This document shows, one piece after another, positions 1 through 64,000 of a DNA stretch of 64,000 nt. Every line of letters starts with the position of its first letter. Position 1 is the first letter of the stretch. The notes beneath the pieces were generated by a model. That model did not search any database. It saw only the letters and a list, made by a program, of their open reading frames with translations, and was not told the origin of the DNA. A program made the translations under genes and the position numbers. Source of the DNA: Hyphomicrobiales bacterium (GTDB lineage: Bacteria; Pseudomonadota; Alphaproteobacteria; Rhizobiales; Xanthobacteraceae); assembly GCA_017305455.1 (NCBI GenBank), contig JAFKKO010000119.1, positions 1-64,000 of the forward strand. The letters are read 5' to 3'.

Positions 1-306
1 ATCGGCACCCTGATCGGCATGGTGCAGATGTTCGCCAACATGACCGACCCCTCCAAGCTCGGCCCGTTCATGGCGACCGCGCTGCTGGCGACGCTGTACG
101 GCGCGCTGGTGGCGAACCTGTTCTGTCTGCCGATCGCCGACAAGCTGCACGGCAAGCTGCTCGACGAAGAGACCAACCGCACCATCATCATCGACGGCAT
201 TCTGATGATCCGCGACGCCAAGAGCCCGACTTTGGTGCGCGAGATGCTGCTGGCCTATCTGCCGGAGAAGCATCGCCACGAGGAAGGCGAGCCGGTGCCG
301 GCCTGA
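1..306 (+). CDS. motA: Flagellar motor stator protein MotA, C-terminal part
   Basis: The reading frame is open from the first base of the window, so the N-terminal two thirds of the gene lie upstream. The visible 101 residues begin with a membrane-adjacent stretch (IGTLIGMVQMFANM), pass through a hydrophobic helix (MATALLATLYGALVANLF) and end in a charged cytoplasmic tail. This matches the last transmembrane helix and C-terminus of the MotA/PomA proton channel, the inner-membrane stator ring that couples ion flow to flagellar rotation. The tail includes the typical DGILMIRDAKSP stretch. The motB gene follows after 33 bp in the same direction, the standard stator operon order, which makes the assignment firm. 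Confidence 0.93.
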   Translation: MGTLIGMVQMFANMTDPSKLGPFMATALLATLYGALVANLFCLPIADKLHGKLLDEETNRTIIIDGILMIRDAKSPTLVREMLLAYLPEKHRHEEGEPVPA

Positions 307-339
307 CCGGCGGCTTGACCAGGGTTCGGGGAAGAGGCG

Positions 340-1170
340 ATGGCCAAGAAGAAACGGGGCGACGCGCACGGCGGAGGACACGGCTGGTTCGTGACCTTTG
401 CCGACCTCATGGGCCTGATGATGAGCTTCTTCGTCATGCTGGTGGCGTTCTCCAATCAGGACCAGCAGAAGCTCAAGATCGTCGCCGGCTCGATGCGCGA
501 GGCGTTCGGCGTGCAGACCCAGTCGCGCTTTTCCGGCGTGCTGGAGACCGACGGCCTGCCGACCCGTCCCAAGCTGAAGAACGTCGATCACATCCCGCCG
601 GAGGAGGCTTCCAACACCCCGTCGCCCGACCAGCATGACAACGGCAAGATCGCCGGCGCGCGGCTCAAGACCGACCGCGAATTCGCGCTGGCCTCCGCCT
701 CGCTGCGCCAGGCGCTGCAGGACATGCCGGAGATGACCGAACTGTCCAAGCACATCATGTTCGAGGAGACCAAAGAGGGCCTGAACCTTGAGATCGTCGA
801 TCAGGACGGCCGCTCGATGTTCGCCGACGGCTCGCGCCAGCCCTACGAGCGCACCCGCATGCTGATCAGCCGTCTCGCCAAGCCGCTGCGCCAGTCGCCG
901 CTGCGGGTGGCGATCACCGGCCATACCTCGTCGAACTTCATCCGCTCGCGTTCCGATTACGACGCCTTCGATCTCTCCGCCGACCGCGCCAATGCGGTGC
1001 GCCAGATTCTGGAGCGGGAAGGGCTGCCGCCGTCCCATATCTTCTCGGTGTCCGGCAAGGCCGACACCCAGCCGCTTTTCCCGGATGATCCGACGCTGGC
1101 CGCCAACCGCCGCGTCACCATCACCCTGATGCGGGAAGACCCGGCCTTGCCGCCGAATCTGCGGCCCTGA
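340..1170 (+). CDS. motB: Flagellar motor protein MotB
   Basis: This 276-residue protein has a basic N-terminus, one transmembrane helix at about residues 17-38 containing the family motif TFADLMGLMMSFFVML, and a C-terminal OmpA/MotB peptidoglycan-binding domain at about 188-265 (ITGHTSS, then LSADRANAVRQIL and ANRRVTITLM). Asp22 occupies the place of the proton-carrying aspartate of MotB. In the family, MotB anchors the stator to peptidoglycan and forms the channel with MotA. The gene lies just downstream of motA. A long linker of about 120 residues joins the helix to the OmpA domain. No other flagellar gene is present, so this stator pair is detached from the main flagellar cluster, at least on this side. 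Confidence 0.92.
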   Translation: MAKKKRGDAHGGGHGWFVTFADLMGLMMSFFVMLVAFSNQDQQKLKIVAGSMREAFGVQTQSRFSGVLETDGLPTRPKLKNVDHIPPEEASNTPSPDQHDNGKIAGARLKTDREFALASASLRQALQDMPEMTELSKHIMFEETKEGLNLEIVDQDGRSMFADGSRQPYERTRMLISRLAKPLRQSPLRVAITGHTSSNFIRSRSDYDAFDLSADRANAVRQILEREGLPPSHIFSVSGKADTQPLFPDDPTLAANRRVTITLMREDPALPPNLRP

Positions 1171-1318
1171 GCCGGCCGATTGCCGGCCTACCAAATTACC
1201 TTTCAAGTCCTAAAGTTACTGTCCGGCATGTGGGAAAGCGCGAGACCCGGTGCTATACGTCCGCGCCCCGGAGGCATGCTCCGGGATCGAAACGGGCTTC
1301 AGGGCACTTTCCAATATC

Positions 1319-3253
1319 ATGACCGCCAGCGAGACATCCGCCGAGGCTCAGGACGAGCAGGCCTCACCCGCGACCGAATCTCCCGGTGAACAGGCGTCAC
1401 CCGCAGGCTTCTGGGGGCTGACCCTCGGCAGCATCGGCGTCGTGTTCGGCGACATCGGCACCAGCCCGCTTTATGCGTTCCGCGAGGCGGTGCGCGGCGC
1501 GGCCGGCACCGGCGAGGTGACGCGGCCGATCGTGCTCGGCGTGCTGTCGCTGATCCTGTGGGCGCTGTTTGTCGTGGTTACAGCCAAATACGTCCTCTTG
1601 CTGCTGCGCGCCGACAATAACGGCGAGGGCGGCACGCTGTCGCTGATGGCGCTCGGCCGGCGCGCCATGGGCCGCAATTCGCGGCTGCTGCTGGTGCTCG
1701 GCGTGGTCGGCGCGGCGATGTTCCTCGGCGATTCGATGATCACCCCGGCGATCTCGGTGCTGTCGGCGGTCGAAGGTCTCAAGCTCGCGGCGCCGGGTCT
1801 CGAACATTACGTCGTGCTGCTGACGGTGCTGATCCTGGTCGCCTTGTTCGCGGTGCAGAGCAGCGGCACGACGCGGATCGCGGCGGCGTTCGGCCCGGTG
1901 ATGATCGCCTGGTTCACCGCCATTGCCATTCTCGGCGCCATGCATATCGCCGACGATCCGACCGTGCTGGCCGCGATCAATCCGTATTACGCCATCACCT
2001 TCATGATGAGCCATGGCGAACTGGGGCTGGTCGCGCTCGGCGCGGTGTTCCTGGCGGTGACCGGCGGCGAGGCGCTCTACGCCGATCTCGGCCATTTCGG
2101 CCGCAAGCCGATCCAGTCCGCCTGGATGTTCTTCGTGCTGCCCGCGCTGCTGATCAATTATTTCGGGCAGGGCGCGCTGGTGCTGTCGCATCCGGCTGCG
2201 ATCGAGAACACGTTCTATTCGCTGGCGCCCGAAGCCGTGCTGCTGCCGCTCGTGGTGCTGGCGACCGCCGCCACCGTGATCGCGAGCCAGGCGGTGATCA
2301 CCGGTGCGTTCTCGCTGACGCGCCAGGCGGTGCAGCTTGGCCTTCTGCCGCGCTTCGAGGTCCGCTACACCTCCGAGGTTCATGCCGGGCAGATTTATCT
2401 GCCGCGCGTCAATACGCTGCTCCTGATCGGCGTGCTGCTGCTGGTGCTGATGTTCCGCACCTCCAGCGGTCTGGCCTCGGCTTACGGCATCGCGGTCTCC
2501 ACCACTATGGTGGCCGATGGCATCATGGGCTTCGTCGTGGTGTGGAAGCTGTGGAACTGGCGCGCGGCGACTGCCGCCGCGTTGATCGTGCCGCTGGTGT
2601 TTGTCGATATTTCGTTCTTCACCGCCAACCTGCTCAAGCTGTTCGAAGGCGCGTGGGTGCCGCTCCTGTTCGGCATCACCGTGATGGTGCTGATCTGGAC
2701 CTGGCGGCGCGGCGCCGCCATCCTTCTCAACAAGACGCGGCGCACCGAAGTGCCGCTGCGCGATCTGATCAAGAGTCTGGAAAAGCGGCCGCCGCATATC
2801 GTCAAGGGCACCGCGGTGTTCCTGACCAGCGACCGCGAATATACCCCGACCGCGCTGCTGCATAACCTCAAGCACAACAAGGTGCTGCACGAGCACAACG
2901 TCATTCTCACCATCAACACCGCGCAGACCCCGCGGGTCGATCTGCTCGACCGCGTGCAATACGAAAGCATCAGCGAGAAGTTCGCCACCGTGCAGCTCAA
3001 TTTCGGTTTCATGGAATCGCCGAACGTGCCGAAGGCGCTGGCGATCGCGCGCAAGCTCGGCTGGCAGTTCGACATCATGTCGACCTCGTTCTTCGTCTCG
3101 CGCCGTTCGCTCAAGCCCGCCGCGCAGTCCGGCATGCCGAAATGGCAGGATCATCTGTTCATCGCCATGAGCAAGTCGGCGAACGACGCCACCGATTACT
3201 TCCAGATTCCGACCGGCCGCGTGGTGGAGGTCGGAACCCAGGTCACAATCTAG
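1319..3253 (+). CDS. kup: Low-affinity potassium transporter Kup (copy 1)
   Basis: Kup/HAK/KUP family K+:H+ symporter of the inner membrane, 644 residues from ATG 1319. The frame is open further upstream to 1250, but those residues resemble no part of the family. The signature [12 protein letters not shown] is at residues 44-55, followed by about twelve hydrophobic segments, the [15 protein letters not shown] loop and a soluble C-terminal domain that ends in [15 protein letters not shown] second, closely similar kup follows 122 bp later on the same strand, suggesting an old tandem duplication. The upstream 148 bp begin with a GCCGGC inverted repeat after motB. I see no clear promoter there. 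Confidence 0.93.
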
Positions 3254-3375
3254 ATTTTCAAATAAACGGCTGATTTTTCAGTATTTTTATCAAGTATCCC
3301 GCTCTTGCAAACGCGCGGGGGCGGGCGTATAGCCCTGCGCCGCTGCCACCTGCGCAACGCAAGCGAGGCCCTTCC

Positions 3376-5301
3376 ATGACAACCGGCATATCGATCCCCG
3401 CCGCGGAAACGCCGGCGGCGGAGGAGCATGGAGCGGCGCATTCGACCGCGGGCTTCAAGGCGCTGCTGCTCGGCAGCATCGGCGTCGTCTATGGCGATAT
3501 CGGCACCAGCCCGCTTTATGCGTTCCGCGAGGCGGTGACTGCAGCCGGGGCGGCCGAGGGCGGCGCCAGTCCGCAGGCCGTGCTCGGCGTGCTGTCGCTG
3601 ATCCTGTGGGCGCTGATCCTCGTCGTCACCCTGAAATACGTCATCATCCTGCTGCGCGCCGACAACAACGGGGAGGGCGGCACGCTGGCCCTGATGGCGC
3701 TGGCGCAGCGCGCGCTCGGCGGTCAGGGCAGGTTCATCATCTTTCTCGGCATCATCAGCGGCGCGCTGTTCTACGGCGATGCCGTGATCACCCCGGCATT
3801 GTCGGTGCTTTCCGCCATCGAAGGCATGAAGATCGCGACCGCGGCGTTCGACCCTTACGTGGTGCCGCTGACGGTTTTCATTCTGGTGCTGCTGTTCGCG
3901 GTGCAGTCGCGCGGCACCGCCCGCGTCGCTGCGTTTTTCGGCCCGTTGATGCTGATCTGGTTTCTGGTGATCGGTCTTGGCGCGATCCCGCACATTCTGA
4001 ACTATCCCGGCGTCTTCGCGGCTTTCAATCCGGCCCATGCGGTGTCGTTCCTGATCCATCACGGCATCATCGGTCTGGTGACGCTGGGCGCGGTGTTCCT
4101 CGCGGTGACCGGCGCCGAAGCGCTCTATGCGGACCTTGGCCATTTCGGCAAACGTCCGATCCAGACCGCATGGCTGCTCATCGTGCTGCCGTCGCTGGCG
4201 CTGAACTATCTTGGCCAGAGCGCCTTGATGCTCGGCAATCCGAAGGCGGTGGAAAATCCGTTCTTCCTGATGTTCCCCTCCTGGGCGCTGGTGCCGATGG
4301 TGGTGCTCGCCACCATCGCGACGGTGATCGCGAGTCAGGCGGTGATCACCGGCGCCTATTCGCTGACACGGCAGGCGATCCAGCTCGGGCTGATGCCGCG
4401 CTTCGAGATCCGCCATACTTCGGAAAGCCATGCCGGGCAGATCTACATTCCGCGCATCAACCTGCTGCTCCTTGTCAGCGTCGTGCTGCTGGTGTTCCTG
4501 TTCCGCTCCTCCAGCGCGCTGGCCTCGGCCTACGGCATCGCTGTCACCGGCACCATGGTGGTGACGGGCCTGATGGGTTTCGTCGTGGTGTGGAAGGTGT
4601 GGAAATGGCCGCCGCTTGCGGCCGCCGCGCTGCTGCTGCCGTTTTTGTTCCTCGATCTGACCTTCCTGTCGGCAAACCTGCTCAAGATTTTCGAGGGCGG
4701 CTGGGTGCCGCTCGCGCTCGGCGCGGTGGTGATGCTGCTGATGTACACATGGCGGCGTGGCACCCGCCTGTTGTACGACAAGACCCACAAGCAGGAGATT
4801 CCGCTGACCGAACTGGTGGCGATGCTGGAGAAGAAGGCGCCGCAGCGCGTGCCCGGCACCGCCGTGTTTCTCACCAGCAATCCGCAATTCGCCCCGACCG
4901 CGCTGATGCACAGCCTCAAGCACTACAAGGTGCTGCACCAGAAGAACGTCATTCTCAACATCGCCACCGCGCCGACGCCGCGGGTCGATCCCGCCGAGCG
5001 GGTGCGGATGGAGGAGATCAGCGAGAATTTCTCCCGTGTGACGCTGAAATTCGGCTTCATGGAATCGCCGAACGTGCCGAAGGCGCTGGGAATCGCGCGC
5101 AAGCTCGGCTGGCAGTTCGACATCATGTCGACGTCGTTCTTCCTGTCGCGCCGCGCGCTCAAGCCGGCCACTCATTCGGGCATGCCGCGCTGGCAGGATC
5201 ATCTGTTCATCGCGCTCAGCCGGTCGGCCAACGACGCCACCGATTACTACCAGATCCCGACCGGCCGGGTGGTCGAGGTCGGAACGCAGATCACGATCTG
5301 A
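3376..5301 (+). CDS. kup: Low-affinity potassium transporter Kup (copy 2)
   Basis: Second Kup family K+ uptake permease, 641 residues. [12 protein letters not shown] lies near residues 40-51 and the protein ends in [14 protein letters not shown], nearly the same C-terminus as the preceding gene. The two proteins are colinear throughout, with long identical blocks (for example the segments around [10 protein letters not shown] and [14 protein letters not shown]). They differ in the N-terminal 30 residues and in several membrane helices. The 122 bp between the two genes are AT-rich for this genome (around TTTTTCAGTATTTTTATCAAG), so this copy may have its own promoter. The two copies could differ in affinity or regulation; nothing in the sequence says which is the main transporter. 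Confidence 0.93.
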
Positions 5302-5377
5302 CAGGCGCGGATCAGCGCTTGATTTTGCCGGCGTAACAAGAGAGTTTGCGCCGGTGCGACCCATTCGGAGGCCTTTC

Positions 5378-5707
5378 GTGTTCAACAGGAAACAGGTTCA
5401 GAATCTCACGCCCGCCGAGGTGGCGCAGGGTCTGACCGAAGGCCGCTATCTGCTGATCGACGTACGCGAGCTCAACGAGGTCGCGGCGGAGGCCTATCCC
5501 GACGCCGTGGTGATGCCGCTGTCGGCATTCGATCCCGACGCGCTGCCCGATCCGCAAGGCAAGACCGTGGTGTTCGCCTGCCGCTCCGGCAACCGCTCGG
5601 TGCGGGCCTCGCTGGCCGCGCAGGCCTGCGGCAGGCCTTACAACGCGCATCTGGCCGGCGGCATGCTGGCGTGGAAGGCGGCGGGTCTGCCCTCGAAGGC
5701 GGGCTGA
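5378..5707 (+). CDS. Rhodanese-like domain protein
   Basis: Single-domain rhodanese of 109 residues starting at GTG 5378, which has a CGGAG ribosome binding site 7 bp upstream. An alternative GTG at 5354 would add 8 residues without an obvious binding site. The active-site loop is CRSGNRS with catalytic Cys68, and the domain ends in the typical HLAGGMLAWKAAGLP. Such small cytoplasmic rhodaneses carry a persulfide on the cysteine and act in sulfur transfer or thiosulfate/cyanide chemistry; the actual substrate cannot be read from sequence. The aminotransferase gene starts 33 bp downstream on the same strand, so the two may be cotranscribed. Confidence 0.85.
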   Translation: MFNRKQVQNLTPAEVAQGLTEGRYLLIDVRELNEVAAEAYPDAVVMPLSAFDPDALPDPQGKTVVFACRSGNRSVRASLAAQACGRPYNAHLAGGMLAWKAAGLPSKAG

Positions 5708-5739
5708 CATCGTGCCGGTTTCGCGTTGACGCCCGCATC

Positions 5740-6891
5740 ATGAACCGGATTTTCGCCGACCTGCCGGTCACGATCTTCGAGGTGATGTCGCAACTCGCCC
5801 GCGACCACGACGCCATCAATCTCGGCCAGGGTTTTCCGGATGGGCCGGGGCCGGAGGACATCCGCCGCAAGGCCGCCGACGCCGTGCTCAATGGCTACAA
5901 CCAGTATCCCTCGATGATGGGGCTGCCGGAATTGCGGCAGGCGATCGCCGCGCATTATGCGCACTGGCACGGCGTCGCGTTCGATCCGATGAGCGAGGTG
6001 ATGGTGACCTCGGGCGGGACCGAAGCGCTCGCCGCCGCCTTTCTCGGCCTGATCGAGGCGGGCGACGAGGTCGTCGTGTTCCAGCCGTTCTATGATGCCT
6101 ATGTGCCGCTGATCGAGCGGGCCGGCGGCATTCCGCGTTTCGTCCGGCTGGAGCCGCCGCACTGGCGGCTGACCGACGAGGCGCTGCGGCAGGCGTTCAC
6201 GCCGAAGACGCGCTTCGTCATCTTCAACAATCCGCTCAACCCCGCCGCCGTGGTCTATCCGCGCGAGGACCTCGAACTGCTCGCGCGCTACTGCCAGGAG
6301 TTCGATGCGGTCGCGATCTGCGACGAGGTCTGGGAGCACATCGTGTTCGACGGCCGTCGCCACATTCCGCTGATCGCGCTGCCCGGCATGCGCGAGCGCA
6401 CGGTGAAGATCGGCTCGGCAGGAAAGATTTTCGCGCTCACCGGCTGGAAGGTCGGCTTTGTCTGCGCCGCGCCGCCGCTGCTCCGCGTGCTGGCCAAGGC
6501 GCACCAGTTCCTGGCGTTCACCACCGCGCCCAACCTGCAGGTCGCGGTGGCTTACGGACTCGGCAAGCCGGACGATGTGTTCGAGGACATGCGGCGCGAT
6601 CTGCAGCGCAGCCGCGACCGCCTGACCGATGGGTTGAAGCGGATCGGCTTTCCGGTGCTGCCCTCGCAAGGCACCTATTTTCTTACCGTCGATCTCGCGC
6701 CGCTCGGCCTCAACGAGACCGACGAGGCGTTCTGCAAGCGTGTCGCCGTCGAACATAAGGTCGCATCGATCCCGGTGTCGTCCTTCTATAAAGACGATGC
6801 CGTCAATTCCGTGGTGCGGTTCTGTTTCTCCAAGACGGATGCGACTCTGGATACGGCACTGGAGCGGCTCTCTCATGTTCTGCGGCGGTAG
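5740..6891 (+). CDS. PLP-dependent class I/II aminotransferase
   Basis: Fold-type I aminotransferase, 383 residues from ATG 5740. Cofactor residues are recognisable: SGGTEA in the phosphate-binding loop, Asp195 in the AICDEVW segment and Lys229 in SAGKIFALTGWK, which forms the Schiff base with pyridoxal phosphate. The start region (FADLPVTIFEVMSQLA, INLGQGFPD) is that of the branch containing kynurenine/glutamine transaminases and methionine aminotransferase YbdL, so a keto-acid transaminase with an aromatic or methionine-like donor is likely. The usual NNPHNP motif reads NNPLNP here, a conservative change. The 3' end overlaps the next gene by 17 bp in another frame, which suggests translational coupling. 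Confidence 0.85.
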   Translation: MNRIFADLPVTIFEVMSQLARDHDAINLGQGFPDGPGPEDIRRKAADAVLNGYNQYPSMMGLPELRQAIAAHYAHWHGVAFDPMSEVMVTSGGTEALAAAFLGLIEAGDEVVVFQPFYDAYVPLIERAGGIPRFVRLEPPHWRLTDEALRQAFTPKTRFVIFNNPLNPAAVVYPREDLELLARYCQEFDAVAICDEVWEHIVFDGRRHIPLIALPGMRERTVKIGSAGKIFALTGWKVGFVCAAPPLLRVLAKAHQFLAFTTAPNLQVAVAYGLGKPDDVFEDMRRDLQRSRDRLTDGLKRIGFPVLPSQGTYFLTVDLAPLGLNETDEAFCKRVAVEHKVASIPVSSFYKDDAVNSVVRFCFSKTDATLDTALERLSHVLRR

Positions 6892-7978
6892 GGTTCGGCT
6901 GGCGGTAATCGCGCTTGTTTGCGCGGTGCTGACCGCGCCTGCGCAGGCGGCCGACCGCGTGGTGAACTTCTACAACTGGTCGAGCTACATGGCGCCCGGC
7001 GTGCTGGAAGATTTCACCAAAGAGACCGGCATCAAGGTCGTGTACGATACTTTCGACGCCAACGAGACGCTGGAGACCCGGCTGCTCGCCGGCAAGTCCG
7101 GTTACGATGTCGTGGTGCCGACCGCGTATTTCCTGCAGCGCCAGATCAGGGCCGGCGTATTCCAGAAGCTCGACAAGGCCAAGCTGCCGAACCTCGTCAA
7201 TGCCTGGCCGGAAGTGACGCGGCGTCTGGCGATCTACGATCCCGGCAATCTCTACGGCGCCAATTACATGTGGGGCACCACCGGCATCGGCTACAACGTC
7301 GCCGCGGTGCGCAGGATTCTCGGCCCCGATGCGAAGATCGATTCATGGAGCATGGTGTTCGAGCCGGAGAATCTCGCCAAGTTCAAGGATTGCGGCGTGC
7401 AGATGCTGGATTCGCCGGATGACATCCTGCCGGCGACGCTGAACTGGCTCGGCCTCGATCCGAATTCGACCGCGCAGGCTGATCTCGACAAGGCCGCCGC
7501 GGCGCTGGCGAAAATTAGGCCTTACGTGCGCAAGTTTCATTCCGCCGATTATCTGAACGCGCTCGCCACCGGCGAGATCTGCCTTGTGGTCGGCTGGTCC
7601 GGCGACATCAAGCAGGCGCAGAGCCGCGCGGCGGAATCGGGCAATGGCGTGGAGATCGGCTATGCGATCCCGAAGGAGGGCGCGCAGATGTTCTTCGACA
7701 ATTTCGCCATTCCGGCGGATGCCAAGAATGTCGATGAGGCCTACGCGCTGATCAATTATCTCTATCGGCCCGAGGTCGCGGCGAAGAACTCCGACTTCCT
7801 GTCCTATGCCAGCGGCAACCTCGCCGCCCAGAAGCTGCTCGATCCGAAGATCGCGAACGACAAGGGCATCTATCCGGACGAGGCGACGATGAAGAAGCTG
7901 TTCGTCATCACCGCGCGCGAGCCCGCCACCCAGCGCATCATCAACCGGCTCTGGATCCGGGTGAAGATCGGGCGGTAG
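6875..7978 (+). CDS. Polyamine ABC transporter substrate-binding protein (PotF/SpuD type)
   Basis: Periplasmic binding protein of 367 residues. ATG 6875 is preferred because it is followed directly by a signal peptide (hydrophobic core VIALVCAVLTAPAQA, cleavage after residue 25). The frame is open further upstream inside the aminotransferase gene, but without a signal. The mature protein starts VVNFYNWSSYMAPGVLEDF, the hallmark of the PotD/PotF spermidine/putrescine binding family, followed by ETGIKVVYDTFDANET. In the family it captures putrescine or spermidine for an ABC importer. No permease or ATPase gene is adjacent, so it is an orphan here. It overlaps the aminotransferase end by 17 bp. 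Its C-terminus is slightly shorter and more basic than usual. Confidence 0.87.
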   Translation: MFCGGRVRLAVIALVCAVLTAPAQAADRVVNFYNWSSYMAPGVLEDFTKETGIKVVYDTFDANETLETRLLAGKSGYDVVVPTAYFLQRQIRAGVFQKLDKAKLPNLVNAWPEVTRRLAIYDPGNLYGANYMWGTTGIGYNVAAVRRILGPDAKIDSWSMVFEPENLAKFKDCGVQMLDSPDDILPATLNWLGLDPNSTAQADLDKAAAALAKIRPYVRKFHSADYLNALATGEICLVVGWSGDIKQAQSRAAESGNGVEIGYAIPKEGAQMFFDNFAIPADAKNVDEAYALINYLYRPEVAAKNSDFLSYASGNLAAQKLLDPKIANDKGIYPDEATMKKLFVITAREPATQRIINRLWIRVKIGR

Positions 7979-7983
7979 CTTTC

Positions 7984-8170
7984 TTGTCCCGGGCGCGATG
8001 CAGCGTGCAACGCTGCTTCGCAGAACCGGGACCGTTACAAATACTGAATGTGGAACGGCCCCGGCTCTGCGGTGCGGCATTTCATGCCGCACGCGCGTCC
8101 GGGGCACATGATTTCGGCCTCATGGTTCGAGACGCGAGGCCTTGCCTCGCTCCTCTCCATGAGGATCGCA
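7984..8170 (+). repeat. Dispersed intergenic repeat, copy A
   Basis: Noncoding, palindrome-rich stretch between the convergent binding-protein and acyltransferase genes. It begins TGTCCCGGGCGCGATGCAGC, contains GCTTCGCAGAACCGGGACC and GGAACGGCCCCGG, and ends with the core module CCTCATGGTTCGAGACG ... TCCATGAGGATCG. The same modules in the same order occur, inverted, at about 16485-16745, and the terminal core recurs at about 10180-10415 and 15275-15332. Short open frames inside it are not genes. It could act as a terminator or mRNA stabiliser for the convergent genes; that is inference. Confidence 0.75.
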
Positions 8171-8174
8171 GCGA

Positions 8175-9110
8175 TCACCGCCAGCGGCGGTGAAGCCAGA
8201 GCCATTGCTCGGGATGCTCGCGCACCCAGCCTTCGATCACGGACGTGATCGCCTGCATCGTCGCCTGTACGTCCACCTTGCCCTCGGCGTCGCGCGCCGG
8301 CGTCACCGCGTCGGTCAGTTCGACGCGGAAGCGATGGTCCGGCAGCCGCATCACGCGCACGCCATGGATCGGACAGTCGATCTGCCGCGCCAGGCGCGCG
8401 AGCAGGGGATTGGCCTTGGTGGTGCGGCCGAAGAAGGTGACATCGACGCCGCGACCGAAATACTGATCAACCAGCATGCCGACATGGACGCCGCGCTCCA
8501 GCGCCTGCGCGAGCCGCAGCGGCGCGTCATGCGTGGTCGCGACCATGGTGCCCATGTTGACGGCGCGCATGTCCTGAATGGCGCGATCCGCCGCCGCGAT
8601 GTTGGGACGGCGGAACAGCACGGCGGAGTCGAGGCCGTAGGCCGGACCGGCCAGCGCCGGCAGTTCCCAGTTGGCGAGGTGACTGGCGAAGATCAGCGCG
8701 CCACGGCCGTCGTCGCGCAGCGCGGCGAATTTTTCGATGGTGCCGGGCGCAAGCTCGACGCGGCCACGCTCGGGATGATCGATGTCGAGATTCCAGATGT
8801 GATCGAGATGGGCGAACTCGGCGCCGACGCGGCCGAGATTATCCCACACGCCGGTGAGGATGCGCTCGATCTCGGCCGGCGGCTTCTCCGGAAACGCGGC
8901 TTTGAGGTTGGCGCGGCCGGTGCGCTGCTCGGGCAGCCACGGTCCGATGGTGCGGGTGATCGCGGCGAAAAAATTCGCGGTGCGGTCGGGATCGAAATAG
9001 CGCGTCAGTTTCAGCAGGCCGACCGCGAGGCCGCCAAGGATCGCGCCGCCGACAGGCTTGACCGCGTCGCGCAGCAGCGCCCTTGCGCGAAGCAGAAGCC
9101 GCCGCATCAC
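8175..9110 (-). CDS. lpxXL: Lipid A very-long-chain acyltransferase (LpxL/HtrB family)
   Basis: 311-residue membrane-anchored acyltransferase of the LpxL/HtrB/MsbB family. It has a hydrophobic N-terminal anchor at about residues 18-38 and the catalytic HX4E motif at His144-Glu149 (SHLANWE). LpxXL-type enzymes transfer the 27-hydroxyoctacosanoyl-type chain from AcpXL to a lipid A precursor. That role is inferred here from its position as the last gene of the acpXL cluster, a conserved arrangement in rhizobia and relatives. Its ATG overlaps the stop of the preceding dehydrogenase by 4 bp (ATGA), implying coupled translation. An ordinary lauroyl acyltransferase is the alternative reading. Confidence 0.85.
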   Translation of the reverse strand: MMRRLLLRARALLRDAVKPVGGAILGGLAVGLLKLTRYFDPDRTANFFAAITRTIGPWLPEQRTGRANLKAAFPEKPPAEIERILTGVWDNLGRVGAEFAHLDHIWNLDIDHPERGRVELAPGTIEKFAALRDDGRGALIFASHLANWELPALAGPAYGLDSAVLFRRPNIAAADRAIQDMRAVNMGTMVATTHDAPLRLAQALERGVHVGMLVDQYFGRGVDVTFFGRTTKANPLLARLARQIDCPIHGVRVMRLPDHRFRVELTDAVTPARDAEGKVDVQATMQAITSVIEGWVREHPEQWLWLHRRWR

Positions 9111-10129
9111 AGGGTCACGATGATCTTGCCGAACACCTGACGGCTTTCCATGCGGGCGAGCGCGGTGGCGACGTCCTCGATCGGCACTTCGGTGTCGATC
9201 ACCGGCTTCATGCCGGCGGCCATCTTGTCGAGGCTCTCGGCGATGTTGCGCATCGAGGCGCCGAACGAGCCGATGATGCGATACTGCTGCTGGAACAGCT
9301 GCATCAGGTTCAGTGTCGTGGTCGGGCCCGAGGTCGAGCCGCAGGTGACGAGCCGGCCGCCGCGCTTGAGGCAGAGCAGCGAGCCGTTGAAGGTGTCGGC
9401 GCCGACATGCTCGAACACCACGTCCACGCCCTTCTTCTTAGTGATCTTGCGCGTCACGCCCTCGAAGCGATCGGTGCGGTAGTTGATGACGTGATCGGCG
9501 CCGAGCGCCTTGACGCCTTCGATCTTGGCATCGCTGCCGACCGTGGTGATCACGGTGCAGCCGATCGCCTTCGCCATCATGATCGCGACGGTGCCGATGC
9601 CCGAGCCGCCGGCATGGACGAGGATAGTCTCGCCGGGCTGCAGTTTGGCGTTGTCGAACAGCATGTGCTGCACGGTGGAGAACGCGATCGGCGCGCAGGC
9701 GGCGTCACGCAGGCTGACGTTCTCCGGCACCGGGATGACGAGCCGCTCGCTGAGATTCATCAGTTCGCGTGCGAAGCCATCGACATGGAAACCCATGATG
9801 CCGGCGACGTTCTCGCACAGATTGTCGCGACCTTCGCGGCAGGCCTTGCATTCGCCGCAGGTCAGCGCGCCGTACATCACGACTTTCTGGCCGGGCTTGA
9901 AGCGTGTCACGCCTTCGCCGGTGGAGACGATCTCACCGGAGGCTTCCGCGCCGACGATCAGCGGCATCTTGCGCTTGGCGAACGCCATGCCGCGATAGCC
10001 CCAGACGTCGATGTGGTTGAGCGCGACCGCCTTGACCCGGATCTGCACCTCACCCGTGGCCGGGGGCGGCGGAGGCGGGAGATCTTCGATCACCAGTTGA
10101 CGGTCGGCAACAAGGGTTAGTGCGCGCAT
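9107..10129 (-). CDS. Zinc-binding dehydrogenase of the VLCFA cluster (adh2XL-like)
   Basis: Medium-chain dehydrogenase/reductase of 340 residues. It has the structural-zinc cysteines (Cys91, 94, 97, 105 in CGECKACREGRDNLC), a GroES-like N-terminal domain and a Rossmann motif HAGGSGIGTVA for NAD(P)H. The catalytic-zinc position carries Asn38 (ALNHIDVW), so it belongs to the quinone oxidoreductase-like branch rather than classical alcohol dehydrogenases. An equivalent gene is a constant member of the rhizobial acpXL-lpxXL cluster, where it is presumed to act in making the C28 hydroxy fatty acid; its exact reaction is unproven. It is translationally coupled to the acyltransferase downstream, but separated from the ketosynthase upstream by a 301-bp repeat-filled gap. 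Confidence 0.85.
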   Translation of the reverse strand: MRALTLVADRQLVIEDLPPPPPPATGEVQIRVKAVALNHIDVWGYRGMAFAKRKMPLIVGAEASGEIVSTGEGVTRFKPGQKVVMYGALTCGECKACREGRDNLCENVAGIMGFHVDGFARELMNLSERLVIPVPENVSLRDAACAPIAFSTVQHMLFDNAKLQPGETILVHAGGSGIGTVAIMMAKAIGCTVITTVGSDAKIEGVKALGADHVINYRTDRFEGVTRKITKKKGVDVVFEHVGADTFNGSLLCLKRGGRLVTCGSTSGPTTTLNLMQLFQQQYRIIGSFGASMRNIAESLDKMAAGMKPVIDTEVPIEDVATALARMESRQVFGKIIVTL

Positions 10130-10164
10130 GGCAGAGAGGGTCCTAGAGTCGGCAGGTCAAATGA

Positions 10165-10418
10165 TACGGCGTCATTGCGAGCGAAGCGAAGCAATCCAGA
10201 CATGAACTTGGCCTCATCCTGAGGAGCGCGCGACGTAGCCAGGTTCACGCAGGCTGCGCCTGCTATCGCGCGTGTCTCGAAGGATGATGTCTCCTCATGG
10301 TTCGAGACGTCGCCATAGCGCGTCGGAAGAGGCGCGTAAACGCGCTGTTGGCTCCTCCTCACCATGAGGACTGGATTGCTTCGTCGGCTTTGCCTCCTCG
10401 CAATGACGACAGGGTTTT
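10165..10418. repeat. Dispersed intergenic repeat, copy C, inside the VLCFA cluster
   Basis: This element fills the 301-bp gap between the dehydrogenase and ketosynthase genes. Outer arms are inverted copies of each other: GTCATTGCGAGCGAAGCGAA with GCAATCCAG on the left, TGGATTGCTTCGTCGGC with CTCGCAATGACGA on the right. Inside is the shared core CCTCATGGTTCGAGACGTCG ... GCTCCTCCTCACCATGAGGA, which matches copy B near 16500-16565 almost word for word. It has no coding capacity of its own; open frames across it are fortuitous. The nested arrangement suggests one palindromic element within another. Confidence 0.75.
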
Positions 10419-10430
10419 CGGGCCGGCGAC

Positions 10431-11711
10431 TTACACCGGCTCGCGCGTCAGGATCAGCGAGGCGTTCTGGCCGCCGAAGCCGAAGGAGTTCGACATCACG
10501 GCGGTCACTTTGCCGTCGCGCGCTGTGTTCGGCACCACGTCGAACGGGATCGCGGGGTCCGGGATGTCGTAATTGATGGTCGGCGGGATGCGCTGGTGCT
10601 CCAGCGTCAGCACCGAGAACACCGCCTCGACCGCGCCGGCGGCGGAGAGCGTGTGGCCGACCATCGACTTGTTGGACGAGACCGGAATCTGCTGGGTGCG
10701 CTCGCCGAACACGGTGGAGATGCCGAGATACTCCATCTTGTCGTTTTCCGGCGTGCCGGTGCCGTGGGCGTTGATGTAGTCGATCTGCTCGACGCTCATG
10801 CCGGCGTCGGCCAGCGCGTTGCGCACGCAGCCGATGATCGGCTTGCCGTCCGGGCTGGAGCGGGTGCGGTGGAACGAGTCGGCCAGTTCGCCGCAGCCGG
10901 CCAGCACGCCGAGAATTTTCGCGCCGCGCGCGGTCGCGGCCTCAAGACTCTCCAGCACCAGCGCGCCGGCGCCTTCCGCCATCACGAAGCCGTCGCGGTT
11001 CTTGGCGAAGGGGCGCACCGCGCTTTGCGGCGGATCGTTCTGCGTCGAGAGCGCCGACAGCAGCGAGAAGCGGATCAGCGCCTCCGGATTGACCGAACCA
11101 TCGGTGGCGACGCACAGCGCCGCGTCGGTATCGCCGCGGCGGATCGCCTCGACGCCGAGCTGGATCGCGGTCGCGCCCGAGGCGCAGGCGGTGGACAGCG
11201 AGATCGGCGAGCCCTTGGTGCCGAACCGTTCCGACAGATGATCGGCCACCGAGCCGAACTGGAAACGGTGATGGAAATCGGTGAAGTGTCCGCCGCCGGA
11301 GACTTTCAGCAGCGCGTCGTAGTCGATGGCGGCTGTGGCGGCCGCCGCGCGCGCCACTTCCCGGCGCGGCTCCCATTCGAGCTCGACCGGGGCCACGGCG
11401 AGAAACAGCGGGCCGGGGAAGTCACCCCTGGCGCCGATCTTCGCCTGCGCAACCGCTTCCTCGGTGGCGACATCGGCGAGCTTCTCCGACAGCACGGTGG
11501 AGGAGAACGGCTCGACGCCGAGAAAATCGACGGTGCCGGCCATGGTGGTGCGCAGGCCCTCGGTCGGAAAGCGGGTGATGGTGCGGATGCCGGATTCGCC
11601 CGCCGTCAGCCTGGTCCAGTTGTCGTCCTTGCCGGCGCCGAGCGAGGTGACCACGCCCATGCCGGTGACGACGACGATCGGCCTGCCGAATTTGTCGCGT
11701 GCTGCGCTCAT
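10431..11711 (-). CDS. Beta-ketoacyl-ACP synthase, catalytically intact (FabF1-XL type)
   Basis: KAS II-type condensing enzyme, 426 residues, that extends acyl-ACP with malonyl-ACP. The catalytic triad is complete: Cys176 in STACASG, His316 in NAHGTGT and His353 in VGHTLSAAG. The closing NSFGFGGQNASLIL is typical of FabF. In the acpXL cluster it is thought to elongate the chain carried by AcpXL towards C28. The second ketosynthase gene lies 27 bp upstream and lacks the catalytic cysteine, so the two may work as a heterodimer in the manner of the KS/chain-length-factor pair of type II polyketide synthases; that pairing is inference. A general housekeeping FabF role is less likely given the gene order. 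Confidence 0.88.
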   Translation of the reverse strand: MSAARDKFGRPIVVVTGMGVVTSLGAGKDDNWTRLTAGESGIRTITRFPTEGLRTTMAGTVDFLGVEPFSSTVLSEKLADVATEEAVAQAKIGARGDFPGPLFLAVAPVELEWEPRREVARAAAATAAIDYDALLKVSGGGHFTDFHHRFQFGSVADHLSERFGTKGSPISLSTACASGATAIQLGVEAIRRGDTDAALCVATDGSVNPEALIRFSLLSALSTQNDPPQSAVRPFAKNRDGFVMAEGAGALVLESLEAATARGAKILGVLAGCGELADSFHRTRSSPDGKPIIGCVRNALADAGMSVEQIDYINAHGTGTPENDKMEYLGISTVFGERTQQIPVSSNKSMVGHTLSAAGAVEAVFSVLTLEHQRIPPTINYDIPDPAIPFDVVPNTARDGKVTAVMSNSFGFGGQNASLILTREPV

Positions 11712-11738
11712 GTTGCCTCCGCTTTCATTCGGCGGCCG

Positions 11739-12959
11739 TCAGGCCGAGACCTTCTCCACCAGCGCCATGCCTTCGCCGCGCCAGTGGCCGGCGCCGATGA
11801 CCACGATCTGGGTCGGCGCCGCCGTGGTTTCAATCTCCATGCCGCTCGAATCGTGCGGCGGGAACAGCGCGCCCTTGGATAGCGACAGCGCGGCGAGCGC
11901 GAGCCCGAGCGGGAATTGCGCTTCCATCAGATGACCGAACGCGGTGCCGGTGGCGCGGACCGGCGCGCCGTCATCGGCGGTGACATGGCCCTTGAGGAAG
12001 GCGCGCTCCTGCGCGGTTGCGTCCCTGGCTCCGGTCGCGCCGGTGATCACCGCCGCATCCTTGCGGGGGGCAAGCTCGGTCCACAGCTTATCGAGTGTCC
12101 TGGTCAGGTCGCCATCCGCCTTGCGGCGGGCGTGGTCGGCGACAACGCCTTTGAGCCGCGCGAACGGCCTGGCGCCGCGCGCCTGCGCGTGCTCCTTCGA
12201 CTCGATCACCAGGAACGCGCCACCTGAGCCGAGCGCAAAACCGGCGGTGTCGTCAGGGCGTTCCCAAATCGGGCTGAACTTGTCCTTGAGGTTGAAGTCG
12301 CCGAACTCGTAGAGCATCAGGAGGTCCTTGCGCTCGCCGTTCTGCGCCGCGCCGACCAGCGCGATGTCGCTCTGGCCCGCTGCGATACGGGCGAGGGCGA
12401 TGCGCACGGCGTCGACGCCGGCGGCTTCCTCGCCCATGAAGGTGCGCGAGGAGCCGGTCACGCCATGGACGATGGCGATGTTGCCGGCGAGCAGGTTGGA
12501 GAGCTGGGCGAGGAACAGCGTCGGCCGCAGCCCGTTCATCAGCCGCTCGTTGAGAAAGCCCGGCGCGGCGTTGCCCTGCGCCTGATCATTGAGGACCGCC
12601 GAATCCACCGCAAGGTCGCGCTCGCCGCCGCCGGCGGCGACGATCATGTCCATGCGCGAGAGGATTTCGCTGTTGCCCTTGATGCCGGCGCTGTCGAGCG
12701 CGAGGCCCGCAGCGTAGGTGCCGATCCGCTGCCAGGCTTCCATCTGGCGCTGGTCGCCCTTCTTGGGGATCTGGGCGTCGAACGACACCTTGGCCATCGG
12801 GTGTACGATGTAGGGCGCGTAGCCTTCGGTGTCGGCGTTGACGCGCTTGTCCAGCAGCGCCTGCCAGTGCTGGTCGAGGCCCTCGCCGAGCGAGGAGGCG
12901 ATGCCGATGCCGGTGATCCACGCCTCGCGGGGCGGGTTTGCTGCTGTGGTCTCACTCAT
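11739..12959 (-). CDS. Ketosynthase-fold protein without catalytic cysteine (FabF2-XL type)
   Basis: 406-residue protein with the beginning (AWITGIGIASSLGEGLDQHW) and overall length of a FabF-family ketosynthase. There is no cysteine anywhere in the protein. The region matching TACASG in the neighbouring ketosynthase reads around GSSRTFMGEEAAG, and the first catalytic His segment (NAHGTGT) is replaced by ITGATGARD. Only the last His (AFGHLMEA) remains. It therefore cannot condense by the normal thioester mechanism and probably serves as a partner or chain-length subunit of the intact enzyme. It starts with an 8-bp overlap with the dehydratase gene and is followed after 27 bp by the intact ketosynthase, consistent with stoichiometric coexpression. 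Confidence 0.85.
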   Translation of the reverse strand: MSETTAANPPREAWITGIGIASSLGEGLDQHWQALLDKRVNADTEGYAPYIVHPMAKVSFDAQIPKKGDQRQMEAWQRIGTYAAGLALDSAGIKGNSEILSRMDMIVAAGGGERDLAVDSAVLNDQAQGNAAPGFLNERLMNGLRPTLFLAQLSNLLAGNIAIVHGVTGSSRTFMGEEAAGVDAVRIALARIAAGQSDIALVGAAQNGERKDLLMLYEFGDFNLKDKFSPIWERPDDTAGFALGSGGAFLVIESKEHAQARGARPFARLKGVVADHARRKADGDLTRTLDKLWTELAPRKDAAVITGATGARDATAQERAFLKGHVTADDGAPVRATGTAFGHLMEAQFPLGLALAALSLSKGALFPPHDSSGMEIETTAAPTQIVVIGAGHWRGEGMALVEKVSA

Positions 12960-13425
12960 GGGTCATGGCCTGCCCGGGAAAGCCGATGCGCTTCGCCATC
13001 GCTTCCATGTGTCCGCGCAACTCGGCATTGGGAAACACCGTGTGGCGGAAGGTAAGGGTCGCATTGCACTTCAGTTTGCCGCCGGCGCTGATCTTGGTCT
13101 CCGTCACCGCGAAGCCCGAGCCGTCATGGGCGAGCTTCGCTTCCACTGTCAGCAACTCGCCCGGGGTGACGAAATCGCGCATCTTGGCTTCCTTTACCGC
13201 GGCGAGGAACGGCATCCGCTCGAACTTGAGCAGCGCGATCAAAAGCCAGCCCGAGGTCTGCGCCATGGTCTCGATCAAAAGCACGCCTGGCATCAACGGA
13301 TAGCCCGGAAAGTGCCCCTCGAATACGGTGCTGGTCTGCGGCACCTGCGCTTCAACCGTGATCGTCCGCTCGCCGACATCAAGGTCGGTGATGCGATCGA
13401 TGAGCTGGAAATAGTCGAGGCGCAT
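12952..13425 (-). CDS. 3-hydroxyacyl-ACP dehydratase, FabZ-like (FabZ-XL type)
   Basis: 157-residue hot-dog fold dehydratase starting at MRLDYFQLIDRI. The frame extends upstream into the acpXL gene, but this start gives the normal family length. Active-site residues are His38 in FEGHFPGYPLMPG and Glu52 in LLIETMAQ, as in FabZ. It removes water from 3-hydroxyacyl-ACP in each elongation cycle; within the acpXL cluster its substrate is presumably AcpXL-bound. The start lies 8 bp downstream of the acpXL stop codon, and its 3' end overlaps the next ketosynthase gene by 8 bp, so the genes are tightly coupled. Confidence 0.88.
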   Translation of the reverse strand: MRLDYFQLIDRITDLDVGERTITVEAQVPQTSTVFEGHFPGYPLMPGVLLIETMAQTSGWLLIALLKFERMPFLAAVKEAKMRDFVTPGELLTVEAKLAHDGSGFAVTETKISAGGKLKCNATLTFRHTVFPNAELRGHMEAMAKRIGFPGQAMTHE

Positions 13426-13433
13426 GGCGGGCG

Positions 13434-13715
13434 TCAGGCGCCCTTGGCGGCGACCAGCTCGTCGATGCGGGCGCTGAGATTCTTCAGGACGAAATACTGC
13501 TCGGTGGTCGCCTTGCCGTCGTTGACCTCCTGGGTCCACTTCTCGAGCGGCAGCTTGATGCCGAACGCCTTGTCGATGGCGAAGGCGATATCAAGAAAGT
13601 CGAGGCTGTCGATGCCGAGGTCGTCGATCGCGTGGCTTTCCGGCGTGATGGTATCGCGCGGAATATCACAGGTCTCCGCAATGATCGTGGCGACTTGATC
13701 GAAGGTGGACGACAT
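13434..13715 (-). CDS. acpXL: Acyl carrier protein AcpXL (very-long-chain)
   Basis: Acidic 93-residue acyl carrier protein. The 4'-phosphopantetheine attachment serine is Ser37 in [12 protein letters not shown]. The start ATG 13715 is preceded by AAAGGG at a normal distance; the frame is open upstream to 13841 but those residues are not ACP-like. The C-terminal part is longer than in housekeeping AcpP and matches AcpXL proteins, which carry the 27-hydroxyoctacosanoate-type chain for lipid A. It is the first gene of the cluster dehydratase-ketosynthase-ketosynthase-dehydrogenase-acyltransferase. The upstream bases read ATCTAATTAAATTC on the coding strand and are AT-rich, so the operon promoter probably lies here, but no clear -35 is seen. 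Confidence 0.9.
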
Positions 13716-13931
13716 TGCTAACCCTTTGAATTTAATTAGATAAAGCCGATTTTCGGCATGGCGGGAGGAGCGGCTGCCGGCGGTCACGCCGACCCGCCCG
13801 GGGGTAGAGGGCGGTATACCGGACGGATGCGTTTGTTTCAATGGCGGCGGGCGGTCATTCCCCTGCCGGGAAGCGGCGGCGCCGTGCTCGCAAAGGCCGG
13901 TGAGCGTTGGCCAAAACGCTCAAGACGCGCC

Positions 13932-14273
13932 TCAACTGTTCGGGCTGCTGCCTGTCAGCCGCGAGCAGTCGCGCAGGCCCATCATCGCGCAGTCCTGGGT
14001 CTGGCGCATGTGGGTGAGGCTGGTCGCAAGCCAGACGCCGATGGCGGCGAGGATGATGGCGAAGGCGGCTGCGGCAAGATTGGCGATGATGCGCCGGCGA
14101 TAGTCGTCGGAGGCGCGGCGCGGATCGCGGGCCGGCGCATCCCGCAACACCGGGTCGGACGGACCGGCGCTATTGCGTGAGTCGGCCGGCCGCGCTGGCG
14201 GCGGTTCCGCCGGTCGCTGAAACTTCACCACGCGGCGGTCGTCGTCGGTTGTCTGGGGGTGCCGGACTGGCAT
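13932..14273 (-). CDS. Small single-pass membrane protein of unknown function
   Basis: 113 residues. The first 60 are charged and proline-rich (DDDRRVVKFQRPAEPPP), followed by one transmembrane helix at about residues 62-86 (IIANLAAAAFAIILAAIGVW). A short tail carries MRQTQDCAMMGLRDCSR with two cysteines, presumably periplasmic and able to form a disulfide. I recognise no characterised family, although proteins with this layout (basic cytoplasmic head, one helix, MRxTQDC tail) seem common in this bacterial group. It lies 216 bp upstream of acpXL on the same strand and may or may not share its transcription. Confidence 0.6.
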   Translation of the reverse strand: MPVRHPQTTDDDRRVVKFQRPAEPPPARPADSRNSAGPSDPVLRDAPARDPRRASDDYRRRIIANLAAAAFAIILAAIGVWLATSLTHMRQTQDCAMMGLRDCSRLTGSSPNS

Positions 14274-14481
14274 CGGTCGGCTGGCTCACGGGTGCACGAT
14301 ACAGGACCGAATATCTAGCACATCGGCGTGCCGCGGCCCAGCGCATGCGTAGGCCCGAAACCGGATCAGGAAAGAACCCTAACACCCTCGTATTGCTCGA
14401 TCTTGTGATCGGCAGGCCAGTCTTCCGAAGGCTACAGTCCAGGCTTTCCGATGACCTGCCGCCATAGCGGAGATTTGCAGC

Positions 14482-15102
14482 ATGACCCACAAGCGCGACC
14501 CGATACTTGAGCCTGTTTCGATTCTGTCCCTGCGGCCCACGCAGATGACCGTGGGGATGCGGGAGGTGAAGGAAAAGCAGCGCCGCTGGCGCAAGCATGA
14601 TTCCAGAAAGCGTGCCGAACTGCTTGGCCGGCATATGATTCCGGTGGTGGTGGGCCCCGACCGGCGCAATTACGTCATCGACCATCACCATCTGGCGCGC
14701 GCGCTTCATGAAGAAGGTGAAGAGAAGGTGCTGGTGTCGGTGGTGGCCGACCTCACCATGGTCGATCCAAAAGCGTTCTGGGTGGTGCTCGACAATCGCC
14801 GCTGGGTTTACCCCTATGACGCCAAGGGAGAACGGCGCGACTATCGTGACCTGCCGAAGTCAGTCACCGCGCTGAAGGACGATCCGTTCCGCAGCCTTGC
14901 CGGTGAGTTGCGCCGCGCCGGCGGGTTCGCCAAGGATACCACGCCGTTCAGCGAATTCCTCTGGGCCGATTTCCTGCGGCGGCGGCTGTCGCGAAAAATG
15001 GTGGAGAAGGACTTCGCCCGCGCCATGGAAGAGGCGCTGTCGCTCGGCAAGAGCCAGGATGCGATCTACCTGCCGGGATGGTGCGGTCCCTCGGAGGATT
15101 GA
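14482..15102 (+). CDS. ParB-like nuclease family protein (ParBc_2 type)
   Basis: 206-residue soluble protein. Its N-terminal part has the layout of the small ParB-like family often listed as putative ParB-like nuclease: LRPTQMTVGMREV, then IPVVVGPDRRNYVIDHHHLARAL, where the DHHH segment corresponds to the ParB GEHR/active region. The rest is specific to the family (WVYPYDAKGERRDYRDLP and YLPGWCGPSED). A GGAG ribosome binding site lies upstream of ATG 14482. It is not a chromosome-partitioning ParB: no helix-turn-helix or parA neighbour is present. Members are uncharacterised, so nuclease activity is only a family label. Confidence 0.75.
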   Translation: MTHKRDPILEPVSILSLRPTQMTVGMREVKEKQRRWRKHDSRKRAELLGRHMIPVVVGPDRRNYVIDHHHLARALHEEGEEKVLVSVVADLTMVDPKAFWVVLDNRRWVYPYDAKGERRDYRDLPKSVTALKDDPFRSLAGELRRAGGFAKDTTPFSEFLWADFLRRRLSRKMVEKDFARAMEEALSLGKSQDAIYLPGWCGPSED

Positions 15103-15171
15103 ACCGTCAGGGGCTTGCGAACGGTGGTTCATGCTTATCCGGAGGGATGAGGAATCGTGGCGGTACATCCG

Positions 15172-15335
15172 AAATCGTCATGCCCGGGCCTGTCCCGGGC
15201 ATCCACGTCTTGGCGAAGGAACGAGACGTGGATGGCCGGAATAAATCCGGCCATGACGGCGCGTCGTGAGATGTGGCTGAGCCCTCATCCTTCGAGACGC
15301 GAGGCTTCGCCTCGCTCCTCACCATGAGGATCGAA
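15172..15335. repeat. Dispersed intergenic repeat, copy D
   Basis: Noncoding stretch between the convergent ParB-like and MgtC-like genes. The left half is a palindromic element: CGTCATGCCCGGGCCTGTCC at the start and ATCCGGCCATGACGG at the end are inverted, with CCACGTCTTGG/GAGACGTGGATGG arms inside. The right half is the shared core CCTCATCCTTCGAGACGCG ... GCTCCTCACCATGAGGATCG, nearly the same as the end of copy A at 8130-8165. The mosaic shows that the core module moves with different partner modules. Confidence 0.72.
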
Positions 15336-15336
15336 T

Positions 15337-15816
15337 TCAGGACGCCGGTGGTTTCGGCGGCGCGTCGTCATCGCCCGGATCGGCGATGCCATGAAAAGCC
15401 CGCTCGATCGGTCCGCCGAACAGCAGCACGGCGAAGGCGAGGGCCAGCGTCGTGCCGGCGAGCGCCCATTGCGCCGTGCCGCAGACGATGCCGATGCAGG
15501 CCGCCAGCCAGACGCAGGCGGCGCTGGTGAGGCCATGCACCTTCTTGCTTTGGGCGGCGTGGACGATGACGCCGGCGCCGAGAAAGCCGATGCCGGTGAG
15601 AATGCCCTGGATCACCCGGCTCGCGGCATCGGGGTGAGCGCCCGGCGCATTCGGCAGTGGCTCAATGAAGACCATCACCGACGCGGTGGCGAGGCCGACA
15701 AGCCCGAGCGTGCGCAGCCCGATCGGCTTGCCGTGCAGGTCGCGGTTGAGACCGATGGCGCCGCAGGCCAGCGTCGCGGCGCCAAGGCGGAGCAGGATGT
15801 CGGGCCAGTCGAGCAC
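15337..15816 (-). CDS. MgtC/SapB family membrane protein
   Basis: 159-residue inner-membrane protein with four or five hydrophobic helices and the family core: ACGAIGLNRDLHGKPIGLRT, then GIGFLGAGVIV, SAACVWLAACIGIVCG and a final helix. I place the start at GTG 15816 (VLDWPDILLRLG), preceded by GAGAGG; no in-frame ATG is available nearby and upstream codons belong to an overlapping frame. MgtC proteins are linked to Mg2+-limited growth and, in pathogens, survival in macrophages, by modulating ATP synthase or transport. The gene lies 14 bp downstream of the peroxidase-related gene on the same strand, so the two probably form one transcript. Confidence 0.85.
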   Translation of the reverse strand: MLDWPDILLRLGAATLACGAIGLNRDLHGKPIGLRTLGLVGLATASVMVFIEPLPNAPGAHPDAASRVIQGILTGIGFLGAGVIVHAAQSKKVHGLTSAACVWLAACIGIVCGTAQWALAGTTLALAFAVLLFGGPIERAFHGIADPGDDDAPPKPPAS

Positions 15817-15830
15817 GTCGCGCCTCTCGG

Positions 15831-16412
15831 TTACGTGCGCGGCACGCGGCCGAGCAGATAGAACTCGTCGTTGGGCCGCATTTCGGCGACGCTGGCGATG
15901 CGGTTCGACAACCCGAAGAACGCCGCGATCGCGGCGATGTCCCAGATGTCGTCGTCCGAAAAGCCGTGGCCGCGCAGTTCGGTGAAATCCCGCTCGGAGG
16001 TGGTGTGGGCCTCGCGGCAGACCTTGAGCGCGAAATCGAGCATCGCCTTCTGGCGCGGCGTGATGTCGGCCTTGCGATAGTTGGTTGCGATCTGGTCGGC
16101 GATCTGCGGGTTCTTCGCGCGGATGCGCAGGATCGCGCCATGCGCCACCACGCAGTAATGGCACTGGTTCGCGCTCGAGGTCGCGACCACGATCATCTCG
16201 CGCTCGGCCTTGCTGAGGCCGCCGTCCTTCTCCATCAGCGCGTCGTTGTAGGCGAAGAAGGCGCGGAATTCGTCGGGGCGGTGCGCCAGCGTCAGAAAGA
16301 CGTTCGGCACGAAGCCGGACTTCTCCTGCACGGCGAGGATGCGCTCACGGATGTCTTGCGGCAGCGTGTCGAGCGGCGGAACGGGAAAGCGGCTGATCGG
16401 TTTGTCGGACAT
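15831..16412 (-). CDS. Peroxidase-related enzyme, carboxymuconolactone decarboxylase (AhpD) family
   Basis: 193-residue all-helical protein of the CMD/AhpD superfamily. The redox motif is Cys84-x-x-Cys87-x3-His91 (CHYCVVAHG), the same spacing as in AhpD-type alkylhydroperoxidases. The length and the segments SGFVPNVFLTLAHRPDEF and LSKAEREMIVVATSSAN match the uncharacterised peroxidase-related enzyme subgroup. It probably reduces hydroperoxides through the cysteine pair, but the electron donor and substrate are unknown. The MgtC-like gene follows closely. Upstream lies repeat copy B. No strong ribosome binding site precedes ATG 16412. Confidence 0.85.
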   Translation of the reverse strand: MSDKPISRFPVPPLDTLPQDIRERILAVQEKSGFVPNVFLTLAHRPDEFRAFFAYNDALMEKDGGLSKAEREMIVVATSSANQCHYCVVAHGAILRIRAKNPQIADQIATNYRKADITPRQKAMLDFALKVCREAHTTSERDFTELRGHGFSDDDIWDIAAIAAFFGLSNRIASVAEMRPNDEFYLLGRVPRT

Positions 16413-16484
16413 GTGAGGCTCGCGGGTAGAGGTTTGAGGCGCGAGCTTAGGGCATTTTCGTTGTGGGTTGAATCGCGATGTTGC

Positions 16485-16745
16485 GCCAGTTCCTCATGGT
16501 GAGGAGGAGCCGACAGCGCGCTTACGAGGGTCTTCCGACGCGCTATGGCGACGTCTCGAACCATGAGGCCCGAAGTCATGACACCGGGGTGCCCCGGATG
16601 TCGCGCAGCGCGTGAGCGGTGCGCTGCTGATCCGGGGCCGTTCCAAACGCCGAGTGTGGAACGGTCCCGGTTCTGCGAAGCCATAGCGCGGCGAAGAGGC
16701 GCGTGAACGCGCTTTTGTCACGCTGCATCGCGCCCGGGACAAGAA
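16485..16745 (-). repeat. Dispersed intergenic repeat, copy B
   Basis: This fills most of the 345-bp gap between the HerA-like ATPase and the peroxidase-related gene. Read on the minus strand it begins TTGTCCCGGGCGCGATGCAG and continues with GCTTCGCAGAACCGGGACC, GGAACGGCCCCGG and CCTCATGGTTCGAGACGTCG, ending GCTCCTCCTCACCATGAGGA. The order of modules equals that of copy A; the last part equals the core of copy C. Compared with A it has an extra hairpin segment (GCGCGTTCACGCGCCTCTTC). Open frames across it have no protein-like features. Confidence 0.75.
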
Positions 16746-16757
16746 TGCCGGATATGA

Positions 16758-18533
16758 TTAGCGCAGCGGCTTTTTCAGCAGCGAGAAGCGGTCGGGGTCG
16801 AGCCCGAGCGAGGGTTGCAGCAGCGGCGCTTCCACCGCGCGCTGCAGCGGATGGTCGCCGAGCTTGTCGGCGAAACGGTCGCTGACCAGCGGATCGTTCG
16901 GCGCATCGCGCCGTCCCGTGGCGCCGCGCCAGCGTTCCACCACCGAGTCGACGAAATTGATGTCGTGGCCGGTATACGCGGTGGGCGTGGTTGCGATGGT
17001 GGCCTCGCTGCGCGGTAACTGGTGCGCCGGCACTTCCTTGAAGCGCAGCCGGGTCGGCAGCGCGACGCCTTCGCCGAACGCCAGCACCTCGCGGGTGCCA
17101 AGTGAAGGCACGAACGACAAAAGGTTGGCGGCGGCGTCGGAGACCGCCGAGCGCAGCAGCGCCTGGTCGCGGTCGTTGGCGAGGCGCATGGCGAACAGCG
17201 TATTGCACTGGGACAGGATGGTGGCGTCGAGTTCGGCGGGGCGCTGGGTGACGAGGCCGAGATAGACGCCGTATTTGCGGCCTTCCTTGGCGATGCGCGA
17301 CACCGCCTTGCGGGTCGGGCCGAAGCCGATGCTGCGATCGGCGGAGGCGTAGCGATGCGCTTCCTCGCAGACGAACAGCAGCGGCGAGACGCCGTCGCTC
17401 CACAGGCCGAAGTCGAACGCCATGCGGCACAGCACCGAGACCACCGAATCCACCACGTCGGCGGGAAAGCCCGCGAGTTGCATGATGGTCAGCGGCTTGC
17501 CGTTGGCAGGCAGGCGGAACAGATGGCTGATCACCTCGGCCATGGTGTCGCCGCCGACATTGGCGTTCTCGAACATGAAGGCGTAGCGCGGATCGTTCTT
17601 CACGGTCTCGATGCGCGAGATCAGCTTGTGATAGACGATACGCGAGGAGCGGTTCTCCAGCTTGCCCATGCGCTCGTCGATCAGCGCGATCAGGTCGACC
17701 AGGCGGTAGGGCACCGGGGTGTCGGCGGTAAAGCCGACGCTTCTGGGATCGACGCGCTTGAGGCCGTGATGGCGGTCGGAGGTCTGATACTGGGTGTAGG
17801 TCGCCTTGGCGATCGGAATGACCTCCGCCAGCACTTCCATTTCCTCCGGCACGCCGGGGCGGCCGCCGAACAGGACGTCGACGATCTCCTCGAAATTGAA
17901 CAGCCAGAACGGCAGCTTCAGATTGCGCGGATTGAGCACCAGCGCGTATTCGCCGAAGCAGCGGCCGTATTCGTTGTGAACGTCGAGCAGGAAGATGCGC
18001 AGGCGCGGGCGCGCCCGCAGGATTTCGTTGAGCAGCAGCGATACGCTGCTCGATTTGCCGACGCCGGTGGAGCCGAGCACGGCGAAATGCTTGCTCAGCA
18101 TTTCCTCGATGTCGATATAGGCCGTGATCGAAGGGTCCTGCTGCAACGCGCCGACATTGATCTGGTCCTTGCCCGACGGCGCGTAGACCGTGCGCAGCTC
18201 TTCATGGGTCAGGATATCGACCGCATCGTCGATGGTCGGATAGACCGTGACGCCGCGCTGGAAGCGCGCCGCCGCGCCGGGCGAGATTTCCCCGAGCAGG
18301 TCGACCGACGCCGCCGCGATGTAGTCCGGCGTGGTGTCGATATGCTCGCGCGTCACCTCGGTGATGATGGCGACGATCGTGGTGTGGGCGGTGCGGATGC
18401 CGAAGAACTGTCCGACCGTGGCACTGATCGCCGCCGGCGTCATGCGCGGGTCCGGCAGGATGCCGACACGCGCTTGCGATCCGCGGACCGAAATGACGCG
18501 GCCGAGCGAGGGGATCTGCGGTGGGGTCAGCAT
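16758..18533 (-). CDS. HerA-like ATPase (FtsK/HerA superfamily, DUF87)
   Basis: 591-residue ATPase with an N-terminal HAS-barrel-like region (residues 1-100) and a RecA-like core. Walker A is GSTGVGKSS at 154-162. A Walker B-like FVCEEAHRYA lies near residue 380, followed by SRIAKEGRKYGVYLGLVTQR, the conserved sensor/arginine region of HerA hexamers. HerA proteins translocate DNA and in archaea process breaks together with NurA; bacterial versions often partner a nuclease or SIR2-type protein in phage defence. No nuclease partner is next to it here, so the role is open. It stands alone on the minus strand, and ATG 18533 lacks a clear ribosome binding site. Confidence 0.85.
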   Translation of the reverse strand: MLTPPQIPSLGRVISVRGSQARVGILPDPRMTPAAISATVGQFFGIRTAHTTIVAIITEVTREHIDTTPDYIAAASVDLLGEISPGAAARFQRGVTVYPTIDDAVDILTHEELRTVYAPSGKDQINVGALQQDPSITAYIDIEEMLSKHFAVLGSTGVGKSSSVSLLLNEILRARPRLRIFLLDVHNEYGRCFGEYALVLNPRNLKLPFWLFNFEEIVDVLFGGRPGVPEEMEVLAEVIPIAKATYTQYQTSDRHHGLKRVDPRSVGFTADTPVPYRLVDLIALIDERMGKLENRSSRIVYHKLISRIETVKNDPRYAFMFENANVGGDTMAEVISHLFRLPANGKPLTIMQLAGFPADVVDSVVSVLCRMAFDFGLWSDGVSPLLFVCEEAHRYASADRSIGFGPTRKAVSRIAKEGRKYGVYLGLVTQRPAELDATILSQCNTLFAMRLANDRDQALLRSAVSDAAANLLSFVPSLGTREVLAFGEGVALPTRLRFKEVPAHQLPRSEATIATTPTAYTGHDINFVDSVVERWRGATGRRDAPNDPLVSDRFADKLGDHPLQRAVEAPLLQPSLGLDPDRFSLLKKPLR

Positions 18534-18975
18534 TGGGGGCGAACTCTGGGAGAACTATCGGCCGACTATGAGCCCGCCATGTTGCAGAAATTGTTAAACC
18601 GGCTGGTGCCCGGATGCTTCCGCCGCGGCGGCAAGGGCTGGGCAGGGGCGCGGGAGCCGCTCAGGGAGCGTGCGACTTATCCCCGGTTTCACGGGGTTTC
18701 TGCGATTTTCTGGCCGGCCGGGCGCCAGGCGGCCAACATGACAGGAAAGATGGAGTTAATATGCTGTTAACTTAAGATTTAAACCGCCTGCCGGCAGCCC
18801 CGAATTGGGGCCGGGAGGGGGCGCCGCAGCCCGGTTTGCCGCCCGCCGGTTTGCACACAAGAGGCGAGCGAGGGGGTAGACCGCGCCGCGCTTGCGCTCT
18901 ATATCGTGCCCGCGACATCGATTTGCTGATTTGCCCGACGCCGCTTGCCTGTTGCGCAAGCCGGGCCACGATCGG
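18534..18975. other. Intergenic region without recognisable genes
   Basis: 442 bp between the HerA-like gene and the tRNA gene. Open frames in it are short or antisense to neighbours and have no protein-like composition; one minus-strand frame would run across the tRNA. I see no repeat of the A-D family, no strong terminator and no clear promoter. The tRNA promoter should lie in the last 100 bp. Confidence 0.5.
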
Positions 18976-19049
18976 TGGGGAATGGTGTAACGGTAGCACA
19001 ACAGACTCTGACTCTGTTTGTCTTGGTTCGAATCCAGGTTCCCCAGCCA
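18976..19049 (+). tRNA. tRNA-Gln (anticodon CTG), CCA encoded
   Basis: Complete cloverleaf of 74 nt including the 3' CCA. The acceptor stem TGGGGAA (18976-18982) pairs with TTCCCCA (19039-19045). The anticodon stem ACAGA/TCTGT flanks loop CTCTGAC with anticodon CTG at 19008-19010, and the T arm carries TTCGAAT. The U1-A72 closing pair of the acceptor stem is characteristic of bacterial glutamine tRNAs. No attachment-site duplication of its 3' end was noticed in the following bases. Confidence 0.96.
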
Positions 19050-19609
19050 AGTCTCAGATTCCCCAGCGGGATCAATGACTAAACCGCCTGTCGCGATCCC
19101 CCTTTCGGTGCAATCCACGCCTTTGGTCCACCCGAGGGACTATCCTTGCGCAGGATTGCGCCTGCCCGATGGAAGGGCGTCGTTCCAGTCTTCCGTCGGA
19201 CAGTCCCCGTTGCCTCCGTCCACGGATCGGTCGCACCGCAATTATTCGCGTCGTTAGGGCGTCGTCCGTCTCCTAAACAAAACGCCGGACGCGATGGCGT
19301 TGGCTGGCGATCGAGAGACCGTTCGCAATGCTGCGCGAAAACCGGAGCGTAATGAGGGAGCAGATTGGACGCATCGTCATGTGGTTAGCTGGAGATGGCG
19401 AGTTTGCCGACGGCGTTCGGCGGACGAATTTACGCTATTCCAAATGACTATAGCGCTGCGCCGGATGACTGGTGCGTCAGATGGTCCTGCGATAGCCGGA
19501 AACTCTCATAAAAACATCGCCGCCGATTGACTCAAAACATGGCGTCGCTTAACGGAATATTCATACGTATATAGCGTAGCGGCAATGCCGCGTTTTTTGG
19601 GGGTGGTTG
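19050..19609. other. Long leader/intergenic region before the GLUG exoprotein
   Basis: 560 bp with no credible gene. The last 100 bp are AT-rich. A TTGACT hexamer at 19527-19532 could be a -35 element, but no good -10 follows at 16-18 bp. A GGGGGTGG purine run at 19599-19606 supplies the ribosome binding site for the exoprotein gene. No integrase remnant or direct repeat of the tRNA end was recognised. Confidence 0.45.
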
Positions 19610-22600
19610 ATGTCGCAGTCGCGTGGTGTGCGTGCCGGCCGTGAAGTGAACCGGGGCCGCGGTGGCCTTTTCCCATCGCGGGTATCGGCTTCCGCCCCAG
19701 GGCCAGTCGTTGAAATGTCGGCCGCGTCGGGTCGGGTTTTGAAACCACAGGCGCGAGCCCGCTCCTTCCATCCCTCGCGTCGTTACGGCCCGTTCGTGAC
19801 GATGACGGCGATGGCGGCACTGATGGTGCTGTCGCGTCCCGTCCTGGCAGGTCCGGTCGGCGGGACGGTTGTCGACGGCGCGGCCGCGATCTCGCAGGCC
19901 GGCACCGCCACCAACATCAATCAGCCGACCAACAAGGCGATCATCAACTGGCAGGGCTTCTCGGTCGGTGCGAACGAGAGCGTGAATTTCTACCAGCCCG
20001 GCGCCTCGTCGGTGACGCTCAACCGGGTGATCGGCAACGAGACCAGCGTCATCAACGGCGCCATCAACGCCAACGGCCAGGTGTTTATCGTCAACTCCGC
20101 CGGCGTGCTGTTCGGCAAGGGCTCGCAGGTCAATGTCGGCGGCCTGGTCGTCTCGACCCATGACATCTCCAACAGCGACTTCATGGCCGGCAACTATACG
20201 TTCTCGGGCACCTCGAACGCGGCGGTGATCAATCAAGGCCGGATCCGCGCGCACAGCGGAGGCTATGTCGCGCTGCTCGGCAAGACGGTCTCGAACGACG
20301 GCGTGATCTCTGCCCGGCTCGGCACCGTGGCGATGTCGGCCGGCGAGAGGCTGACGCTGAACTTCGAGGGCAACTCGCTGCTCGATGTCACCATCGACAA
20401 GGGCGCACTCAACGCGCTGGTCGAGAACAAGCGTGCGATCATCGCCGATGGTGGCCGTGTGATCCTCACTGCACGGGCGGCGGACCAGCTTCTTGCCGCG
20501 CAGGTCAACAACACCGGCATCGTGCAGGCCCGCACCGTCGCGGCGCTGAAGGGCGGATCAGTCGCCACCGGGCGCAAAGGCCGCAGAACGACTCCGAAGG
20601 TAAACCCGAATCCAAATCCTGAAGCTGATCCGGCCGACGTGCCGATGGCGCAGGGGAGTATCAAGATCTACGCCTATAGTGGCACCGCCAACATCGCCGG
20701 CACGCTCGATGCTTCCGCGCCCAAGGGCGGCGACGGCGGCTTCATCGAGACCAGCGGCGATGTCGTCAACGTCGCCGATTCGGCCTTCGTCACTACGAAG
20801 GCGATTGATGGCCGGACCGGCACCTGGCTGATCGATCCGAACGACTTCACCATTGCCGCGAGCGGCGGCAACATGACCGGCGCCGCAGTTGCCAGCGCGC
20901 TGGCTAACAACAATTACGAGATCAAGACCGCGACGATGGGAACGCCGGGCGGCAATGGCGACATCTTCGTCAATGATGCGATCACCTGGTCGAGTAACTA
21001 CACTCTGACGCTCACCGCAGAACGCAACGTCACCATTAACAAGGCGATCACCGCCGAAGGTCTCAGCGCCGGGCTCACGCTGAATGCCGGCAACAACATC
21101 AACATCAACAATGCGGTCAAGCTGAAGGGCGCAAACGCCGCGCTGGTGATGAACTATGGCGGCTACAACGGCACGACCGTGACGACGCCGCTGGCCGGCA
21201 CCGACTACATCATCCGCACCAAGGCGAGCTACGCCGGTGTCGCGGATGAGATGGGACCGATCTATGACAACAATGGCAAGCCCGTTCTTGACGGGGATGG
21301 CAATCAGTTGCTTGGCCCGGTCGCCAAGAAGGACACCAGCGGCGGCGTCTATGGCAGCATCACCCTTGCCCATGATGGCGCGAGCACGCTGAACGGCGCC
21401 GGCCTGACGATCAACGGGCAGACCTACACGCTGATCCACAACCTGGATCAATGGGCCACCACGGGCACGCGCACCGGCAACTACGCTTTGGCTGAAAGCA
21501 TCGACGCAACGGCGTGGAGCAGCGCCAATACCGGAAAAGCCTCGGTCGTCGCGACGTTCTCGGGCACGCTGGCAGGGCTGGGGCACGTCGTCAGCAATCT
21601 CACGCTGGCACCCACCGGGGGCGTTACAGGATTGATCGGCACTGCCGCCGCCAACGCGACCACCACGATCCGGGACATTGGCGTGACAAACCTTGATTAC
21701 TCCGGTGGAGGCAAAAGCGGCGGTTTGATCGGTGTGTCGTCGGGCGTGCTGAAGGTCAGCCAGGCATACGCGGCCGGGAGGATATCCAGCACGGGTGCTA
21801 CTGGCGGATTGATCGGCGATGCCGGTACGGGTACCAGTTCGGGGACGGTCAGCGACTCTTATGCATCGGTCAATATCGAAAGCGGAAGCACGGCAAGCGT
21901 CAAAGGCGGCTTGGTCGGACAGGTAAGAAACATCCAAATCATTCGTTCGCAAGCCACGGGAGACATGATTGGTGGAGGAGCCCAGATCGGTGGTCTGGTG
22001 GGCAATGTCATCAGTTCCACCGTGAGCCAGTCGTATGCGACGGGCGACGTTTCCACGAGCAATACCACGAGTAGCCAAGCCGGCGGTCTGATAGGGGTGA
22101 TAAGCAATGTGACGGCAGGAACGATCAACGCGGCAGTCAGCGACTCTTTCGCGACCGGCGATGTGACGGCTGCGACAAGGGTGGGCGGTCTGATCGGCTA
22201 TGTGAACATGACGGCCGCCAAACCGATGATCATCGACCGCACCTGGGCCAGCGGCAAGGTCACGGCAACTTATAGCGGCCTGACTATCGACGGAAAGGCT
22301 GGCGGCCTGATCGGCGAAGCGCTCTATGCCTATATCACGGATGCCCACGCGTCAGGCGATGTCGAACTTACCGGCAGCGGCGGAACATTCACCTATGCGG
22401 GGGGCCTGGTCGGCCGCCAGTTCGGTGGCTTCATCCAGGATTCCAGCGCAAGTGGCAATGTGACCGGGGGCAAGGCTGACAGCCTGGGAGGACTGGTCGG
22501 GAGCATGTCGGAAGGCAATATCACGAACTCGCATGCGTCCGGGAATGTCGCCTCTTATGGCCTGAACATTGGCGGATTGGCGGGTGGCTTTGGCGGTACC

Positions 22601-23335
22601 GGCCCGGTGAGCGTGACGGGGTCATCCGCCAGCGGATCGGTCACCGGCAATGCAGCCGTGGGCGGGCTGTTGGGTGGCTTCACTGGAGAGCAGGCGAGCG
22701 TCGTCAATTCCTCCGCCACCGGCAATGTCTCGGCTGTTCCAAGGCCCGATGGGTGGCGGCCTGCCTCCTCGTCAGCGGGCGGGCTCATTGGCCTCATGGG
22801 CGGCAACGGCGGAGATGTCGTCAACTCCACTGCGACGGGATCCGTCACGGGCATTGACGGGCCGGTCGGCCTGGTAGGGCAGCAGGTCAACGGCACCATC
22901 GATTCCCGCAGCACCTATACGGATGTCGCGGCGATTGCGGCGGCGGAGCGCGCGGCCTTCCGTGCCGACGCGGTGCGCACCGGCAGCACGGTTGCATCAA
23001 CGGGCGGCGATGTTGCGTCGTCGGGAGCGACGCCGCCGGCGACGGCCTCCTCGATCCGCGCCATGCAGCACTCGGCCAAGCTTGGCGAGGTTGATGACGG
23101 CCTCAAGCAGACCGAGCGGCACGCCAGGGACGACGACAGGCGTCACGAGCAGCGCCGCAAGGCCGCGATCGCCGCGGCCACACGCGAGACCAATGCGCCG
23201 CGCGCGCCGTCCTATCGCGGCACCATCCGCTCGATCGAGGTCGATGGCCAGCGTTTCGAACTGGAGCGCGACGACACGCCGAGTAGCGGTGGCAGCAACA
23301 GCGGTGCGCCGGCTTCAAGCGGAGGCGCGCAGTAA
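19610..23335 (+). CDS. Two-partner-secretion exoprotein (TpsA) with filamentous haemagglutinin N-terminus and GLUG repeats
   Basis: 1241 residues from ATG 19610, with a GGGGGTGG purine run just upstream. A basic leader of about 60 residues precedes a signal peptide core (TMTAMAALMVLSRPVLA), an extended arrangement common in TpsA proteins. The TPS secretion domain follows, with NWQGFSVGANESVNFYQP and INANGQVFIVNSAGVLFGKG (normally NPNG; here NSAG). The middle part is a predicted beta-helix. From about residue 690 to 1090 there are twelve GLUG-type units, each GGL[IVLA]G followed about 20 residues later by a [ST]-x-A-[TS]-G-x-[VI] strand. The charged C-terminus (RHARDDDRRHEQRR) lacks a recognisable toxin or anchor domain. 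Such proteins are secreted through a TpsB pore and act in adhesion or aggregation; no tpsB gene is in the window. Confidence 0.85.
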   Translation: MSQSRGVRAGREVNRGRGGLFPSRVSASAPGPVVEMSAASGRVLKPQARARSFHPSRRYGPFVTMTAMAALMVLSRPVLAGPVGGTVVDGAAAISQAGTATNINQPTNKAIINWQGFSVGANESVNFYQPGASSVTLNRVIGNETSVINGAINANGQVFIVNSAGVLFGKGSQVNVGGLVVSTHDISNSDFMAGNYTFSGTSNAAVINQGRIRAHSGGYVALLGKTVSNDGVISARLGTVAMSAGERLTLNFEGNSLLDVTIDKGALNALVENKRAIIADGGRVILTARAADQLLAAQVNNTGIVQARTVAALKGGSVATGRKGRRTTPKVNPNPNPEADPADVPMAQGSIKIYAYSGTANIAGTLDASAPKGGDGGFIETSGDVVNVADSAFVTTKAIDGRTGTWLIDPNDFTIAASGGNMTGAAVASALANNNYEIKTATMGTPGGNGDIFVNDAITWSSNYTLTLTAERNVTINKAITAEGLSAGLTLNAGNNININNAVKLKGANAALVMNYGGYNGTTVTTPLAGTDYIIRTKASYAGVADEMGPIYDNNGKPVLDGDGNQLLGPVAKKDTSGGVYGSITLAHDGASTLNGAGLTINGQTYTLIHNLDQWATTGTRTGNYALAESIDATAWSSANTGKASVVATFSGTLAGLGHVVSNLTLAPTGGVTGLIGTAAANATTTIRDIGVTNLDYSGGGKSGGLIGVSSGVLKVSQAYAAGRISSTGATGGLIGDAGTGTSSGTVSDSYASVNIESGSTASVKGGLVGQVRNIQIIRSQATGDMIGGGAQIGGLVGNVISSTVSQSYATGDVSTSNTTSSQAGGLIGVISNVTAGTINAAVSDSFATGDVTAATRVGGLIGYVNMTAAKPMIIDRTWASGKVTATYSGLTIDGKAGGLIGEALYAYITDAHASGDVELTGSGGTFTYAGGLVGRQFGGFIQDSSASGNVTGGKADSLGGLVGSMSEGNITNSHASGNVASYGLNIGGLAGGFGGTGPVSVTGSSASGSVTGNAAVGGLLGGFTGEQASVVNSSATGNVSAVPRPDGWRPASSSAGGLIGLMGGNGGDVVNSTATGSVTGIDGPVGLVGQQVNGTIDSRSTYTDVAAIAAAERAAFRADAVRTGSTVASTGGDVASSGATPPATASSIRAMQHSAKLGEVDDGLKQTERHARDDDRRHEQRRKAAIAAATRETNAPRAPSYRGTIRSIEVDGQRFELERDDTPSSGGSNSGAPASSGGAQ

Positions 23336-23476
23336 AGGGAGCGGAAAGCGCGATCGGTCCCGAACGAAACCGGCACCAGATCGCCGGGTTGTCGTCATGC
23401 GATCTCAAGGCCGCGAAGATCATGCCGGACGCGATCGGTCTTTTGTCTGCGACCGCAGAGTTTGCCGACGCGGGTC

Positions 23477-24460
23477 TCACGGAACCAGCACGGCGGCGCC
23501 CTGAAAGCGGCCGTTGCGCAGATCGGCAAGCGCTTCATTCGCCGATGCGAGCGGATAGACCGTGGTCGTGGTCTTCACGCCGGCGCGCGGCGCGATCTCA
23601 AGGAATTCCGTGGCGTCGCGGCGGGTGAGGTTGGCGACCGACACGATCTCGCGTTCTTCCGAGAGCAGAGCGTAAGGAAATTGCGGAATGTCGCTCATGT
23701 GGATGCCGCCGCAGACGACCCGTCCGCCCTTGCGCACGACCTTGAGCGCCAGCGGCACCAATGCGCCGACCGGCGCGAAGATGATCGCGGCATCGAGCGG
23801 CTCGGGCGGTGATTGCTCCGAACTGCCGACCCAGACGGCGCCGAGCGAGCGGGCAAGCTGCTGAGCCGCGGCATCGCCCGCGCGGGTGAAGGCATAGACC
23901 TCGCGGCCCTGCCAGCGGCAGACCTGCGCGAGAATATGAGCCGCCGCGCCGAAGCCATAAAGCCCGATTTTTCGCCCTTCGCCTGCGATGCGCAGCGCGC
24001 GCCAGCCGATCAGGCCGGCGCACATCAACGGCGCGGCGGCGACAGGATCATGAAAGCCGGTCAGCGGAAACGCGAAAGCCGCATCTGCCACCACATGGGT
24101 GGCGAAGCCGCCGTCGCGGGTGTAGCCGGTGAACTCCGGGTGATCGCAGAGGTTCTCTGCGCCGGATGCGCAATAAGGGCACGTCCCGCAGGTGTGGCCG
24201 AGCCAGGGGATTCCGACCCGCGTGCCAAGCGCGGGTGTCGTGACGCCGGGGCCGAGCGCATCGACGATGCCGACGATCTCGTGACCGGGAATGATCGGCC
24301 GCCCATGATGCGGCAGTTCGCCATCGACGACATGAAGATCGGTGCGGCAGACCGCGCAGGCTTCGATGCGCACGCGAATCTCGCCGTGCTGCGGCACCGG
24401 GTCGGGCCGGCGCTCGAACCGCAGCGGCTCGCCGGGCGCATGCAGAACCATCGCATCCAT
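23477..24460 (-). CDS. Zinc-dependent alcohol dehydrogenase
   Basis: 327-residue medium-chain dehydrogenase of the zinc-dependent alcohol dehydrogenase family. Catalytic zinc ligands are Cys38 (CAVCRTDLH), His60-Glu61 (PGHEIVG) and probably a later Cys; structural zinc is bound by Cys91, 94, 97 and 105 (CGTCPYCASGAENLC). The nucleotide-binding loop is GLYGFGAAAHILAQ. This subgroup oxidises or reduces simple alcohols/aldehydes with NAD(H) and is often found with stress and fermentation genes in proteobacteria. Four minus-strand genes (CBS-BON, eRF1-like, 58-residue protein, this one) run in sequence, and a FixK-type box precedes the first, so hypoxic induction is plausible. The 109-bp gap before this gene leaves room for a promoter of its own. 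Confidence 0.88.
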   Translation of the reverse strand: MDAMVLHAPGEPLRFERRPDPVPQHGEIRVRIEACAVCRTDLHVVDGELPHHGRPIIPGHEIVGIVDALGPGVTTPALGTRVGIPWLGHTCGTCPYCASGAENLCDHPEFTGYTRDGGFATHVVADAAFAFPLTGFHDPVAAAPLMCAGLIGWRALRIAGEGRKIGLYGFGAAAHILAQVCRWQGREVYAFTRAGDAAAQQLARSLGAVWVGSSEQSPPEPLDAAIIFAPVGALVPLALKVVRKGGRVVCGGIHMSDIPQFPYALLSEEREIVSVANLTRRDATEFLEIAPRAGVKTTTTVYPLASANEALADLRNGRFQGAAVLVP

Positions 24461-24568
24461 GATCGTCTTCTGTCTGTTGCAGGATGCTGTTGCGACAAGA
24501 AAGCAAGATGGGTCTGATCCGCCCCGATTGACAAGTCTTGTTGCGCAAGCAGGCCGGATCCGGAAAGC

Positions 24569-24745
24569 CTAGAGTTCGATCTTGTTGCTCCGCCATGGCC
24601 AGAAGGCCGCGACGATGCACAAGATAGCGACCAGACCCACGGCGACAAAGGTCTGCACCACATCGAAGTTGAGCGCATCGCGAGCGACGAAAAGCGCCGT
24701 GATCGGCGCCGCAAGAGCGAGCAGAAGACGGATGAGAAGAGACAT
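24569..24745 (-). CDS. 58-residue membrane protein of unknown function
   Basis: Short gene with ATG 24745, an AAGG ribosome binding site about 8 bp upstream and stop at 24569. The product starts MSLLIRLLLALAAPITALFV, continues ARDALNFDVVQTFVAVGLVA and ends ILCIVAAFWPWRSNKIEL. It has two hydrophobic segments (about residues 2-19 and 30-49) and a short basic C-terminus, so it should be a small inner-membrane hairpin protein. It lies 32 bp after the eRF1-like gene on the same strand and 108 bp before the dehydrogenase. Its family is unknown to me. Support is the good ribosome binding site, coherent membrane topology and fitting spacing. Confidence 0.65.
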   Translation of the reverse strand: MSLLIRLLLALAAPITALFVARDALNFDVVQTFVAVGLVAILCIVAAFWPWRSNKIEL

Positions 24746-24777
24746 AATAGGTGCCTTGTTGGGTTGCCGTTGTGTCG

Positions 24778-25176
24778 TCAGCGGGACGAAACGATCCGGG
24801 GCCGTTCAAAACCGAAATATCGTTGGGCGTAGTCGATCACTTCCTCGTCACTCGGATGATCGGAAGATCCTATCGCGACCACACGTTTGCGAAACTCGGC
24901 ATTGTTCTGTTGCAGGAAGTCGTAGAGAGCGTTTTTCTCGTTACCCGGCCCAAGGATCAGGATCCGGCCGGCGTCTTGCAGCGCAGTAGCGATCTCGCCC
25001 ATGAACTCTTCATCCTCGGTGGCGTGCCCGGCGCCGATCTCGTTTGCCTTGTGGTGGATATTCTCGCTTTCCGGACGCGAACGGATCACGATTTGGTCGT
25101 ATCCCGCCAGGTCGATATGAAAAATCCGTGCCCGGCGGTGGTCGACCCAGACCACAGCATGATGATGTGCGGACAT
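24778..25176 (-). CDS. eRF1/Pelota-like domain protein (bacterial 'translational machinery protein')
   Basis: 132 residues from ATG 25176. It opens with SAHHHAVVWVDHRRARIFHI and closes with ILILGPGNEKNALYDFLQQ and DHPSDEEVIDYAQRYF. The GPGxxK strand-turn and the overall layout resemble domain 3 of eRF1/Pelota release factors and the bacterial baeRF proteins; Bradyrhizobium relatives carry the informal name translational machinery protein. The catalytic GGQ domain of release factors is absent, so a role in ribosome binding or stress is possible but unproven. It starts 23 bp after the CBS-BON gene and is probably cotranscribed with it. Confidence 0.65.
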   Translation of the reverse strand: MSAHHHAVVWVDHRRARIFHIDLAGYDQIVIRSRPESENIHHKANEIGAGHATEDEEFMGEIATALQDAGRILILGPGNEKNALYDFLQQNNAEFRKRVVAIGSSDHPSDEEVIDYAQRYFGFERPRIVSSR

Positions 25177-25199
25177 GCGACAAACTCTTTGTATTGCGA

Positions 25200-25928
25200 T
25201 TAGCCTGTCTTCGACAGCTGCTCGTCTTCGGGTGAGGGGATGTAGAGACCCGACATCGCATCGACCCAGCACAGGTGGTCGTGCACCAGTCTGACGCCTT
25301 CGATGTTCTCGGCCGCGACAATCGTCGCCTGCCGGGATCGCTCATCGGCGATCACGCCGCTGAGATGCACGATGCCGTCGCGCACGATCACTTCGAGGTT
25401 GAGTGGACGCCAATCGGCCTTCTCGATCTCGCGAATGATCCGCTCGCGGATGCGGTCGTCGTCGGCGGTGGGATCTGGAATATCGCGCGCGAGGCTTGCC
25501 ACCGCTTGCAGCAGGTTGGACCGCGTCAGAATGCCGACCATGGCGTTGCCGTGCATCACCGGCAGACGCTTGACGTTTTTCTTCTCCATCAGCGCGACGG
25601 CGTCCTCCAGCGTGGCGTCCTCGGATATCGTCACGGGATCGGGCGTCATGACGTCACCCACCTTGCGTCCGTGCTCGCGGACGAAATCGGTGGCGGCCCC
25701 GCCGGGACCGATCAGGAAACTGAGCCAGCGGCCACGCTTTTTGGTGGTGCCGATTTCGCTGCGTCGGATAAAATCACCCTCCGACACGATGCCGACCAGC
25801 TTGCCCGCGTCATCGATCACGGGCAGGCCGCTGATATGCCGCCGCAGCATCAGGTTGGCGGCGTCGAGAATTGACGTTTCGGGAGTGACCGATATGGCCG
25901 GACGACTCATGATCTGATGGGCACGCAT
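25200..25928 (-). CDS. CBS-pair and BON domain protein
   Basis: 242 residues from ATG 25928, which has a strong GGAGGG site 8-9 bp upstream; the open frame extends upstream without homologous features. Two CBS motifs are clear (MSRPAISVTPETSILDAA to GIVSEGDFIRRSE, and MTPDPVTISEDATLEDAV to VGILTRSNLLQAV), forming a Bateman module that usually senses adenine nucleotides. The C-terminal part (IIREIEKADWRPLNLEVIV, GIVHLSGVIADERSRQA) is a BON domain, often a membrane- or ligand-associating module. Such proteins are frequent in hypoxia and stress regulons. A TTGAGCCACATCAA box lies 56 bp upstream of the start, at 25984-25997. Confidence 0.87.
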   Translation of the reverse strand: MRAHQIMSRPAISVTPETSILDAANLMLRRHISGLPVIDDAGKLVGIVSEGDFIRRSEIGTTKKRGRWLSFLIGPGGAATDFVREHGRKVGDVMTPDPVTISEDATLEDAVALMEKKNVKRLPVMHGNAMVGILTRSNLLQAVASLARDIPDPTADDDRIRERIIREIEKADWRPLNLEVIVRDGIVHLSGVIADERSRQATIVAAENIEGVRLVHDHLCWVDAMSGLYIPSPEDEQLSKTG

Positions 25929-25983
25929 GAGAAAATCCCTCCGTTGGATTTTTGAAGTCTGCATGCAGCACGTGGGTAGCCCG

Positions 25984-25997
25984 TTGAGCCACATCAA
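25984..25997 (-). promoter_or_regulatory. FixK/FNR-type box upstream of the CBS-BON gene
   Basis: TTGAGCCACATCAA fits the TTG-N8-CAA palindrome bound by FNR/FixK regulators (TTGAT-N4-ATCAA). If it acts as a class II site (centre at -41.5), transcription would start near 25949, giving a 21-nt leader that still contains the GGAGGG ribosome binding site. The -10 at that spacing would be CAGACT, a weak match. Regulation by FixK is inferred. Confidence 0.6.
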
Positions 25998-26040
25998 GTT
26001 CCGCCGGGAATTGTCAGCCGGGTCGGCCAGCCGCCGCGGT

Positions 26041-27615
26041 TCAGTCGGCGCGCTCGCGATGCCACTCCGCATTCGTCTTGCCGGTTTGGGAAAGGACGGA
26101 CCGGCTGCGCGCCAGCGTATCGTCCGGCGTTCCCGAGGCATCGACGAGGTTCCAGTCGAGCCCGGCAAGATCGTAGCTTTGCTGCTGCCGCGCGACGGCG
26201 GGCGTCGCATCGGATGCATCGCCACTTCGGCCGGCGATGCGCCTAATCCTAGTGTCGAGATCCGCAACCAGAAATATTCCGGCAAAGGGAACGTTCATCG
26301 ACCGGGCGATCTGCGCGATCGCCTGCCGCTCGTCCTCGCGCGCATAGACCGCATCCACGATCACCGAATGGCTCTGATGCAGAATGCGTTCGGCGCTGCG
26401 CGTCAGCGCCTGATAGACTGCGCTCGAATTTCCGGCCTGATAGGCGCTTTCCGGCAGGCGGTCGGTTTCCTCGACGCCGAACAGTTCCTTGCGGATTGTG
26501 TCGGAGCGCAGCACGATCGCGCCCGGAGGTGGCGCGATGCTGCCCGCGAGGCCGCGCGCCAGTACCGATTTTCCGGTGCCGGACAATCCGCCAATGGCGA
26601 CCAGCCGGGGCGGGGCAGGCGCAATCAAGCGGCTCGCCAGCTCGAAATAGCCGGTGGCCTTGCGCAGGATCGCGCCATCCCTGTCATCCGCCTGCGCAAG
26701 GCGGGCAAGAGTGACATTGGCGCGAATGGCCGCGCGTATCGACATCAACAGCGGCAGCAAGGCGAGAGCATCCGAATTGGCGGCGGGCGTTCGCGTGAGA
26801 TATCTGTTGAAGAGACTATTGGCCGCCGCCGCGGACCCGGCATGAATGAGATCCATCAGGACAAAAGCAAGATCGTAGAGCACGTCGATGGAGGCGATCT
26901 GTGCATCGAACTCGATGGCATCGAAGATCACCGGCTTGTCCTCGATCAGCACGATGTTCGCCAGATGCAGATCGCCGTGGCAGCGGCGAACGAACCCCTC
27001 TTTGCCGCGCTGTTCCAGCGAGGATCGCAATCCTGCCAGCGCGGCGCTGCTTTCCTGATCAAGACGATCGATCGCCCCCTTGGGAAACAGTCTGGCGGCG
27101 CGAAAGGCGGCCGTGTTTCCTGCAATGATCGCCGGAATTGACCGGAGCCATGGCTCGGTCGCGGCCACAGGCGCCGCTGCATGCGCGGCTGCAATCAGGT
27201 CGGCGATCTTCACCGCGAGTGCGTGGCTGACAGGGGCGCTTGCGGCGAGGTGGTCGAGAGTTTGCGTCTCGTCGAACCGCGCCATGTCAACCGCCCATTC
27301 GACCGGCTCGCCCACGCCGCCAATGGCAAGCGCGCCGTCGCCCTCGCGCGTGATCGCGACAACGCCGCGATAGATTTGCGGCGCAAACGGGCGATTGATG
27401 GCGATCTCCTGCTCACATGCCCCCTTGCGCCGCTCCAGCGTCGAATAGTCAAGGAACGGATATTTGACAGCTTGTTTGATTTTTAGAGCACGAGACCCTG
27501 CGAGAAAGACATGCGCGGCGTGGGTGTCGATGCGTGTGACGTGGTCCACACCATGGGTCGAGGGATTCGCAAGAAATGCGATCACGTCTTGCTGCATGTT
27601 GCGATCATCGCTCAT
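26041..27615 (-). CDS. Bifunctional aminoglycoside phosphotransferase-like / AAA kinase fusion
   Basis: 524 residues with two modules. Residues 1 to about 325 form an APH-type kinase domain with the Brenner catalytic motif CHGDLHLAN (His213, Asp215, Asn220) and the metal-binding Asp232 in FDAIEFD. Residues about 335-510 form a P-loop kinase with Walker A GLSGTGKS at 343-350 and a substrate-like segment RSDTIRKELFG. This fusion occurs in many proteobacteria, usually beside stress genes; its substrate is unknown and it is not known to confer drug resistance. An internal ATG 18 bp downstream (MQQDVIAF) is an alternative start. It is divergent from hsp20, and the shared 139-bp gap contains a FixK-type box. 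Confidence 0.85.
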   Translation of the reverse strand: MSDDRNMQQDVIAFLANPSTHGVDHVTRIDTHAAHVFLAGSRALKIKQAVKYPFLDYSTLERRKGACEQEIAINRPFAPQIYRGVVAITREGDGALAIGGVGEPVEWAVDMARFDETQTLDHLAASAPVSHALAVKIADLIAAAHAAAPVAATEPWLRSIPAIIAGNTAAFRAARLFPKGAIDRLDQESSAALAGLRSSLEQRGKEGFVRRCHGDLHLANIVLIEDKPVIFDAIEFDAQIASIDVLYDLAFVLMDLIHAGSAAAANSLFNRYLTRTPAANSDALALLPLLMSIRAAIRANVTLARLAQADDRDGAILRKATGYFELASRLIAPAPPRLVAIGGLSGTGKSVLARGLAGSIAPPPGAIVLRSDTIRKELFGVEETDRLPESAYQAGNSSAVYQALTRSAERILHQSHSVIVDAVYAREDERQAIAQIARSMNVPFAGIFLVADLDTRIRRIAGRSGDASDATPAVARQQQSYDLAGLDWNLVDASGTPDDTLARSRSVLSQTGKTNAEWHRERAD

Positions 27616-27679
27616 CTCGTACGATCTCTGGAACAGAGGAACACAGCTGACAAGGTTAGTTCAGGGAACCCTGCCAAGC

Positions 27680-27693
27680 TTGAGCCCAATCAA
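27680..27693. promoter_or_regulatory. FixK/FNR-type box between the kinase fusion and hsp20
   Basis: TTGAGCCCAATCAA fits TTGAT-N4-ATCAA with one mismatch. Rightwards, a TAGAAA hexamer at 27716-27721 stands about 29 bp from the box centre, the class II FNR/FixK spacing, predicting a start near 27728 for hsp20. Leftwards, TAACCT (27658-27653, minus strand) is at nearly the same distance, so the box could serve both divergent genes. The left edge also reads CTTGAG, close to a heat-shock -35. Confidence 0.65.
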
Positions 27694-27721
27694 TTTCTTT
27701 GCCACAGAGCGGGCCTAGAAA

Positions 27722-27754
27722 ATCCTCGTTGAAAACCTCAACGGAGGATATGCC
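27722..27754 (+). promoter_or_regulatory. Candidate RNA thermometer masking the hsp20 ribosome binding site
   Basis: The leader folds into a simple hairpin. ATCCTC (27722-27727) pairs with GAGGAT (27744-27749), and GTTG (27728-27731) pairs with CAAC (27739-27742), leaving G27743 bulged and a 7-nt loop. The 3' arm holds the GGAGG ribosome binding site of the small heat-shock gene, whose ATG is at 27755. Small heat-shock genes of rhizobia commonly carry ROSE-type thermometers with a bulged G next to the masked site. This one is shorter than a full ROSE element. Confidence 0.6.
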
Positions 27755-28222
27755 ATGAAGTCGCTTATCCCAGTCAATCAGGATCGTTCTCTTCTTCGCC
27801 GTGATCTCAATCCCTTCACGGCATTGCAGCAGGAAATCGACCGTCTGTTCGATGGCTTCACCCGGAACCTTGCCGGCGGCATGACGCAGGCGCTCGTTCC
27901 CAGCATGGATGTCAGCGAAACCGACAAGGAAATCGAGATCACGGCCGAGTTGCCGGGTCTCGAGGAGAAAGACGTGCAACTTAATGTTGCCGACAATCAC
28001 CTGACCATTCGCGGTGAGAAGAAGAATCTGCGTGAGGAGAAAGACAAGGACTATCGTCTTGTCGAACGAAGCTACGGGTCATTCTCGCGCACGATCGAGT
28101 TGCCGGCGGGAGTCGACGCCGATGCCATCAAGGCGACGATTTCGAAAGGTGTGCTGAAAGTCACCGTACCGAAACCGGCGCCGGCGCTCGCCAAGAAAAT
28201 CGAGGTCAAGACAGCAGCCTGA
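27755..28222 (+). CDS. Hsp20/alpha-crystallin family small heat-shock protein
   Basis: 155-residue cytoplasmic holdase chaperone. The N-terminal arm (RRDLNPFTALQQEIDRLFDGF) is followed by an alpha-crystallin domain at about residues 47-145 (VSETDKEIEITAELPG, DNHLTIRGEKK, YGSFSRTIELPAGVD, GVLKVTVPKP). The length and N-terminus fit class A bacterial Hsp20 proteins, which bind unfolding proteins during heat or other stress. The ribosome binding site GGAGG is 7 bp from ATG 27755 and is enclosed in a hairpin. A FixK-type box lies upstream and a strong terminator hairpin follows at 28236. The neighbours are stress and low-oxygen type genes. Confidence 0.93.
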   Translation: MKSLIPVNQDRSLLRRDLNPFTALQQEIDRLFDGFTRNLAGGMTQALVPSMDVSETDKEIEITAELPGLEEKDVQLNVADNHLTIRGEKKNLREEKDKDYRLVERSYGSFSRTIELPAGVDADAIKATISKGVLKVTVPKPAPALAKKIEVKTAA

Positions 28223-28235
28223 TCTCGATAAACTC

Positions 28236-28268
28236 CGCGCGCCGTGGTTTCGCGGCGCGCGTCTTTGT
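28236..28268 (+). terminator. Rho-independent terminator after hsp20
   Basis: The perfect 9-bp stem CGCGCGCCG/CGGCGCGCG with an 8-nt loop (28236-28261) is followed by TCTTTGTT. It begins 14 bp after the hsp20 stop codon and separates that gene from the Mla operon promoter. Confidence 0.75.
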
Positions 28269-28334
28269 TATGGCGTCGCGGCGGTCGGGTCCACTCGACC
28301 CGCTCCCAGCCCACGGCGTCCTTCCTCACGACGC

Positions 28335-28348
28335 TTGACGTAGGTCAA
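28335..28348 (+). promoter_or_regulatory. FixK/FNR-type box upstream of the Mla-type operon
   Basis: TTGACGTAGGTCAA fits TTG-N8-CAA with a fully symmetric TTGAC/GTCAA. A TTAAAT -10 hexamer at 28370-28375 lies about 29 bp from the centre, the class II activator spacing, giving a start near 28382 and a 22-nt leader to GTG 28405. Regulation by FixK or FNR is inferred. Confidence 0.6.
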
Positions 28349-28404
28349 CACGTTTCTCGCCGCCGCTCCTTAAATGATCGGATTGCGGCGCGAGGGACAG
28401 TTTC

Positions 28405-29541
28405 GTGGCTACTGAACCCGTTCTCGACATCGTCAACATGGAAGGCGGCACCGAACTGCGGCCCTCTGGCGCGTGGACAACTGCTCACTCCGAAACACTT
28501 GAATCGCTTTACCGTCACGCCGAGCCTCAAGTGAGTGACAAGGCGGTTCTGACGGTGGATATGACGCGCCTCCGCGAGATCGATACGCTCGGGGCGTGGC
28601 TGCTGGAAAAGCTCTCGCGCCGGGCACAGGCCGCGGGGCGGGTGTCCCGCATTGTCGGGATGTCCGAACGTTACGCCGGGCTGGTCGCGGAGGTAGGGCA
28701 GGTCAATCGTCACGCGCCGTCAGCGAAAGAAAGCGTCAATCCGGTCGTCGGGTTTCTTGACCGGATCGGCCGTGCCGCGTTGTCCGCCTTGCAGGATCTC
28801 GGTGTTTTTCTGCAGATGCTGGGCGCGCTCGGCATCGCGTTGCTGCGGGTGGCGCTGCACCCGCGCTCGCTACGGCTGACCTCGCTGGCTTATCAAATTC
28901 ACCGGATCGGCTGGCAGGCGATTCCGATCGTAGCCCTGATCACCTTTCTGATCGGCGCGATCATTGCGCAGCAGGGCATTTTCCATTTCCGCAAGTTCGG
29001 CGCAGATTCCTATGTCGTCGATATGGTCGGCATTCTGGTGCTGCGCGAGATCGGCGTCCTGATCGTGGCGATCATGGTCGCGGGCCGCTCCGGCAGCGCC
29101 TACACAGCCGAACTCGGTTCGATGAAGATGCGTGAGGAGATCGACGCGCTTTCGACCATGGGGCTCGATCCGACCGAGGTGCTGGTGCTGCCCCGCGTGG
29201 TGGCGCTGGTCTGTTCGCTGCCGATTCTGACGTTCATCGGCGCGATGTCGGCGCTGTATGGCGGTGGCCTTGTTGCCTGGCTTTACGGTGGCATGAGTCC
29301 GGCGATTTTCATCGCCCGTCTGCATGAAGCCGTGTCGGTGACGCATTTCGAGGTCGGCATGATCAAGGCGCCGTTCATGGCGCTGGTGATCGGCATCATC
29401 GCCTGCAGCGAGGGCCTGCGAGTGAAGGGCAGCGCGGAATCGCTTGGCCGGCAGACCACCACCTCCGTTGTCAAGTCGATCTTCGTCGTCATCGTCCTTG
29501 ACGGATTGTTCGCCGTGTTCTTCGCCTCGATCGGGATGTAG
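28405..29541 (+). CDS. MlaE-type ABC permease with N-terminal STAS-like domain
   Basis: 378 residues from GTG 28405 (AGGG ribosome binding site at 28393). Residues 1 to about 100 resemble a STAS/MlaB domain (LTVDMTRLREIDTLGAWLL, preceded by a GAWTTAHSETL strand-helix). Residues about 130-378 are an MlaE/YrbE permease with the family segments RIGWQAIPIVALITFLIGAI, ILVLREIGVL and AGRSGSAYTAELGSMKMREE and a final helix pair. In the Mla system the STAS protein MlaB regulates the ABC complex; here it is fused to the permease. It should form the inner-membrane core of a phospholipid or lipid transporter with the ATPase starting 2 bp downstream. Confidence 0.87.
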   Translation: MATEPVLDIVNMEGGTELRPSGAWTTAHSETLESLYRHAEPQVSDKAVLTVDMTRLREIDTLGAWLLEKLSRRAQAAGRVSRIVGMSERYAGLVAEVGQVNRHAPSAKESVNPVVGFLDRIGRAALSALQDLGVFLQMLGALGIALLRVALHPRSLRLTSLAYQIHRIGWQAIPIVALITFLIGAIIAQQGIFHFRKFGADSYVVDMVGILVLREIGVLIVAIMVAGRSGSAYTAELGSMKMREEIDALSTMGLDPTEVLVLPRVVALVCSLPILTFIGAMSALYGGGLVAWLYGGMSPAIFIARLHEAVSVTHFEVGMIKAPFMALVIGIIACSEGLRVKGSAESLGRQTTTSVVKSIFVVIVLDGLFAVFFASIGM

Positions 29542-29543
29542 AG

Positions 29544-30323
29544 ATGGCGGAAACGGACATCTCCCATGCGATCCGTGTCAGCGATCTTGTTGTCGGTTTC
29601 GGGCGACAGATCGTGCTTGATCATCTGTCGCTGGATGTGCGCAAGGGCGAGATTCTCGGCCTGGTCGGCGCATCGGGCGGCGGCAAGTCGGTGCTGATGC
29701 GTACCATCATCGGCCTGATCCCCAAACGCAGCGGGCGGATTGAAGTCATGGGTGTCGAGATCGGCACCACGCACGACAGCAAGACCCAGGCCGCTGCCGG
29801 TAAGTGGGGCATCATGTTTCAGCAGGGCGCGCTGTTCTCCTCGCTCACCGTTCGCCAGAACATCCAGTTTCCGATGCGCGAAAGCCTTGTGATGTCGCAG
29901 GAGTTGATGGATGAGATCGCCAACGCCAAGCTCGAAATGGTCGGCTTGTCGGTTAACGATGGCGACAAATTCCCCTCCCAGCTTTCCGGCGGCATGACCA
30001 AGCGCGTGGCGCTGGCGCGGGCGCTCGCGCTCGATCCGGCGATTGTATTTCTCGACGAGCCGACATCGGGGCTGGACCCGATCTCCGCCGGAGACTTCGA
30101 CGAATTGATCCGCACCTTGCAGCAAACGCTGGGGCTCACCGTATTCATGGTCACGCATGACCTCGCCAGTATCAAAACGGTGTGCGACCGCATCGCGGCC
30201 CTCGCCGAGGGCAGGATTGTTGCGCTCGGTTCGATGCAGGGGGTGCTGCGCTCCGAACATCCCTGGGTCCGGGCGTATTTCCACGGCAAGCGTTCGCAAA
30301 TGCTGCAACCAATGGAAGGCTAG
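29544..30323 (+). CDS. MlaF-type ABC transporter ATP-binding protein
   Basis: 259-residue ABC ATPase of the MlaF/Ttg2A type. Walker A is GASGGGKS at 42-49, the signature LSGGMTKRVALARAL, and Walker B IVFLDEPTSGLDP with downstream switch His in FMVTHDLAS. The M in place of Q in the signature (LSGGM) is usual for this family. It energises lipid movement by the MlaE permease, whose gene ends 2 bp upstream, and the MlaD-type gene begins 6 bp downstream. All three are surely one transcript. Confidence 0.9.
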   Translation: MAETDISHAIRVSDLVVGFGRQIVLDHLSLDVRKGEILGLVGASGGGKSVLMRTIIGLIPKRSGRIEVMGVEIGTTHDSKTQAAAGKWGIMFQQGALFSSLTVRQNIQFPMRESLVMSQELMDEIANAKLEMVGLSVNDGDKFPSQLSGGMTKRVALARALALDPAIVFLDEPTSGLDPISAGDFDELIRTLQQTLGLTVFMVTHDLASIKTVCDRIAALAEGRIVALGSMQGVLRSEHPWVRAYFHGKRSQMLQPMEG

Positions 30324-30329
30324 GCAATC

Positions 30330-31442
30330 ATGGAAACCCGCGCTCCATTCGTCATCGTGGGAGCCTTCATTCTCGCGGCCATCGCGGCGGTCTTCGGCTT
30401 TGTCTACTGGCTGAACAACACCGGCGGCCTCGGCGCGCGAACGTCCTACAACATCCAGTTCAGCGGCCCGGTGCCCGGCCTTCTGGTCGGCGCCGCTGTG
30501 CTGTTCAACGGCATTCGTGTCGGCGAGGTGACGAGTCTGGCGCTCGCCGCCGACAGTCCGCGCAAGGTCAACGCGGTGATTGCGGTCTTGCCGGATACCC
30601 CGGTGCGCGCCGACACCAAGGTCGGTTTGGATTTTCAAGGCCTGACGGGCGTGCCCGTCGTCGCGCTGGAGGGCGGCGCGCAGCTTGCGGCGTCCGGGCC
30701 GGTGCCAACCCTGATCGCGGAGCCCGGCGCCGGGCAGAGCATGACGCAGGCGGCGCGCGACGCGCTGCGGCGAGTGGATACGATCCTCGCGGACAATGCC
30801 GAACCGCTGCAAAGCACGATCGCCAATCTGAAGACATTCTCCGATGGATTGGCGCGCAACACCGGCAAGCTCGACAATATCGTTGCCGGTCTTGAGCGGA
30901 TGACCGGCGGCGGTCCTGCGGCGGCGCCGAAGATCGTTTATGATCTGACATTGCCCAAGCAGCGCGCCACGGCGCCGCGGCAACTCAAGGGCCAGCTTGT
31001 GCTGGCGGATCCGTCCGCCATTCTGATGTTCGACACCCAGCGCATTCTGGTGACGCCGCCGGGTGGCGATGCGTCGGCCTTTGCCGATGTTCAATGGGGT
31101 GACAGCATTCCCAAACTGGTGCAGGCGAAACTGCTGCAAAGCTTTGAGAACGACAACGTGACACCGTCTCCGGCCCGCGAGATCGATGGCATCGAGGCCG
31201 ACTATCGGTTGCTGGTCGAAATCCGCACGTTCCAGATCGCGCTTGGCGATCAGCCGCGCGCCGAGATCGGCTTGTCCGCGAAAATTCTCGGCAAGGACGG
31301 GCATGTCGTTGCCGCGCGCAGCTTCGAGGACAAGCGCGCGCTCGCCGAGAGCAATGGGCCGGCTGCGGTGAAGGCTTTCAGCGAGGCTTTCAGCACTGTG
31401 GCATCGAATCTTGTGGGATGGACCGGCGAGATTCTCAGATAG
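30330..31442 (+). CDS. MCE/MlaD protein fused to an ABC auxiliary (PqiC-like) domain
   Basis: 370 residues. An N-terminal membrane anchor (about residues 7-28, FVIVGAFILAAIAAVFGFVY) is followed by one MCE/MlaD domain at about 38-120 (NIQFSGPVPGLLVGAAVLFN, then GLTGVPVVALEGG) that should form a periplasmic hexameric ring binding lipid. A helical stretch to about 200 ends in a Gly/Pro-rich linker. Residues about 208-370 match the ABC-type transport auxiliary domain seen in the lipoprotein PqiC (YDLTLP, WGDSIPKLVQAKLLQSFEND, DYRLLVEIRTFQ, AFSEAFSTVASNLVGW). In most systems that domain is a separate outer-membrane lipoprotein; here it has no lipobox of its own and is tethered to the MCE subunit. 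Confidence 0.85.
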   Translation: METRAPFVIVGAFILAAIAAVFGFVYWLNNTGGLGARTSYNIQFSGPVPGLLVGAAVLFNGIRVGEVTSLALAADSPRKVNAVIAVLPDTPVRADTKVGLDFQGLTGVPVVALEGGAQLAASGPVPTLIAEPGAGQSMTQAARDALRRVDTILADNAEPLQSTIANLKTFSDGLARNTGKLDNIVAGLERMTGGGPAAAPKIVYDLTLPKQRATAPRQLKGQLVLADPSAILMFDTQRILVTPPGGDASAFADVQWGDSIPKLVQAKLLQSFENDNVTPSPAREIDGIEADYRLLVEIRTFQIALGDQPRAEIGLSAKILGKDGHVVAARSFEDKRALAESNGPAAVKAFSEAFSTVASNLVGWTGEILR

Positions 31443-31472
31443 CGCGTGCCGGTGGCAAGCTCTTGCCGAACG

Positions 31473-31931
31473 TCAGATATTTCGAGCCGGCGCCACCGAA
31501 GCGACGGTAATATCGATTTTCTGGGTTTCGGAACGGCCGTTGGTGTAGCTCACCACCACGGTGACGGCGTCGTTGCCGACGAAATTCGCCTTCGACCGAT
31601 AGATCGCGACAAAGGCGGGCACCTCCAGCGCCATGCAGTGCTTGTAGTTGGTCAGCGAAATCTTGGCGCGCTTGACGGTCGTGATCCCGTTCGCCGGCGG
31701 TGTCAGCAACCGGATCGAGGGCAGGGTCCCCGAACTGCAATCGGGCTGCACGTTGAGATAGACGCCGATGCGGATATCCTTGCCGGTCTGGCCTTTTGCC
31801 GTGCGATGCACGGTCTGATCCTGGGCAAAGCCGGCTGTCCCGCCCGACAGCATCACAAGCGCTGCCACACCCGTTTTCACAAACGAAAAGGTGTTCGGCT
31901 TGGCGATGCTGCAATAGGTGAAGCGAGACAT
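31473..31931 (-). CDS. Exported protein of unknown function
   Basis: 152 residues. An N-region of about 20 residues precedes a hydrophobic stretch VAALVMLSGGTAGFA, a probable signal peptide with cleavage after GFA. The mature part is short and mainly beta-stranded in appearance (IRIGVYLNVQPDCSSGTLPS, KRAKISLTNYKHCMALEVPA, AVTVVVSYTNGRSETQK), with two cysteines that could form a disulfide. I do not recognise a characterised family. It is convergent with the Mla-type operon (30 bp between stops) and sits alone between it and the haem genes. Confidence 0.6.
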   Translation of the reverse strand: MSRFTYCSIAKPNTFSFVKTGVAALVMLSGGTAGFAQDQTVHRTAKGQTGKDIRIGVYLNVQPDCSSGTLPSIRLLTPPANGITTVKRAKISLTNYKHCMALEVPAFVAIYRSKANFVGNDAVTVVVSYTNGRSETQKIDITVASVAPARNI

Positions 31932-32088
31932 GGGGGTACCGGACTAGGCTTACCGCGACCACAGTCTGTGCCGCCGAGCGGCAGGCGCGCGATCGTCGGC
32001 CTGCGCGCACTATAATCTTGGTTCGATTGTAAATCCTAGGCGGGAAACGGCGCTGCGGCACACTGCCCACAGGTGTCATGGCCGGGCG

Positions 32089-32895
32089 TCAGTCGATATC
32101 CACCGGATGCATTCTCTGGGGTAGCACGAACGGGTAACCCTCGTCGTGGCCGACGGCGGTGCGGACCCTGAACACGGCGTGGATCAGTTCGGCCGTGATG
32201 GTCTCGACCGTTCGGCCGTCGGCATGGACCCTGCCGTGGTTGAGAACGATGATGCGGTCGGCGAAGCGGACCGCAAGGTTGAGGTCATGCAGAACGGCGA
32301 TGACGGCGAATCCGGAGCGGGCGCGGCGCTTGGCGATTTCCAGCAGGCCGACCTGGTGGCGCAGGTCGAGGCTCGATGTCGGCTCGTCCAGCAGCAGCAC
32401 GCCCGGCCCGCAGGCGGCCTCGCCGCAGGCAAGCTGCACCAGCACGCGGGCGAAATGCGCGCGCTGCTGTTCGCCGCCGGATAAGGTCGGCAATTCGCGA
32501 TGGCGCAGCGCGCCGAGGCCGAGCTCCTCGATGGCGGCATCGACAAGCGGCTGTGTGGCGGCGCGGGTCTGTTCGCCCGCGCCCATCGTCACGATTTCTT
32601 CGACCCGGAACGGGAAGGTCACATTGACGTGCTGCGAAAGCATCGCGCGGTGTCGGGACAGTTCACGAGGCGAGAACTGCTGCAGGTTGCGCCCCTTCAG
32701 CAGCAGATGGCCTTCGCTGCACGATTGATCGCCGGAGAGAACCCGGAGCAGCGTAGATTTGCCCGCGCCATTGGGGCCGACGATGGCCACGGTCTCGCCG
32801 CCGCGAAAATCGAGATCGACCCCGCTCAGCAGCGTGGCCTGCCGGATTTGGACCGAAGCCGATGCCACTGTCAGCATGTTCACGGCTGCACTCAT
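32089..32895 (-). CDS. hmuV: Haem ABC transporter ATP-binding protein HmuV
   Basis: 268-residue ABC ATPase of the FecE/HmuV type. Walker A is GPNGAGKST at about residues 39-47, the signature LSGGEQQRAHFARVL, and Walker B GVLLLDEPTSSLDLRHQ with switch His in AVLHDLNLA. It drives haem import through HmuU at the inner membrane. The gene starts 2 bp after the hmuU stop, at the end of the hmuP-T-U-V run. The extra CGEAACGPG insertion before Walker B is a feature of haem-specific members of this family. Confidence 0.92.
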   Translation of the reverse strand: MSAAVNMLTVASASVQIRQATLLSGVDLDFRGGETVAIVGPNGAGKSTLLRVLSGDQSCSEGHLLLKGRNLQQFSPRELSRHRAMLSQHVNVTFPFRVEEIVTMGAGEQTRAATQPLVDAAIEELGLGALRHRELPTLSGGEQQRAHFARVLVQLACGEAACGPGVLLLDEPTSSLDLRHQVGLLEIAKRRARSGFAVIAVLHDLNLAVRFADRIIVLNHGRVHADGRTVETITAELIHAVFRVRTAVGHDEGYPFVLPQRMHPVDID

Positions 32896-32897
32896 GG

Positions 32898-33989
32898 TCA
32901 GATGCCCAGACCGCGCTGCCGCAGCAGCATATAGAGAAAGAACGGCGCGCCGACGGTCGCCGTCAGAATGCCGATCGGAACTTCTGCGGGGGCGGCCAGC
33001 ACGCGGGCGAGCGTGTCGGCGCCGATCAGGAGAATTGCGCCGAGGAAGGCCGAGGCCGGCAGCAGCAGCCGGTGGCCCGGTCCGATCATCAGCCGCAGCA
33101 GATGCGGCACCACGATGCCGACGAAGCCGATGACGCCGCAGATCGACACCGCGGCTCCCGTCATCGCCGAAACCATGACAATGGAGATTTTCTTCAGCCG
33201 CTCGACATTGACGCCTGAATGGAAGGCTTCGGCTTCGCCGAGCGCGAGGACGTCGAGTCCGCGCGCGACCAGCGGGATGGCGAGCAGCGATACGAGCGCG
33301 ATCGGCGCAATTGACAGACCCTTGGTCCAGGTTGCGCCGCTGACGGAGCCGAGCAGCCAGAATGTGATGTCACGCAACTGTCGATCGTCCGCCATGAATA
33401 CCAGAAGGCCGATGCCGGCGTTCGCCAGCGCTGCGATCGCAAGTCCGGCCAGCAGAAACATCGCAACGGAGGTTCGACCGTCACGGCTGGCGATCCTGTA
33501 GAGGAGCATGGTGGTCAGCAGCGAGCCGGCGAAGGCGAACAACGGCAGCATCTGGCCCTGAAGGAATTGCAGGTGAACGCCCCAGGCGCTGTCGGACAGC
33601 ACGATGGCGACTGCGGCGGCGAATGCGCCGCCGCTGGAGACGCCGACAAGCGCCGGGTCCGCGAGCGGATTGCGGAACAGGCCCTGCATGATGGTGCCGG
33701 ACACCGCCAGCAATGCGCCGATCATGGCGGCCACCGCGATGCGCGGAATCCGGATCGACCACAGCACGAGCTGGTCGCGCGCCAGCATGCCGCTGACATC
33801 GTTTCCAAGACCAAGGGCGGCTACCAGCCGTTGCAGAGGAATGCCGGCCGCGCCGATCGTCATCGCCAGCAGGGCCGCGAGGACCAGGCTGCACAGCAGA
33901 ACGGAGAAAACGAGCAGGGACGAGGGCCGCAAATGCGGACGGGGAAGCGCGCGCGGGATCGGCGGCCCATTTGACGTGGTGTCGGTCAA
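32898..33989 (-). CDS. hmuU: Haem ABC transporter permease HmuU
   Basis: FecCD-family permease with about nine or ten transmembrane helices (SLLVFSVLLCSLVLAALLAM onward) and the family stretches RIPRIAVAAMIGALLAVSG, MQGLFRNPLADPALVGVSSG and GFVGIVVPHLLRL. No ATG lies before the first helix. The frame is open back to a TTG at 34025. I favour TTG 33989 (LTDTTSNG), which overlaps the hmuT stop codon in the form TTGA and would be translationally coupled; this gives 363 residues. The function, moving haem from HmuT into the cytoplasm, follows from the family and the operon. Confidence 0.88.
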   Translation of the reverse strand: MTDTTSNGPPIPRALPRPHLRPSSLLVFSVLLCSLVLAALLAMTIGAAGIPLQRLVAALGLGNDVSGMLARDQLVLWSIRIPRIAVAAMIGALLAVSGTIMQGLFRNPLADPALVGVSSGGAFAAAVAIVLSDSAWGVHLQFLQGQMLPLFAFAGSLLTTMLLYRIASRDGRTSVAMFLLAGLAIAALANAGIGLLVFMADDRQLRDITFWLLGSVSGATWTKGLSIAPIALVSLLAIPLVARGLDVLALGEAEAFHSGVNVERLKKISIVMVSAMTGAAVSICGVIGFVGIVVPHLLRLMIGPGHRLLLPASAFLGAILLIGADTLARVLAAPAEVPIGILTATVGAPFFLYMLLRQRGLGI

Positions 33990-34951
33990 TGTCGGCAATC
34001 TGCGGCAAACACGGCGGGCTGCCAATTGGCTTCGCCCGATCCGAGCGAGGGATAGAGCCTGATGGCGAGATCATGGGCCGCGGCTGCCGTCCGGGGACCA
34101 AAGCCGAGCAGATAAAGACCCTCCATCGCAACAAAGGATTGAGCCTTGGCGGCCGGCGTCAGGGCGAACGCCGGATTGGTAAACACCGTGTCCTTTTCGA
34201 TCTGATCCTGACCGCGTTGCATGGTGAGGATGACGTCGGGCTTGGCGGCGATAATCGCCTCGTCGTTGATGGGTTTATAGCCCTCGAAGGCGTCGATGGC
34301 ATTGACGCCGCCGGCCAGCTTGATGATGGCATCGGCGGCGGTCTTGCCGCCGGCCACCATGGCGCGGCCGTTCAGGAACGACATGACGAACATGACGCGC
34401 ACCGGTTTGCCGATCTTGCCGCGCAGGCTTTGCAGCGAGGCAAGATCGCTGACCACCGCTTTCGCAAGGCACGCGCCGCGCGCGTCCGCGTTCATGGCAT
34501 GCGCGACGAGATTGATCTTCTGGACCAGGCCTTCCTCGGTATGCGTGTCGGGAACGAAAATCAGCGGGACTTTCGCGTTTTGCAGAACCTCGATGATTTC
34601 CTTGGGGCCTGCGCCCTCGATCGCAAGAATAAGTTTGGGATTGAGCCCGAGAACGCCTTCCGCGGAAAGCTGACGCATGTAGCCGACGTTCGGCTTTTCA
34701 CTCAATGCGGCGCTTGGATAGAGGCTGGTGGAATCGATGCCGACGATCCGGTCCTGCAAGCCGAGCGCGTAGAGAATTTCCGTCACCGCGCCGCCGATCG
34801 AGACGATGCGCTGAGTGTCGTTCACCTCAACGTTTTGTCCATGGGCGTCGCGAACGACGATGCTGTCGGCCGACGCGGGCGCGGCGGCCATCATGAGCGC
34901 CGTGGCGATGCCGGCGAGAGAAATAAGGCGAGGGCGGGTCCAGCGTTTCAT
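33986..34951 (-). CDS. hmuT: Periplasmic haem-binding protein HmuT
   Basis: 321-residue periplasmic binding protein of the vitamin B12/haem class. The signal peptide is RPRLISLAGIATALMMAAAPASA with cleavage near residue 28. The mature part starts DSIVVRDAHGQNVEV and carries RIVSIGGAVTEILYALGL, typical of HmuT/ShuT. Tyr67-type haem ligand candidates lie in VGIDSTSLYPSAAL. It picks up haem delivered across the outer membrane by HmuR and hands it to HmuUV. It starts 18 bp after hmuP, in the same operon. Confidence 0.9.
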   Translation of the reverse strand: MKRWTRPRLISLAGIATALMMAAAPASADSIVVRDAHGQNVEVNDTQRIVSIGGAVTEILYALGLQDRIVGIDSTSLYPSAALSEKPNVGYMRQLSAEGVLGLNPKLILAIEGAGPKEIIEVLQNAKVPLIFVPDTHTEEGLVQKINLVAHAMNADARGACLAKAVVSDLASLQSLRGKIGKPVRVMFVMSFLNGRAMVAGGKTAADAIIKLAGGVNAIDAFEGYKPINDEAIIAAKPDVILTMQRGQDQIEKDTVFTNPAFALTPAAKAQSFVAMEGLYLLGFGPRTAAAAHDLAIRLYPSLGSGEANWQPAVFAADCRH

Positions 34952-34969
34952 TGCGCTCTATAATACTGT

Positions 34970-35176
34970 TTATTTGGTCAGGATCAGCTTGTTTTGCGAT
35001 GTCAGCCGGAGGCGATAAACGTCCTCGCCATGCAAGATCGTGATTTCGCGCGCAGCCGCGAACAGGTCTTTGCTGCCGACACGATTGTCGACAATTGAAA
35101 CCGTGCGCTTGTCTGGCGATGTCGGTGAACCAGGAATGGATTGGCTGGAACCATCGTTCCGCGAGCCTGCAACCAT
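34970..35176 (-). CDS. hmuP: Haemin uptake protein HemP/HmuP
   Basis: Small 68-residue cytoplasmic protein. The C-terminal part RLRLTSQNKLILTK preceded by EITILHGEDVY is the diagnostic HemP/HmuP sequence. In Bradyrhizobium and Burkholderia relatives HmuP is needed for expression of the outer-membrane haem receptor, acting as an activator with iron regulators. It is the first gene of hmuPTUV and is divergent from hmuR, the expected target, across a 247-bp gap. Confidence 0.9.
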   Translation of the reverse strand: MVAGSRNDGSSQSIPGSPTSPDKRTVSIVDNRVGSKDLFAAAREITILHGEDVYRLRLTSQNKLILTK

Positions 35177-35423
35177 GTTTCGTGCGATTCCCTCTGATCA
35201 TCGCGAATAATGATTGCGGTTATAGGGTTGCGCAGAGCGTTATTCCAACGTGCCAGTTTATAATTGCTTTAAGGTACGCTCGGGCACGCTTGACCATCAT
35301 CCGCGGCGCCCGTACGAGAAAGTGGCGCGATGATGGCCGCAAAGGCTCGCGCGCGTAACAGCCAGCCAGCCCGCGTGAACGCGAGCCCGCCAGCCATATC
35401 TGAAATTTGCAGTTGGGGCTGTC
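35177..35423. promoter_or_regulatory. Divergent hmuP-hmuR control region
   Basis: 247 bp separate the two divergent haem operons. Iron control by Irr, Fur-type or RirA proteins with HmuP is expected here from related bacteria. The most operator-like stretch is AT-rich TTTATAATTGCTTTAA at 35257-35272, loosely like an Irr iron control element, and GCGAATAATGATTGCGG lies near 35204. Neither is a convincing match, so the exact site is left open. Confidence 0.4.
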
Positions 35424-37805
35424 ATGGTGGGGCTGAACAAGCGCGCACGCGCGCTTCTGTTATCTGTGTCTGTTGTTTCTCTCGTGGCTTGGGTGCCGGT
35501 TGCGCACGCGCAGCAAGCGGCCGAGCCTGGCGTGCAGGCGGCAAGGCCGAAGCCGGTGAAACGCAAGAAGAATTCCGCGCAGCAGCAGGTGCGGCAGAAT
35601 GACCCTGTCTTCACCACAGCCTATGCGCAGATCGGTGCGGCGACCCAGCAGCCGCTGGACGTGATCACGGTCGCGGCGTCGAAGACTCAGGAGCGGGCGA
35701 TCGATGCACTCGCGCCGGTGAGTGTGGTGACGCTCGAACAGATTCAGGGCCGCAACGCCAGCACGGTCGGTGATCTGGTCTACAACATGCCGGGCGTGTG
35801 GCTGCAAAATCGCGGTGACGAGCCATCCACCTCGGTCAACATCCGCGGTCTGCAGGATTTCGGCCGCGTTGCGGTGGTTGTTGACGGTGCGCGGCAGAAT
35901 TATCAGCGCACCGGCCACTTCGCCAATGGCTCGTTCTTCCTCAATCCCGAGCTGATCGGCGGCATCGATATCGTGCGCGGCCCGACGGCCAATATCTACG
36001 GTTCCGGCGCGATCGGCGGCGTGGCCTCGTTCCGCACCAAGGATATCGAGGACGTGGTGCGTCCGGGCGAGCGCTGGGGCGTCGATGTCAATTCGATGAT
36101 CGGAAGCAACAGGAGCCGCGCGACTGGCTCGGCGTTCGGCGGTATTCACGTCAATCCGAATGTCGATTTTTTTGCCGGCGGTACCTACTCGACGCAGGGT
36201 AACTACAGGGACGGCACCGATTATGAAGTCGCCAACACCTGGAACAGGCTGTCGAGCGGTATTGCAAAGCTGACGGTGCGTCCGGCCGATGGTCATGAAA
36301 TCAAGCTCGGTACGATCTTCCAGGAAAACATCTACAATGTCGGTCAGCCCAAGCGAAATACCGGCGATCCCAATACTTCGCCTGGGAACGCCGGTGTTGC
36401 GGGCACGTCAATCTATGCCTCGAACGTCAAAAACTATACGACGACACTTGGTTGGAAGTATTCGCAACCCGACGATAAGCTGTTCGACTGGGATGCGAAG
36501 ATTTACTGGAATCGTACTGACAACGATCAGATCAAGGTCGGCCATACGACCACAACAAATTCCGCGTATTGCGGTAATACAGCGCCCGGTAATGCAGTCT
36601 CCGGCTGTATCGGGGACAATCGCAGCTATCGGATCGATACATTCGGTTTTGACGTCCACAATACGTCACGGTTCGAAACAGGTGACTGGCGTCATGCGCT
36701 CACTTACGGCATTGACGGGTTTCGCGACGACGTGAATACGCAAGATTCACGTGGCAATTCCAATGTGACAACGCCCGGCGGTGTTCGGACCGTTTCAGGC
36801 GGTTTTATGCAGTGGAAGACAAACTATACGTCGCTGCTCGAGATGGTAGGCGCCATGCGCTATGACAACTATCGCCTCGAATCGGGCGCAACAACCGTTA
36901 GCGGCGATCGGCTTTCACCGAAGATTACGGTCGGTTTCTTTCCGACGGCTGTCTTCACACCCTACGTAAGCTACGCCGAGGGTTATCGGGCTCCGTCGGT
37001 CACGGAAACGTTGGTCGATGGTTCACACACCGGCGCGACGACGAACGATTCGTTCTTTGTCTGTCCGTCGGGTACGAGAATCCCGTTTACGCCACCGACG
37101 CCAAATCCGAATACATCGACGTTCTGCTTTGTGCCGAATCCAAATCTTCGCCCAGAAATCGGCAAGACCAAGGAAGTTGGCGTCAATATCAAGAAGAATG
37201 ATGTGTTCGCGGCGGGCGACAGCTTCCGTGGCAAGTTCAACGTCTTCCGCAACGACGTCGAGGACTACATCGATACGGTGGCCTACGGCACACCTTATGT
37301 CACGGGCGGCACCAGCTACTATCCGTTCCTGCAGTACCAGAACATCAATGCGGCCCGGATATCCGGCTTCGAAGCCGAAACGATGTACGATGCGCAGTCG
37401 TGGTTCATCGGTGTGTCTGCAACGGTGCAGGAAGGCAAGAACGTCCAGACCGGTATCGGCCTGTACAGCATTCCTCCGCAAAAATTCACCACCACGGCGG
37501 GTATCCGGTTCGCCGACTACAAGGCAACGCTGTCGGTGATGTGGACAAACATAAAGGCAAATACGGACGTGCCGGCCAACTATCTTCCAGGCACCTCGTA
37601 TGATCTCGTGAATCTCTATCTGACGGTGAAGCCGACCGAGAACCTGACTCTGATCGCCTCGGTCGAGAACCTTCTGAACCAGTATTATCGCCCGTACGCG
37701 GTCCCACGGGGTTCATCCACAGATACCCAGAATGACGTGAAATGGGCCAGCGCCGGCGCCGGCCTCGTCATCAAGGGTGGTCTCAGATATCACTTTGGAG
37801 GATAG
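35424..37805 (+). CDS. hmuR: TonB-dependent haem/haemoglobin receptor HmuR
   Basis: 793-residue outer-membrane receptor. A signal peptide (ALLLSVSVVSLVAWVPVAHA) is followed by a plug domain beginning at DVITVAASKTQER, which serves as the TonB-box region. The plug motif DEPSTSVNIRGLQDFGR is followed by a 22-strand barrel ending YHFGG. Haem receptor hallmarks are visible: a FRAP-like YRAP in YAEGYRAPSVTE and NPNL in VPNPNLRPE, the region where the haem-ligating histidine usually lies. It belongs to the haemoglobin/transferrin/lactoferrin receptor class. It imports haem across the outer membrane using TonB energy; tonB-exbBD genes are not in this window. Confidence 0.92.
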   Translation: MVGLNKRARALLLSVSVVSLVAWVPVAHAQQAAEPGVQAARPKPVKRKKNSAQQQVRQNDPVFTTAYAQIGAATQQPLDVITVAASKTQERAIDALAPVSVVTLEQIQGRNASTVGDLVYNMPGVWLQNRGDEPSTSVNIRGLQDFGRVAVVVDGARQNYQRTGHFANGSFFLNPELIGGIDIVRGPTANIYGSGAIGGVASFRTKDIEDVVRPGERWGVDVNSMIGSNRSRATGSAFGGIHVNPNVDFFAGGTYSTQGNYRDGTDYEVANTWNRLSSGIAKLTVRPADGHEIKLGTIFQENIYNVGQPKRNTGDPNTSPGNAGVAGTSIYASNVKNYTTTLGWKYSQPDDKLFDWDAKIYWNRTDNDQIKVGHTTTTNSAYCGNTAPGNAVSGCIGDNRSYRIDTFGFDVHNTSRFETGDWRHALTYGIDGFRDDVNTQDSRGNSNVTTPGGVRTVSGGFMQWKTNYTSLLEMVGAMRYDNYRLESGATTVSGDRLSPKITVGFFPTAVFTPYVSYAEGYRAPSVTETLVDGSHTGATTNDSFFVCPSGTRIPFTPPTPNPNTSTFCFVPNPNLRPEIGKTKEVGVNIKKNDVFAAGDSFRGKFNVFRNDVEDYIDTVAYGTPYVTGGTSYYPFLQYQNINAARISGFEAETMYDAQSWFIGVSATVQEGKNVQTGIGLYSIPPQKFTTTAGIRFADYKATLSVMWTNIKANTDVPANYLPGTSYDLVNLYLTVKPTENLTLIASVENLLNQYYRPYAVPRGSSTDTQNDVKWASAGAGLVIKGGLRYHFGG

Positions 37806-37840
37806 GCCGCACATATTGACATCCTCGATCGATCGGACGA

Positions 37841-37865
37841 GCCGCGCAGGATTTCTCTGCGCGGC
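37841..37865 (+). terminator. Hairpin between hmuR and the haem oxygenase gene
   Basis: Perfect 9-bp stem GCCGCGCAG/CTGCGCGGC with a 7-nt loop, 36 bp after the hmuR stop. No T tract follows, so it may be a partial terminator or a barrier to 3' decay that sets different levels of receptor and downstream enzymes. Confidence 0.5.
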
Positions 37866-37933
37866 GTCGTGCGTCTGGAAATATCCTGTTTTATCGGGCA
37901 GGCTGCCCATCAAGACCGCAAGGGAGAGAAGAA

Positions 37934-38269
37934 ATGTATATCGCGATGAACCGTTTTCAGGTGAAGAAGGGCTCAGAGCAAGCGTTCGAGACGCTGTGGG
38001 CGAACCGCGAATCCTATCTCAGCGAGTTGCCGGGATTCATCGAGTTTCATCTGCTGCGCGGCCCCGATGCGGAGGATCACAAGCTCTATTCCACGCACAC
38101 CTTGTGGGCTGACAAGGCGGCTTTCGAGGGCTGGACCAAATCCGATCAGTTTCGCAAGTCGCATGCCCGCGCCGACAACCAGACCGGCGACAGTCTCTAT
38201 CTCGGCCATCCGAAGTTCGAAGGCTTTGAGATCATCCAGACCGAGCGCAAGACCAGCGCCGCTGCTTGA
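37934..38269 (+). CDS. IsdG-family haem-degrading monooxygenase (HmuQ/HmuD type)
   Basis: 111-residue ferredoxin-like ABM-fold protein. The IsdG catalytic triad is present at matching positions: Asn6 (AMNRFQVKKG), Trp67 (FEGWTKSDQF) and His77 (RKSHARA). Bradyrhizobium HmuQ/HmuD enzymes of this type cleave haem to release iron. The gene is downstream of hmuR on the same strand, with GGGAGAGAAG just upstream of ATG 37934, and is followed by hutX. It works in the cytoplasm on haem imported by HmuTUV. Confidence 0.9.
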   Translation: MYIAMNRFQVKKGSEQAFETLWANRESYLSELPGFIEFHLLRGPDAEDHKLYSTHTLWADKAAFEGWTKSDQFRKSHARADNQTGDSLYLGHPKFEGFEIIQTERKTSAAA

Positions 38270-38294
38270 TCCTCTCACACACGAAAGACATATC

Positions 38295-38804
38295 ATGTTG
38301 AGCACGGATCTGGCCGCTCTGAAAAAGCATATGGCCGAAAACCCCGGCGGGGTGATCGAGGACGTCGCGCGCGACAAGAACGCGACGTGCCGCGCGGTGC
38401 TGGAAGCGCTGCCGGAAGAGATGCGCAGCTTTGCGCCAGGATCGGCTTTTGTCGAGGCGATGCAGGACATCGCCACCTGGGGGCAGGTGACGCTGATCAT
38501 CCATACCGAAGACGGGATTTTCGAAGTGACCGATCCGGTCTCGCAGGGCGAGATCGGTCGCGGTTACTTCAATCTCTCGGGTCCCAAGGGACTGCACGGC
38601 CATTTGCGGCACGAGCGCTGCGGGGGCCTTGCTTTCGTCGAGCGTCCCTTCATGGGCAAATCCTCGGCGTTTATCGCTTTCATCAATGTCGATGGCGGCG
38701 TCATGTTCAAGGTGTTCGTCGGACGCGACGAGGCCCGCCAGCTCAAGGCTGATCAGATGGAGCGGTTCCACGCTCTGGCGAAGAAGCTGCAGGCGAGCCG
38801 TTAA
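38295..38804 (+). CDS. hutX: Haem utilisation cytosolic carrier protein HutX
   Basis: 169 residues from ATG 38295; the open frame extends upstream through the monooxygenase gene, but this start gives the family length. HutX/HuvX features are visible: GGVIEDVARDKNATCRAVLE, then a beta-rich core with GQVTLIIHTEDGIFEV and GPKGLHGHLRHERCGGLAFV. HutX-type proteins bind haem in the cytosol and pass it to the degrading enzyme, here probably the IsdG-type protein 25 bp upstream. The operon is followed by a large hairpin at 38854. Confidence 0.9.
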   Translation: MLSTDLAALKKHMAENPGGVIEDVARDKNATCRAVLEALPEEMRSFAPGSAFVEAMQDIATWGQVTLIIHTEDGIFEVTDPVSQGEIGRGYFNLSGPKGLHGHLRHERCGGLAFVERPFMGKSSAFIAFINVDGGVMFKVFVGRDEARQLKADQMERFHALAKKLQASR

Positions 38805-38853
38805 CCTTATTCGGCGGCATCACCCGTTTGGGTAGGGGCTGAGCAGGGAACAT

Positions 38854-38890
38854 CAACATCGCGCGGGTGTTATCCACCCGCGCGATGTTG
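38854..38890 (+). terminator. Perfect 16-bp hairpin after hutX
   Basis: CAACATCGCGCGGGTG and its exact inverse CACCCGCGCGATGTTG flank a 5-nt loop TTATC. It begins 50 bp after the hutX stop and ends 19 bp before the next ATG. No T tract follows on either strand, so it is a terminator-like or leader structure rather than a textbook terminator. Confidence 0.6.
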
Positions 38891-38909
38891 CGTTCGGCTG
38901 CGGTGTTCC

Positions 38910-39371
38910 ATGCCTTTGCTGCGTTACTTCGTCATTGTCGGGAGCTGTCTGCTCGTGCTCCTGTTTGCGGCCGACGCCTATCTGCCGAAATCCGGCGGTT
39001 CGGATGCGCGGCCTTTGCGCTCCGACCCGACGCCGGCGGATCTGACGGCGGTCCGGATCACGTCGAACAAACATACCGCTCCGTCCATCGTCTACGATAC
39101 CAGCCGGCCGACGACCGTTGCCCAGCCGTTGGCTGTCAACAAGCCGGCCGCTGCGATGCCGGCCGCGAATGTTTCCGCCGGGAAGGATATTCCTGCTGTT
39201 AAAGAAAGCGTGCGGAGCGCCTATGCCCGGATTGATACGGCTGCCGCCGCGCGGACCGAAACTGTGGCAACATCCAAAGTCTCCAAAAAGCGCACGGCAA
39301 GCCGGAAGCATCAGCAAAAGCGGCGTGCATTGGCGCAGGCGCGCGAGCCGGGCTTCTTTGATTTCTGGTAG
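38910..39371 (+). CDS. Membrane-anchored protein of unknown function
   Basis: 153 residues with an N-terminal hydrophobic helix (residues 3-22, LLRYFVIVGSCLLVLLFAAD). A low-complexity Ala/Thr/Ser-rich middle follows, and the C-terminal segment is strongly basic (KVSKKRTASRKHQQKRRALA) ending in EPGFFDFW. It is probably a single-pass inner-membrane protein with a periplasmic basic tail. I recognise no family; similar anchored basic proteins are common hypothetical entries in Bradyrhizobium-like genomes. It stands alone after the haem operon, and the strong hairpin just upstream could affect its expression. Confidence 0.55.
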   Translation: MPLLRYFVIVGSCLLVLLFAADAYLPKSGGSDARPLRSDPTPADLTAVRITSNKHTAPSIVYDTSRPTTVAQPLAVNKPAAAMPAANVSAGKDIPAVKESVRSAYARIDTAAAARTETVATSKVSKKRTASRKHQQKRRALAQAREPGFFDFW

Positions 39372-39551
39372 CGGCGATACGCCGTGCGCGATCGTCGCCA
39401 GCCATGATTTTTCGTCGCGCATTTGCGGGCCCGCGATTTTGTTCCGATGAAACCCGGCTTTCAATCTGCCTTTGTGTCATTCGGCACGGAACGCGATGAC
39501 CACAGTTCTGTTTGCGGCACAGACCGAATGAACGGTCGAGAGGAGATGCCG

Positions 39552-40247
39552 ATGAACAGAACAGCATGGATGATTTCGACCACTGCTCTCACGCTTGCGG
39601 TCGCAACCGGTATGGCGTCCGCGCAGAACGCCGCGCCGGGCGGGATGAAGGGCGGCGAGGCTCCAGCCGCGACCGCGCCCGCAAGTCCCGGCGGGTCTGC
39701 CAAAGGAAACATGGGTGCAGAGCATTCCGCACCTGCTGGCGCCAGGGCGGGTAGTCAGGGTGCAGGTGAAAACAGCATGACGAATGCGCCAAAGCAGACG
39801 CAGGACAATCGGGCCAATTCGCCGGCAAAATCACAAGCCCAGTCCGACACCAAGAGCCCGAATGACATGAAGGGCGGCGCGACGTCGGCAAACGAGTCCA
39901 ACACGAAGGGTGACAAGGGCTCGACGGCCTCCGAGACACGCTCGAACGCGGGCGCGGGCAAGACCACCGGCAACGCGGCGACATCGGCCACGGCCGCGCC
40001 GCCGGCGGAGAAGCGCAGCCAGATTTCCAGTGCGATCAAGCAGGAGAAGGTCAGGGAAGTCACCCATGTGAACTTCAACATCTCAGTCGGCGCGCGTGTC
40101 CCGGCCTCCGTGCACTACTATCCGCTGCCGGCGCGGATCGTTGACATCTATCCGGAGTGGCGCGGCTACGATTTCATTCTGGTGAACGGCAGGTACATCA
40201 TCCTGCGGCCGGACACGCATGAGATCGTCTACATTATCGAGAGCTGA
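39552..40247 (+). CDS. DUF1236 domain exported protein
   Basis: 231 residues from ATG 39552, preceded by GAGAGGAG; the open frame extends upstream without a signal sequence. The signal peptide is MISTTALTLAVATGMASA, cleaved near residue 24. Residues 25-150 are a low-complexity Gly/Ala/Ser/Asn stretch, probably disordered. The C-terminal 75 residues (VNFNISVGARVPASVHYYPL, YDFILVNGRYIILRPDTHEI) are the DUF1236 domain, found in multiple copies in Bradyrhizobiaceae. The function is unknown; the protein should be periplasmic. A clear terminator follows at 40270. Confidence 0.85.
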   Translation: MNRTAWMISTTALTLAVATGMASAQNAAPGGMKGGEAPAATAPASPGGSAKGNMGAEHSAPAGARAGSQGAGENSMTNAPKQTQDNRANSPAKSQAQSDTKSPNDMKGGATSANESNTKGDKGSTASETRSNAGAGKTTGNAATSATAAPPAEKRSQISSAIKQEKVREVTHVNFNISVGARVPASVHYYPLPARIVDIYPEWRGYDFILVNGRYIILRPDTHEIVYIIES

Positions 40248-40269
40248 TTTCTGCAGGCCGTCATCGGAA

Positions 40270-40305
40270 CGGGAGGCAGTTGAGCGATTGCCTCCCGTTT
40301 GTTTG
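40270..40305 (+). terminator. Rho-independent terminator after the DUF1236 gene
   Basis: 9-bp stem CGGGAGGCA/TGCCTCCCG (40270-40278 and 40289-40297) with a 10-nt loop, followed by TTTGTTTG. Confidence 0.8.
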
Positions 40306-40360
40306 TCGAGCGACCGGGCAGCCGGACAGGCCTCATAAGGTGCTCAAGATATAAAGACGC

Positions 40361-40849
40361 TCAGGCCTTGCGGCGCTGGCGGCTCGGCCGCGAATGTTCG
40401 ATCCCGGGCGTGCCCTGGGCGGCGTCCTTGACGCGGTTCTTCACCGCGGCCAGCGTGTCAAGGCTGGCGCGAATCGCTTCGTCCGGCACGTCCCGCAGCA
40501 CGTCGCATGCAATCGCATCACGCAGGCTGTCGAGATCGTCGACAAGCCGGCGCCCGGTGGAGGTCAAAAAGAGTTGATTGGCCCGGCGGTCGCGCGGATC
40601 GGTGCGCCGTTCGAGCAGCCCATGCTCGACCAGCCGGTCGAGCAGTCGGACCAGTGAAATCGGCTGCAACTCAAGCACATCGGCGAGGTCGACCTGGGAA
40701 AGTCCTTCCTGCTCCCGGAGGCGGAAAAGCACGATCCATTGCGCACGGGTGGTGCCGCGGCTTTTTGCCCTGTGGTCGATATAGTTGCGCAGCAGTCTTG
40801 AGCTTTCGATCAACTGGGCCACAAATTGTCGTTTTAAATCAGAGGCCAT
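40361..40849 (-). CDS. MarR family transcriptional regulator
   Basis: 162-residue winged helix-turn-helix regulator. The recognition region is LSQVDLADVLELQPISLVRLLDRLVEHGLLERR, with the wing at TDPRDRRANQLFLTSTGRRL, typical of MarR/SlyA. The gene is divergent from the RND efflux genes, with a 119-bp gap holding two related inverted sites. Such regulators usually repress an efflux pump until a phenolic or drug-like ligand binds; that control is inferred from the layout. The C-terminus is basic (SRPSRQRRKA). Confidence 0.9.
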   Translation of the reverse strand: MASDLKRQFVAQLIESSRLLRNYIDHRAKSRGTTRAQWIVLFRLREQEGLSQVDLADVLELQPISLVRLLDRLVEHGLLERRTDPRDRRANQLFLTSTGRRLVDDLDSLRDAIACDVLRDVPDEAIRASLDTLAAVKNRVKDAAQGTPGIEHSRPSRQRRKA

Positions 40850-40885
40850 GACTGTACGCCCGCGCTGGTTTTACGAATAATTGAT

Positions 40886-40910
40886 ATGCTGGCATATTAA
40901 GTGCAAGCAT
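40886..40910. promoter_or_regulatory. Inverted-repeat operator O1 for the MarR regulator
   Basis: 25-bp imperfect palindrome with half-sites ATGCTGGCAT (40886-40895) and GTGCAAGCAT (40901-40910, inverse ATGCTTGCAC). It lies 37 bp from the regulator start and 59 bp from the pump operon start, a natural place for autorepression and pump control. Confidence 0.6.
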
Positions 40911-40927
40911 ACTGACAGATATACTTT

Positions 40928-40948
40928 GTATCCTGCAAGTGCAGGCAT
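40928..40948. promoter_or_regulatory. Second MarR-type operator O2
   Basis: CCTGCAAGTGCAGG (40932-40945) is a palindrome, and AAGTGCAGGCAT (40937-40948) repeats the right half of O1 (AAGTGCAAGCAT) with one change, 38 bp further on. It is just upstream of the adaptor gene. Confidence 0.5.
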
Positions 40949-40968
40949 AAGGCGAAGAAAGTGACTTC

Positions 40969-42123
40969 ATGAGCGGCCGTGTTCCCGGATGGATCTATAT
41001 TTTGCTGGCGGTTCTGGTCGTTGGCGGCGGCTATTGGGCGTGGCGCGGCGGCGGCTCGCACACGCAGAAGGCGGCCAAGACGACTGTCGAGCCCGCCGTG
41101 CCGGTGACGATCGCGCCGGTCGAGAAAGCCGATGTCCCTGTCTATCTCTCCGGTCTCGGAACCGTGCAGGGCTTCAATACCGTTGTGGTCCGCACCCGCG
41201 TGGATGGGCAGATCGACAAGATCGCCTTCAAGGAGGGGCAGTTCGTCAAGGAAGGCGATCTGCTGGCCCAGATCGACCCGCGCGTCTTCCAGGCGGCGCT
41301 GGATCAGGCCATCGCCAAGAAGAACCAGGACGAGGCGGCGCTGGCCAACGCCAAGCTCGACCTGCAGCGCTCGACCAAGCTGGGCGATTTCGCAACCCGC
41401 CAGCAGGTGGACACGCAGACCTCTGCCGTCCGACAACTCACAGCCCAGATCGCCGCCGACGAGGCGGCGATCGTGAATGCGCAGACCCAGCTCGACTACG
41501 CCAGCATCCGCGCGCCGATCGCCGGCGTCACCGGGCTGCGGCAGGTCGATCAGGGCAATATCGTCAATGCGGCAACACAGACCGGCATTGTCACCATCGT
41601 GCAGATCGAACCGATCACGGTGATCTTCACTGCGCCCGAGCAGCAGCTTCCGAACATTGCCAAGGCGCTGGCGAGGGGTCCCGTGAAGGTGATCGCCTAT
41701 ACCTCGGACGGCAAGACGCTGTTGTCGGAAGGCTCGCTCGCGCTGATGAACAATCAGGTCGACTCCACCAGCGGAACCATCCGCCTGAAGGCGACGTTCG
41801 ATAACAAGGACCATGCGTTATGGCCCGGCCTGGCGGTGGCCACCCGCTTGTTGGTGAATACCGTCAAGGATGCGACGGTGGTTCCGGACACCGCCGTGCA
41901 GCATAGCAATGACGGACTTTTCGTCTACGCCGTGACCGAAGGCAACAAGGCGCAGGTACGCAAGGTCAAGGCCGGCTATTCCGGCGAAGGGCGCACCCTG
42001 ATCGAGAAGGGCTTGTCGCCCGGCGATCAGGTGGTCACTGCCGGACAATATCGTGTTCATGAAGGCTCGCTGCTTGCGACCAGAACGGCGAACTCGAATG
42101 CGTCACCGGTGAGGGTCGATTGA
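40969..42123 (+). CDS. RND efflux periplasmic adaptor (MdtA/MexE-like)
   Basis: 384-residue membrane fusion protein with an N-terminal anchor (WIYILLAVLVVGGGYWAWRG) and no lipobox. The lipoyl/barrel-sandwich parts are split by an alpha-hairpin (VRTRVDGQIDKIAFKEGQFV, AQIDPRVFQAALDQA, then YASIRAPIAGVTGLRQVDQG). A beta-barrel and membrane-proximal domain follow. It links the inner-membrane RND pump encoded next to an outer-membrane channel that is not encoded nearby. The start follows the MarR operator region, and the pump gene begins one base after its stop. Confidence 0.92.
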   Translation: MSGRVPGWIYILLAVLVVGGGYWAWRGGGSHTQKAAKTTVEPAVPVTIAPVEKADVPVYLSGLGTVQGFNTVVVRTRVDGQIDKIAFKEGQFVKEGDLLAQIDPRVFQAALDQAIAKKNQDEAALANAKLDLQRSTKLGDFATRQQVDTQTSAVRQLTAQIAADEAAIVNAQTQLDYASIRAPIAGVTGLRQVDQGNIVNAATQTGIVTIVQIEPITVIFTAPEQQLPNIAKALARGPVKVIAYTSDGKTLLSEGSLALMNNQVDSTSGTIRLKATFDNKDHALWPGLAVATRLLVNTVKDATVVPDTAVQHSNDGLFVYAVTEGNKAQVRKVKAGYSGEGRTLIEKGLSPGDQVVTAGQYRVHEGSLLATRTANSNASPVRVD

Positions 42124-42124
42124 A

Positions 42125-45100
42125 ATGAACTACAGCATTTCAGGGCCGTTCATCCGGTATCCCATCGCAACGTCATTGTTGATGGTGGGCGTGCTGTTTG
42201 TCGGCCTTGTCGCCTATCCGCTGTTGCCGGTGGCGCCGCTGCCGCAGGTCGATTTCCCAACCATTCAGGTATCCGCCAGCCTGCCGGGCGCGAGCCCCGA
42301 GACCATGGCGTCTTCGGTCGCGCAGCCGCTCGAGCGTCAGTTCGCGCAGATTCCCGGTGTCGCGCAGATGACATCGACGAGTTCGCTGGGCTCGGCCTCG
42401 ATCACGATCCAGTTCGACCTCAACCGCAATATCGACGGCGCGGCGAATGACGTGCAGGGCGCGATCAACGCCGCAGGCGGCACGCTGCCCAAGAATCTGC
42501 CCAATCCGCCGACCTATCGAAAGGTGAACCCGGCGGATTCGCCGATCATGATCATGTCGGCGACGTCCGACACCATGCCGCTCATTCAGGTCAACGACGC
42601 GATCGATGCCCAGCTCGCGCAGCAGATCAGCCAGATCAGCGGCGTCGCGCAGGTGTTGATCGGCGGCCAGCAGAAGCCCGCCATTCGTGTCCAGATCGAT
42701 CCGGCCAAGCTGGTGGCCAAGGGCCTCAGCCTCGAGGATGTGCGCGCGCAGATCGCGGTCACCACGGTCGACAGCCCCAAGGGCAACATCGACGGCAAGA
42801 CCCGCAGCTACACCATCTACGCCAACGACCAGTTGCCCCATTCGAAAGACTGGAACGACGTCATCATCGCCTATCGCAATGGCGGGCCGCTGCGCATTCG
42901 TGACATCGGTCAGGCCGTGGCGGGGCCCGAGGACATGAAGCAGGCGGCGTGGGCCAACGGTCAGCGCGGCGTCTTCCTCGTAATCTTCAAGCAGCCGGGC
43001 GCCAACGTCATCGAGACGGTGGAGCGGATCAAGGGGCAGTTGCCGAGGCTGGTCGCGGCGATCCCGCCCGCCATCAAGGTCTCGATCATGAGCGACCGCA
43101 CGCAGACCATTCGCGCCGCGGTGGAGGACGTGCAGTTCACGCTGCTGCTCACCATTGCCCTCGTGGTGATGGTGATCTTTATTTTCCTGCGCAGCTTCTG
43201 GGCGACCGTGATCCCCAGCGTCACCGTGCCACTGGCGCTGCTGGGGGCCTGCGCGCTGATGTGGATGGCCGGCTATACGCTGGACAACCTGTCTTTGATG
43301 GCGCTGACGATCTCGGTCGGGTTCGTCGTCGATGACGCCATCGTGATGCTGGAGAACATTTCCCGCTACGTCGAGAAAGGGGAAGACCCGTTCGAGGCGG
43401 CGATCAAGGGCGCCGCGGAAATCGGCTTCACCATCGTCTCGATCAGTATCTCGCTGGTCGCGGTGCTGATTCCGCTGCTTTTGATGGGCGGCATCATCGG
43501 ACGTCTGTTCCGTGAGTTCGCCGTGGTGCTGGCGATGGCGATCTTCGTGTCGCTGATCGTGTCCTTGACGCTGACGCCGATGATGGCCTCGCGCTTTCTC
43601 AAGGCGCATGAGCACGAGCAGAAGCACGGTCGTTTCTACCAGTTGAGCGAACGGTTTTTCGACGGGATGCTTCGCCTCTATGAGCGCGGGCTGGATGTCG
43701 TCCTGAAATGGCAGTTCACCACGCTGTGCGTGTTCTTCGCGACCGTTGTCCTTTCGGGCGTGCTGTTCGTCGCCATTCCCAAAGGCTTCTTTCCGCAGCA
43801 GGACACCGGCCTGATCACCGGCGCCTCGCAAGCCGCGCAAGATATTTCCTTTGCCGACATGATGCGGGTTCAGGAAGAGCTCGGCAAAGTGGTGCAGGCC
43901 GATCCGGATGTCGCCAGTATCGCGATGGCGATCGGCGGTGGCGGCAGCGCGCTGAACACCGGGCGCATGTACATCACCCTCAAGCCGCGCGATGAGCGCA
44001 CCGCGACGGCGCAGCAGATCATCGCGCGCCTGCGGCCCAAGCTCGACAAGGTGGAGGGCGGAAAGCTGTTCCTGCAGGCGGCGCAGGACGTTCGCATGGG
44101 CGGCCGCGCCACGCGCACCCAGTTCGAATACACGCTGCAGGATGCCAACCTCGACGAGCTGAACGCCTGGGCGCCGAAAATCCTGACCAAGATGGAGACC
44201 TTGCCGCAACTGCGCGACGTTGCGACCGACCAGCAGACGCAGGGCACCACGCTGACCCTGACCATCGATCGCGATACCGCGTCACGCTTCGGCATCCAGC
44301 CGCAACTGATCGACGACACGCTTTATGATGCGTTCGGCCAGCGGCAGGTGACGCAGTATTTCACCCAGCTCAACAGCTACAAGGTGATCATCGAGATCCT
44401 GCCGGAGATGCAGGGCGATCTCGACAGCCTGAACAAGATTTATATTAAGTCGCCGACCACCGGCGATCAGGTGCCGCTGTCAACGTTCGTGAAGTGGACG
44501 ACCGATCCGGTGCGTCCGCTGTCGATCAGCCATCAGGGACAATTCCCCTCGATCACCATCAGCTTCAACCTTGCGCAAGGCGTGGCGTTGGGGCAGGCGA
44601 CGGACGCAGTACAGAAGGCGATGGCGGAGCTCGGTGCGCCTCCGACATTGAACGGCAGCTTCCAGGGCACCGCGCAGGCGTTCCAGCAGTCGCTCGGTAC
44701 CGTGCCGCTTCTGATCGTGGCGGCGCTGGTGGTGGTCTATCTGGTGCTGGGCATTCTGTATGAGAGCTACATTCACCCGCTCACGATTCTTTCCACGTTG
44801 CCATCGGCCGGTGTCGGCGCGCTGGCGACGCTGATGCTGTTCGGCTTCGATTTCAGCCTGATCGCGCTGATCGGCATCATCCTGCTGATCGGCATCGTCA
44901 AGAAGAACGGCATCATGATGGTGGACTTCGCCATCGTGGCGGAGCGCGACGAGCATTTGTCGTCTGAGGAATCCATCCGCAAGGCGGCGCTGCTGCGCTT
45001 TCGTCCCATCATGATGACGACGATGGCGGCACTGCTCGGCGGCGTGCCGCTGATGCTGGGCACCGGTACCGGCTCGGAGATCCGTCAGCCGCTCGGCTAC

Positions 45101-45271
45101 GCGATGGTCGGCGGTCTGCTGGTCAGCCAGGCGTTGACGCTGTTCACCACGCCGGTGGTTTATCTCTATCTCGATCGCCTCTCGAATGCGTTGTCGGGCC
45201 TGGGTCGCAGCGAGCCGACCGACCGCGAGCCGCCCGGCGAATCCGGCGCGGTGTCGCAGGCGGCGGAATAG
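42125..45271 (+). CDS. RND multidrug efflux permease (HAE-1 family, MdtB/C-like)
   Basis: 1048-residue inner-membrane pump with the classic RND layout: a first helix (YPIATSLLMVGVLFVGLVAY), a large periplasmic loop, six helices, a second loop and a final bundle. Family segments include SVGFVVDDAIVMLENISRYV with the proton-relay Asp pair and GIVKKNGIMMVDFAI in the second half. The start PFIRYPIATSLL and the motif PLPQVDFPTIQVSASLPGAS place it with MdtBC/MuxBC-like pumps, but only one permease gene is present, so it probably forms a homotrimer. It is driven by proton influx and exports drugs or detergents to an outer-membrane channel encoded elsewhere. Confidence 0.93.
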   Translation: MNYSISGPFIRYPIATSLLMVGVLFVGLVAYPLLPVAPLPQVDFPTIQVSASLPGASPETMASSVAQPLERQFAQIPGVAQMTSTSSLGSASITIQFDLNRNIDGAANDVQGAINAAGGTLPKNLPNPPTYRKVNPADSPIMIMSATSDTMPLIQVNDAIDAQLAQQISQISGVAQVLIGGQQKPAIRVQIDPAKLVAKGLSLEDVRAQIAVTTVDSPKGNIDGKTRSYTIYANDQLPHSKDWNDVIIAYRNGGPLRIRDIGQAVAGPEDMKQAAWANGQRGVFLVIFKQPGANVIETVERIKGQLPRLVAAIPPAIKVSIMSDRTQTIRAAVEDVQFTLLLTIALVVMVIFIFLRSFWATVIPSVTVPLALLGACALMWMAGYTLDNLSLMALTISVGFVVDDAIVMLENISRYVEKGEDPFEAAIKGAAEIGFTIVSISISLVAVLIPLLLMGGIIGRLFREFAVVLAMAIFVSLIVSLTLTPMMASRFLKAHEHEQKHGRFYQLSERFFDGMLRLYERGLDVVLKWQFTTLCVFFATVVLSGVLFVAIPKGFFPQQDTGLITGASQAAQDISFADMMRVQEELGKVVQADPDVASIAMAIGGGGSALNTGRMYITLKPRDERTATAQQIIARLRPKLDKVEGGKLFLQAAQDVRMGGRATRTQFEYTLQDANLDELNAWAPKILTKMETLPQLRDVATDQQTQGTTLTLTIDRDTASRFGIQPQLIDDTLYDAFGQRQVTQYFTQLNSYKVIIEILPEMQGDLDSLNKIYIKSPTTGDQVPLSTFVKWTTDPVRPLSISHQGQFPSITISFNLAQGVALGQATDAVQKAMAELGAPPTLNGSFQGTAQAFQQSLGTVPLLIVAALVVVYLVLGILYESYIHPLTILSTLPSAGVGALATLMLFGFDFSLIALIGIILLIGIVKKNGIMMVDFAIVAERDEHLSSEESIRKAALLRFRPIMMTTMAALLGGVPLMLGTGTGSEIRQPLGYAMVGGLLVSQALTLFTTPVVYLYLDRLSNALSGLGRSEPTDREPPGESGAVSQAAE

Positions 45272-45295
45272 GGCAGAGTGCTCTCGGTCAAAGAA

Positions 45296-45316
45296 GCGCG
45301 GCGATTTACGCCGCGC
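45296..45316 (-). terminator. Hairpin at the convergent ends of the RND pump and ketosynthase genes
   Basis: 8-bp stem GCGCGGCG/CGCCGCGC with loop ATTTA; the ketosynthase stop codon lies in the loop. On the minus strand TTCTTTG follows, so it is likely the ketosynthase terminator. Confidence 0.55.
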
Positions 45317-46568
45317 GGAAAATCACGCTTGCGTTGACGCCGCCGAAACCGAAGCCGTTCGACAGCACGTGCTCGATCTTCATCGCACGCGCCGCGCCGC
45401 GCACGAGATCGACGCCATTTGCGTCTTCGTCCGGGTTGTCGAGATTGAGGGTCGCGGGCGCAATCTGATCGCGCAGCGCCAGCACCGAATAGATCGCCTC
45501 GATGCCGCCGGCTGCGCCGAGCAGATGCCCGATCGCGGATTTTGTCGAGGTGACCGCGACGCTGCCGCCGGTGCCGAACACGCTCTTGATGGCGGCAAGT
45601 TCGCCATGATCGCCGACCGGCGTCGACGTGGCGTGGGCATTGAGATGCTGGATATCGGCGGGGGCGAGGTTGGCCTGATGCAGCGCCTGTTCGATGGCGC
45701 GCCGGGCCCCGTCGCCGTCCTCGGGGCCGGACGTCATATGGTAGGCGTCGGCGCTGGTGCCATAGCCGACCAGTTCGGCGATGATGGGCGCGCCGCGCGC
45801 CAGCGCATGCTCGCGCTCCTCGAGCACCAGCAGGCCTGAGCCTTCACCCATCACGAAACCGTCACGGTCGCGGTCGAACGGCCGCGATGCGCGCTGCGGC
45901 GTGTCGTTAAAGCCGCTCGACAGCGCGCGGGCCGCGGCGAAGCCGCCAAGAGCGGTCCGCTCGATACAGGCTTCCGCGCCGCCGGCAATGGCGACATCGG
46001 CTTCGTTGGCGCGGATCAGGCGCGCGGCATCGCCGATCGCCTGAACGCCCGCGGCGCAGGCGGTGACCGGCGCGCCAAGCGGACCCTTGAAGCCGTGCTT
46101 GATGGACACCTGCCCTGCGGCGAGGTTGACCAGAAAGGAGGGGACGGTGAACGGCGACAATCGCCGCACGCCGCGCGAATCCGCGAGGCGGACGGATTCC
46201 GCGATGGCCGGAAAGCCGCCGATGCCGGAGCCGATCACGGTGGCGGTGCGCTCGCGCGCGCGCGTATCCTGAGGCTCCCAGCCGGCCTGCTTGACCGCTT
46301 CCTCGGCGGCGAGCAGCGCGAACAGGATGAAGCGGTCCATCTTTTTCTGGTCTTTGCGCGGAACCGCCCGATCCGGATCGAAGCCGGCCTCGGCATCCTC
46401 CGTCAGATCGGGAACGACGCCGGCGACCTTGGACGACAATTCGCCCACCACGTTGTCGGAGAGCTGACGCAGGCCGGATTTGCCGGCGATCAGGCGCGAC
46501 CAGTTGGTTTCCACGCCGCAACCCAGCGGCGACACCGCGCCCATCCCCGTCACCACAACCCGCCGCAT
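45306..46568 (-). CDS. Beta-ketoacyl-ACP synthase II (FabF family)
   Basis: 420-residue condensing enzyme. It begins RRVVVTGMGAVSPLGCGVET and carries catalytic Cys in VTACAAGVQA, His in NAHATSTPVGD and His in AIGHLLGAAGG, so it should be active. The close NGFGFGGVNASVIF is typical of FabF. FabF elongates acyl-ACP in fatty-acid synthesis. This copy is away from the acpXL cluster and from a fabD-fabG-acpP set, so it may be an accessory synthase. The MFS gene ends 41 bp upstream on the same strand. Confidence 0.88.
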   Translation of the reverse strand: MRRVVVTGMGAVSPLGCGVETNWSRLIAGKSGLRQLSDNVVGELSSKVAGVVPDLTEDAEAGFDPDRAVPRKDQKKMDRFILFALLAAEEAVKQAGWEPQDTRARERTATVIGSGIGGFPAIAESVRLADSRGVRRLSPFTVPSFLVNLAAGQVSIKHGFKGPLGAPVTACAAGVQAIGDAARLIRANEADVAIAGGAEACIERTALGGFAAARALSSGFNDTPQRASRPFDRDRDGFVMGEGSGLLVLEEREHALARGAPIIAELVGYGTSADAYHMTSGPEDGDGARRAIEQALHQANLAPADIQHLNAHATSTPVGDHGELAAIKSVFGTGGSVAVTSTKSAIGHLLGAAGGIEAIYSVLALRDQIAPATLNLDNPDEDANGVDLVRGAARAMKIEHVLSNGFGFGGVNASVIFRAA

Positions 46569-46609
46569 ATTGTACCGCCTGTCAGAAAATCCGAATTCTG
46601 CAGGCAGAC

Positions 46610-47893
46610 CTAAGCTACTGCGAGCTTTTTGTCACGGCTGATCGATAGCGCGATGAGGGCGGCGACAAGACAGAGTGCGCCTGCGGCAAAGAAGGCCGGC
46701 AGATAGCTGAGCAGATAGGTCCGCGACATGCCGGCAGCGAGAGCAATGGAGGCGGCCCCCAATTGGTGTCCGGTGAAAATCCAGCCGAACATCAGGTTGG
46801 CGCGCTCGGGTCCGAATGTCGAGGCGCTGAGCCGCACGGTGGGCGGCACCGTGGCAAACCAGTCCAGACCGTAGAACATCGCAAACAGCGACAGGCCATA
46901 GAAGCTGAAATCGGAAAACGGCAGGAACAGCAACGACAGGCCGCGCAGCCCGTAGTACCAGAACAGCAGCCAGCGATTGTCATAACGGTCGGACAGCCAG
47001 CCGGAGAGGATGGTGCCGACGAAGTCGAAAATCCCCATCGCGGCGAGCAAAGTGGCCGCTCCGGTGGCGGGCAGGTTGAAGTCGCCGCAGAATGAGATGA
47101 AATGGGTCTGGATCAGACCGTTGGTGCTGGCGCCGCAGATGTAGAAGGTGGCGAACAGGATCCAGAAGGTGCGGGATGCGGAGGCTTCCTTGAGAGCGCC
47201 GAGAGCGGACGCCATGATCGGTCCATGTGCAGGCGGCACCGGCGCGAGCGGCTGCGAGCCATCGTCGCCGAAGGGCCGAAGCCCGAGATCGGAGGGACGA
47301 TTCCGCATCAGCAGCAGCACGGCGATCGCCGTGATCAGCATCATGGAACAGAGCAGCAGCATGGCCGCGCGCCAGCCATAATACTCGGTGAGCGAGGCCA
47401 TCAGGGGCAGAAACACCAACTGCCCGGTGGCGGAGGAGGCCGTCAGAATGCCGACGACGAGGCCGCGCCGTGCGCTGAACCAGCGCGTGGCGACGGTTGC
47501 GCCGAGCACCAGCGCTGTCATGCCGGTGCCAAAACCGACGATGAATCCCCACAGCACGACCAGTTGCCAGACTTGTGTCATGAAAAGCGAGGTCAGCATG
47601 CCGGCGAGAATCAACGACAACGCGCTGACGACAACACTGCGCAGCCCGTAGCGATTCATCAGGGCGGCGGCGAATGGCGCGACCAGCCCGAACAGCAGCA
47701 GGCGGATCGACAGCGCTGTCGAAATCTGGGCGTTGCTCCAGCCGAATTCTTTCTCCAACGGCACGATGAAAACGCCGGGCGCGCTGATCGACGCCGCGCT
47801 GACGAGCACCGTCAAAAAGGTTACGGCCACCATCACCCAGCCGTAGTGGATGTTTCTGCGGCCGAGGACGGCCGAAAGCCAATTGGAGATCAT
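46610..47893 (-). CDS. MFS transporter (monocarboxylate/oxalate-formate antiporter-like)
   Basis: 427-residue major facilitator from ATG 47893, which has GGAA upstream; the frame continues 57 bp further without family likeness. It has twelve hydrophobic segments, with HYGWVMVAVTFLTVLVSAA at the start and SAPGVFIVPLEKEFGWSNAQ, the typical opening of the MCT/OFA branch. The inter-domain loop holds MRNRPSDLGLRPFGDDGSQP. It probably moves a carboxylate, but the substrate cannot be told. It is divergent from a TetR-type gene across 144 bp, so that regulator may control it. Confidence 0.87.
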   Translation of the reverse strand: MISNWLSAVLGRRNIHYGWVMVAVTFLTVLVSAASISAPGVFIVPLEKEFGWSNAQISTALSIRLLLFGLVAPFAAALMNRYGLRSVVVSALSLILAGMLTSLFMTQVWQLVVLWGFIVGFGTGMTALVLGATVATRWFSARRGLVVGILTASSATGQLVFLPLMASLTEYYGWRAAMLLLCSMMLITAIAVLLLMRNRPSDLGLRPFGDDGSQPLAPVPPAHGPIMASALGALKEASASRTFWILFATFYICGASTNGLIQTHFISFCGDFNLPATGAATLLAAMGIFDFVGTILSGWLSDRYDNRWLLFWYYGLRGLSLLFLPFSDFSFYGLSLFAMFYGLDWFATVPPTVRLSASTFGPERANLMFGWIFTGHQLGAASIALAAGMSRTYLLSYLPAFFAAGALCLVAALIALSISRDKKLAVA

Positions 47894-47940
47894 GCGTGTT
47901 CCAGTGAAAAACGGACCGGGTAAAATTGGATCCGTTATTG

Positions 47941-47961
47941 AATTATTCACATCATATAATT
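47941..47961. promoter_or_regulatory. AT-rich inverted repeat between MFS and TetR genes
   Basis: AATTAT (47941-47946) and ATAATT (47956-47961) are inverted arms separated by 9 bp, in the gap shared by divergent genes. It is a possible TetR operator; the match is short and AT-rich so chance is possible. Confidence 0.35.
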
Positions 47962-48037
47962 GATCCAGTGGAATGCAAAGCCTTTTCCGCAGATATCTAC
48001 CGAGCCGGCTTGTTCTGGCCGATAACGGTGTTATTGT

Positions 48038-48685
48038 ATGACAAACAATATCTTATCGGCAGCCATGCGATATTCCAAAGATCACAAATCCGAAACACGG
48101 GCGCGCATCGTGGAGAATGCAGCCATCCGTCTGCGCGAACTGGGTTCGGCCTGTATCGGCGTCGCCGACCTGATGAAGGATTCCGGGCTGACCCATGGCG
48201 GGTTCTATGCCCATTTCAAATCACGCGAGGCGCTGATCGAGGAGGCCTTCCTGCATGCGATGAGCAGCGTCGGCGAGCGCTGGAAAAAGCGTGCTGATGC
48301 GGCACAGGCCGGCGAGGAACTGGCTGCAATCGTCAACGGCTATCTAACCGTGCGTCATCGCGACGATATCGGCGGCGGATGCATGCTGCCCGCGCTCAGT
48401 CATGAGGTGGCGCGCGGCAGTGCAAAAACGCGCAAGGCATTCGTTGCGAAGCTTGAAGAGGCGATCGCGGTGGTCGCAGACGCGCAGTCCCATTCCATCG
48501 ATCGCGCCGCGCAAGCGCAGGCGGCCGCCACGATCGCGACCATGGTCGGCAGTCTGCTTCTGGCCCGCGCGGCCGGTAAGGGTGATCTGTCGTCCCTTAT
48601 TCTGGAGGCGGGACGCGATGCGGCACTTGCGAACAGCGCAGGTGCCAGGCCGGCGCGCAAGCGGAAGCCGGCCAGCGGCAATTGA
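48038..48685 (+). CDS. TetR family transcriptional regulator
   Basis: 215 residues. The helix-turn-helix lies at about residues 20-65 (RIVENAAIRLRELGSACIGV, ADLMKDSGLTHGGFYAHFKS, REALIEEAF), the typical TetR/AcrR pattern ending GGFYxHFxSKExL. The C-terminal domain contains GGGCMLPALSHEVARG, common in the YcdC/TetR_C_33-like group. The C-terminal tail is basic. A start at MRYSKDHK, 27 bp further in, is also possible. It is divergent from the MFS transporter and 171 bp upstream of the valine catabolism genes in the same direction, so either could be its target. Confidence 0.9.
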   Translation: MTNNILSAAMRYSKDHKSETRARIVENAAIRLRELGSACIGVADLMKDSGLTHGGFYAHFKSREALIEEAFLHAMSSVGERWKKRADAAQAGEELAAIVNGYLTVRHRDDIGGGCMLPALSHEVARGSAKTRKAFVAKLEEAIAVVADAQSHSIDRAAQAQAAATIATMVGSLLLARAAGKGDLSSLILEAGRDAALANSAGARPARKRKPASGN

Positions 48686-48758
48686 AAGCGCAGGCCTTCG
48701 CCGACGCCTACAACTTTCGTAGAAGGCTGGCGCGCTGTGCGGACGTGACACGAACAAT

Positions 48759-48774
48759 TGTGCGTATCTGCACA
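48759..48774. promoter_or_regulatory. Inverted repeat upstream of the valine catabolism operon
   Basis: TGTGC (48759-48763) and GCACA (48770-48774) form a perfect inverted repeat with a 6-bp spacer, 83 bp before the mmsA start. It could bind a regulator or overlap the promoter; no regulator is assigned. Confidence 0.35.
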
Positions 48775-48856
48775 TCGTTTGCGCGGGATTGGGCGTTTTC
48801 ATTCCGGGCCCGCGGTCGCATGATGCTGGAAACAGGCTCTTCGGGAGGATTTCCGC

Positions 48857-50350
48857 ATGCGTTCGATTGGACATTTTATCGGCGGCAAAGAGGTCAAGGG
48901 GACATCGGGGCGAACCGCAGATGTCTATCAGCCGATGACCGGCGACGTGCAGGCCAAGGTTGCACTCGCGTCGAAGGATGAAGTCCGCGCCGCCGTCGAG
49001 AACGCCAAGGCCGCGCAACCGGCCTGGGCCGCGACCAATCCGCAGCGTCGTGTTCGCGTGCTGATGAAGTTCCTCGAACTGGTCGCGCGCGACAACGAAG
49101 AGATGGCCGAACTGCTCGCGCGTGAGCATGGCAAGACCATTCCCGATGCGCGCGGCGATATCATGCGCGGCGTTGAAGTGGTGGAGTTCGCGCTCGGCAT
49201 TCCGCATCTGATGAAGGGCGAGTACACCGAAGGCGCGGGTCCCGGTATCGATCTGTACTCGATCCGTCAGCCGCTTGGAGTCGTGGCCGGCATCACACCG
49301 TTCAATTTCCCGGCGATGATCCCGATGTGGAAGTTCGCGCCGGCCATCGCCTGCGGCAACGCTTTCATCCTCAAGCCGTCGGAGCGCGATCCGGGCGTGC
49401 CGATGAAGCTGGCTGAGCTGATGCTCGAAGCAGGCCTGCCGCCCGGCATCCTCAACGTCGTCAACGGCGACAAGGAGGCGGTGGACGCCATTCTCGACGA
49501 TCGCGATATCTCGGCGGTCGGTTTCGTCGGTTCGTCGTCGATCGCGCAATACATCTATGAGCGTTCGGCTGCGACCGGCAAGCGCTGCCAGTGCTTCGGA
49601 GGCGCCAAGAACCATCTGATCGTGATGCCCGATGCCGACATGAATCAGGCTGTCGATGCGCTGATGGGCGCGGCCTATGGCGCCGCCGGCGAGCGTTGCA
49701 TGGCGGTGTCCGTCGCGGTGCCGGTCGGCAAGACCACCGCCGATCGCCTGATGGAAAAGCTGATCCCGCGGGTCGAAAGCCTGAAGATCGGTCCGTCCAC
49801 CGATCCGAACGCCGATTACGGTCCGCTGGTGACGAAGGAAGCGCTGCAGCGGGTCCGCAACTATGTCGATGTCGGCATCAAGGAAGGCGCGACGCTGGCG
49901 GTCGATGGCCGTGGTTTCAAGATGCAGGGCTATGAGAACGGCTTCTACATGGGCGGCTGTCTGTTCGACAACGTCACCAAGGACATGCGGATCTACAAGG
50001 AAGAGATCTTCGGTCCGGTGCTGTCGGTGGTGCGCGCCCATGATTTCGACGAGGCGCTGAGCCTGCCGTCCGACCACGAGTATGGCAACGGCGTTGCGAT
50101 CTTCACCCGCGACGGCGATTCCGCGCGCGAGTTCGCCGCCAAGGTCAATGTCGGCATGGTCGGCATCAACGTGCCGATCCCGGTGCCGGTGGCGTACTTC
50201 TCGTTCGGCGGCTGGAAGCGTTCCGGCTTCGGTGATCTCAATCAGTACGGCACCGACTCGGTGCGCTTCTACACCAAGGCCAAGACGGTAACCTCGCGTT
50301 GGCCGTCGGGCGTCAAGGAAGGAGCCAGCTTCACGATGCCGACGAGCTGA
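48857..50350 (+). CDS. mmsA: Methylmalonate-semialdehyde dehydrogenase (CoA-acylating) MmsA
   Basis: 497-residue aldehyde dehydrogenase of the CoA-acylating MMSDH class. The start is [14 protein letters not shown]. The NAD site is in the [14 protein letters not shown] stretch, and catalytic Cys281 lies in [13 protein letters not shown], where MMSDHs carry GxRCMA. The conserved [16 protein letters not shown] segment confirms the subgroup. It converts methylmalonate semialdehyde to propionyl-CoA, the last step of valine breakdown (also used for thymine and inositol). It leads the gene set acyl-CoA dehydrogenase, 3-hydroxyisobutyryl-CoA hydrolase and mmsB, all in the same direction with short gaps. 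Confidence 0.93.
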
Positions 50351-50372
50351 GGCCAACAACCGGCGGGCGCGC

Positions 50373-51518
50373 ATGCAGTTCGCTCTCAATGAGGACCAGC
50401 TTGCCATTCGCGACATGGCGCGGGCGTTCGCGACTGAACGCATCGCGCCCGACGCCCTGAAATGGGATCAGGAGAAGTATTTCCCCGTCGAGATCATGCG
50501 CGAGGCGGCCGCGCTCGGCATCGGCGGGATTTACATCCGCGACGATGTCGGCGGCTCGGGGCTGACGCGGTTCGACGCGGCGCTGATCTTCGAGGCACTG
50601 GCGCAGGGCTGCCCGACCGTCTCCGCCTTTCTGTCGATCCATAATATGTCGGCGTGGATGATCGATGCCTATGGCAGTGACGAGCAGCGCCGCAAATGGC
50701 TGCCACGGCTCTGCACCATGGAGCTGATCGCGAGCTATTGTCTGACCGAGCCGGGATCAGGCTCGGACGCCGCTGCGCTTTCCGCGCGCGCGGTGCGTGA
50801 TGGCGATCACTACATCCTCAACGGCCAGAAACAGTTCATCTCCGGCGGTGGGCAGAGCGACATTTATGTCGTTATGGTTCGCACCGGTGGTGAGGGCGCC
50901 GCGGGAATCTCCACGCTTGTGGTGGAAGCGGGCACGCCCGGCCTGTCGTTCGGCGCCGAAGAACGCAAGATGGGCTGGAACGCGCAGCCGACGCGGGCCG
51001 TGATCTTCGAGAATGCGCGCGTTCCCGTCGTCAACCGGCTCGGCGAGGAGGGCATCGGATTCAAGATCGCGATGGCCGGTCTCGACGGCGGCAGGCTCAA
51101 TATTGCGGCCTGTTCGCTGGGCGGCGCGCAGGCGGCGCTCGACAAATCACTCGCCTACATGCGAGAGCGCAAGGCGTTCGGTAAATCGCTCGATCAGTTT
51201 CAGGCGCTGCAGTTCCGCCTCGCCGACATGGCGACCGAGCTTGAGGCGGCACGCACGTTCCTGTGGCGCGCGGCGTCGGCGCTCGATCGCAAGGATGCGG
51301 ATGCCGGCATGCTGTGTGCGATGGCCAAGCGTTTCGGCACCGATGTCGGCTTCGACGTCGCCAACCGGGCGCTGCAACTGCATGGCGGTTACGGCTATCT
51401 TGCCGAATACGGCATCGAAAAGATCGTGCGCGACCTGCGGGTGCACCAGATTCTCGAGGGCACCAACGAAATCATGCGTCTCATTATCTCGCGCAAGTTG
51501 ATCGAGGGCGCGCGATGA
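50373..51518 (+). CDS. Acyl-CoA dehydrogenase, probable isobutyryl-CoA dehydrogenase
   Basis: 381-residue flavoprotein dehydrogenase. The family motifs are [15 protein letters not shown] and [14 protein letters not shown]. The C-terminal region is [20 protein letters not shown] followed by [11 protein letters not shown], where the Glu is the likely catalytic base in the short-chain class. The opening [18 protein letters not shown] and the gene neighbours (mmsA upstream, hydrolase and mmsB downstream) make isobutyryl-CoA the best substrate guess, giving methacrylyl-CoA. Electrons would pass to ETF. Its stop overlaps the next start by 4 bp. Confidence 0.9.
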
Positions 51519-52597
51519 CGGCGCAGCGCATCGCCGTCGATGAGGCGGGTGATGATCTCGTCATCGAACGCGAAGGCTCTGCGGGGATCATCCGTCTCAA
51601 TCGCCCGGCCGCGCTCAACGCGGTGACGATCGGCATGGTGCGCGGCATTTCGCGCGCACTGGATGTTTTCGAGCATGATCCGGCGATCGTCACGGTCCTG
51701 CTGGAAGGCGCCGGCGAGCGCGGCCTCTGCGCCGGCGGGGATATCCGCAGTCTCTATGACAATGCGCGGATCGGCAGCGATTTCGGCGCGGTGTTCTGGC
51801 GCGAGGAATACGTGCTCGACGCCCGCATCGCCTCGTTCGCCAAGCCGTTCATCGCCTACATGGACGGCCTCGTGATGGGAGGCGGCATCGGTCTTGCCGG
51901 TCACGCGGATCATCGGATTGTCACGGACCGCACCCGCCTCGCGATGCCGGAAGTCGGTCTTGGCTTCTTTCCGGATGTCGGCGGCACATGGATCTTGTCG
52001 CGTGCGCCGGGCGAGATCGGCACCTATTACGGCCTCACCGGCAATATGATGAACGGCGCCGAGGCGGTTTATACCGGCTTTGCCGATCATCTGATCCGGG
52101 CTGGCGATTGGTCAGCCTTACGTGCGATGCTCACGCAATTGCCTGCGAAAGCAGGTGCTGCGGACGTGAAACGCACCATCGAACAGGTTGCCGTCACAGG
52201 CGAGGCCGCGCCGATCGCGGCACAGCGTAATCTGATCGATCGCGCGTTCGGTCATGACAGCGTCGAGGAGATCGTCGCGGCGCTGCAACGCGACGGTTCG
52301 GACTTCGCGCGCAAGACGCTTGCCGCCATCAACGAGAAATCGCCGCGCGGTCTCAAGCTGACGCTGAAGATGCTGCAGCTGGGACGCTCCTCAATCTCTC
52401 TCAAAGAGTGTCTGGTGCGGGAGTATCGCGCCGCGCTTGGCGTCTATGCCAGCGCGGACTTCGTCGAAGGCATCCGCGCCGCCATCATCGACAAGGATCG
52501 CAGTCCGAAATGGTCGCCGCCGCGGATCGAGGACGTGACGTCGCAGATAATTGAGAGCTATCTTGAGCCGCGCGGGCAGGGCGAACTGAAACTATGA
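51515..52597 (+). CDS. 3-hydroxyisobutyryl-CoA hydrolase (enoyl-CoA hydratase family)
   Basis: 360-residue crotonase-fold protein from ATG 51515, which overlaps the previous stop as ATGA; the frame extends upstream antisense-like without meaning. The features fit HIBCH rather than a hydratase: [58 protein letters not shown], a longer C-terminus with EYRAALG, and the closing [19 protein letters not shown]. It hydrolyses 3-hydroxyisobutyryl-CoA to free 3-hydroxyisobutyrate, which keeps toxic methacrylyl-CoA low. The mmsB gene follows 46 bp later. Confidence 0.9.
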
Positions 52598-52643
52598 CGC
52601 ACTGACCGCCACACATCGAGCAAGCGAAGCTGAGGGAACGGCA

Positions 52644-53531
52644 ATGGCAGATATCGCATTCATCGGTCTGGGCAACATGGGTGGTCCGATGGCCGCCAAT
52701 CTCGTCAAGGCCGGCCACAAGGTTCATGGCTTCGATCTCGTTCCGGCTTCGTGCGAGGCGGCGAAAGCCGCGGGCGTGACACTGGCTCCGACAGCGAAGG
52801 ATGCGGTCAAGGCAGCAAGCATCGTCATTACCATGCTGCCGGCCGGCAAGCATGTGCTTGCGGTGTGGGGCGATATCGTGACGGCCGCGGCCAGGGGCAC
52901 GCTGTTCACCGATTGCTCGACCATCGATGTGGAAAGTGCGCGCAAAGCGCATGAACTGGCGAAGGCGGCGGGGCTGCCGTCGGTCGATGCGCCAGTCTCC
53001 GGCGGCACCGGCGGGGCGAAGAACGCGACGTTGACTTTCATGGCGGGCGGCGATGCCGCCGCCTTTGCGAGAGCAAGGCCGATCCTTGAGGCGATGGGCA
53101 AGAAGATCGTGCATTGCGGCGAGGGCGGCGCCGGACAGGCCGCGAAGATCTGCAACAACATGATCCTCGGCATTTCGATGATCGCGGTAGGCGAGGCGTT
53201 CACGCTGGCGGAGAAGCTCGGGCTTTCGCATCAGGCGCTGTTCGATGTGGCCTCGACCTCGTCCGGCCAGTGTTGGTCGTTGACGAGCTACTGCCCGGTG
53301 CCGGGTCCGGTGCCGGCGTCGCCTGCCAACAACGACTACAAGCCGGGCTTTGCGGCGGCGCTGATGCTCAAGGATTTGCGGCTCTCGCAGGAAGCCGCGA
53401 AAGCCGCCGGCGCGGCAACGCCGCTCGGCGCGCACGCCGAAAGCCTCTATGACACTTTCACTAAAGAAGGGCATGGCGACGTCGACTTTTCCGGTATCAT
53501 CCGTCATCTGCGCGCATCGGCGAGAACATGA
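52644..53531 (+). CDS. mmsB: 3-hydroxyisobutyrate dehydrogenase MmsB
   Basis: 295-residue beta-hydroxyacid dehydrogenase. The Rossmann motif is IAFIGLGNMGGPMAANLVKA at the N-terminus, the substrate site is VDAPVSGGTGGAKNATLTFM, and the catalytic lysine is in GAGQAAKICNNMIL. The QCWSLTSYCPVPGPVPASPA segment is typical of MmsB/HIBADH. It oxidises 3-hydroxyisobutyrate to methylmalonate semialdehyde with NAD+, supplying MmsA. It is in the same run as mmsA, the acyl-CoA dehydrogenase and the hydrolase. Confidence 0.93.
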   Translation: MADIAFIGLGNMGGPMAANLVKAGHKVHGFDLVPASCEAAKAAGVTLAPTAKDAVKAASIVITMLPAGKHVLAVWGDIVTAAARGTLFTDCSTIDVESARKAHELAKAAGLPSVDAPVSGGTGGAKNATLTFMAGGDAAAFARARPILEAMGKKIVHCGEGGAGQAAKICNNMILGISMIAVGEAFTLAEKLGLSHQALFDVASTSSGQCWSLTSYCPVPGPVPASPANNDYKPGFAAALMLKDLRLSQEAAKAAGAATPLGAHAESLYDTFTKEGHGDVDFSGIIRHLRASART

Positions 53532-53543
53532 CGGGATGGATCG

Positions 53544-55253
53544 ATGACCACATTCCAGGACGCACGGACGTTTCTGCTCAAGCACCGGACGGACTACGAC
53601 ACGGCGGTCGCGCAGTTTCGCTGGCCGGATGCTCCCCAATTTAATTGGGCGCTCGACTGGTTCGACGCCGGGCTTGCCAGTGATCCGCAGAGCCGGGATC
53701 GCGCCGCGTTGTGGATCGTCGATGTCGCAAGCGGCAGCGAGACCAAGCTCACATTCGGCGAGATGTCGCGCCGCTCCAACCAGACCGCGAATTTCCTGCG
53801 CAGTCTCGGTCTTACGCGCGGCGACCGTCTGCTGTTGCTGCTCGGCAATGTGGTGCCGCTGTGGGAGACCATGCTGGCGGCGATCAAGCTCGGTGTCGTC
53901 ATCATTCCGGCGACCACGCTGCTGACGCCGGACGAATTGCGCGACCGGCTGGAGCGCGGCAAGCCCAAGGTCGTGGTGGCTGCGAGCGATCAGGTTGCCA
54001 AATTTGAAAAGCTCGGCGGCGATCTTGCCAAGATCGTGGTCGGCGAGACGAATACCGCGGGCTGGCGCCCGTATAGCGACGCCGCCGGATTTTCGGACAG
54101 CTTCACGCCGGATGCGCCGACTGGCGCGCATGATCCGATGCTGCTGTATTTCACCTCCGGCACCACGGCAAAGCCGAAGCTGGTGCTGCACAGCCACCGC
54201 AGCTATCCGGTCGGCGCATTGTCGACGATGTACTGGCTCGGGCTGCAGCCGGGCGATGTGCATCTGAATATTTCCTCGCCGGGATGGGCGAAGCACGCGT
54301 GGAGTTGTTTCTTCGCGCCGTGGAATGCCGGCTCGACCATCTTCATCGCCAATCAGGCGCGCTTCGACGCCAGGAAGCTGATGGAAACCATGGTGCGTTG
54401 TGGCGTCACCACCATGTGCGCGCCGCCGACGGTGTGGCGGCTTCTCATTCAGGAGAAGCTGGCGGATTACAAAGTGACGCTGCGCGAGGTGTGCGGCGCC
54501 GGCGAGCCGCTCAATCCCGAAGTAATCGAACAGGTGAAGGACGCCTGGGGTGTCACCATTCGCGACGGTTACGGCCAGACCGAAACCACGGCGCTTGCCG
54601 GCAATTCTCCCGGCCAGCCGGTGAAGCCCGGCTCGATGGGCCGGCCGATGCCGGGCTACAAGGTCAAGGTCAGCGATGCGGACGGCAACCCTGCGAAGGA
54701 AGGCGAGATCGGGCTTGCGCTCGGCGCGGATCGTCCGGCCGGTCTGATGCTCGGCTATATGAATGACAGCGGCCAGCCGACCGGGGCGGACAGCGACGTC
54801 TATCGCACCGGCGATGTCGCCTTTCTCGACGACGATGGTTATCTCACCTTTGTCGGCCGCGCCGATGACGTGTTCAAATCGTCGGATTACCGCATCAGCC
54901 CCTTCGAGCTGGAAAGTGTTCTGCTCGAGCATGACGCCGTGGCCGAGGCCGCGGTGGTGCCGTCGCCCGATGCGATCCGTCTTGCTATTCCGAAAGCCTA
55001 TGTGTCCCTGACGCCGGGCACCGCAATGTCGCGCGAGACCGCGCTGTCGGTGTTCCGTTACGTGCAGGAGCATCTGGCGCCGTTCAAGCGCGTCCGCCGC
55101 ATCGAATTCGTCAAGGAACTGCCGAAGACGATTTCCGGCAAGATCCGCCGCGTTCAGCTTCGTCGCCTCGAACAGGACAACAACCGCGAGGATGCTTTAC
55201 GCGGCATCGAATTTCGTGAAGAAGACCTGCCGGAGTTGCGAAGCGAACGCTGA
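53544..55253 (+). CDS. AMP-binding acyl-CoA synthetase
   Basis: 569-residue adenylate-forming ligase. Core motifs are LYFTSGTTAKPKLVLHSHRS (P-loop), DGYGQTET, the hinge region VFKSSDYRISPFELE (usually SSGYRI) and the C-terminal catalytic Lys in KTISGKIRRVQL. The N-terminal part (FNWALDWFD) is of the acetyl-CoA synthetase-like, medium-chain branch. It makes an acyl-CoA from a free acid, ATP and CoA. Following mmsB by 12 bp, it could activate a branched or short acid for the same pathway, but the substrate is not evident. Confidence 0.85.
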   Translation: MTTFQDARTFLLKHRTDYDTAVAQFRWPDAPQFNWALDWFDAGLASDPQSRDRAALWIVDVASGSETKLTFGEMSRRSNQTANFLRSLGLTRGDRLLLLLGNVVPLWETMLAAIKLGVVIIPATTLLTPDELRDRLERGKPKVVVAASDQVAKFEKLGGDLAKIVVGETNTAGWRPYSDAAGFSDSFTPDAPTGAHDPMLLYFTSGTTAKPKLVLHSHRSYPVGALSTMYWLGLQPGDVHLNISSPGWAKHAWSCFFAPWNAGSTIFIANQARFDARKLMETMVRCGVTTMCAPPTVWRLLIQEKLADYKVTLREVCGAGEPLNPEVIEQVKDAWGVTIRDGYGQTETTALAGNSPGQPVKPGSMGRPMPGYKVKVSDADGNPAKEGEIGLALGADRPAGLMLGYMNDSGQPTGADSDVYRTGDVAFLDDDGYLTFVGRADDVFKSSDYRISPFELESVLLEHDAVAEAAVVPSPDAIRLAIPKAYVSLTPGTAMSRETALSVFRYVQEHLAPFKRVRRIEFVKELPKTISGKIRRVQLRRLEQDNNREDALRGIEFREEDLPELRSER

Positions 55254-55280
55254 GATTCGGTGACAAGCGCGGAACATGCC

Positions 55281-56213
55281 ATGACCATTCGGTTTAACGG
55301 CCGCGTTGCCATTGTCACTGGCGCGGGCGCAGGGCTTGGCCGCGCGCATGCGCTGGGGCTGGCGAAGCGCGGCGCGCGTGTCGTCGTCAACGATCTCGGC
55401 GCGGCGACGGATGGCGGTGGCGGCTCAAGGCATCCGGCCGAAGCGGTTGCGGAGGAAATCCGCGCAGCCGGCGGTGAGGCCATGATCAGTGGCGCCGATG
55501 TGTCCGATCTTGGTCAGGTCGAGGACATGGTGGCGCAGGCGACCGCGCGCTGGGGCCGCGTCGATCTTCTGGTCGCCAATGCCGGCATCCTGCGCGACAA
55601 GTCCTTCGCCAGGATGGAGCCGGATGATTTCGCCAAGGTTTTGGCCGTTCATCTCGTCGGCAGTTTCAACTGCTGCCGTGCGGTGTGGAGCGGCATGCAG
55701 GAGCGCGGCTATGGTCGCATCGTCCTGACCACTTCCGGCTCGGGTCTCTACGGCAATTTTGGGCAGGCCAATTACGCCGCGGCGAAAGCCGGCATTATCG
55801 GCCTGATGAACGTGCTGGCGCAGGAAGGTCGCAAGTCCGATATCCGCGTTAACGCGATCGCGCCGAACGCTGCGACGCGGATGACCGAGGGGCTGATCCC
55901 GCCGGATATTCTTGGCTTGATGAAGCCGGACGCGATCACGCCGGCCGTGCTTTATCTGTTGAGCGCGGATGCGCCGACCCGCATTATCATGGGCGCGGGA
56001 GCGGGCTCGTTCTCGGTGGTCCGCATCGTCGAGAGCGCGGGCATCAATCTGCCGGAAGCCGAGTGGACACCGGAAGCCGTCGCCTCGCACTTTGCCGAGA
56101 TCGGTGATCTTGCGCAGGCGCGCCAGCCGCGTGACGCTTTCGACCAGTTGGCGGGATTTGTCGCGCAGGCGGCGAAGAGGGCGGGCATCAAGCTGCCGCC
56201 GCTGAAAACGTGA
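55281..56213 (+). CDS. SDR family oxidoreductase (MFE-2/FabG-like 3-hydroxyacyl dehydrogenase)
   Basis: 310 residues from ATG 55281 (GGAA upstream; GTG 55260 is an alternative adding 7). The NAD motif GAGAGLGRAHALGLAKRGA and the following VVNDLGAATDGGGGS loop resemble the dehydrogenase domain of the peroxisomal multifunctional enzyme MFE-2. The active-site Ser and Tyr-x3-Lys are in TTSGSGLYGNFGQANYAAAK. It probably acts on 3-hydroxyacyl-CoA. The next gene starts at GTG 56210 overlapping its stop (GTGA), so the two are coupled. Confidence 0.87.
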   Translation: MTIRFNGRVAIVTGAGAGLGRAHALGLAKRGARVVVNDLGAATDGGGGSRHPAEAVAEEIRAAGGEAMISGADVSDLGQVEDMVAQATARWGRVDLLVANAGILRDKSFARMEPDDFAKVLAVHLVGSFNCCRAVWSGMQERGYGRIVLTTSGSGLYGNFGQANYAAAKAGIIGLMNVLAQEGRKSDIRVNAIAPNAATRMTEGLIPPDILGLMKPDAITPAVLYLLSADAPTRIIMGAGAGSFSVVRIVESAGINLPEAEWTPEAVASHFAEIGDLAQARQPRDAFDQLAGFVAQAAKRAGIKLPPLKT

Positions 56214-57433
56214 GCGAGTCCGAGGTTGCGATCGTCGGTGCCGGGCCTGCCGGACTGATGGCGGCGGAAACCATCGCAGGTGCCGGCGTGCGTGTGACGG
56301 TGTACGATCGCATGCCGTCGGTCGCGCGCAAATTCCTGATGGCGGGGCGCGGCGGACTCAATCTCACTCACAGCGAGCCGCTGGATCTGTTCCTGAGCCG
56401 CTATGGCGCGGCAGAACCGCGCCTGCGCGCGGCGATCGAGGCGTTCCCGCCGGGCGCATTGCGGGCATGGAGCGAACAACTCGGGCAGCCGACCTTTGTC
56501 GGATCGAGCGGGCGGGTATTTCCGCAAGCGTTCAAGGCCTCGCCATTGCTGCGGGCGTGGCTGCGCCGGCTGGATGGGCTCGGCGTGCGCTTTGCCTTGC
56601 GTCATCGCTGGACCGGCTGGGATGATAGCGGCGCGCTGCGCTTCCAGACTCCGCAGGGCGAGCGGTCGGTTCAATCCGATGCCACGTTGCTGACGCTGGG
56701 CGGCGCAAGCTGGCCACGGCTCGGTGCGGACGGCACATGGACATCGCTGCTGGCGAATCGAGGCGCCGCCATTGCTCCGCTCAAGCCCGCCAATTGCGGG
56801 TTCCTTGTCGCCTGGTCGGATGTGTTTCGCAGCCGGTTCGAGGGCCAGCCGCTGAAAGGCGTTGTGCTTCGCCATGGCGAGCGCAACGTGCGCGGCGAGG
56901 CGGTGGTGACCCGACACGGGATCGAAGGTGGCGGTATTTATGCGCTGTCCGCCTCGCTGCGGGACGCCATTGCCGCAAACGGGCAGACCATCCTGCACAT
57001 TGGTTTGCGGCCGGACTTGCCTGCGGCCGAACTTGTCACGCGGCTGTCATCGCCGCGGGGCAAACAATCGTTCTCGACATTCCTGCGCAAGGCAGCGGGT
57101 CTTTCGCCGGTCGGCATCGGGTTGTTGCAGGAAGCGGCGGTGCGGATCGGCACGCCGCTGGCTGCAATGCCGCCGGAGGCGCTGGCAAATCTGATCGGCG
57201 GTGTCCCCGTAACGTTAGCGGGCCCGGCGGCGATCGACCGGGCGATCTCGACCGCGGGAGGACTTGCCTTCGACGGAATCGATGATCGATTCATGCTTCG
57301 CCGATGGCCCGGTGTGTTCGTGGCGGGCGAGATGATGGACTGGGAAGCGCCGACCGGCGGCTATCTGCTGCAGGCTTGTTTTGCAACCGGTGTTGCGGCG
57401 GGAAAGGGCGTGCTGGAATTCCTGCAGCGTTAG
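56210..57433 (+). CDS. NAD(P)/FAD-dependent oxidoreductase, BaiN/HI0933-like (TIGR03862 type)
   Basis: 407-residue flavoprotein. The dinucleotide motif is VAIVGAGPAGLMAAETIAGA at the N-terminus, then KFLMAGRGGLNLTHSEP, which is diagnostic of the HI0933/BaiN-like family. Near the C-terminus is the second FAD stretch GVFVAGEMMDWEAPTGGYLL. Members are reductases of unknown natural substrate. It is translationally coupled to the SDR gene (start GTG 56210 overlaps the stop), ending the run that starts at mmsA. A link to valine breakdown is not obvious. Confidence 0.87.
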   Translation: MSESEVAIVGAGPAGLMAAETIAGAGVRVTVYDRMPSVARKFLMAGRGGLNLTHSEPLDLFLSRYGAAEPRLRAAIEAFPPGALRAWSEQLGQPTFVGSSGRVFPQAFKASPLLRAWLRRLDGLGVRFALRHRWTGWDDSGALRFQTPQGERSVQSDATLLTLGGASWPRLGADGTWTSLLANRGAAIAPLKPANCGFLVAWSDVFRSRFEGQPLKGVVLRHGERNVRGEAVVTRHGIEGGGIYALSASLRDAIAANGQTILHIGLRPDLPAAELVTRLSSPRGKQSFSTFLRKAAGLSPVGIGLLQEAAVRIGTPLAAMPPEALANLIGGVPVTLAGPAAIDRAISTAGGLAFDGIDDRFMLRRWPGVFVAGEMMDWEAPTGGYLLQACFATGVAAGKGVLEFLQR

Positions 57434-57548
57434 CCATTCGGACAATTTCAACGCTGGCAACACGGCTTAGAATTGATACGCTGCCCCTCCAACAGCGGGG
57501 GCTAACCAGTCTTATCGCGCTGCAAAATAATAACTCCGGGAGTTGAAT

Positions 57549-58748
57549 ATGAAATATCGCTCTATTTCCACCGCCGCGGCTGCGCTTCTCTGCGGTGTCG
57601 CGTTCGCGGCGCCTTCCTATGCGCAGGGCGTGAAGATCGGCATTCTCAACGATCAGTCTGGCGTCTACGCCGACTACGGCGGCAAGACCTCGGTTGAGGC
57701 CGCCAAGATGGCGATCGAGGATTTCGGCGGCTCCGTGCTCGGCCAGAAGATCGAGATCGTCGATGCCGACCATCAGAACAAGCCCGACCTCGCGGTCAGC
57801 ATCGCGCGGCGCTGGTATGACGTCGAAGGCGTCGACATGATCACCGAGCTGACGACCTCGTCGGTCGCGCTCGCCGTGCAGGATCTGACCAAGCAGGCGA
57901 AGAAGATCGACATCGTGGTTGGCGCAGCCTCCTCGCGCATCACCGGCGATGCCTGCACGCCCTATGGCTTCCACTGGGCGTTCGATACGCACGCACTGGC
58001 CGTCGGTACCGGCGGCGCGCTGACCGAGGCGGGCGGCAACACCTGGTTCTTCCTGACCGCCGACTATGCGTTCGGCTATTCGCTGGAGAAGGACACCAGC
58101 GACATCGTCAAGGCGAAGGGCGGCAAGGTGCTCGGCGCCGTGCGTCATCCGCTCAACACCTCGGACTTCTCGTCCTTCCTGCTGCAGGCGCAGAGCTCGA
58201 AGGCCAAGGTTGTGGGTCTGGCCAACGCCGGCCTCGACACCATCAACGCCATCAAGCAGGCGTCTGAGTTCGGCATCGTCGCCGGCGGCCAGAAGATGGC
58301 CGGCCTGCTGATGACGATCTCGGAGGTTCATGGCCTCGGCCTCAAGGCCGCACAGGGTCTGGTGCTGACCGAGGGCTTCTACTGGGATCATGACGACAAG
58401 ACCCGCGCGTTCTCCGAGCGCTTCTTCAAGCGCGCCGGCCGCATGCCGAGCATGATCCAGGCCGGCACCTATTCGGCGACGCTGTCCTACCTGAAGGCGG
58501 TGAAGGCCGCCGGCACCAAGGACGCCGATGCGGTCTCCAAGAAGCTGAAGGAACTGCCGGTGGACGATGCTTTCGCCCAGGGCAAGGTTCTGGCGAACGG
58601 CCGCATGGTGCATGACCTCTATCTGTTCGAGGTCAAGAAGCCGGAAGAGAGCAAGAAGCCGTGGGACTACTACAAGCAGATCGCGGTGGTGCCGGGCGAC
58701 AAGGCTTTCCCGACCGCTGCGGAGAGTGGCTGTCCGCTCACCAAGTGA
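57549..58748 (+). CDS. ABC transporter substrate-binding protein (branched-chain amino acid/amide type)
   Basis: 399 residues from ATG 57549 (GGGAG at 57538-57542; an in-frame TTG 6 bp upstream is less likely). The signal peptide is KYRSISTAAAALLCGVAFAA, cleaved after SYA or AQG. The mature start VKIGILNDQSGVYADYGGKT is typical of the LivJ-like type I periplasmic family, which binds branched amino acids, amides or aromatic acids. The rest follows the family (SVALAVQDLTKQAKKIDIVV). No permease or ATPase gene is adjacent. It follows the valine operon by 115 bp, so a role in supplying branched-chain substrates is possible. A strong terminator follows at 58779. Confidence 0.88.
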   Translation: MKYRSISTAAAALLCGVAFAAPSYAQGVKIGILNDQSGVYADYGGKTSVEAAKMAIEDFGGSVLGQKIEIVDADHQNKPDLAVSIARRWYDVEGVDMITELTTSSVALAVQDLTKQAKKIDIVVGAASSRITGDACTPYGFHWAFDTHALAVGTGGALTEAGGNTWFFLTADYAFGYSLEKDTSDIVKAKGGKVLGAVRHPLNTSDFSSFLLQAQSSKAKVVGLANAGLDTINAIKQASEFGIVAGGQKMAGLLMTISEVHGLGLKAAQGLVLTEGFYWDHDDKTRAFSERFFKRAGRMPSMIQAGTYSATLSYLKAVKAAGTKDADAVSKKLKELPVDDAFAQGKVLANGRMVHDLYLFEVKKPEESKKPWDYYKQIAVVPGDKAFPTAAESGCPLTK

Positions 58749-58778
58749 TCGTCTGAACCGTCAGGTTTGTCGAAAATC

Positions 58779-58814
58779 ATCCGCGCCATGGCCTCCATGG
58801 CGCGGATTGTTTTT
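58779..58814. terminator. Bidirectional terminator between the binding protein and uup
   Basis: Perfect 13-bp stem (58779-58791 with 58795-58807, ATCCGCGCCATGG and its inverse) and a 3-nt loop. TGTTTTTG follows on the plus strand and CGAAAA precedes it, giving T-rich tails in both directions. The genes on either side are convergent. Confidence 0.9.
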
Positions 58815-58838
58815 GAGTCGCGAAGACAGATCGAAAGG

Positions 58839-60659
58839 CTAGGACGCGCCTTCGATTTCCTCGCGCAGGATTTCGAGCGCCAGCCATTTCTCCTCGGCGG
58901 CGTCAAGCTCGGTCTGCGCCTTGGCGATCGCGGCGGAAACAGTGTCGAACGCCTTGCGGTCTTTCGCATAGAGGTGCGGATCGTCGAGCTGCGTCTGATA
59001 GCCCGCGATATCCTGCTGCAACTTCGCCATCGTCTTCGGCAGGGTTTCAAGCGCGTGCTTTTCGTTGAAGCTGAGCCGGCGTTTGCCGCTCGCGGATGAA
59101 GCGGGCGTCGGCGCTTTGGCGTCCTTCGCCGGCTCGGCCGCCGCCGATTTGACGGTCTTCTCCTCCAGATCCTCGCCGCGCTGCGCCAGCATGTCGGAAT
59201 AGCCGCCGGCATATTCCACCCATTTGCCGCGCCCCTCGGGCGCGATCACCGACGTCACCACGCGATCGAGGAAGTCGCGATCGTGGCTGATCAGGATGAC
59301 GGTGCCGTCATAATCGCCGAGCATGTCCTCAAGCACGTCGAGGGTTTCGAGATCGAGATCGTTGGTCGGCTCGTCCAGCACCAGAAGGTTCGAGGGTTTC
59401 GCCAGCGCCCGCGCCAGCATCAGGCGGCCGCGCTCGCCGCCCGACAGCGCCTCCAGCGGGGTGCGGGCCTGTTCCTGCGTGAACAGAAAGTCCTTCATGT
59501 AGCTGACGACATGCTTCGACTTGCCGCCGACCGTGATGGTGTCCCCGCGGCCGCCGGTCAACGTTTCGGCGAGGGTCGATTTCGGATCGAGGCTTTCGCG
59601 ATGCTGGTCCAGCGTCGCCATCTCGATATTGGCGCCGAGTCGCACCGTGCCGCTATCCGGCGCATCGGTACCGGTCAGGATGTTGATCAGCGTGGTCTTG
59701 CCGACGCCGTTCGGGCCGACGATGCCGACGCGGTCGCCGCGCGCCACGCGGATCGAGAAATCATCGACGATGGGCCGCCCGCCATAGGATTTGCCGATCC
59801 GCTTTGCCTCGATTACCAGCCTGCCGGAGGCGTCGGCTTCAGTTGCCGTAAGGTTGGCCTTGCCGGCGGCGCCGCGATAGCTGCGGCGCTGCTCGCGCAA
59901 CGCGAACAGATTGCCGAGCCGCTTGACGTTGCGCTTGCGCCGGCCGGAGACGCCATAGCGCAGCCAGTGTTCCTCGGCGACGATCTTGCGATCGAGCTTG
60001 TGCTGCTCGCGCTCTTCCTCGGCCAGCACCTCGTCGCGCCAGGCTTCGAACGCGGCAAAGCCCTTCTCGATCCGCCGGGTCTGGCCGCGGTCGAGCCACA
60101 CGGTGGCGCGTGACAGGTTGGCGAGGAAGCGGCGGTCATGGCTGATCATCACCAGCGCGCTGCGGCGCGCGGCAAGTTCGCTTTCCAGCCATTCGATGGT
60201 GGTGAGGTCGAGATGGTTGGTCGGCTCGTCGAGCAGCAGAATGTCGGGCGAGGGCGCCAGCACCCGCGCCAGCGCCGCGCGCCGTGCCTCGCCGCCGGAC
60301 AGATGCGCCGGGTCCTCCTGGCCGGTGAGGCCAAGCTGCTCCAGCAGATATTGCGCCTGATAGTGGTCGTCGCCGGGGCTAAGTCCAGCCTCGACATAGG
60401 CCAGTGTCGTGGCCGCGCCGGCGAAGTCCGGTTCCTGCGGCAGATAGCGGATGGTGGCGCCGGGTTGCACGAAGCGGCTGCCGTGATCCGCCTCGATCAG
60501 TCCCGCGACGATCTTGAGCAGCGTGGACTTGCCCGAGCCGTTGCGGCCGATCAGGCAGACCCGCTCGCCCTGCGAGACGCTGAGTTCGACGCCGGTGAGC
60601 AGCGGCGTGCCGCCGAAGGTCAGGGCGATGTCTTTCAACTGGATGAGCGGCGGCGCCAT
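58839..60659 (-). CDS. uup: ABC-F family ATPase Uup
   Basis: 606 residues from ATG 60659 (GAGG just upstream; a TTG at 60668 is possible). Two ABC domains are present: Walker [10 protein letters not shown] and GPNGVGKTT, with signatures [15 protein letters not shown] and [15 protein letters not shown] and Walker [14 protein letters not shown] and [12 protein letters not shown]. The C-terminal 80 residues ([20 protein letters not shown]) are the coiled-coil Uup domain that binds DNA or the ribosome. There are no membrane segments. Uup affects ribosome function and transposon precise excision in E. coli. The YaiI-family gene ends 6 bp from the uup start, so they may be cotranscribed. Confidence 0.9.
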
Positions 60660-60664
60660 GGTCC

Positions 60665-61123
60665 TCAAGTTATCTGTTGGGTCCGCGCGATGCGGCGGAT
60701 GGTCTGATCGAGCGTCGAAAGAAACGTGGAGCGGTCGCGCGAGGTGAAGCCACGCGGCCCGCCAGTGACCTCACCGCTGGAGCGCAGGTCGGTCATCAGA
60801 TTGCGCACGGCCAGCGTCATGCCGATGGAATCCTCGGTATAGGCCTTGCCGTTGGAGGCGATGACGTCCGCGCCCGCCTTGACGCAGCGGCTGGCGAGCG
60901 GGATGTCGAAGGTGATCACGATATCGCCTTTGCCGGCGCGTTCGGCAATCCAGTCATCCGCCGCATCCATGCCGGAACCGGCCGCGACCCGCTCGATGCC
61001 CGGATCGTCCGGGATGCGGATATAGCCGCCCGCGACCACGCTGACCGGCCAGCCATAGCGTTGCGCGACGCGATAGATCTCGTCCTTCACCGGACAGGCA
61101 TCGGCGTCGACATAGATTCGCAT
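60665..61123 (-). CDS. YaiI/YqxD family protein (DUF188)
   Basis: 152 residues. The family features are the opening [20 protein letters not shown] and [20 protein letters not shown], which hold conserved acidic residues resembling a PIN-like nuclease fold, and the C-terminal [20 protein letters not shown]. The protein is widespread and uncharacterised; nuclease activity is suggested only by the fold-like acidic pattern. It is followed by uup 5 bp downstream on the same strand. Confidence 0.9.
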
Positions 61124-61333
61124 CAGGGGCCGGTTCCTGTTGTTCCTGCTCGGATTTTGCAGTGCGATATCATGATCTGCCAGCGCCGGGGAGGAAATTC
61201 TTGGCTGGGATCAAGCAGATCTGGCCAAACGGCGCCGCCGCCTTATCGTTGCGCGCGGTATTGGCGCGCTGATACACTTGGTCCGAATGGAAAAATCAGC
61301 GCGCCGGCATGGCAGGCGCAGAGACGGTTTTAG

Positions 61334-62395
61334 ATGTCCGAGCAAGTGCGATCGCGCGGTGGCGACGAGCCCCGCGGCAGGCCGCCTTTAAATCAGCCGG
61401 CCAGCCCTTGCGCGAAAGTGCCGCGGGGGGCGCCGGCCTATGCGGCGATCGATCTCGGCACCAATAATTGCCGCCTACTGATCGCGCGCCCGTCCCAGAA
61501 CGGCTTCCGCGTGGTCGATTCCTTTTCCCGCATCATTCGGCTGGGCGAGGGGCTGTCCTCCACCGGCCGCATCAGCGAGGCGGCGATCGAGCGCGCCGTG
61601 GGAGCGCTGTCGATCTGCCGCGACAAGATCGACGCCAAGGGCGCGCGCCGTCTGCGCACCATCGCGACCGAAGCGTGCCGCGCCGCCGAGAATTCGGATA
61701 TTTTCCTCGACCGCATCAGGACGGAAGCCGGCATCGATCTGGAAATCATCGACCGGGAAACCGAGTCGACGCTGGCGGCGGTCGGGTGCTCTCCCTTGCT
61801 GGATCGTAATGCGCGCGGCGCTGTCCTGTTCGATATCGGCGGCGGTTCGAGCGAGGTGATGCTGGTCAGCCGCCCGAACGATGAACCTCATGCGACGGCG
61901 ATCAAGGGGCCATGGACCTCGCTGCCGCTCGGCGTCGTCACTCTCGCCGAGCGTTTCGGTGGCGTCGAGGTGACATCGCAGCTTTACGGAGCCATGGTCG
62001 ATCATGTCGCCGAATATCTTGCGCCGTTCGCCGCCGAGCACGGTCAGAATACAGCCGGAATGCACCTGCTCGGCACCTCCGGCACGGTGACCACGGTGGC
62101 GGGCGTGCATCTGGGCCTCGAGCGATATGACCGCCGCCGCGTCGACGGCATCTGGATGAGCGACGGCGACATCACGCAGGCGATCGAGACCTTGCTGTCG
62201 ATGAGCTATCGCGAGCGCGCCGACAATGCCTGCATCGGCACCGAGCGGGCCGATCTCGTGCTGGCCGGCTGCGCCATTCTGGATGCGATCCGCAATGCCT
62301 TCCCGATGCAGCGCCTGCGCGTGGCCGATCGCGGCCTGCGCGAGGGCATGCTGGTCGAGATGATGCGAAGCGACGGCTTCGTGCAGGCGTCATAG
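61334..62395 (+). CDS. Ppx/GppA family exopolyphosphatase / guanosine pentaphosphatase
   Basis: 353 residues with the actin-like ASKHA fold. [17 protein letters not shown] near residue 35 is phosphate-binding loop 1, [15 protein letters not shown] follows, [16 protein letters not shown] is the second phosphate loop, and [16 protein letters not shown] is the third. A 30-residue N-terminal extension ([19 protein letters not shown]) is basic and Pro-rich. Family enzymes degrade polyphosphate or pppGpp. It ends before the C-terminal HD-like domain of long Ppx, so it is the short type. The rlmE gene follows after 7 bp, in the same direction, an arrangement often seen in this class. Confidence 0.9.
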
Positions 62396-62402
62396 GTCCG
62401 TC

Positions 62403-63113
62403 ATGGCGAAAGACACCACCGGCCGGCTGCACGTCACGGTCAAGACTGGCGGCAAGCGCAAGCTGTCGTCAAAGCTCTGGCTCGAACGCCAGCTCAACGA
62501 TCCTTATGTCGCGCAGGCGAGGCGCGATGGCTTCCGCTCGCGTGCGGCCTACAAGCTGCAGGAGATGGACGACAAGTTTCGCTTCCTGAAAGCGGGACAG
62601 GCGGTGGTCGATCTCGGCGCCGCGCCGGGCGGCTGGAGCCAGATCGCCGCCAAGCGTGTCGGGTCGGATCGCGGCAAGGGCAAGGTGGTGGCGATCGATC
62701 TGCTTGAGATGCCGGACATTCCGGGCGTTACCTTCGCGCAGCTCGATTTTCTCACCGAGGATGCGCCGGAAAAGTTGCGCGCCATGCTGGGTGGCGGCGC
62801 CGATGTCGTGATGTCGGACATGGCGGCGAACACCACAGGTCATCGCAAGACCGATCAGCTCCGGATTGTCGGGTTGGTCGAGAGCGCAGCGGCTTTTGCA
62901 TCCGAGGTGCTCAATCCTGGCGGCACCTTTGTCGCCAAGGTGTTCCAGAGCGGCGCCGATGCCGCGCTGCTGGCGCAGCTCAAGCGCGATTTTGCGACCG
63001 TGCGCCACGTCAAGCCGGCGGCCAGCCGGCAAGATTCCTCGGAGCGTTATTTGCTGGCGACCGGATACCGCGGAACGTCCGCTGCCGCGCCATCCGGCGA
63101 CGAACCTAGTTGA
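62403..63113 (+). CDS. rlmE: 23S rRNA 2'-O-methyltransferase RlmE (FtsJ/RrmJ)
   Basis: 236 residues. The SAM-binding motif is [20 protein letters not shown], preceded by [17 protein letters not shown] with the catalytic Lys. The Asp is in [18 protein letters not shown], and Lys/Glu later in [12 protein letters not shown] and [16 protein letters not shown], which complete the K-D-K-E tetrad of RlmE. It methylates U2552 of 23S rRNA in the large subunit, a late assembly step induced by heat in E. coli. The gene ends with an 8-bp overlap with the convergent MFS gene. Confidence 0.93.
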
Positions 63114-64000
63114 GCCGCTGGTCGCGGGCTTCGGCGGTGCCTTCGCTGGGCGCGGTCTGGGCTGCGTGCGGTCCGTGCAATGCCGTGACCTTCTGGCCGG
63201 AGACCTGATGCCCGGCATCCTGCGGCAGGCGGTAGAACGCCCAGGTTGACGTCGCCGCCACCAGCGAGATCACCACGAAGGCCGGCGCGAAGTCGGCCGC
63301 GCTGAGCTCGGCGGACTGGCGCAGCGCCATGGTCGCCTCCACCGCGAACGCGCCGAGCGCGACGCCGGCTGAAATCGCCAGTTGCTGGTTGACGCTGGCG
63401 AGCGTGGTCGCCCGGCTCATCTCCGAGACATCGACATCGGCATAGGCCATGGTGTTGACGGCGGTGAATTGCAGCGAGCGGAAGAAGCCGCCGACGATCA
63501 GCACGAACATGATCAGCAGCAGCGGCGTTGACGGCGTGAACAGCGCGCACGCCGCTATCGAGACGCAGGCGATCAGGCCGTTGAGGATCAGGACCGGGCG
63601 AAATCCGAAGGTGCGGATGATGCGCGCGGCGAGCGTTTTCATGCCCATGGCGCCGACCGCCGACGCGAACGTCACCATGCCGGATTTGAACGGCGACAGT
63701 CCGAAGCCGATCTGCATCAAGAGCGGCAGCAGGAACGGCAGCGCGCCGACGCCCATGCGGAACACGAAGCCGCCGCCGAGGCTGGCGCGCAGCGTCGTGT
63801 GCCGCAGCAGCGTGAAGTCGAGCACCGGGGAGGCGGTTTGCCGCGCGTGCCAGATATAAAGACCCATCGCCACCGCGCCGCCGAGGATCAGGGCGACGAC
63901 GATCTGCCAGGGCAGCATATCGAGCCCGGCGACGGAAAGGCCGAAGGCGAGCCCCGCGACGCCCGCGCCGGCGAGGGCGAGGCCGACCAGATCGAAGCGT
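63106..64000 (-). CDS. MFS transporter (DHA2-type drug exporter), C-terminal part
   Basis: The frame is open to the right edge of the window, so the N-terminal half lies outside. The visible 297 residues hold about six to eight hydrophobic segments, the [20 protein letters not shown] cytoplasmic loop and [20 protein letters not shown], matching the C-terminal half of EmrB/DHA2-like 14-helix exporters. The C-terminal tail ([20 protein letters not shown]) is polar. An internal ATG at 63918 is not the true start because codons continue upstream as [15 protein letters not shown] in a membrane helix. It overlaps rlmE by 8 bp at the 3' end. The substrate is unknown. Confidence 0.85.

Follow-up and report, generated by a model that had tools for sequence, protein, structure and literature searches.

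A compact gene block in a small-genome relative of Afipia carries three predicted FixK/FNR-type sites

The window, that is, the whole 64,000-nucleotide stretch of DNA that was analyzed, contains exactly three TTGA-N6-TCAA sites, and these are, with a probability of about 0.9, targets of the FixLJ-FixK low-oxygen cascade or of an FNR-type protein recognizing the same word. The prediction is made from sequence. The FixK/FNR reading of an initial annotation, which had found the three boxes by eye, is supported by enrichment of the word in the genome, class II spacing, conservation among orthologues together with a paralogue control, the presence of both regulator genes, and published FixK2 dependence. 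The boxes are where the annotation had placed them, and with the features around them they are as follows.

23477..24460, minus strand: zinc-binding alcohol dehydrogenase (ADH), TIGR02822 over cut-off
24569..24745, minus strand: small protein of 58 residues, hydrophobic as judged by eye, without a Pfam family
24778..25179, minus strand: 133-residue eRF1/pelota-like protein, central-domain match
25200..25928, minus strand: protein with two CBS domains and a BON domain (CBS-BON)
25956..25961, minus strand: weak -10-like hexamer CAGACT, 32 bp from box 1 centre, score 1.8
25984..25997: FixK/FNR box 1, reading TTGATGTGGCTCAA on the minus strand, centred 62 bp before the CBS-BON start
26041..27615, minus strand: protein with an APH domain and an AAA_33 P-loop kinase domain (APH-AAA)
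27653..27658, minus strand: -10-like TAACCT for APH-AAA, 31 bp from box 2 centre, score 3.9
27680..27693: FixK/FNR box 2, single, in the divergent APH-AAA/hsp20 gap, centre 71 bp from the APH-AAA start and 68 bp from the hsp20 start
27716..27721, plus strand: -10-like TAGAAA for hsp20, 32 bp from box 2 centre, score 4.0
27755..28222, plus strand: Hsp20 small heat-shock protein
28236..28261, plus strand: terminator-like hairpin after hsp20, 11 pairs
28335..28348: FixK/FNR box 3, centred 63 bp before the mlaE GTG
28370..28375, plus strand: -10-like TTAAAT for the Mla-type operon, 31 bp from box 3 centre
28405..29541, plus strand: MlaE-type permease with a STAS domain
29544..30323, plus strand: MlaF-type ATPase, MlaF model below cut-off
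30330..31442, plus strand: MlaD plus ABC_trans_aux protein

Only 0.46 copies of the strict word would be expected in the window, and none of 100 shuffles yielded at least three. All three 14-mers lie outside called genes, as the annotation had said, in gaps that amount to 7,600 of the 64,000 bases (probability of about 0.002 that all three fall there); genes were called with a simple codon-score caller trained on 31 hand-picked window genes. The added claim that the other gaps are free of such boxes holds for TTGA-N6-TCAA but fails for the looser FixK2 consensus TTG(A/C)-N6-(T/G)CAA (PMC9104804, in part), to which the three window sites conform and which has one further gap match, at 10390. 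The looser word TTG-N8-CAA was dropped as evidence, since its window count of 12 against 9.85 expected carries no signal (30 of 100 shuffles reach 12). Scored against a matrix derived from the remaining 39 intergenic sites of the genome, a check that had been proposed at the outset, the three sites reached 18.8, 18.1, and 16.1, and no other window word exceeded 9.2. They rank 22, 26, and 34 of 40 by this matrix and are thus ordinary members of the set rather than top ones.

The strict word occurs 63 times in the 3.71-Mb genome, against 9 occurrences of the reversed pattern, with 42 sites outside and 21 inside called genes. Some of these sites are chance occurrences, because 21 of the 63 lie within genes and the reversed control itself gives 9. 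The surroundings of 15 plus 45 genomic sites, in addition to the 3 in the window, were inspected, and some of the sites termed intergenic may lie in missed genes. Several sites precede classic low-oxygen genes. Sites stand before ccoN and a 5-aminolevulinate synthase gene (both over cut-off), before genes for NnrS, PhaC, and Usp proteins, and before those for a NarK-like transporter (below cut-off) and a multicopper oxidase.

The spacing between the boxes and the putative promoters fits class II FNR/FixK activation, as the annotation had concluded, and its estimate of about 29 bp between -10-like hexamer and box centre needs correction to 32 bp for TAGAAA and 31 bp for TTAAAT. Among 55 offsets, the -10 score over 39 box-gene pairs genome-wide was highest at 32 bp, in a scan that used our own matrix with consensus weights from general background and in which 4 of the 39 pairs were the window's own. 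A hexamer at about this distance is found for hsp20 (32 bp) and for mlaE and APH-AAA (31 bp), and weakly for CBS-BON, where a hexamer at 40 bp outscores CAGACT at 32 bp. A sigma-70 scan of positions 23200 to 32000 was uninformative, giving 2 matches versus 1.8 in shuffles.

The 133-residue eRF1-like protein matched TIGR00111 (4.3e-5) and baeRF_family10 (0.0087), both below cut-off, and the pelota of PDB entry 3oby at 3.2e-4 by sequence and 1.3e-4 by profile. Solved-structure searches with the APH-AAA, CBS-BON, and Hsp20 proteins returned general family matches only. The called start of mlaE is an internal codon at 28531, and box 3 also precedes the GTG at 28405. Terminator-like hairpins in the region are not above chance (7 against 6.3 expected from shuffles). 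ADH is the weakest member of the block. It would need read-through from the CBS-BON promoter, because it lacks its own box in the window and has one in 5 of 30 fetched loci in relatives, a set that omits four genomes with ADH beside a box between hsp20 and APH-AAA.

Comparison with orthologues, also proposed initially, revealed that the boxes are widely kept. In a sample of 119 genomes of the family, which are related so that the counts are not independent, a strict box stands upstream of MlaE in 26, of CBS-BON in 19, and of APH-AAA in 18 of the best 30 loci per search, and upstream of Hsp20 in 16 of 19 loci (from 18 genomes, all passing E 1e-40). Eighteen of the 19 CBS-BON loci have a box 60 to 75 bp upstream. 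The second MlaE paralogue had a strict box upstream in 0 of 20 loci, these being hand-picked second copies that comprise 19 of the 21 in the best-30 genomes (G105 and G092 omitted) plus that of G107, and a reversed relaxed-pattern control gave at most 2 of 30 loci. In the 350 bp examined, 4 of 30 MlaE, 11 of 30 CBS, 12 of 30 APH-AAA, and 3 of 19 Hsp20 loci were scored as lacking a strict box; one of those four MlaE loci, L082, does carry one that an error in indexing its flank had hidden, and in four of the APH-AAA loci without a near box one stands farther off, some 1.1 kb upstream and in front of a dehydrogenase gene. In 9 of 30 loci, the eRF1-like gene is preceded by a box of its own. Afipia sp. 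64-13 (L019) retains the entire block and all three boxes: box 1 (position 7616 there) and box 2 are identical, box 3 differs by one base, and the TTAAAT hexamer is unchanged. Across orthologous loci, the box core drifts while the box stays, and the CBS box of G064 (L110) is exactly that of blr6074 in Bradyrhizobium diazoefficiens. In four inspected APH-AAA relatives, in-frame stops fall at about codons 500 to 524, near the natural end.

Genes for both candidate regulators are present. A fixK fragment encoding the C-terminal 123 residues lies on contig C91 (L017), which ends inside the gene; its best PDB match is FixK2, 4i2o, at 1.2e-57. In the closest relative, G106, FixJ (over cut-off) is encoded two genes upstream of a full FixK. 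A fixK gene in the same genome is what a FixLJ-FixK cascade calls for. The FNR-type protein (L016) has N-terminal cysteines by eye and FnrL as its best NCBIfam match (2.6e-45, below cut-off). The own FixK has Thr where B. diazoefficiens FixK2 has the redox Cys183, in a comparison of 30 fetched FixK-like loci that includes five distant ones (at most 57% identity). In the family the block is usually near fixK, with fixK at most 10 kb from the CBS-BON gene in 19 of 24 FixK genomes (hand-chosen rows, second CBS-BON copies included); here the two are unlinked, on different contigs.

We propose that at low oxygen FixK would be made and active, and that a FixK dimer would sit on each palindrome, about 41.5 bp ahead of where transcription begins, and recruit RNA polymerase by class II activation. 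Box 1 would then drive CBS-BON and, by read-through, the genes for the eRF1-like protein, the small protein, and ADH. Box 2, midway between the divergent starts, would serve hsp20 and probably also APH-AAA, and box 3 the mlaEFD-type operon. The predicted products (chaperone, CBS protein, kinase, ribosome-factor-like protein, and lipid transport components) would suit a cell slowing under low oxygen.

FixK and FNR are indistinguishable from the site alone, and an iron-sulfur protein of the FNR type (FnrL/AadR-like) might be the activator, with FixK minor. That protein is encoded here, and its gene has a box 144 bp upstream of its called start; of the best 30 MlaE loci, 8 come from genomes that lack a FixK at E 1e-45, and 3 of these 8 have a strict box within 170 bp; and the sites recognized by FNR, FixK, and DNR are much alike (PMC2908626, section 9, in part). 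We nevertheless consider this unlikely, given that by hand tally the best 30 MlaE loci occur in 22 of 24 genomes with FixK versus 8 of 95 others, that fixK so often lies close to CBS-BON, and that corresponding products are FixK2 dependent (PMC9104804, in part). Far less probable is a nitric-oxide-responsive NnrR/DNR-type protein that would make the block part of denitrification, for which the genomic sites before the NnrS, multicopper oxidase, and NarK-like genes might speak. A PF00325 search at E 1e-3, with a short model that may miss CRP/FNR proteins, gave three proteins (FixK, the FNR-type protein, and L018), NnrR sites are described as less like FNR sites (PMC2908626, section 18, in part), and the block holds no known denitrification genes.

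That the sites are chance palindromes is scarcely credible. Three per 64-kb window is not rare at the genome's own density (P of 0.10), but three inside 2.4 kb would be expected 0.05 times per genome, every site falls in a gap, and as many as 26 of 30 orthologous loci keep the box, against 0 of 20 paralogues. Chance origin was rejected on the shuffles, the reversed-pattern genome count, and the conservation with its paralogue control.

With sites of the FixK cascade, or of an FNR-type protein sharing its word, as the preferred reading, a well-studied symbiosis regulon extends to a small-genome Afipia relative. Of the two Mla-type lipid transporters in the family, the counts suggest that one is under conserved low-oxygen control and its sister is not. 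The block combines a small heat-shock protein, a CBS sensor, the APH-AAA kinase, a single-domain eRF1-like factor, a dehydrogenase, and a dedicated Mla paralogue. By description, this content resembles the mycobacterial hypoxia regulon, as known from general background and, in part, from PMC10901736. Tentatively, and with the odds against it, the block may be a reusable low-oxygen quiescence module, reshuffled with its boxes kept and usually near fixK, that in the Afipia lineage is unlinked and under a FixK that has lost the redox-sensitive cysteine; if so, the module would be expected to remain active when oxidative stress occurs at low oxygen. The linkage of block and fixK and the Thr of FixK lead to testable predictions on low-oxygen wiring in lineages outside nodules.

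Among known systems, the ribosome hibernation factor Balon is likewise an eRF1/pelota-like protein encoded close to Hsp20 and CBS genes in a low-oxygen context (PMC10901736, in part). A multi-domain protein of the Balon type was considered and set aside here, as the window protein has 133 residues and matches the pelota central domain only; no Balon chain was among its PDB sequence matches, in a PDB copy that may or may not include Balon chains. The FnrL regulon of Rhodobacter sphaeroides uses the same TTGA-N6-TCAA word, with hemA and cco targets, but in Table 1 of the same source Hsp20 and CBS come under FixK, not FNR (PMC2908626, in part).

The closer likeness is to the FixK regulons. In the table cited next, we take a "+" in the last column to mark FixK2 targets. 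The MlaE protein of B. diazoefficiens, its ATPase, and an MCE protein are raised in microoxia, and, as a point against FixK control, the Mla genes have no "+" in that column (PMC6515984, in part). Hsp20, CBS, kinase, Zn-ADH, and ABC transporter components are predicted core FixK targets in the Bradyrhizobiaceae (PMC2908626, in part). Matched by product (Pfam/NCBIfam), the Hsp20, CBS, and kinase genes of the window have a box directly before them, with ADH only as a downstream gene, and the ABC transporter entries may correspond to the Mla-type genes. The FixK2 regulon of B. diazoefficiens has the same 14-bp box, with FixK2 dependence for Hsp20, a CBS protein, and a "translational machinery protein": the hspC2 (Hsp20) box is TTGAGCAAAATCAA and that of the CBS gene blr6074 is TTGAGCTGCATCAA, with changes of -111.5-fold and -90.9-fold, respectively, in the fixK2 deletion (PMC9104804, Table 2, in part). 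The present case, likened by product, differs in that its genes are gathered into one compact block, where hsp20 and APH-AAA have a single box between them, in having fixK on another contig, and in the Thr in place of Cys183. Because such genes are published as FixK2 dependent or as core FixK targets, the block is probably a further case of the known FixK regulon, and it adds to a low-oxygen gene programme already described.

The initial annotation had placed three FixK/FNR-type boxes in the window and proposed that the neighboring genes are induced together by low oxygen. The three sequences, all of the form TTGA-N6-TCAA (the strict box), are present at exactly the coordinates claimed:

25984..25997, box 1, heading the CBS-BON gene, which is followed by genes for an eRF1-like protein, a small protein, and an alcohol dehydrogenase (ADH)
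27680..27693, box 2, in the gap between the APH-AAA gene and hsp20
28335..28348, box 3, heading the mlaE operon

All three lie between called genes, in gaps that make up 7,600 of the 64,000 bases, and no other strict box occurs in the window, where 0.46 would be expected. Scored with a matrix built from 39 other intergenic sites in the genome, boxes 1 to 3 stand far above all other words of the window, but among the sites of the genome itself they rank only middling to low. The spacing from box center to the -10-like hexamers had been put at 29 bp and needed correction, as we measured 32 bp for TAGAAA (box 2) and 31 bp for TTAAAT (box 3). Box 2 is flanked by such a hexamer on its other side as well (TAACCT, 31 bp). 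A further gap site at 10390-10403, TTGCCTCCTCGCAA, matches the looser FixK2 consensus, TTG(A/C)-N6-(T/G)CAA, 267 bp before a gene at 9107-10129 that looks dehydrogenase-like by eye; this match may be due to chance.

The draft genome holding the window (3.71 Mb, 151 contigs) contains 63 strict boxes, versus 9 occurrences of the same word read backwards. Of these sites, 42 lie outside called genes and 21 inside, with an intergenic share of about 12% in the window. The surroundings of all 63 sites, 3 of them in the window, were examined, and family searches covered 9 targets outside the window. Genes following a box include ccoN and 5-aminolevulinate synthase, each over the NCBIfam cutoff; NnrS, PhaC, and Usp, identified with Pfam; and the gene for an FNR-type protein itself. 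A trehalose-phosphate synthase and a NarK-like transporter also follow boxes; each is truncated where its locus ends and scores below the cutoff. Across 39 box-gene pairs, including the window's own 4, the mean -10 score peaked 32 bp from the box center among 55 offsets, which is the class II position; the -10 matrix was our own, made from consensus frequencies.

Across 13 loci found, the closest relative with a name was the metagenome-derived Afipia sp. 64-13, with 85% identity in APH-AAA, and the host is therefore presumed to be an Afipia-like organism. Afipia sp. 64-13 retains the gene run from ADH through MlaD together with all three boxes, two of which are identical. That genome alone proves little, because the gaps around the boxes are already 70 to 83% identical. 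In Afipia sp. OHSU_II-C1, the Mla genes are divergent to APH-AAA with a single box in between, and Hsp20 and CBS-BON are absent from that neighborhood. Most of the other 11 loci lacked a box directly before APH-AAA, locus L024 being the exception.

A sample of 119 family genomes offers stronger evidence of conservation than the close relative alone, and the strict box recurs upstream of orthologs across it. Among the best 30 loci for each protein, a box lay within 350 bp upstream of MlaE in 26 (27 counting L082, where a contig end had caused an indexing error), and boxes lay upstream of CBS-BON in 19 and of APH-AAA in 18; Hsp20 had one in 16 of 19 loci. The reversed relaxed control gave 2, 1, 0, and 1 hits, respectively. 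The strongest control is internal, as a second MlaE copy, about 57% identical, had a strict box in none of 20 loci. The host's own second copy (contig C41, 1161-2279; 57% identical) is likewise without one. Between genomes the six core bases of the box drift and the outer bases are kept. For the eRF1-like gene, 9 of 30 loci carried a strict box before the gene itself, against 2 for the reversed control; for ADH the figures were 5 of 30 and 1. These two genes therefore either ride mostly on their neighbors or belong to the regulon only in some genomes. ADH is placed between hsp20 and APH-AAA in four further genomes, and there a box precedes it. Four relatives (L239, L245, L246, and L248) carry the eRF1-like gene divergent to MlaE, with a common gap and box.

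Three PF00325-domain proteins were found in the genome with this model: a FixK, an FNR-type protein with N-terminal cysteines (read by eye), and a third protein (L018). The FixK is a C-terminal part cut by a contig end, matching the FixK2 structure 4i2o at 1.2e-57; its counterpart in the closest relative, G106, is complete, is identical over the stretch in common, and has a FixJ over the cutoff two genes upstream. Taking a match at E 1e-45 or better to define a FixK genome, the best 30 MlaE loci were present in 22 of 24 FixK genomes versus 8 of 95 others, a tally made by hand. In 19 of these 24 (loci L206-L229 versus L107-L133) a fixK gene lay within 10 kb of a CBS-BON gene, and in 13 it was no more than 20 kb from MlaE, counts in which draft contigs may hide more cases. 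Block and fixK are on separate contigs both here (C97 versus C91) and in G106 (C1 versus C9). At the oxidation-sensitive Cys183 position of FixK2 (PMC9104804), both genomes have Thr (contig C91, complement of 1435-1806; L207, 1162-1872). The position is occupied by Cys in 21 of 30 fetched FixK-like proteins, by Ser in 2, and by Pro in 5. A Ser variant is described in that paper as active and insensitive to oxidation, and we infer that Thr behaves similarly.

The most likely course is that FixLJ raises FixK at low oxygen. FixK would then bind and activate from class II sites, giving a putative oxygen response. Because box 2 is almost midway between divergent start codons (71 and 68 bp), a single dimer could serve both hsp20 and APH-AAA. 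A terminator-like hairpin 3' of hsp20 is consistent with box 3 serving as the Mla-type operon promoter, although such hairpins are no commoner in the region than in shuffles. Elsewhere in the window, 19607-23335 (+) encodes a large protein with a TPS secretion domain, a GLUG motif, and a filamentous-hemagglutinin-like N terminus. The genes at 32089-38804 (ABC ATPase, FecCD permease, periplasmic binding protein, TonB receptor, ABM, and ChuX/HutX) are likely a heme uptake locus adjoining the low-oxygen block.

The core FixK regulon predicted in PMC2908626 includes Hsp20, a CBS-domain protein, a kinase, a zinc alcohol dehydrogenase, and components of ABC transporters; its definition is best in Nitrobacter, Bradyrhizobium, and Rhodopseudomonas. 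In Bradyrhizobium diazoefficiens, Table 2 of PMC9104804 gives boxes and fold changes in a fixK2 deletion for Hsp20 hspC2 (TTGAGCAAAATCAA, -111.5), CBS blr6074 (TTGAGCTGCATCAA, -90.9), and the translational machinery protein bll4412 (TTGACCTGCGTCAA, -20.7). Genes bll6063-6065, which encode an MCE protein, an ATPase, and MlaE, are reported as raised in microoxia, with values of 10.5, 4.6, and 6.7 in a column presumed to be transcript change (PMC6515984). A term search of the main text of PMC4999443 gave no mention of Hsp20, heat shock, or CBS. Balon genes are noted near Hsp20 and hypoxia genes in PMC10901736. The fixK linkage, the paralogue-specific control of a lipid transporter, and the Thr-bearing FixK might merit specialist follow-up. 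The low-oxygen block looks like a real, well-conserved regulon of an already described kind, in which the host and the compact arrangement are the new aspects.
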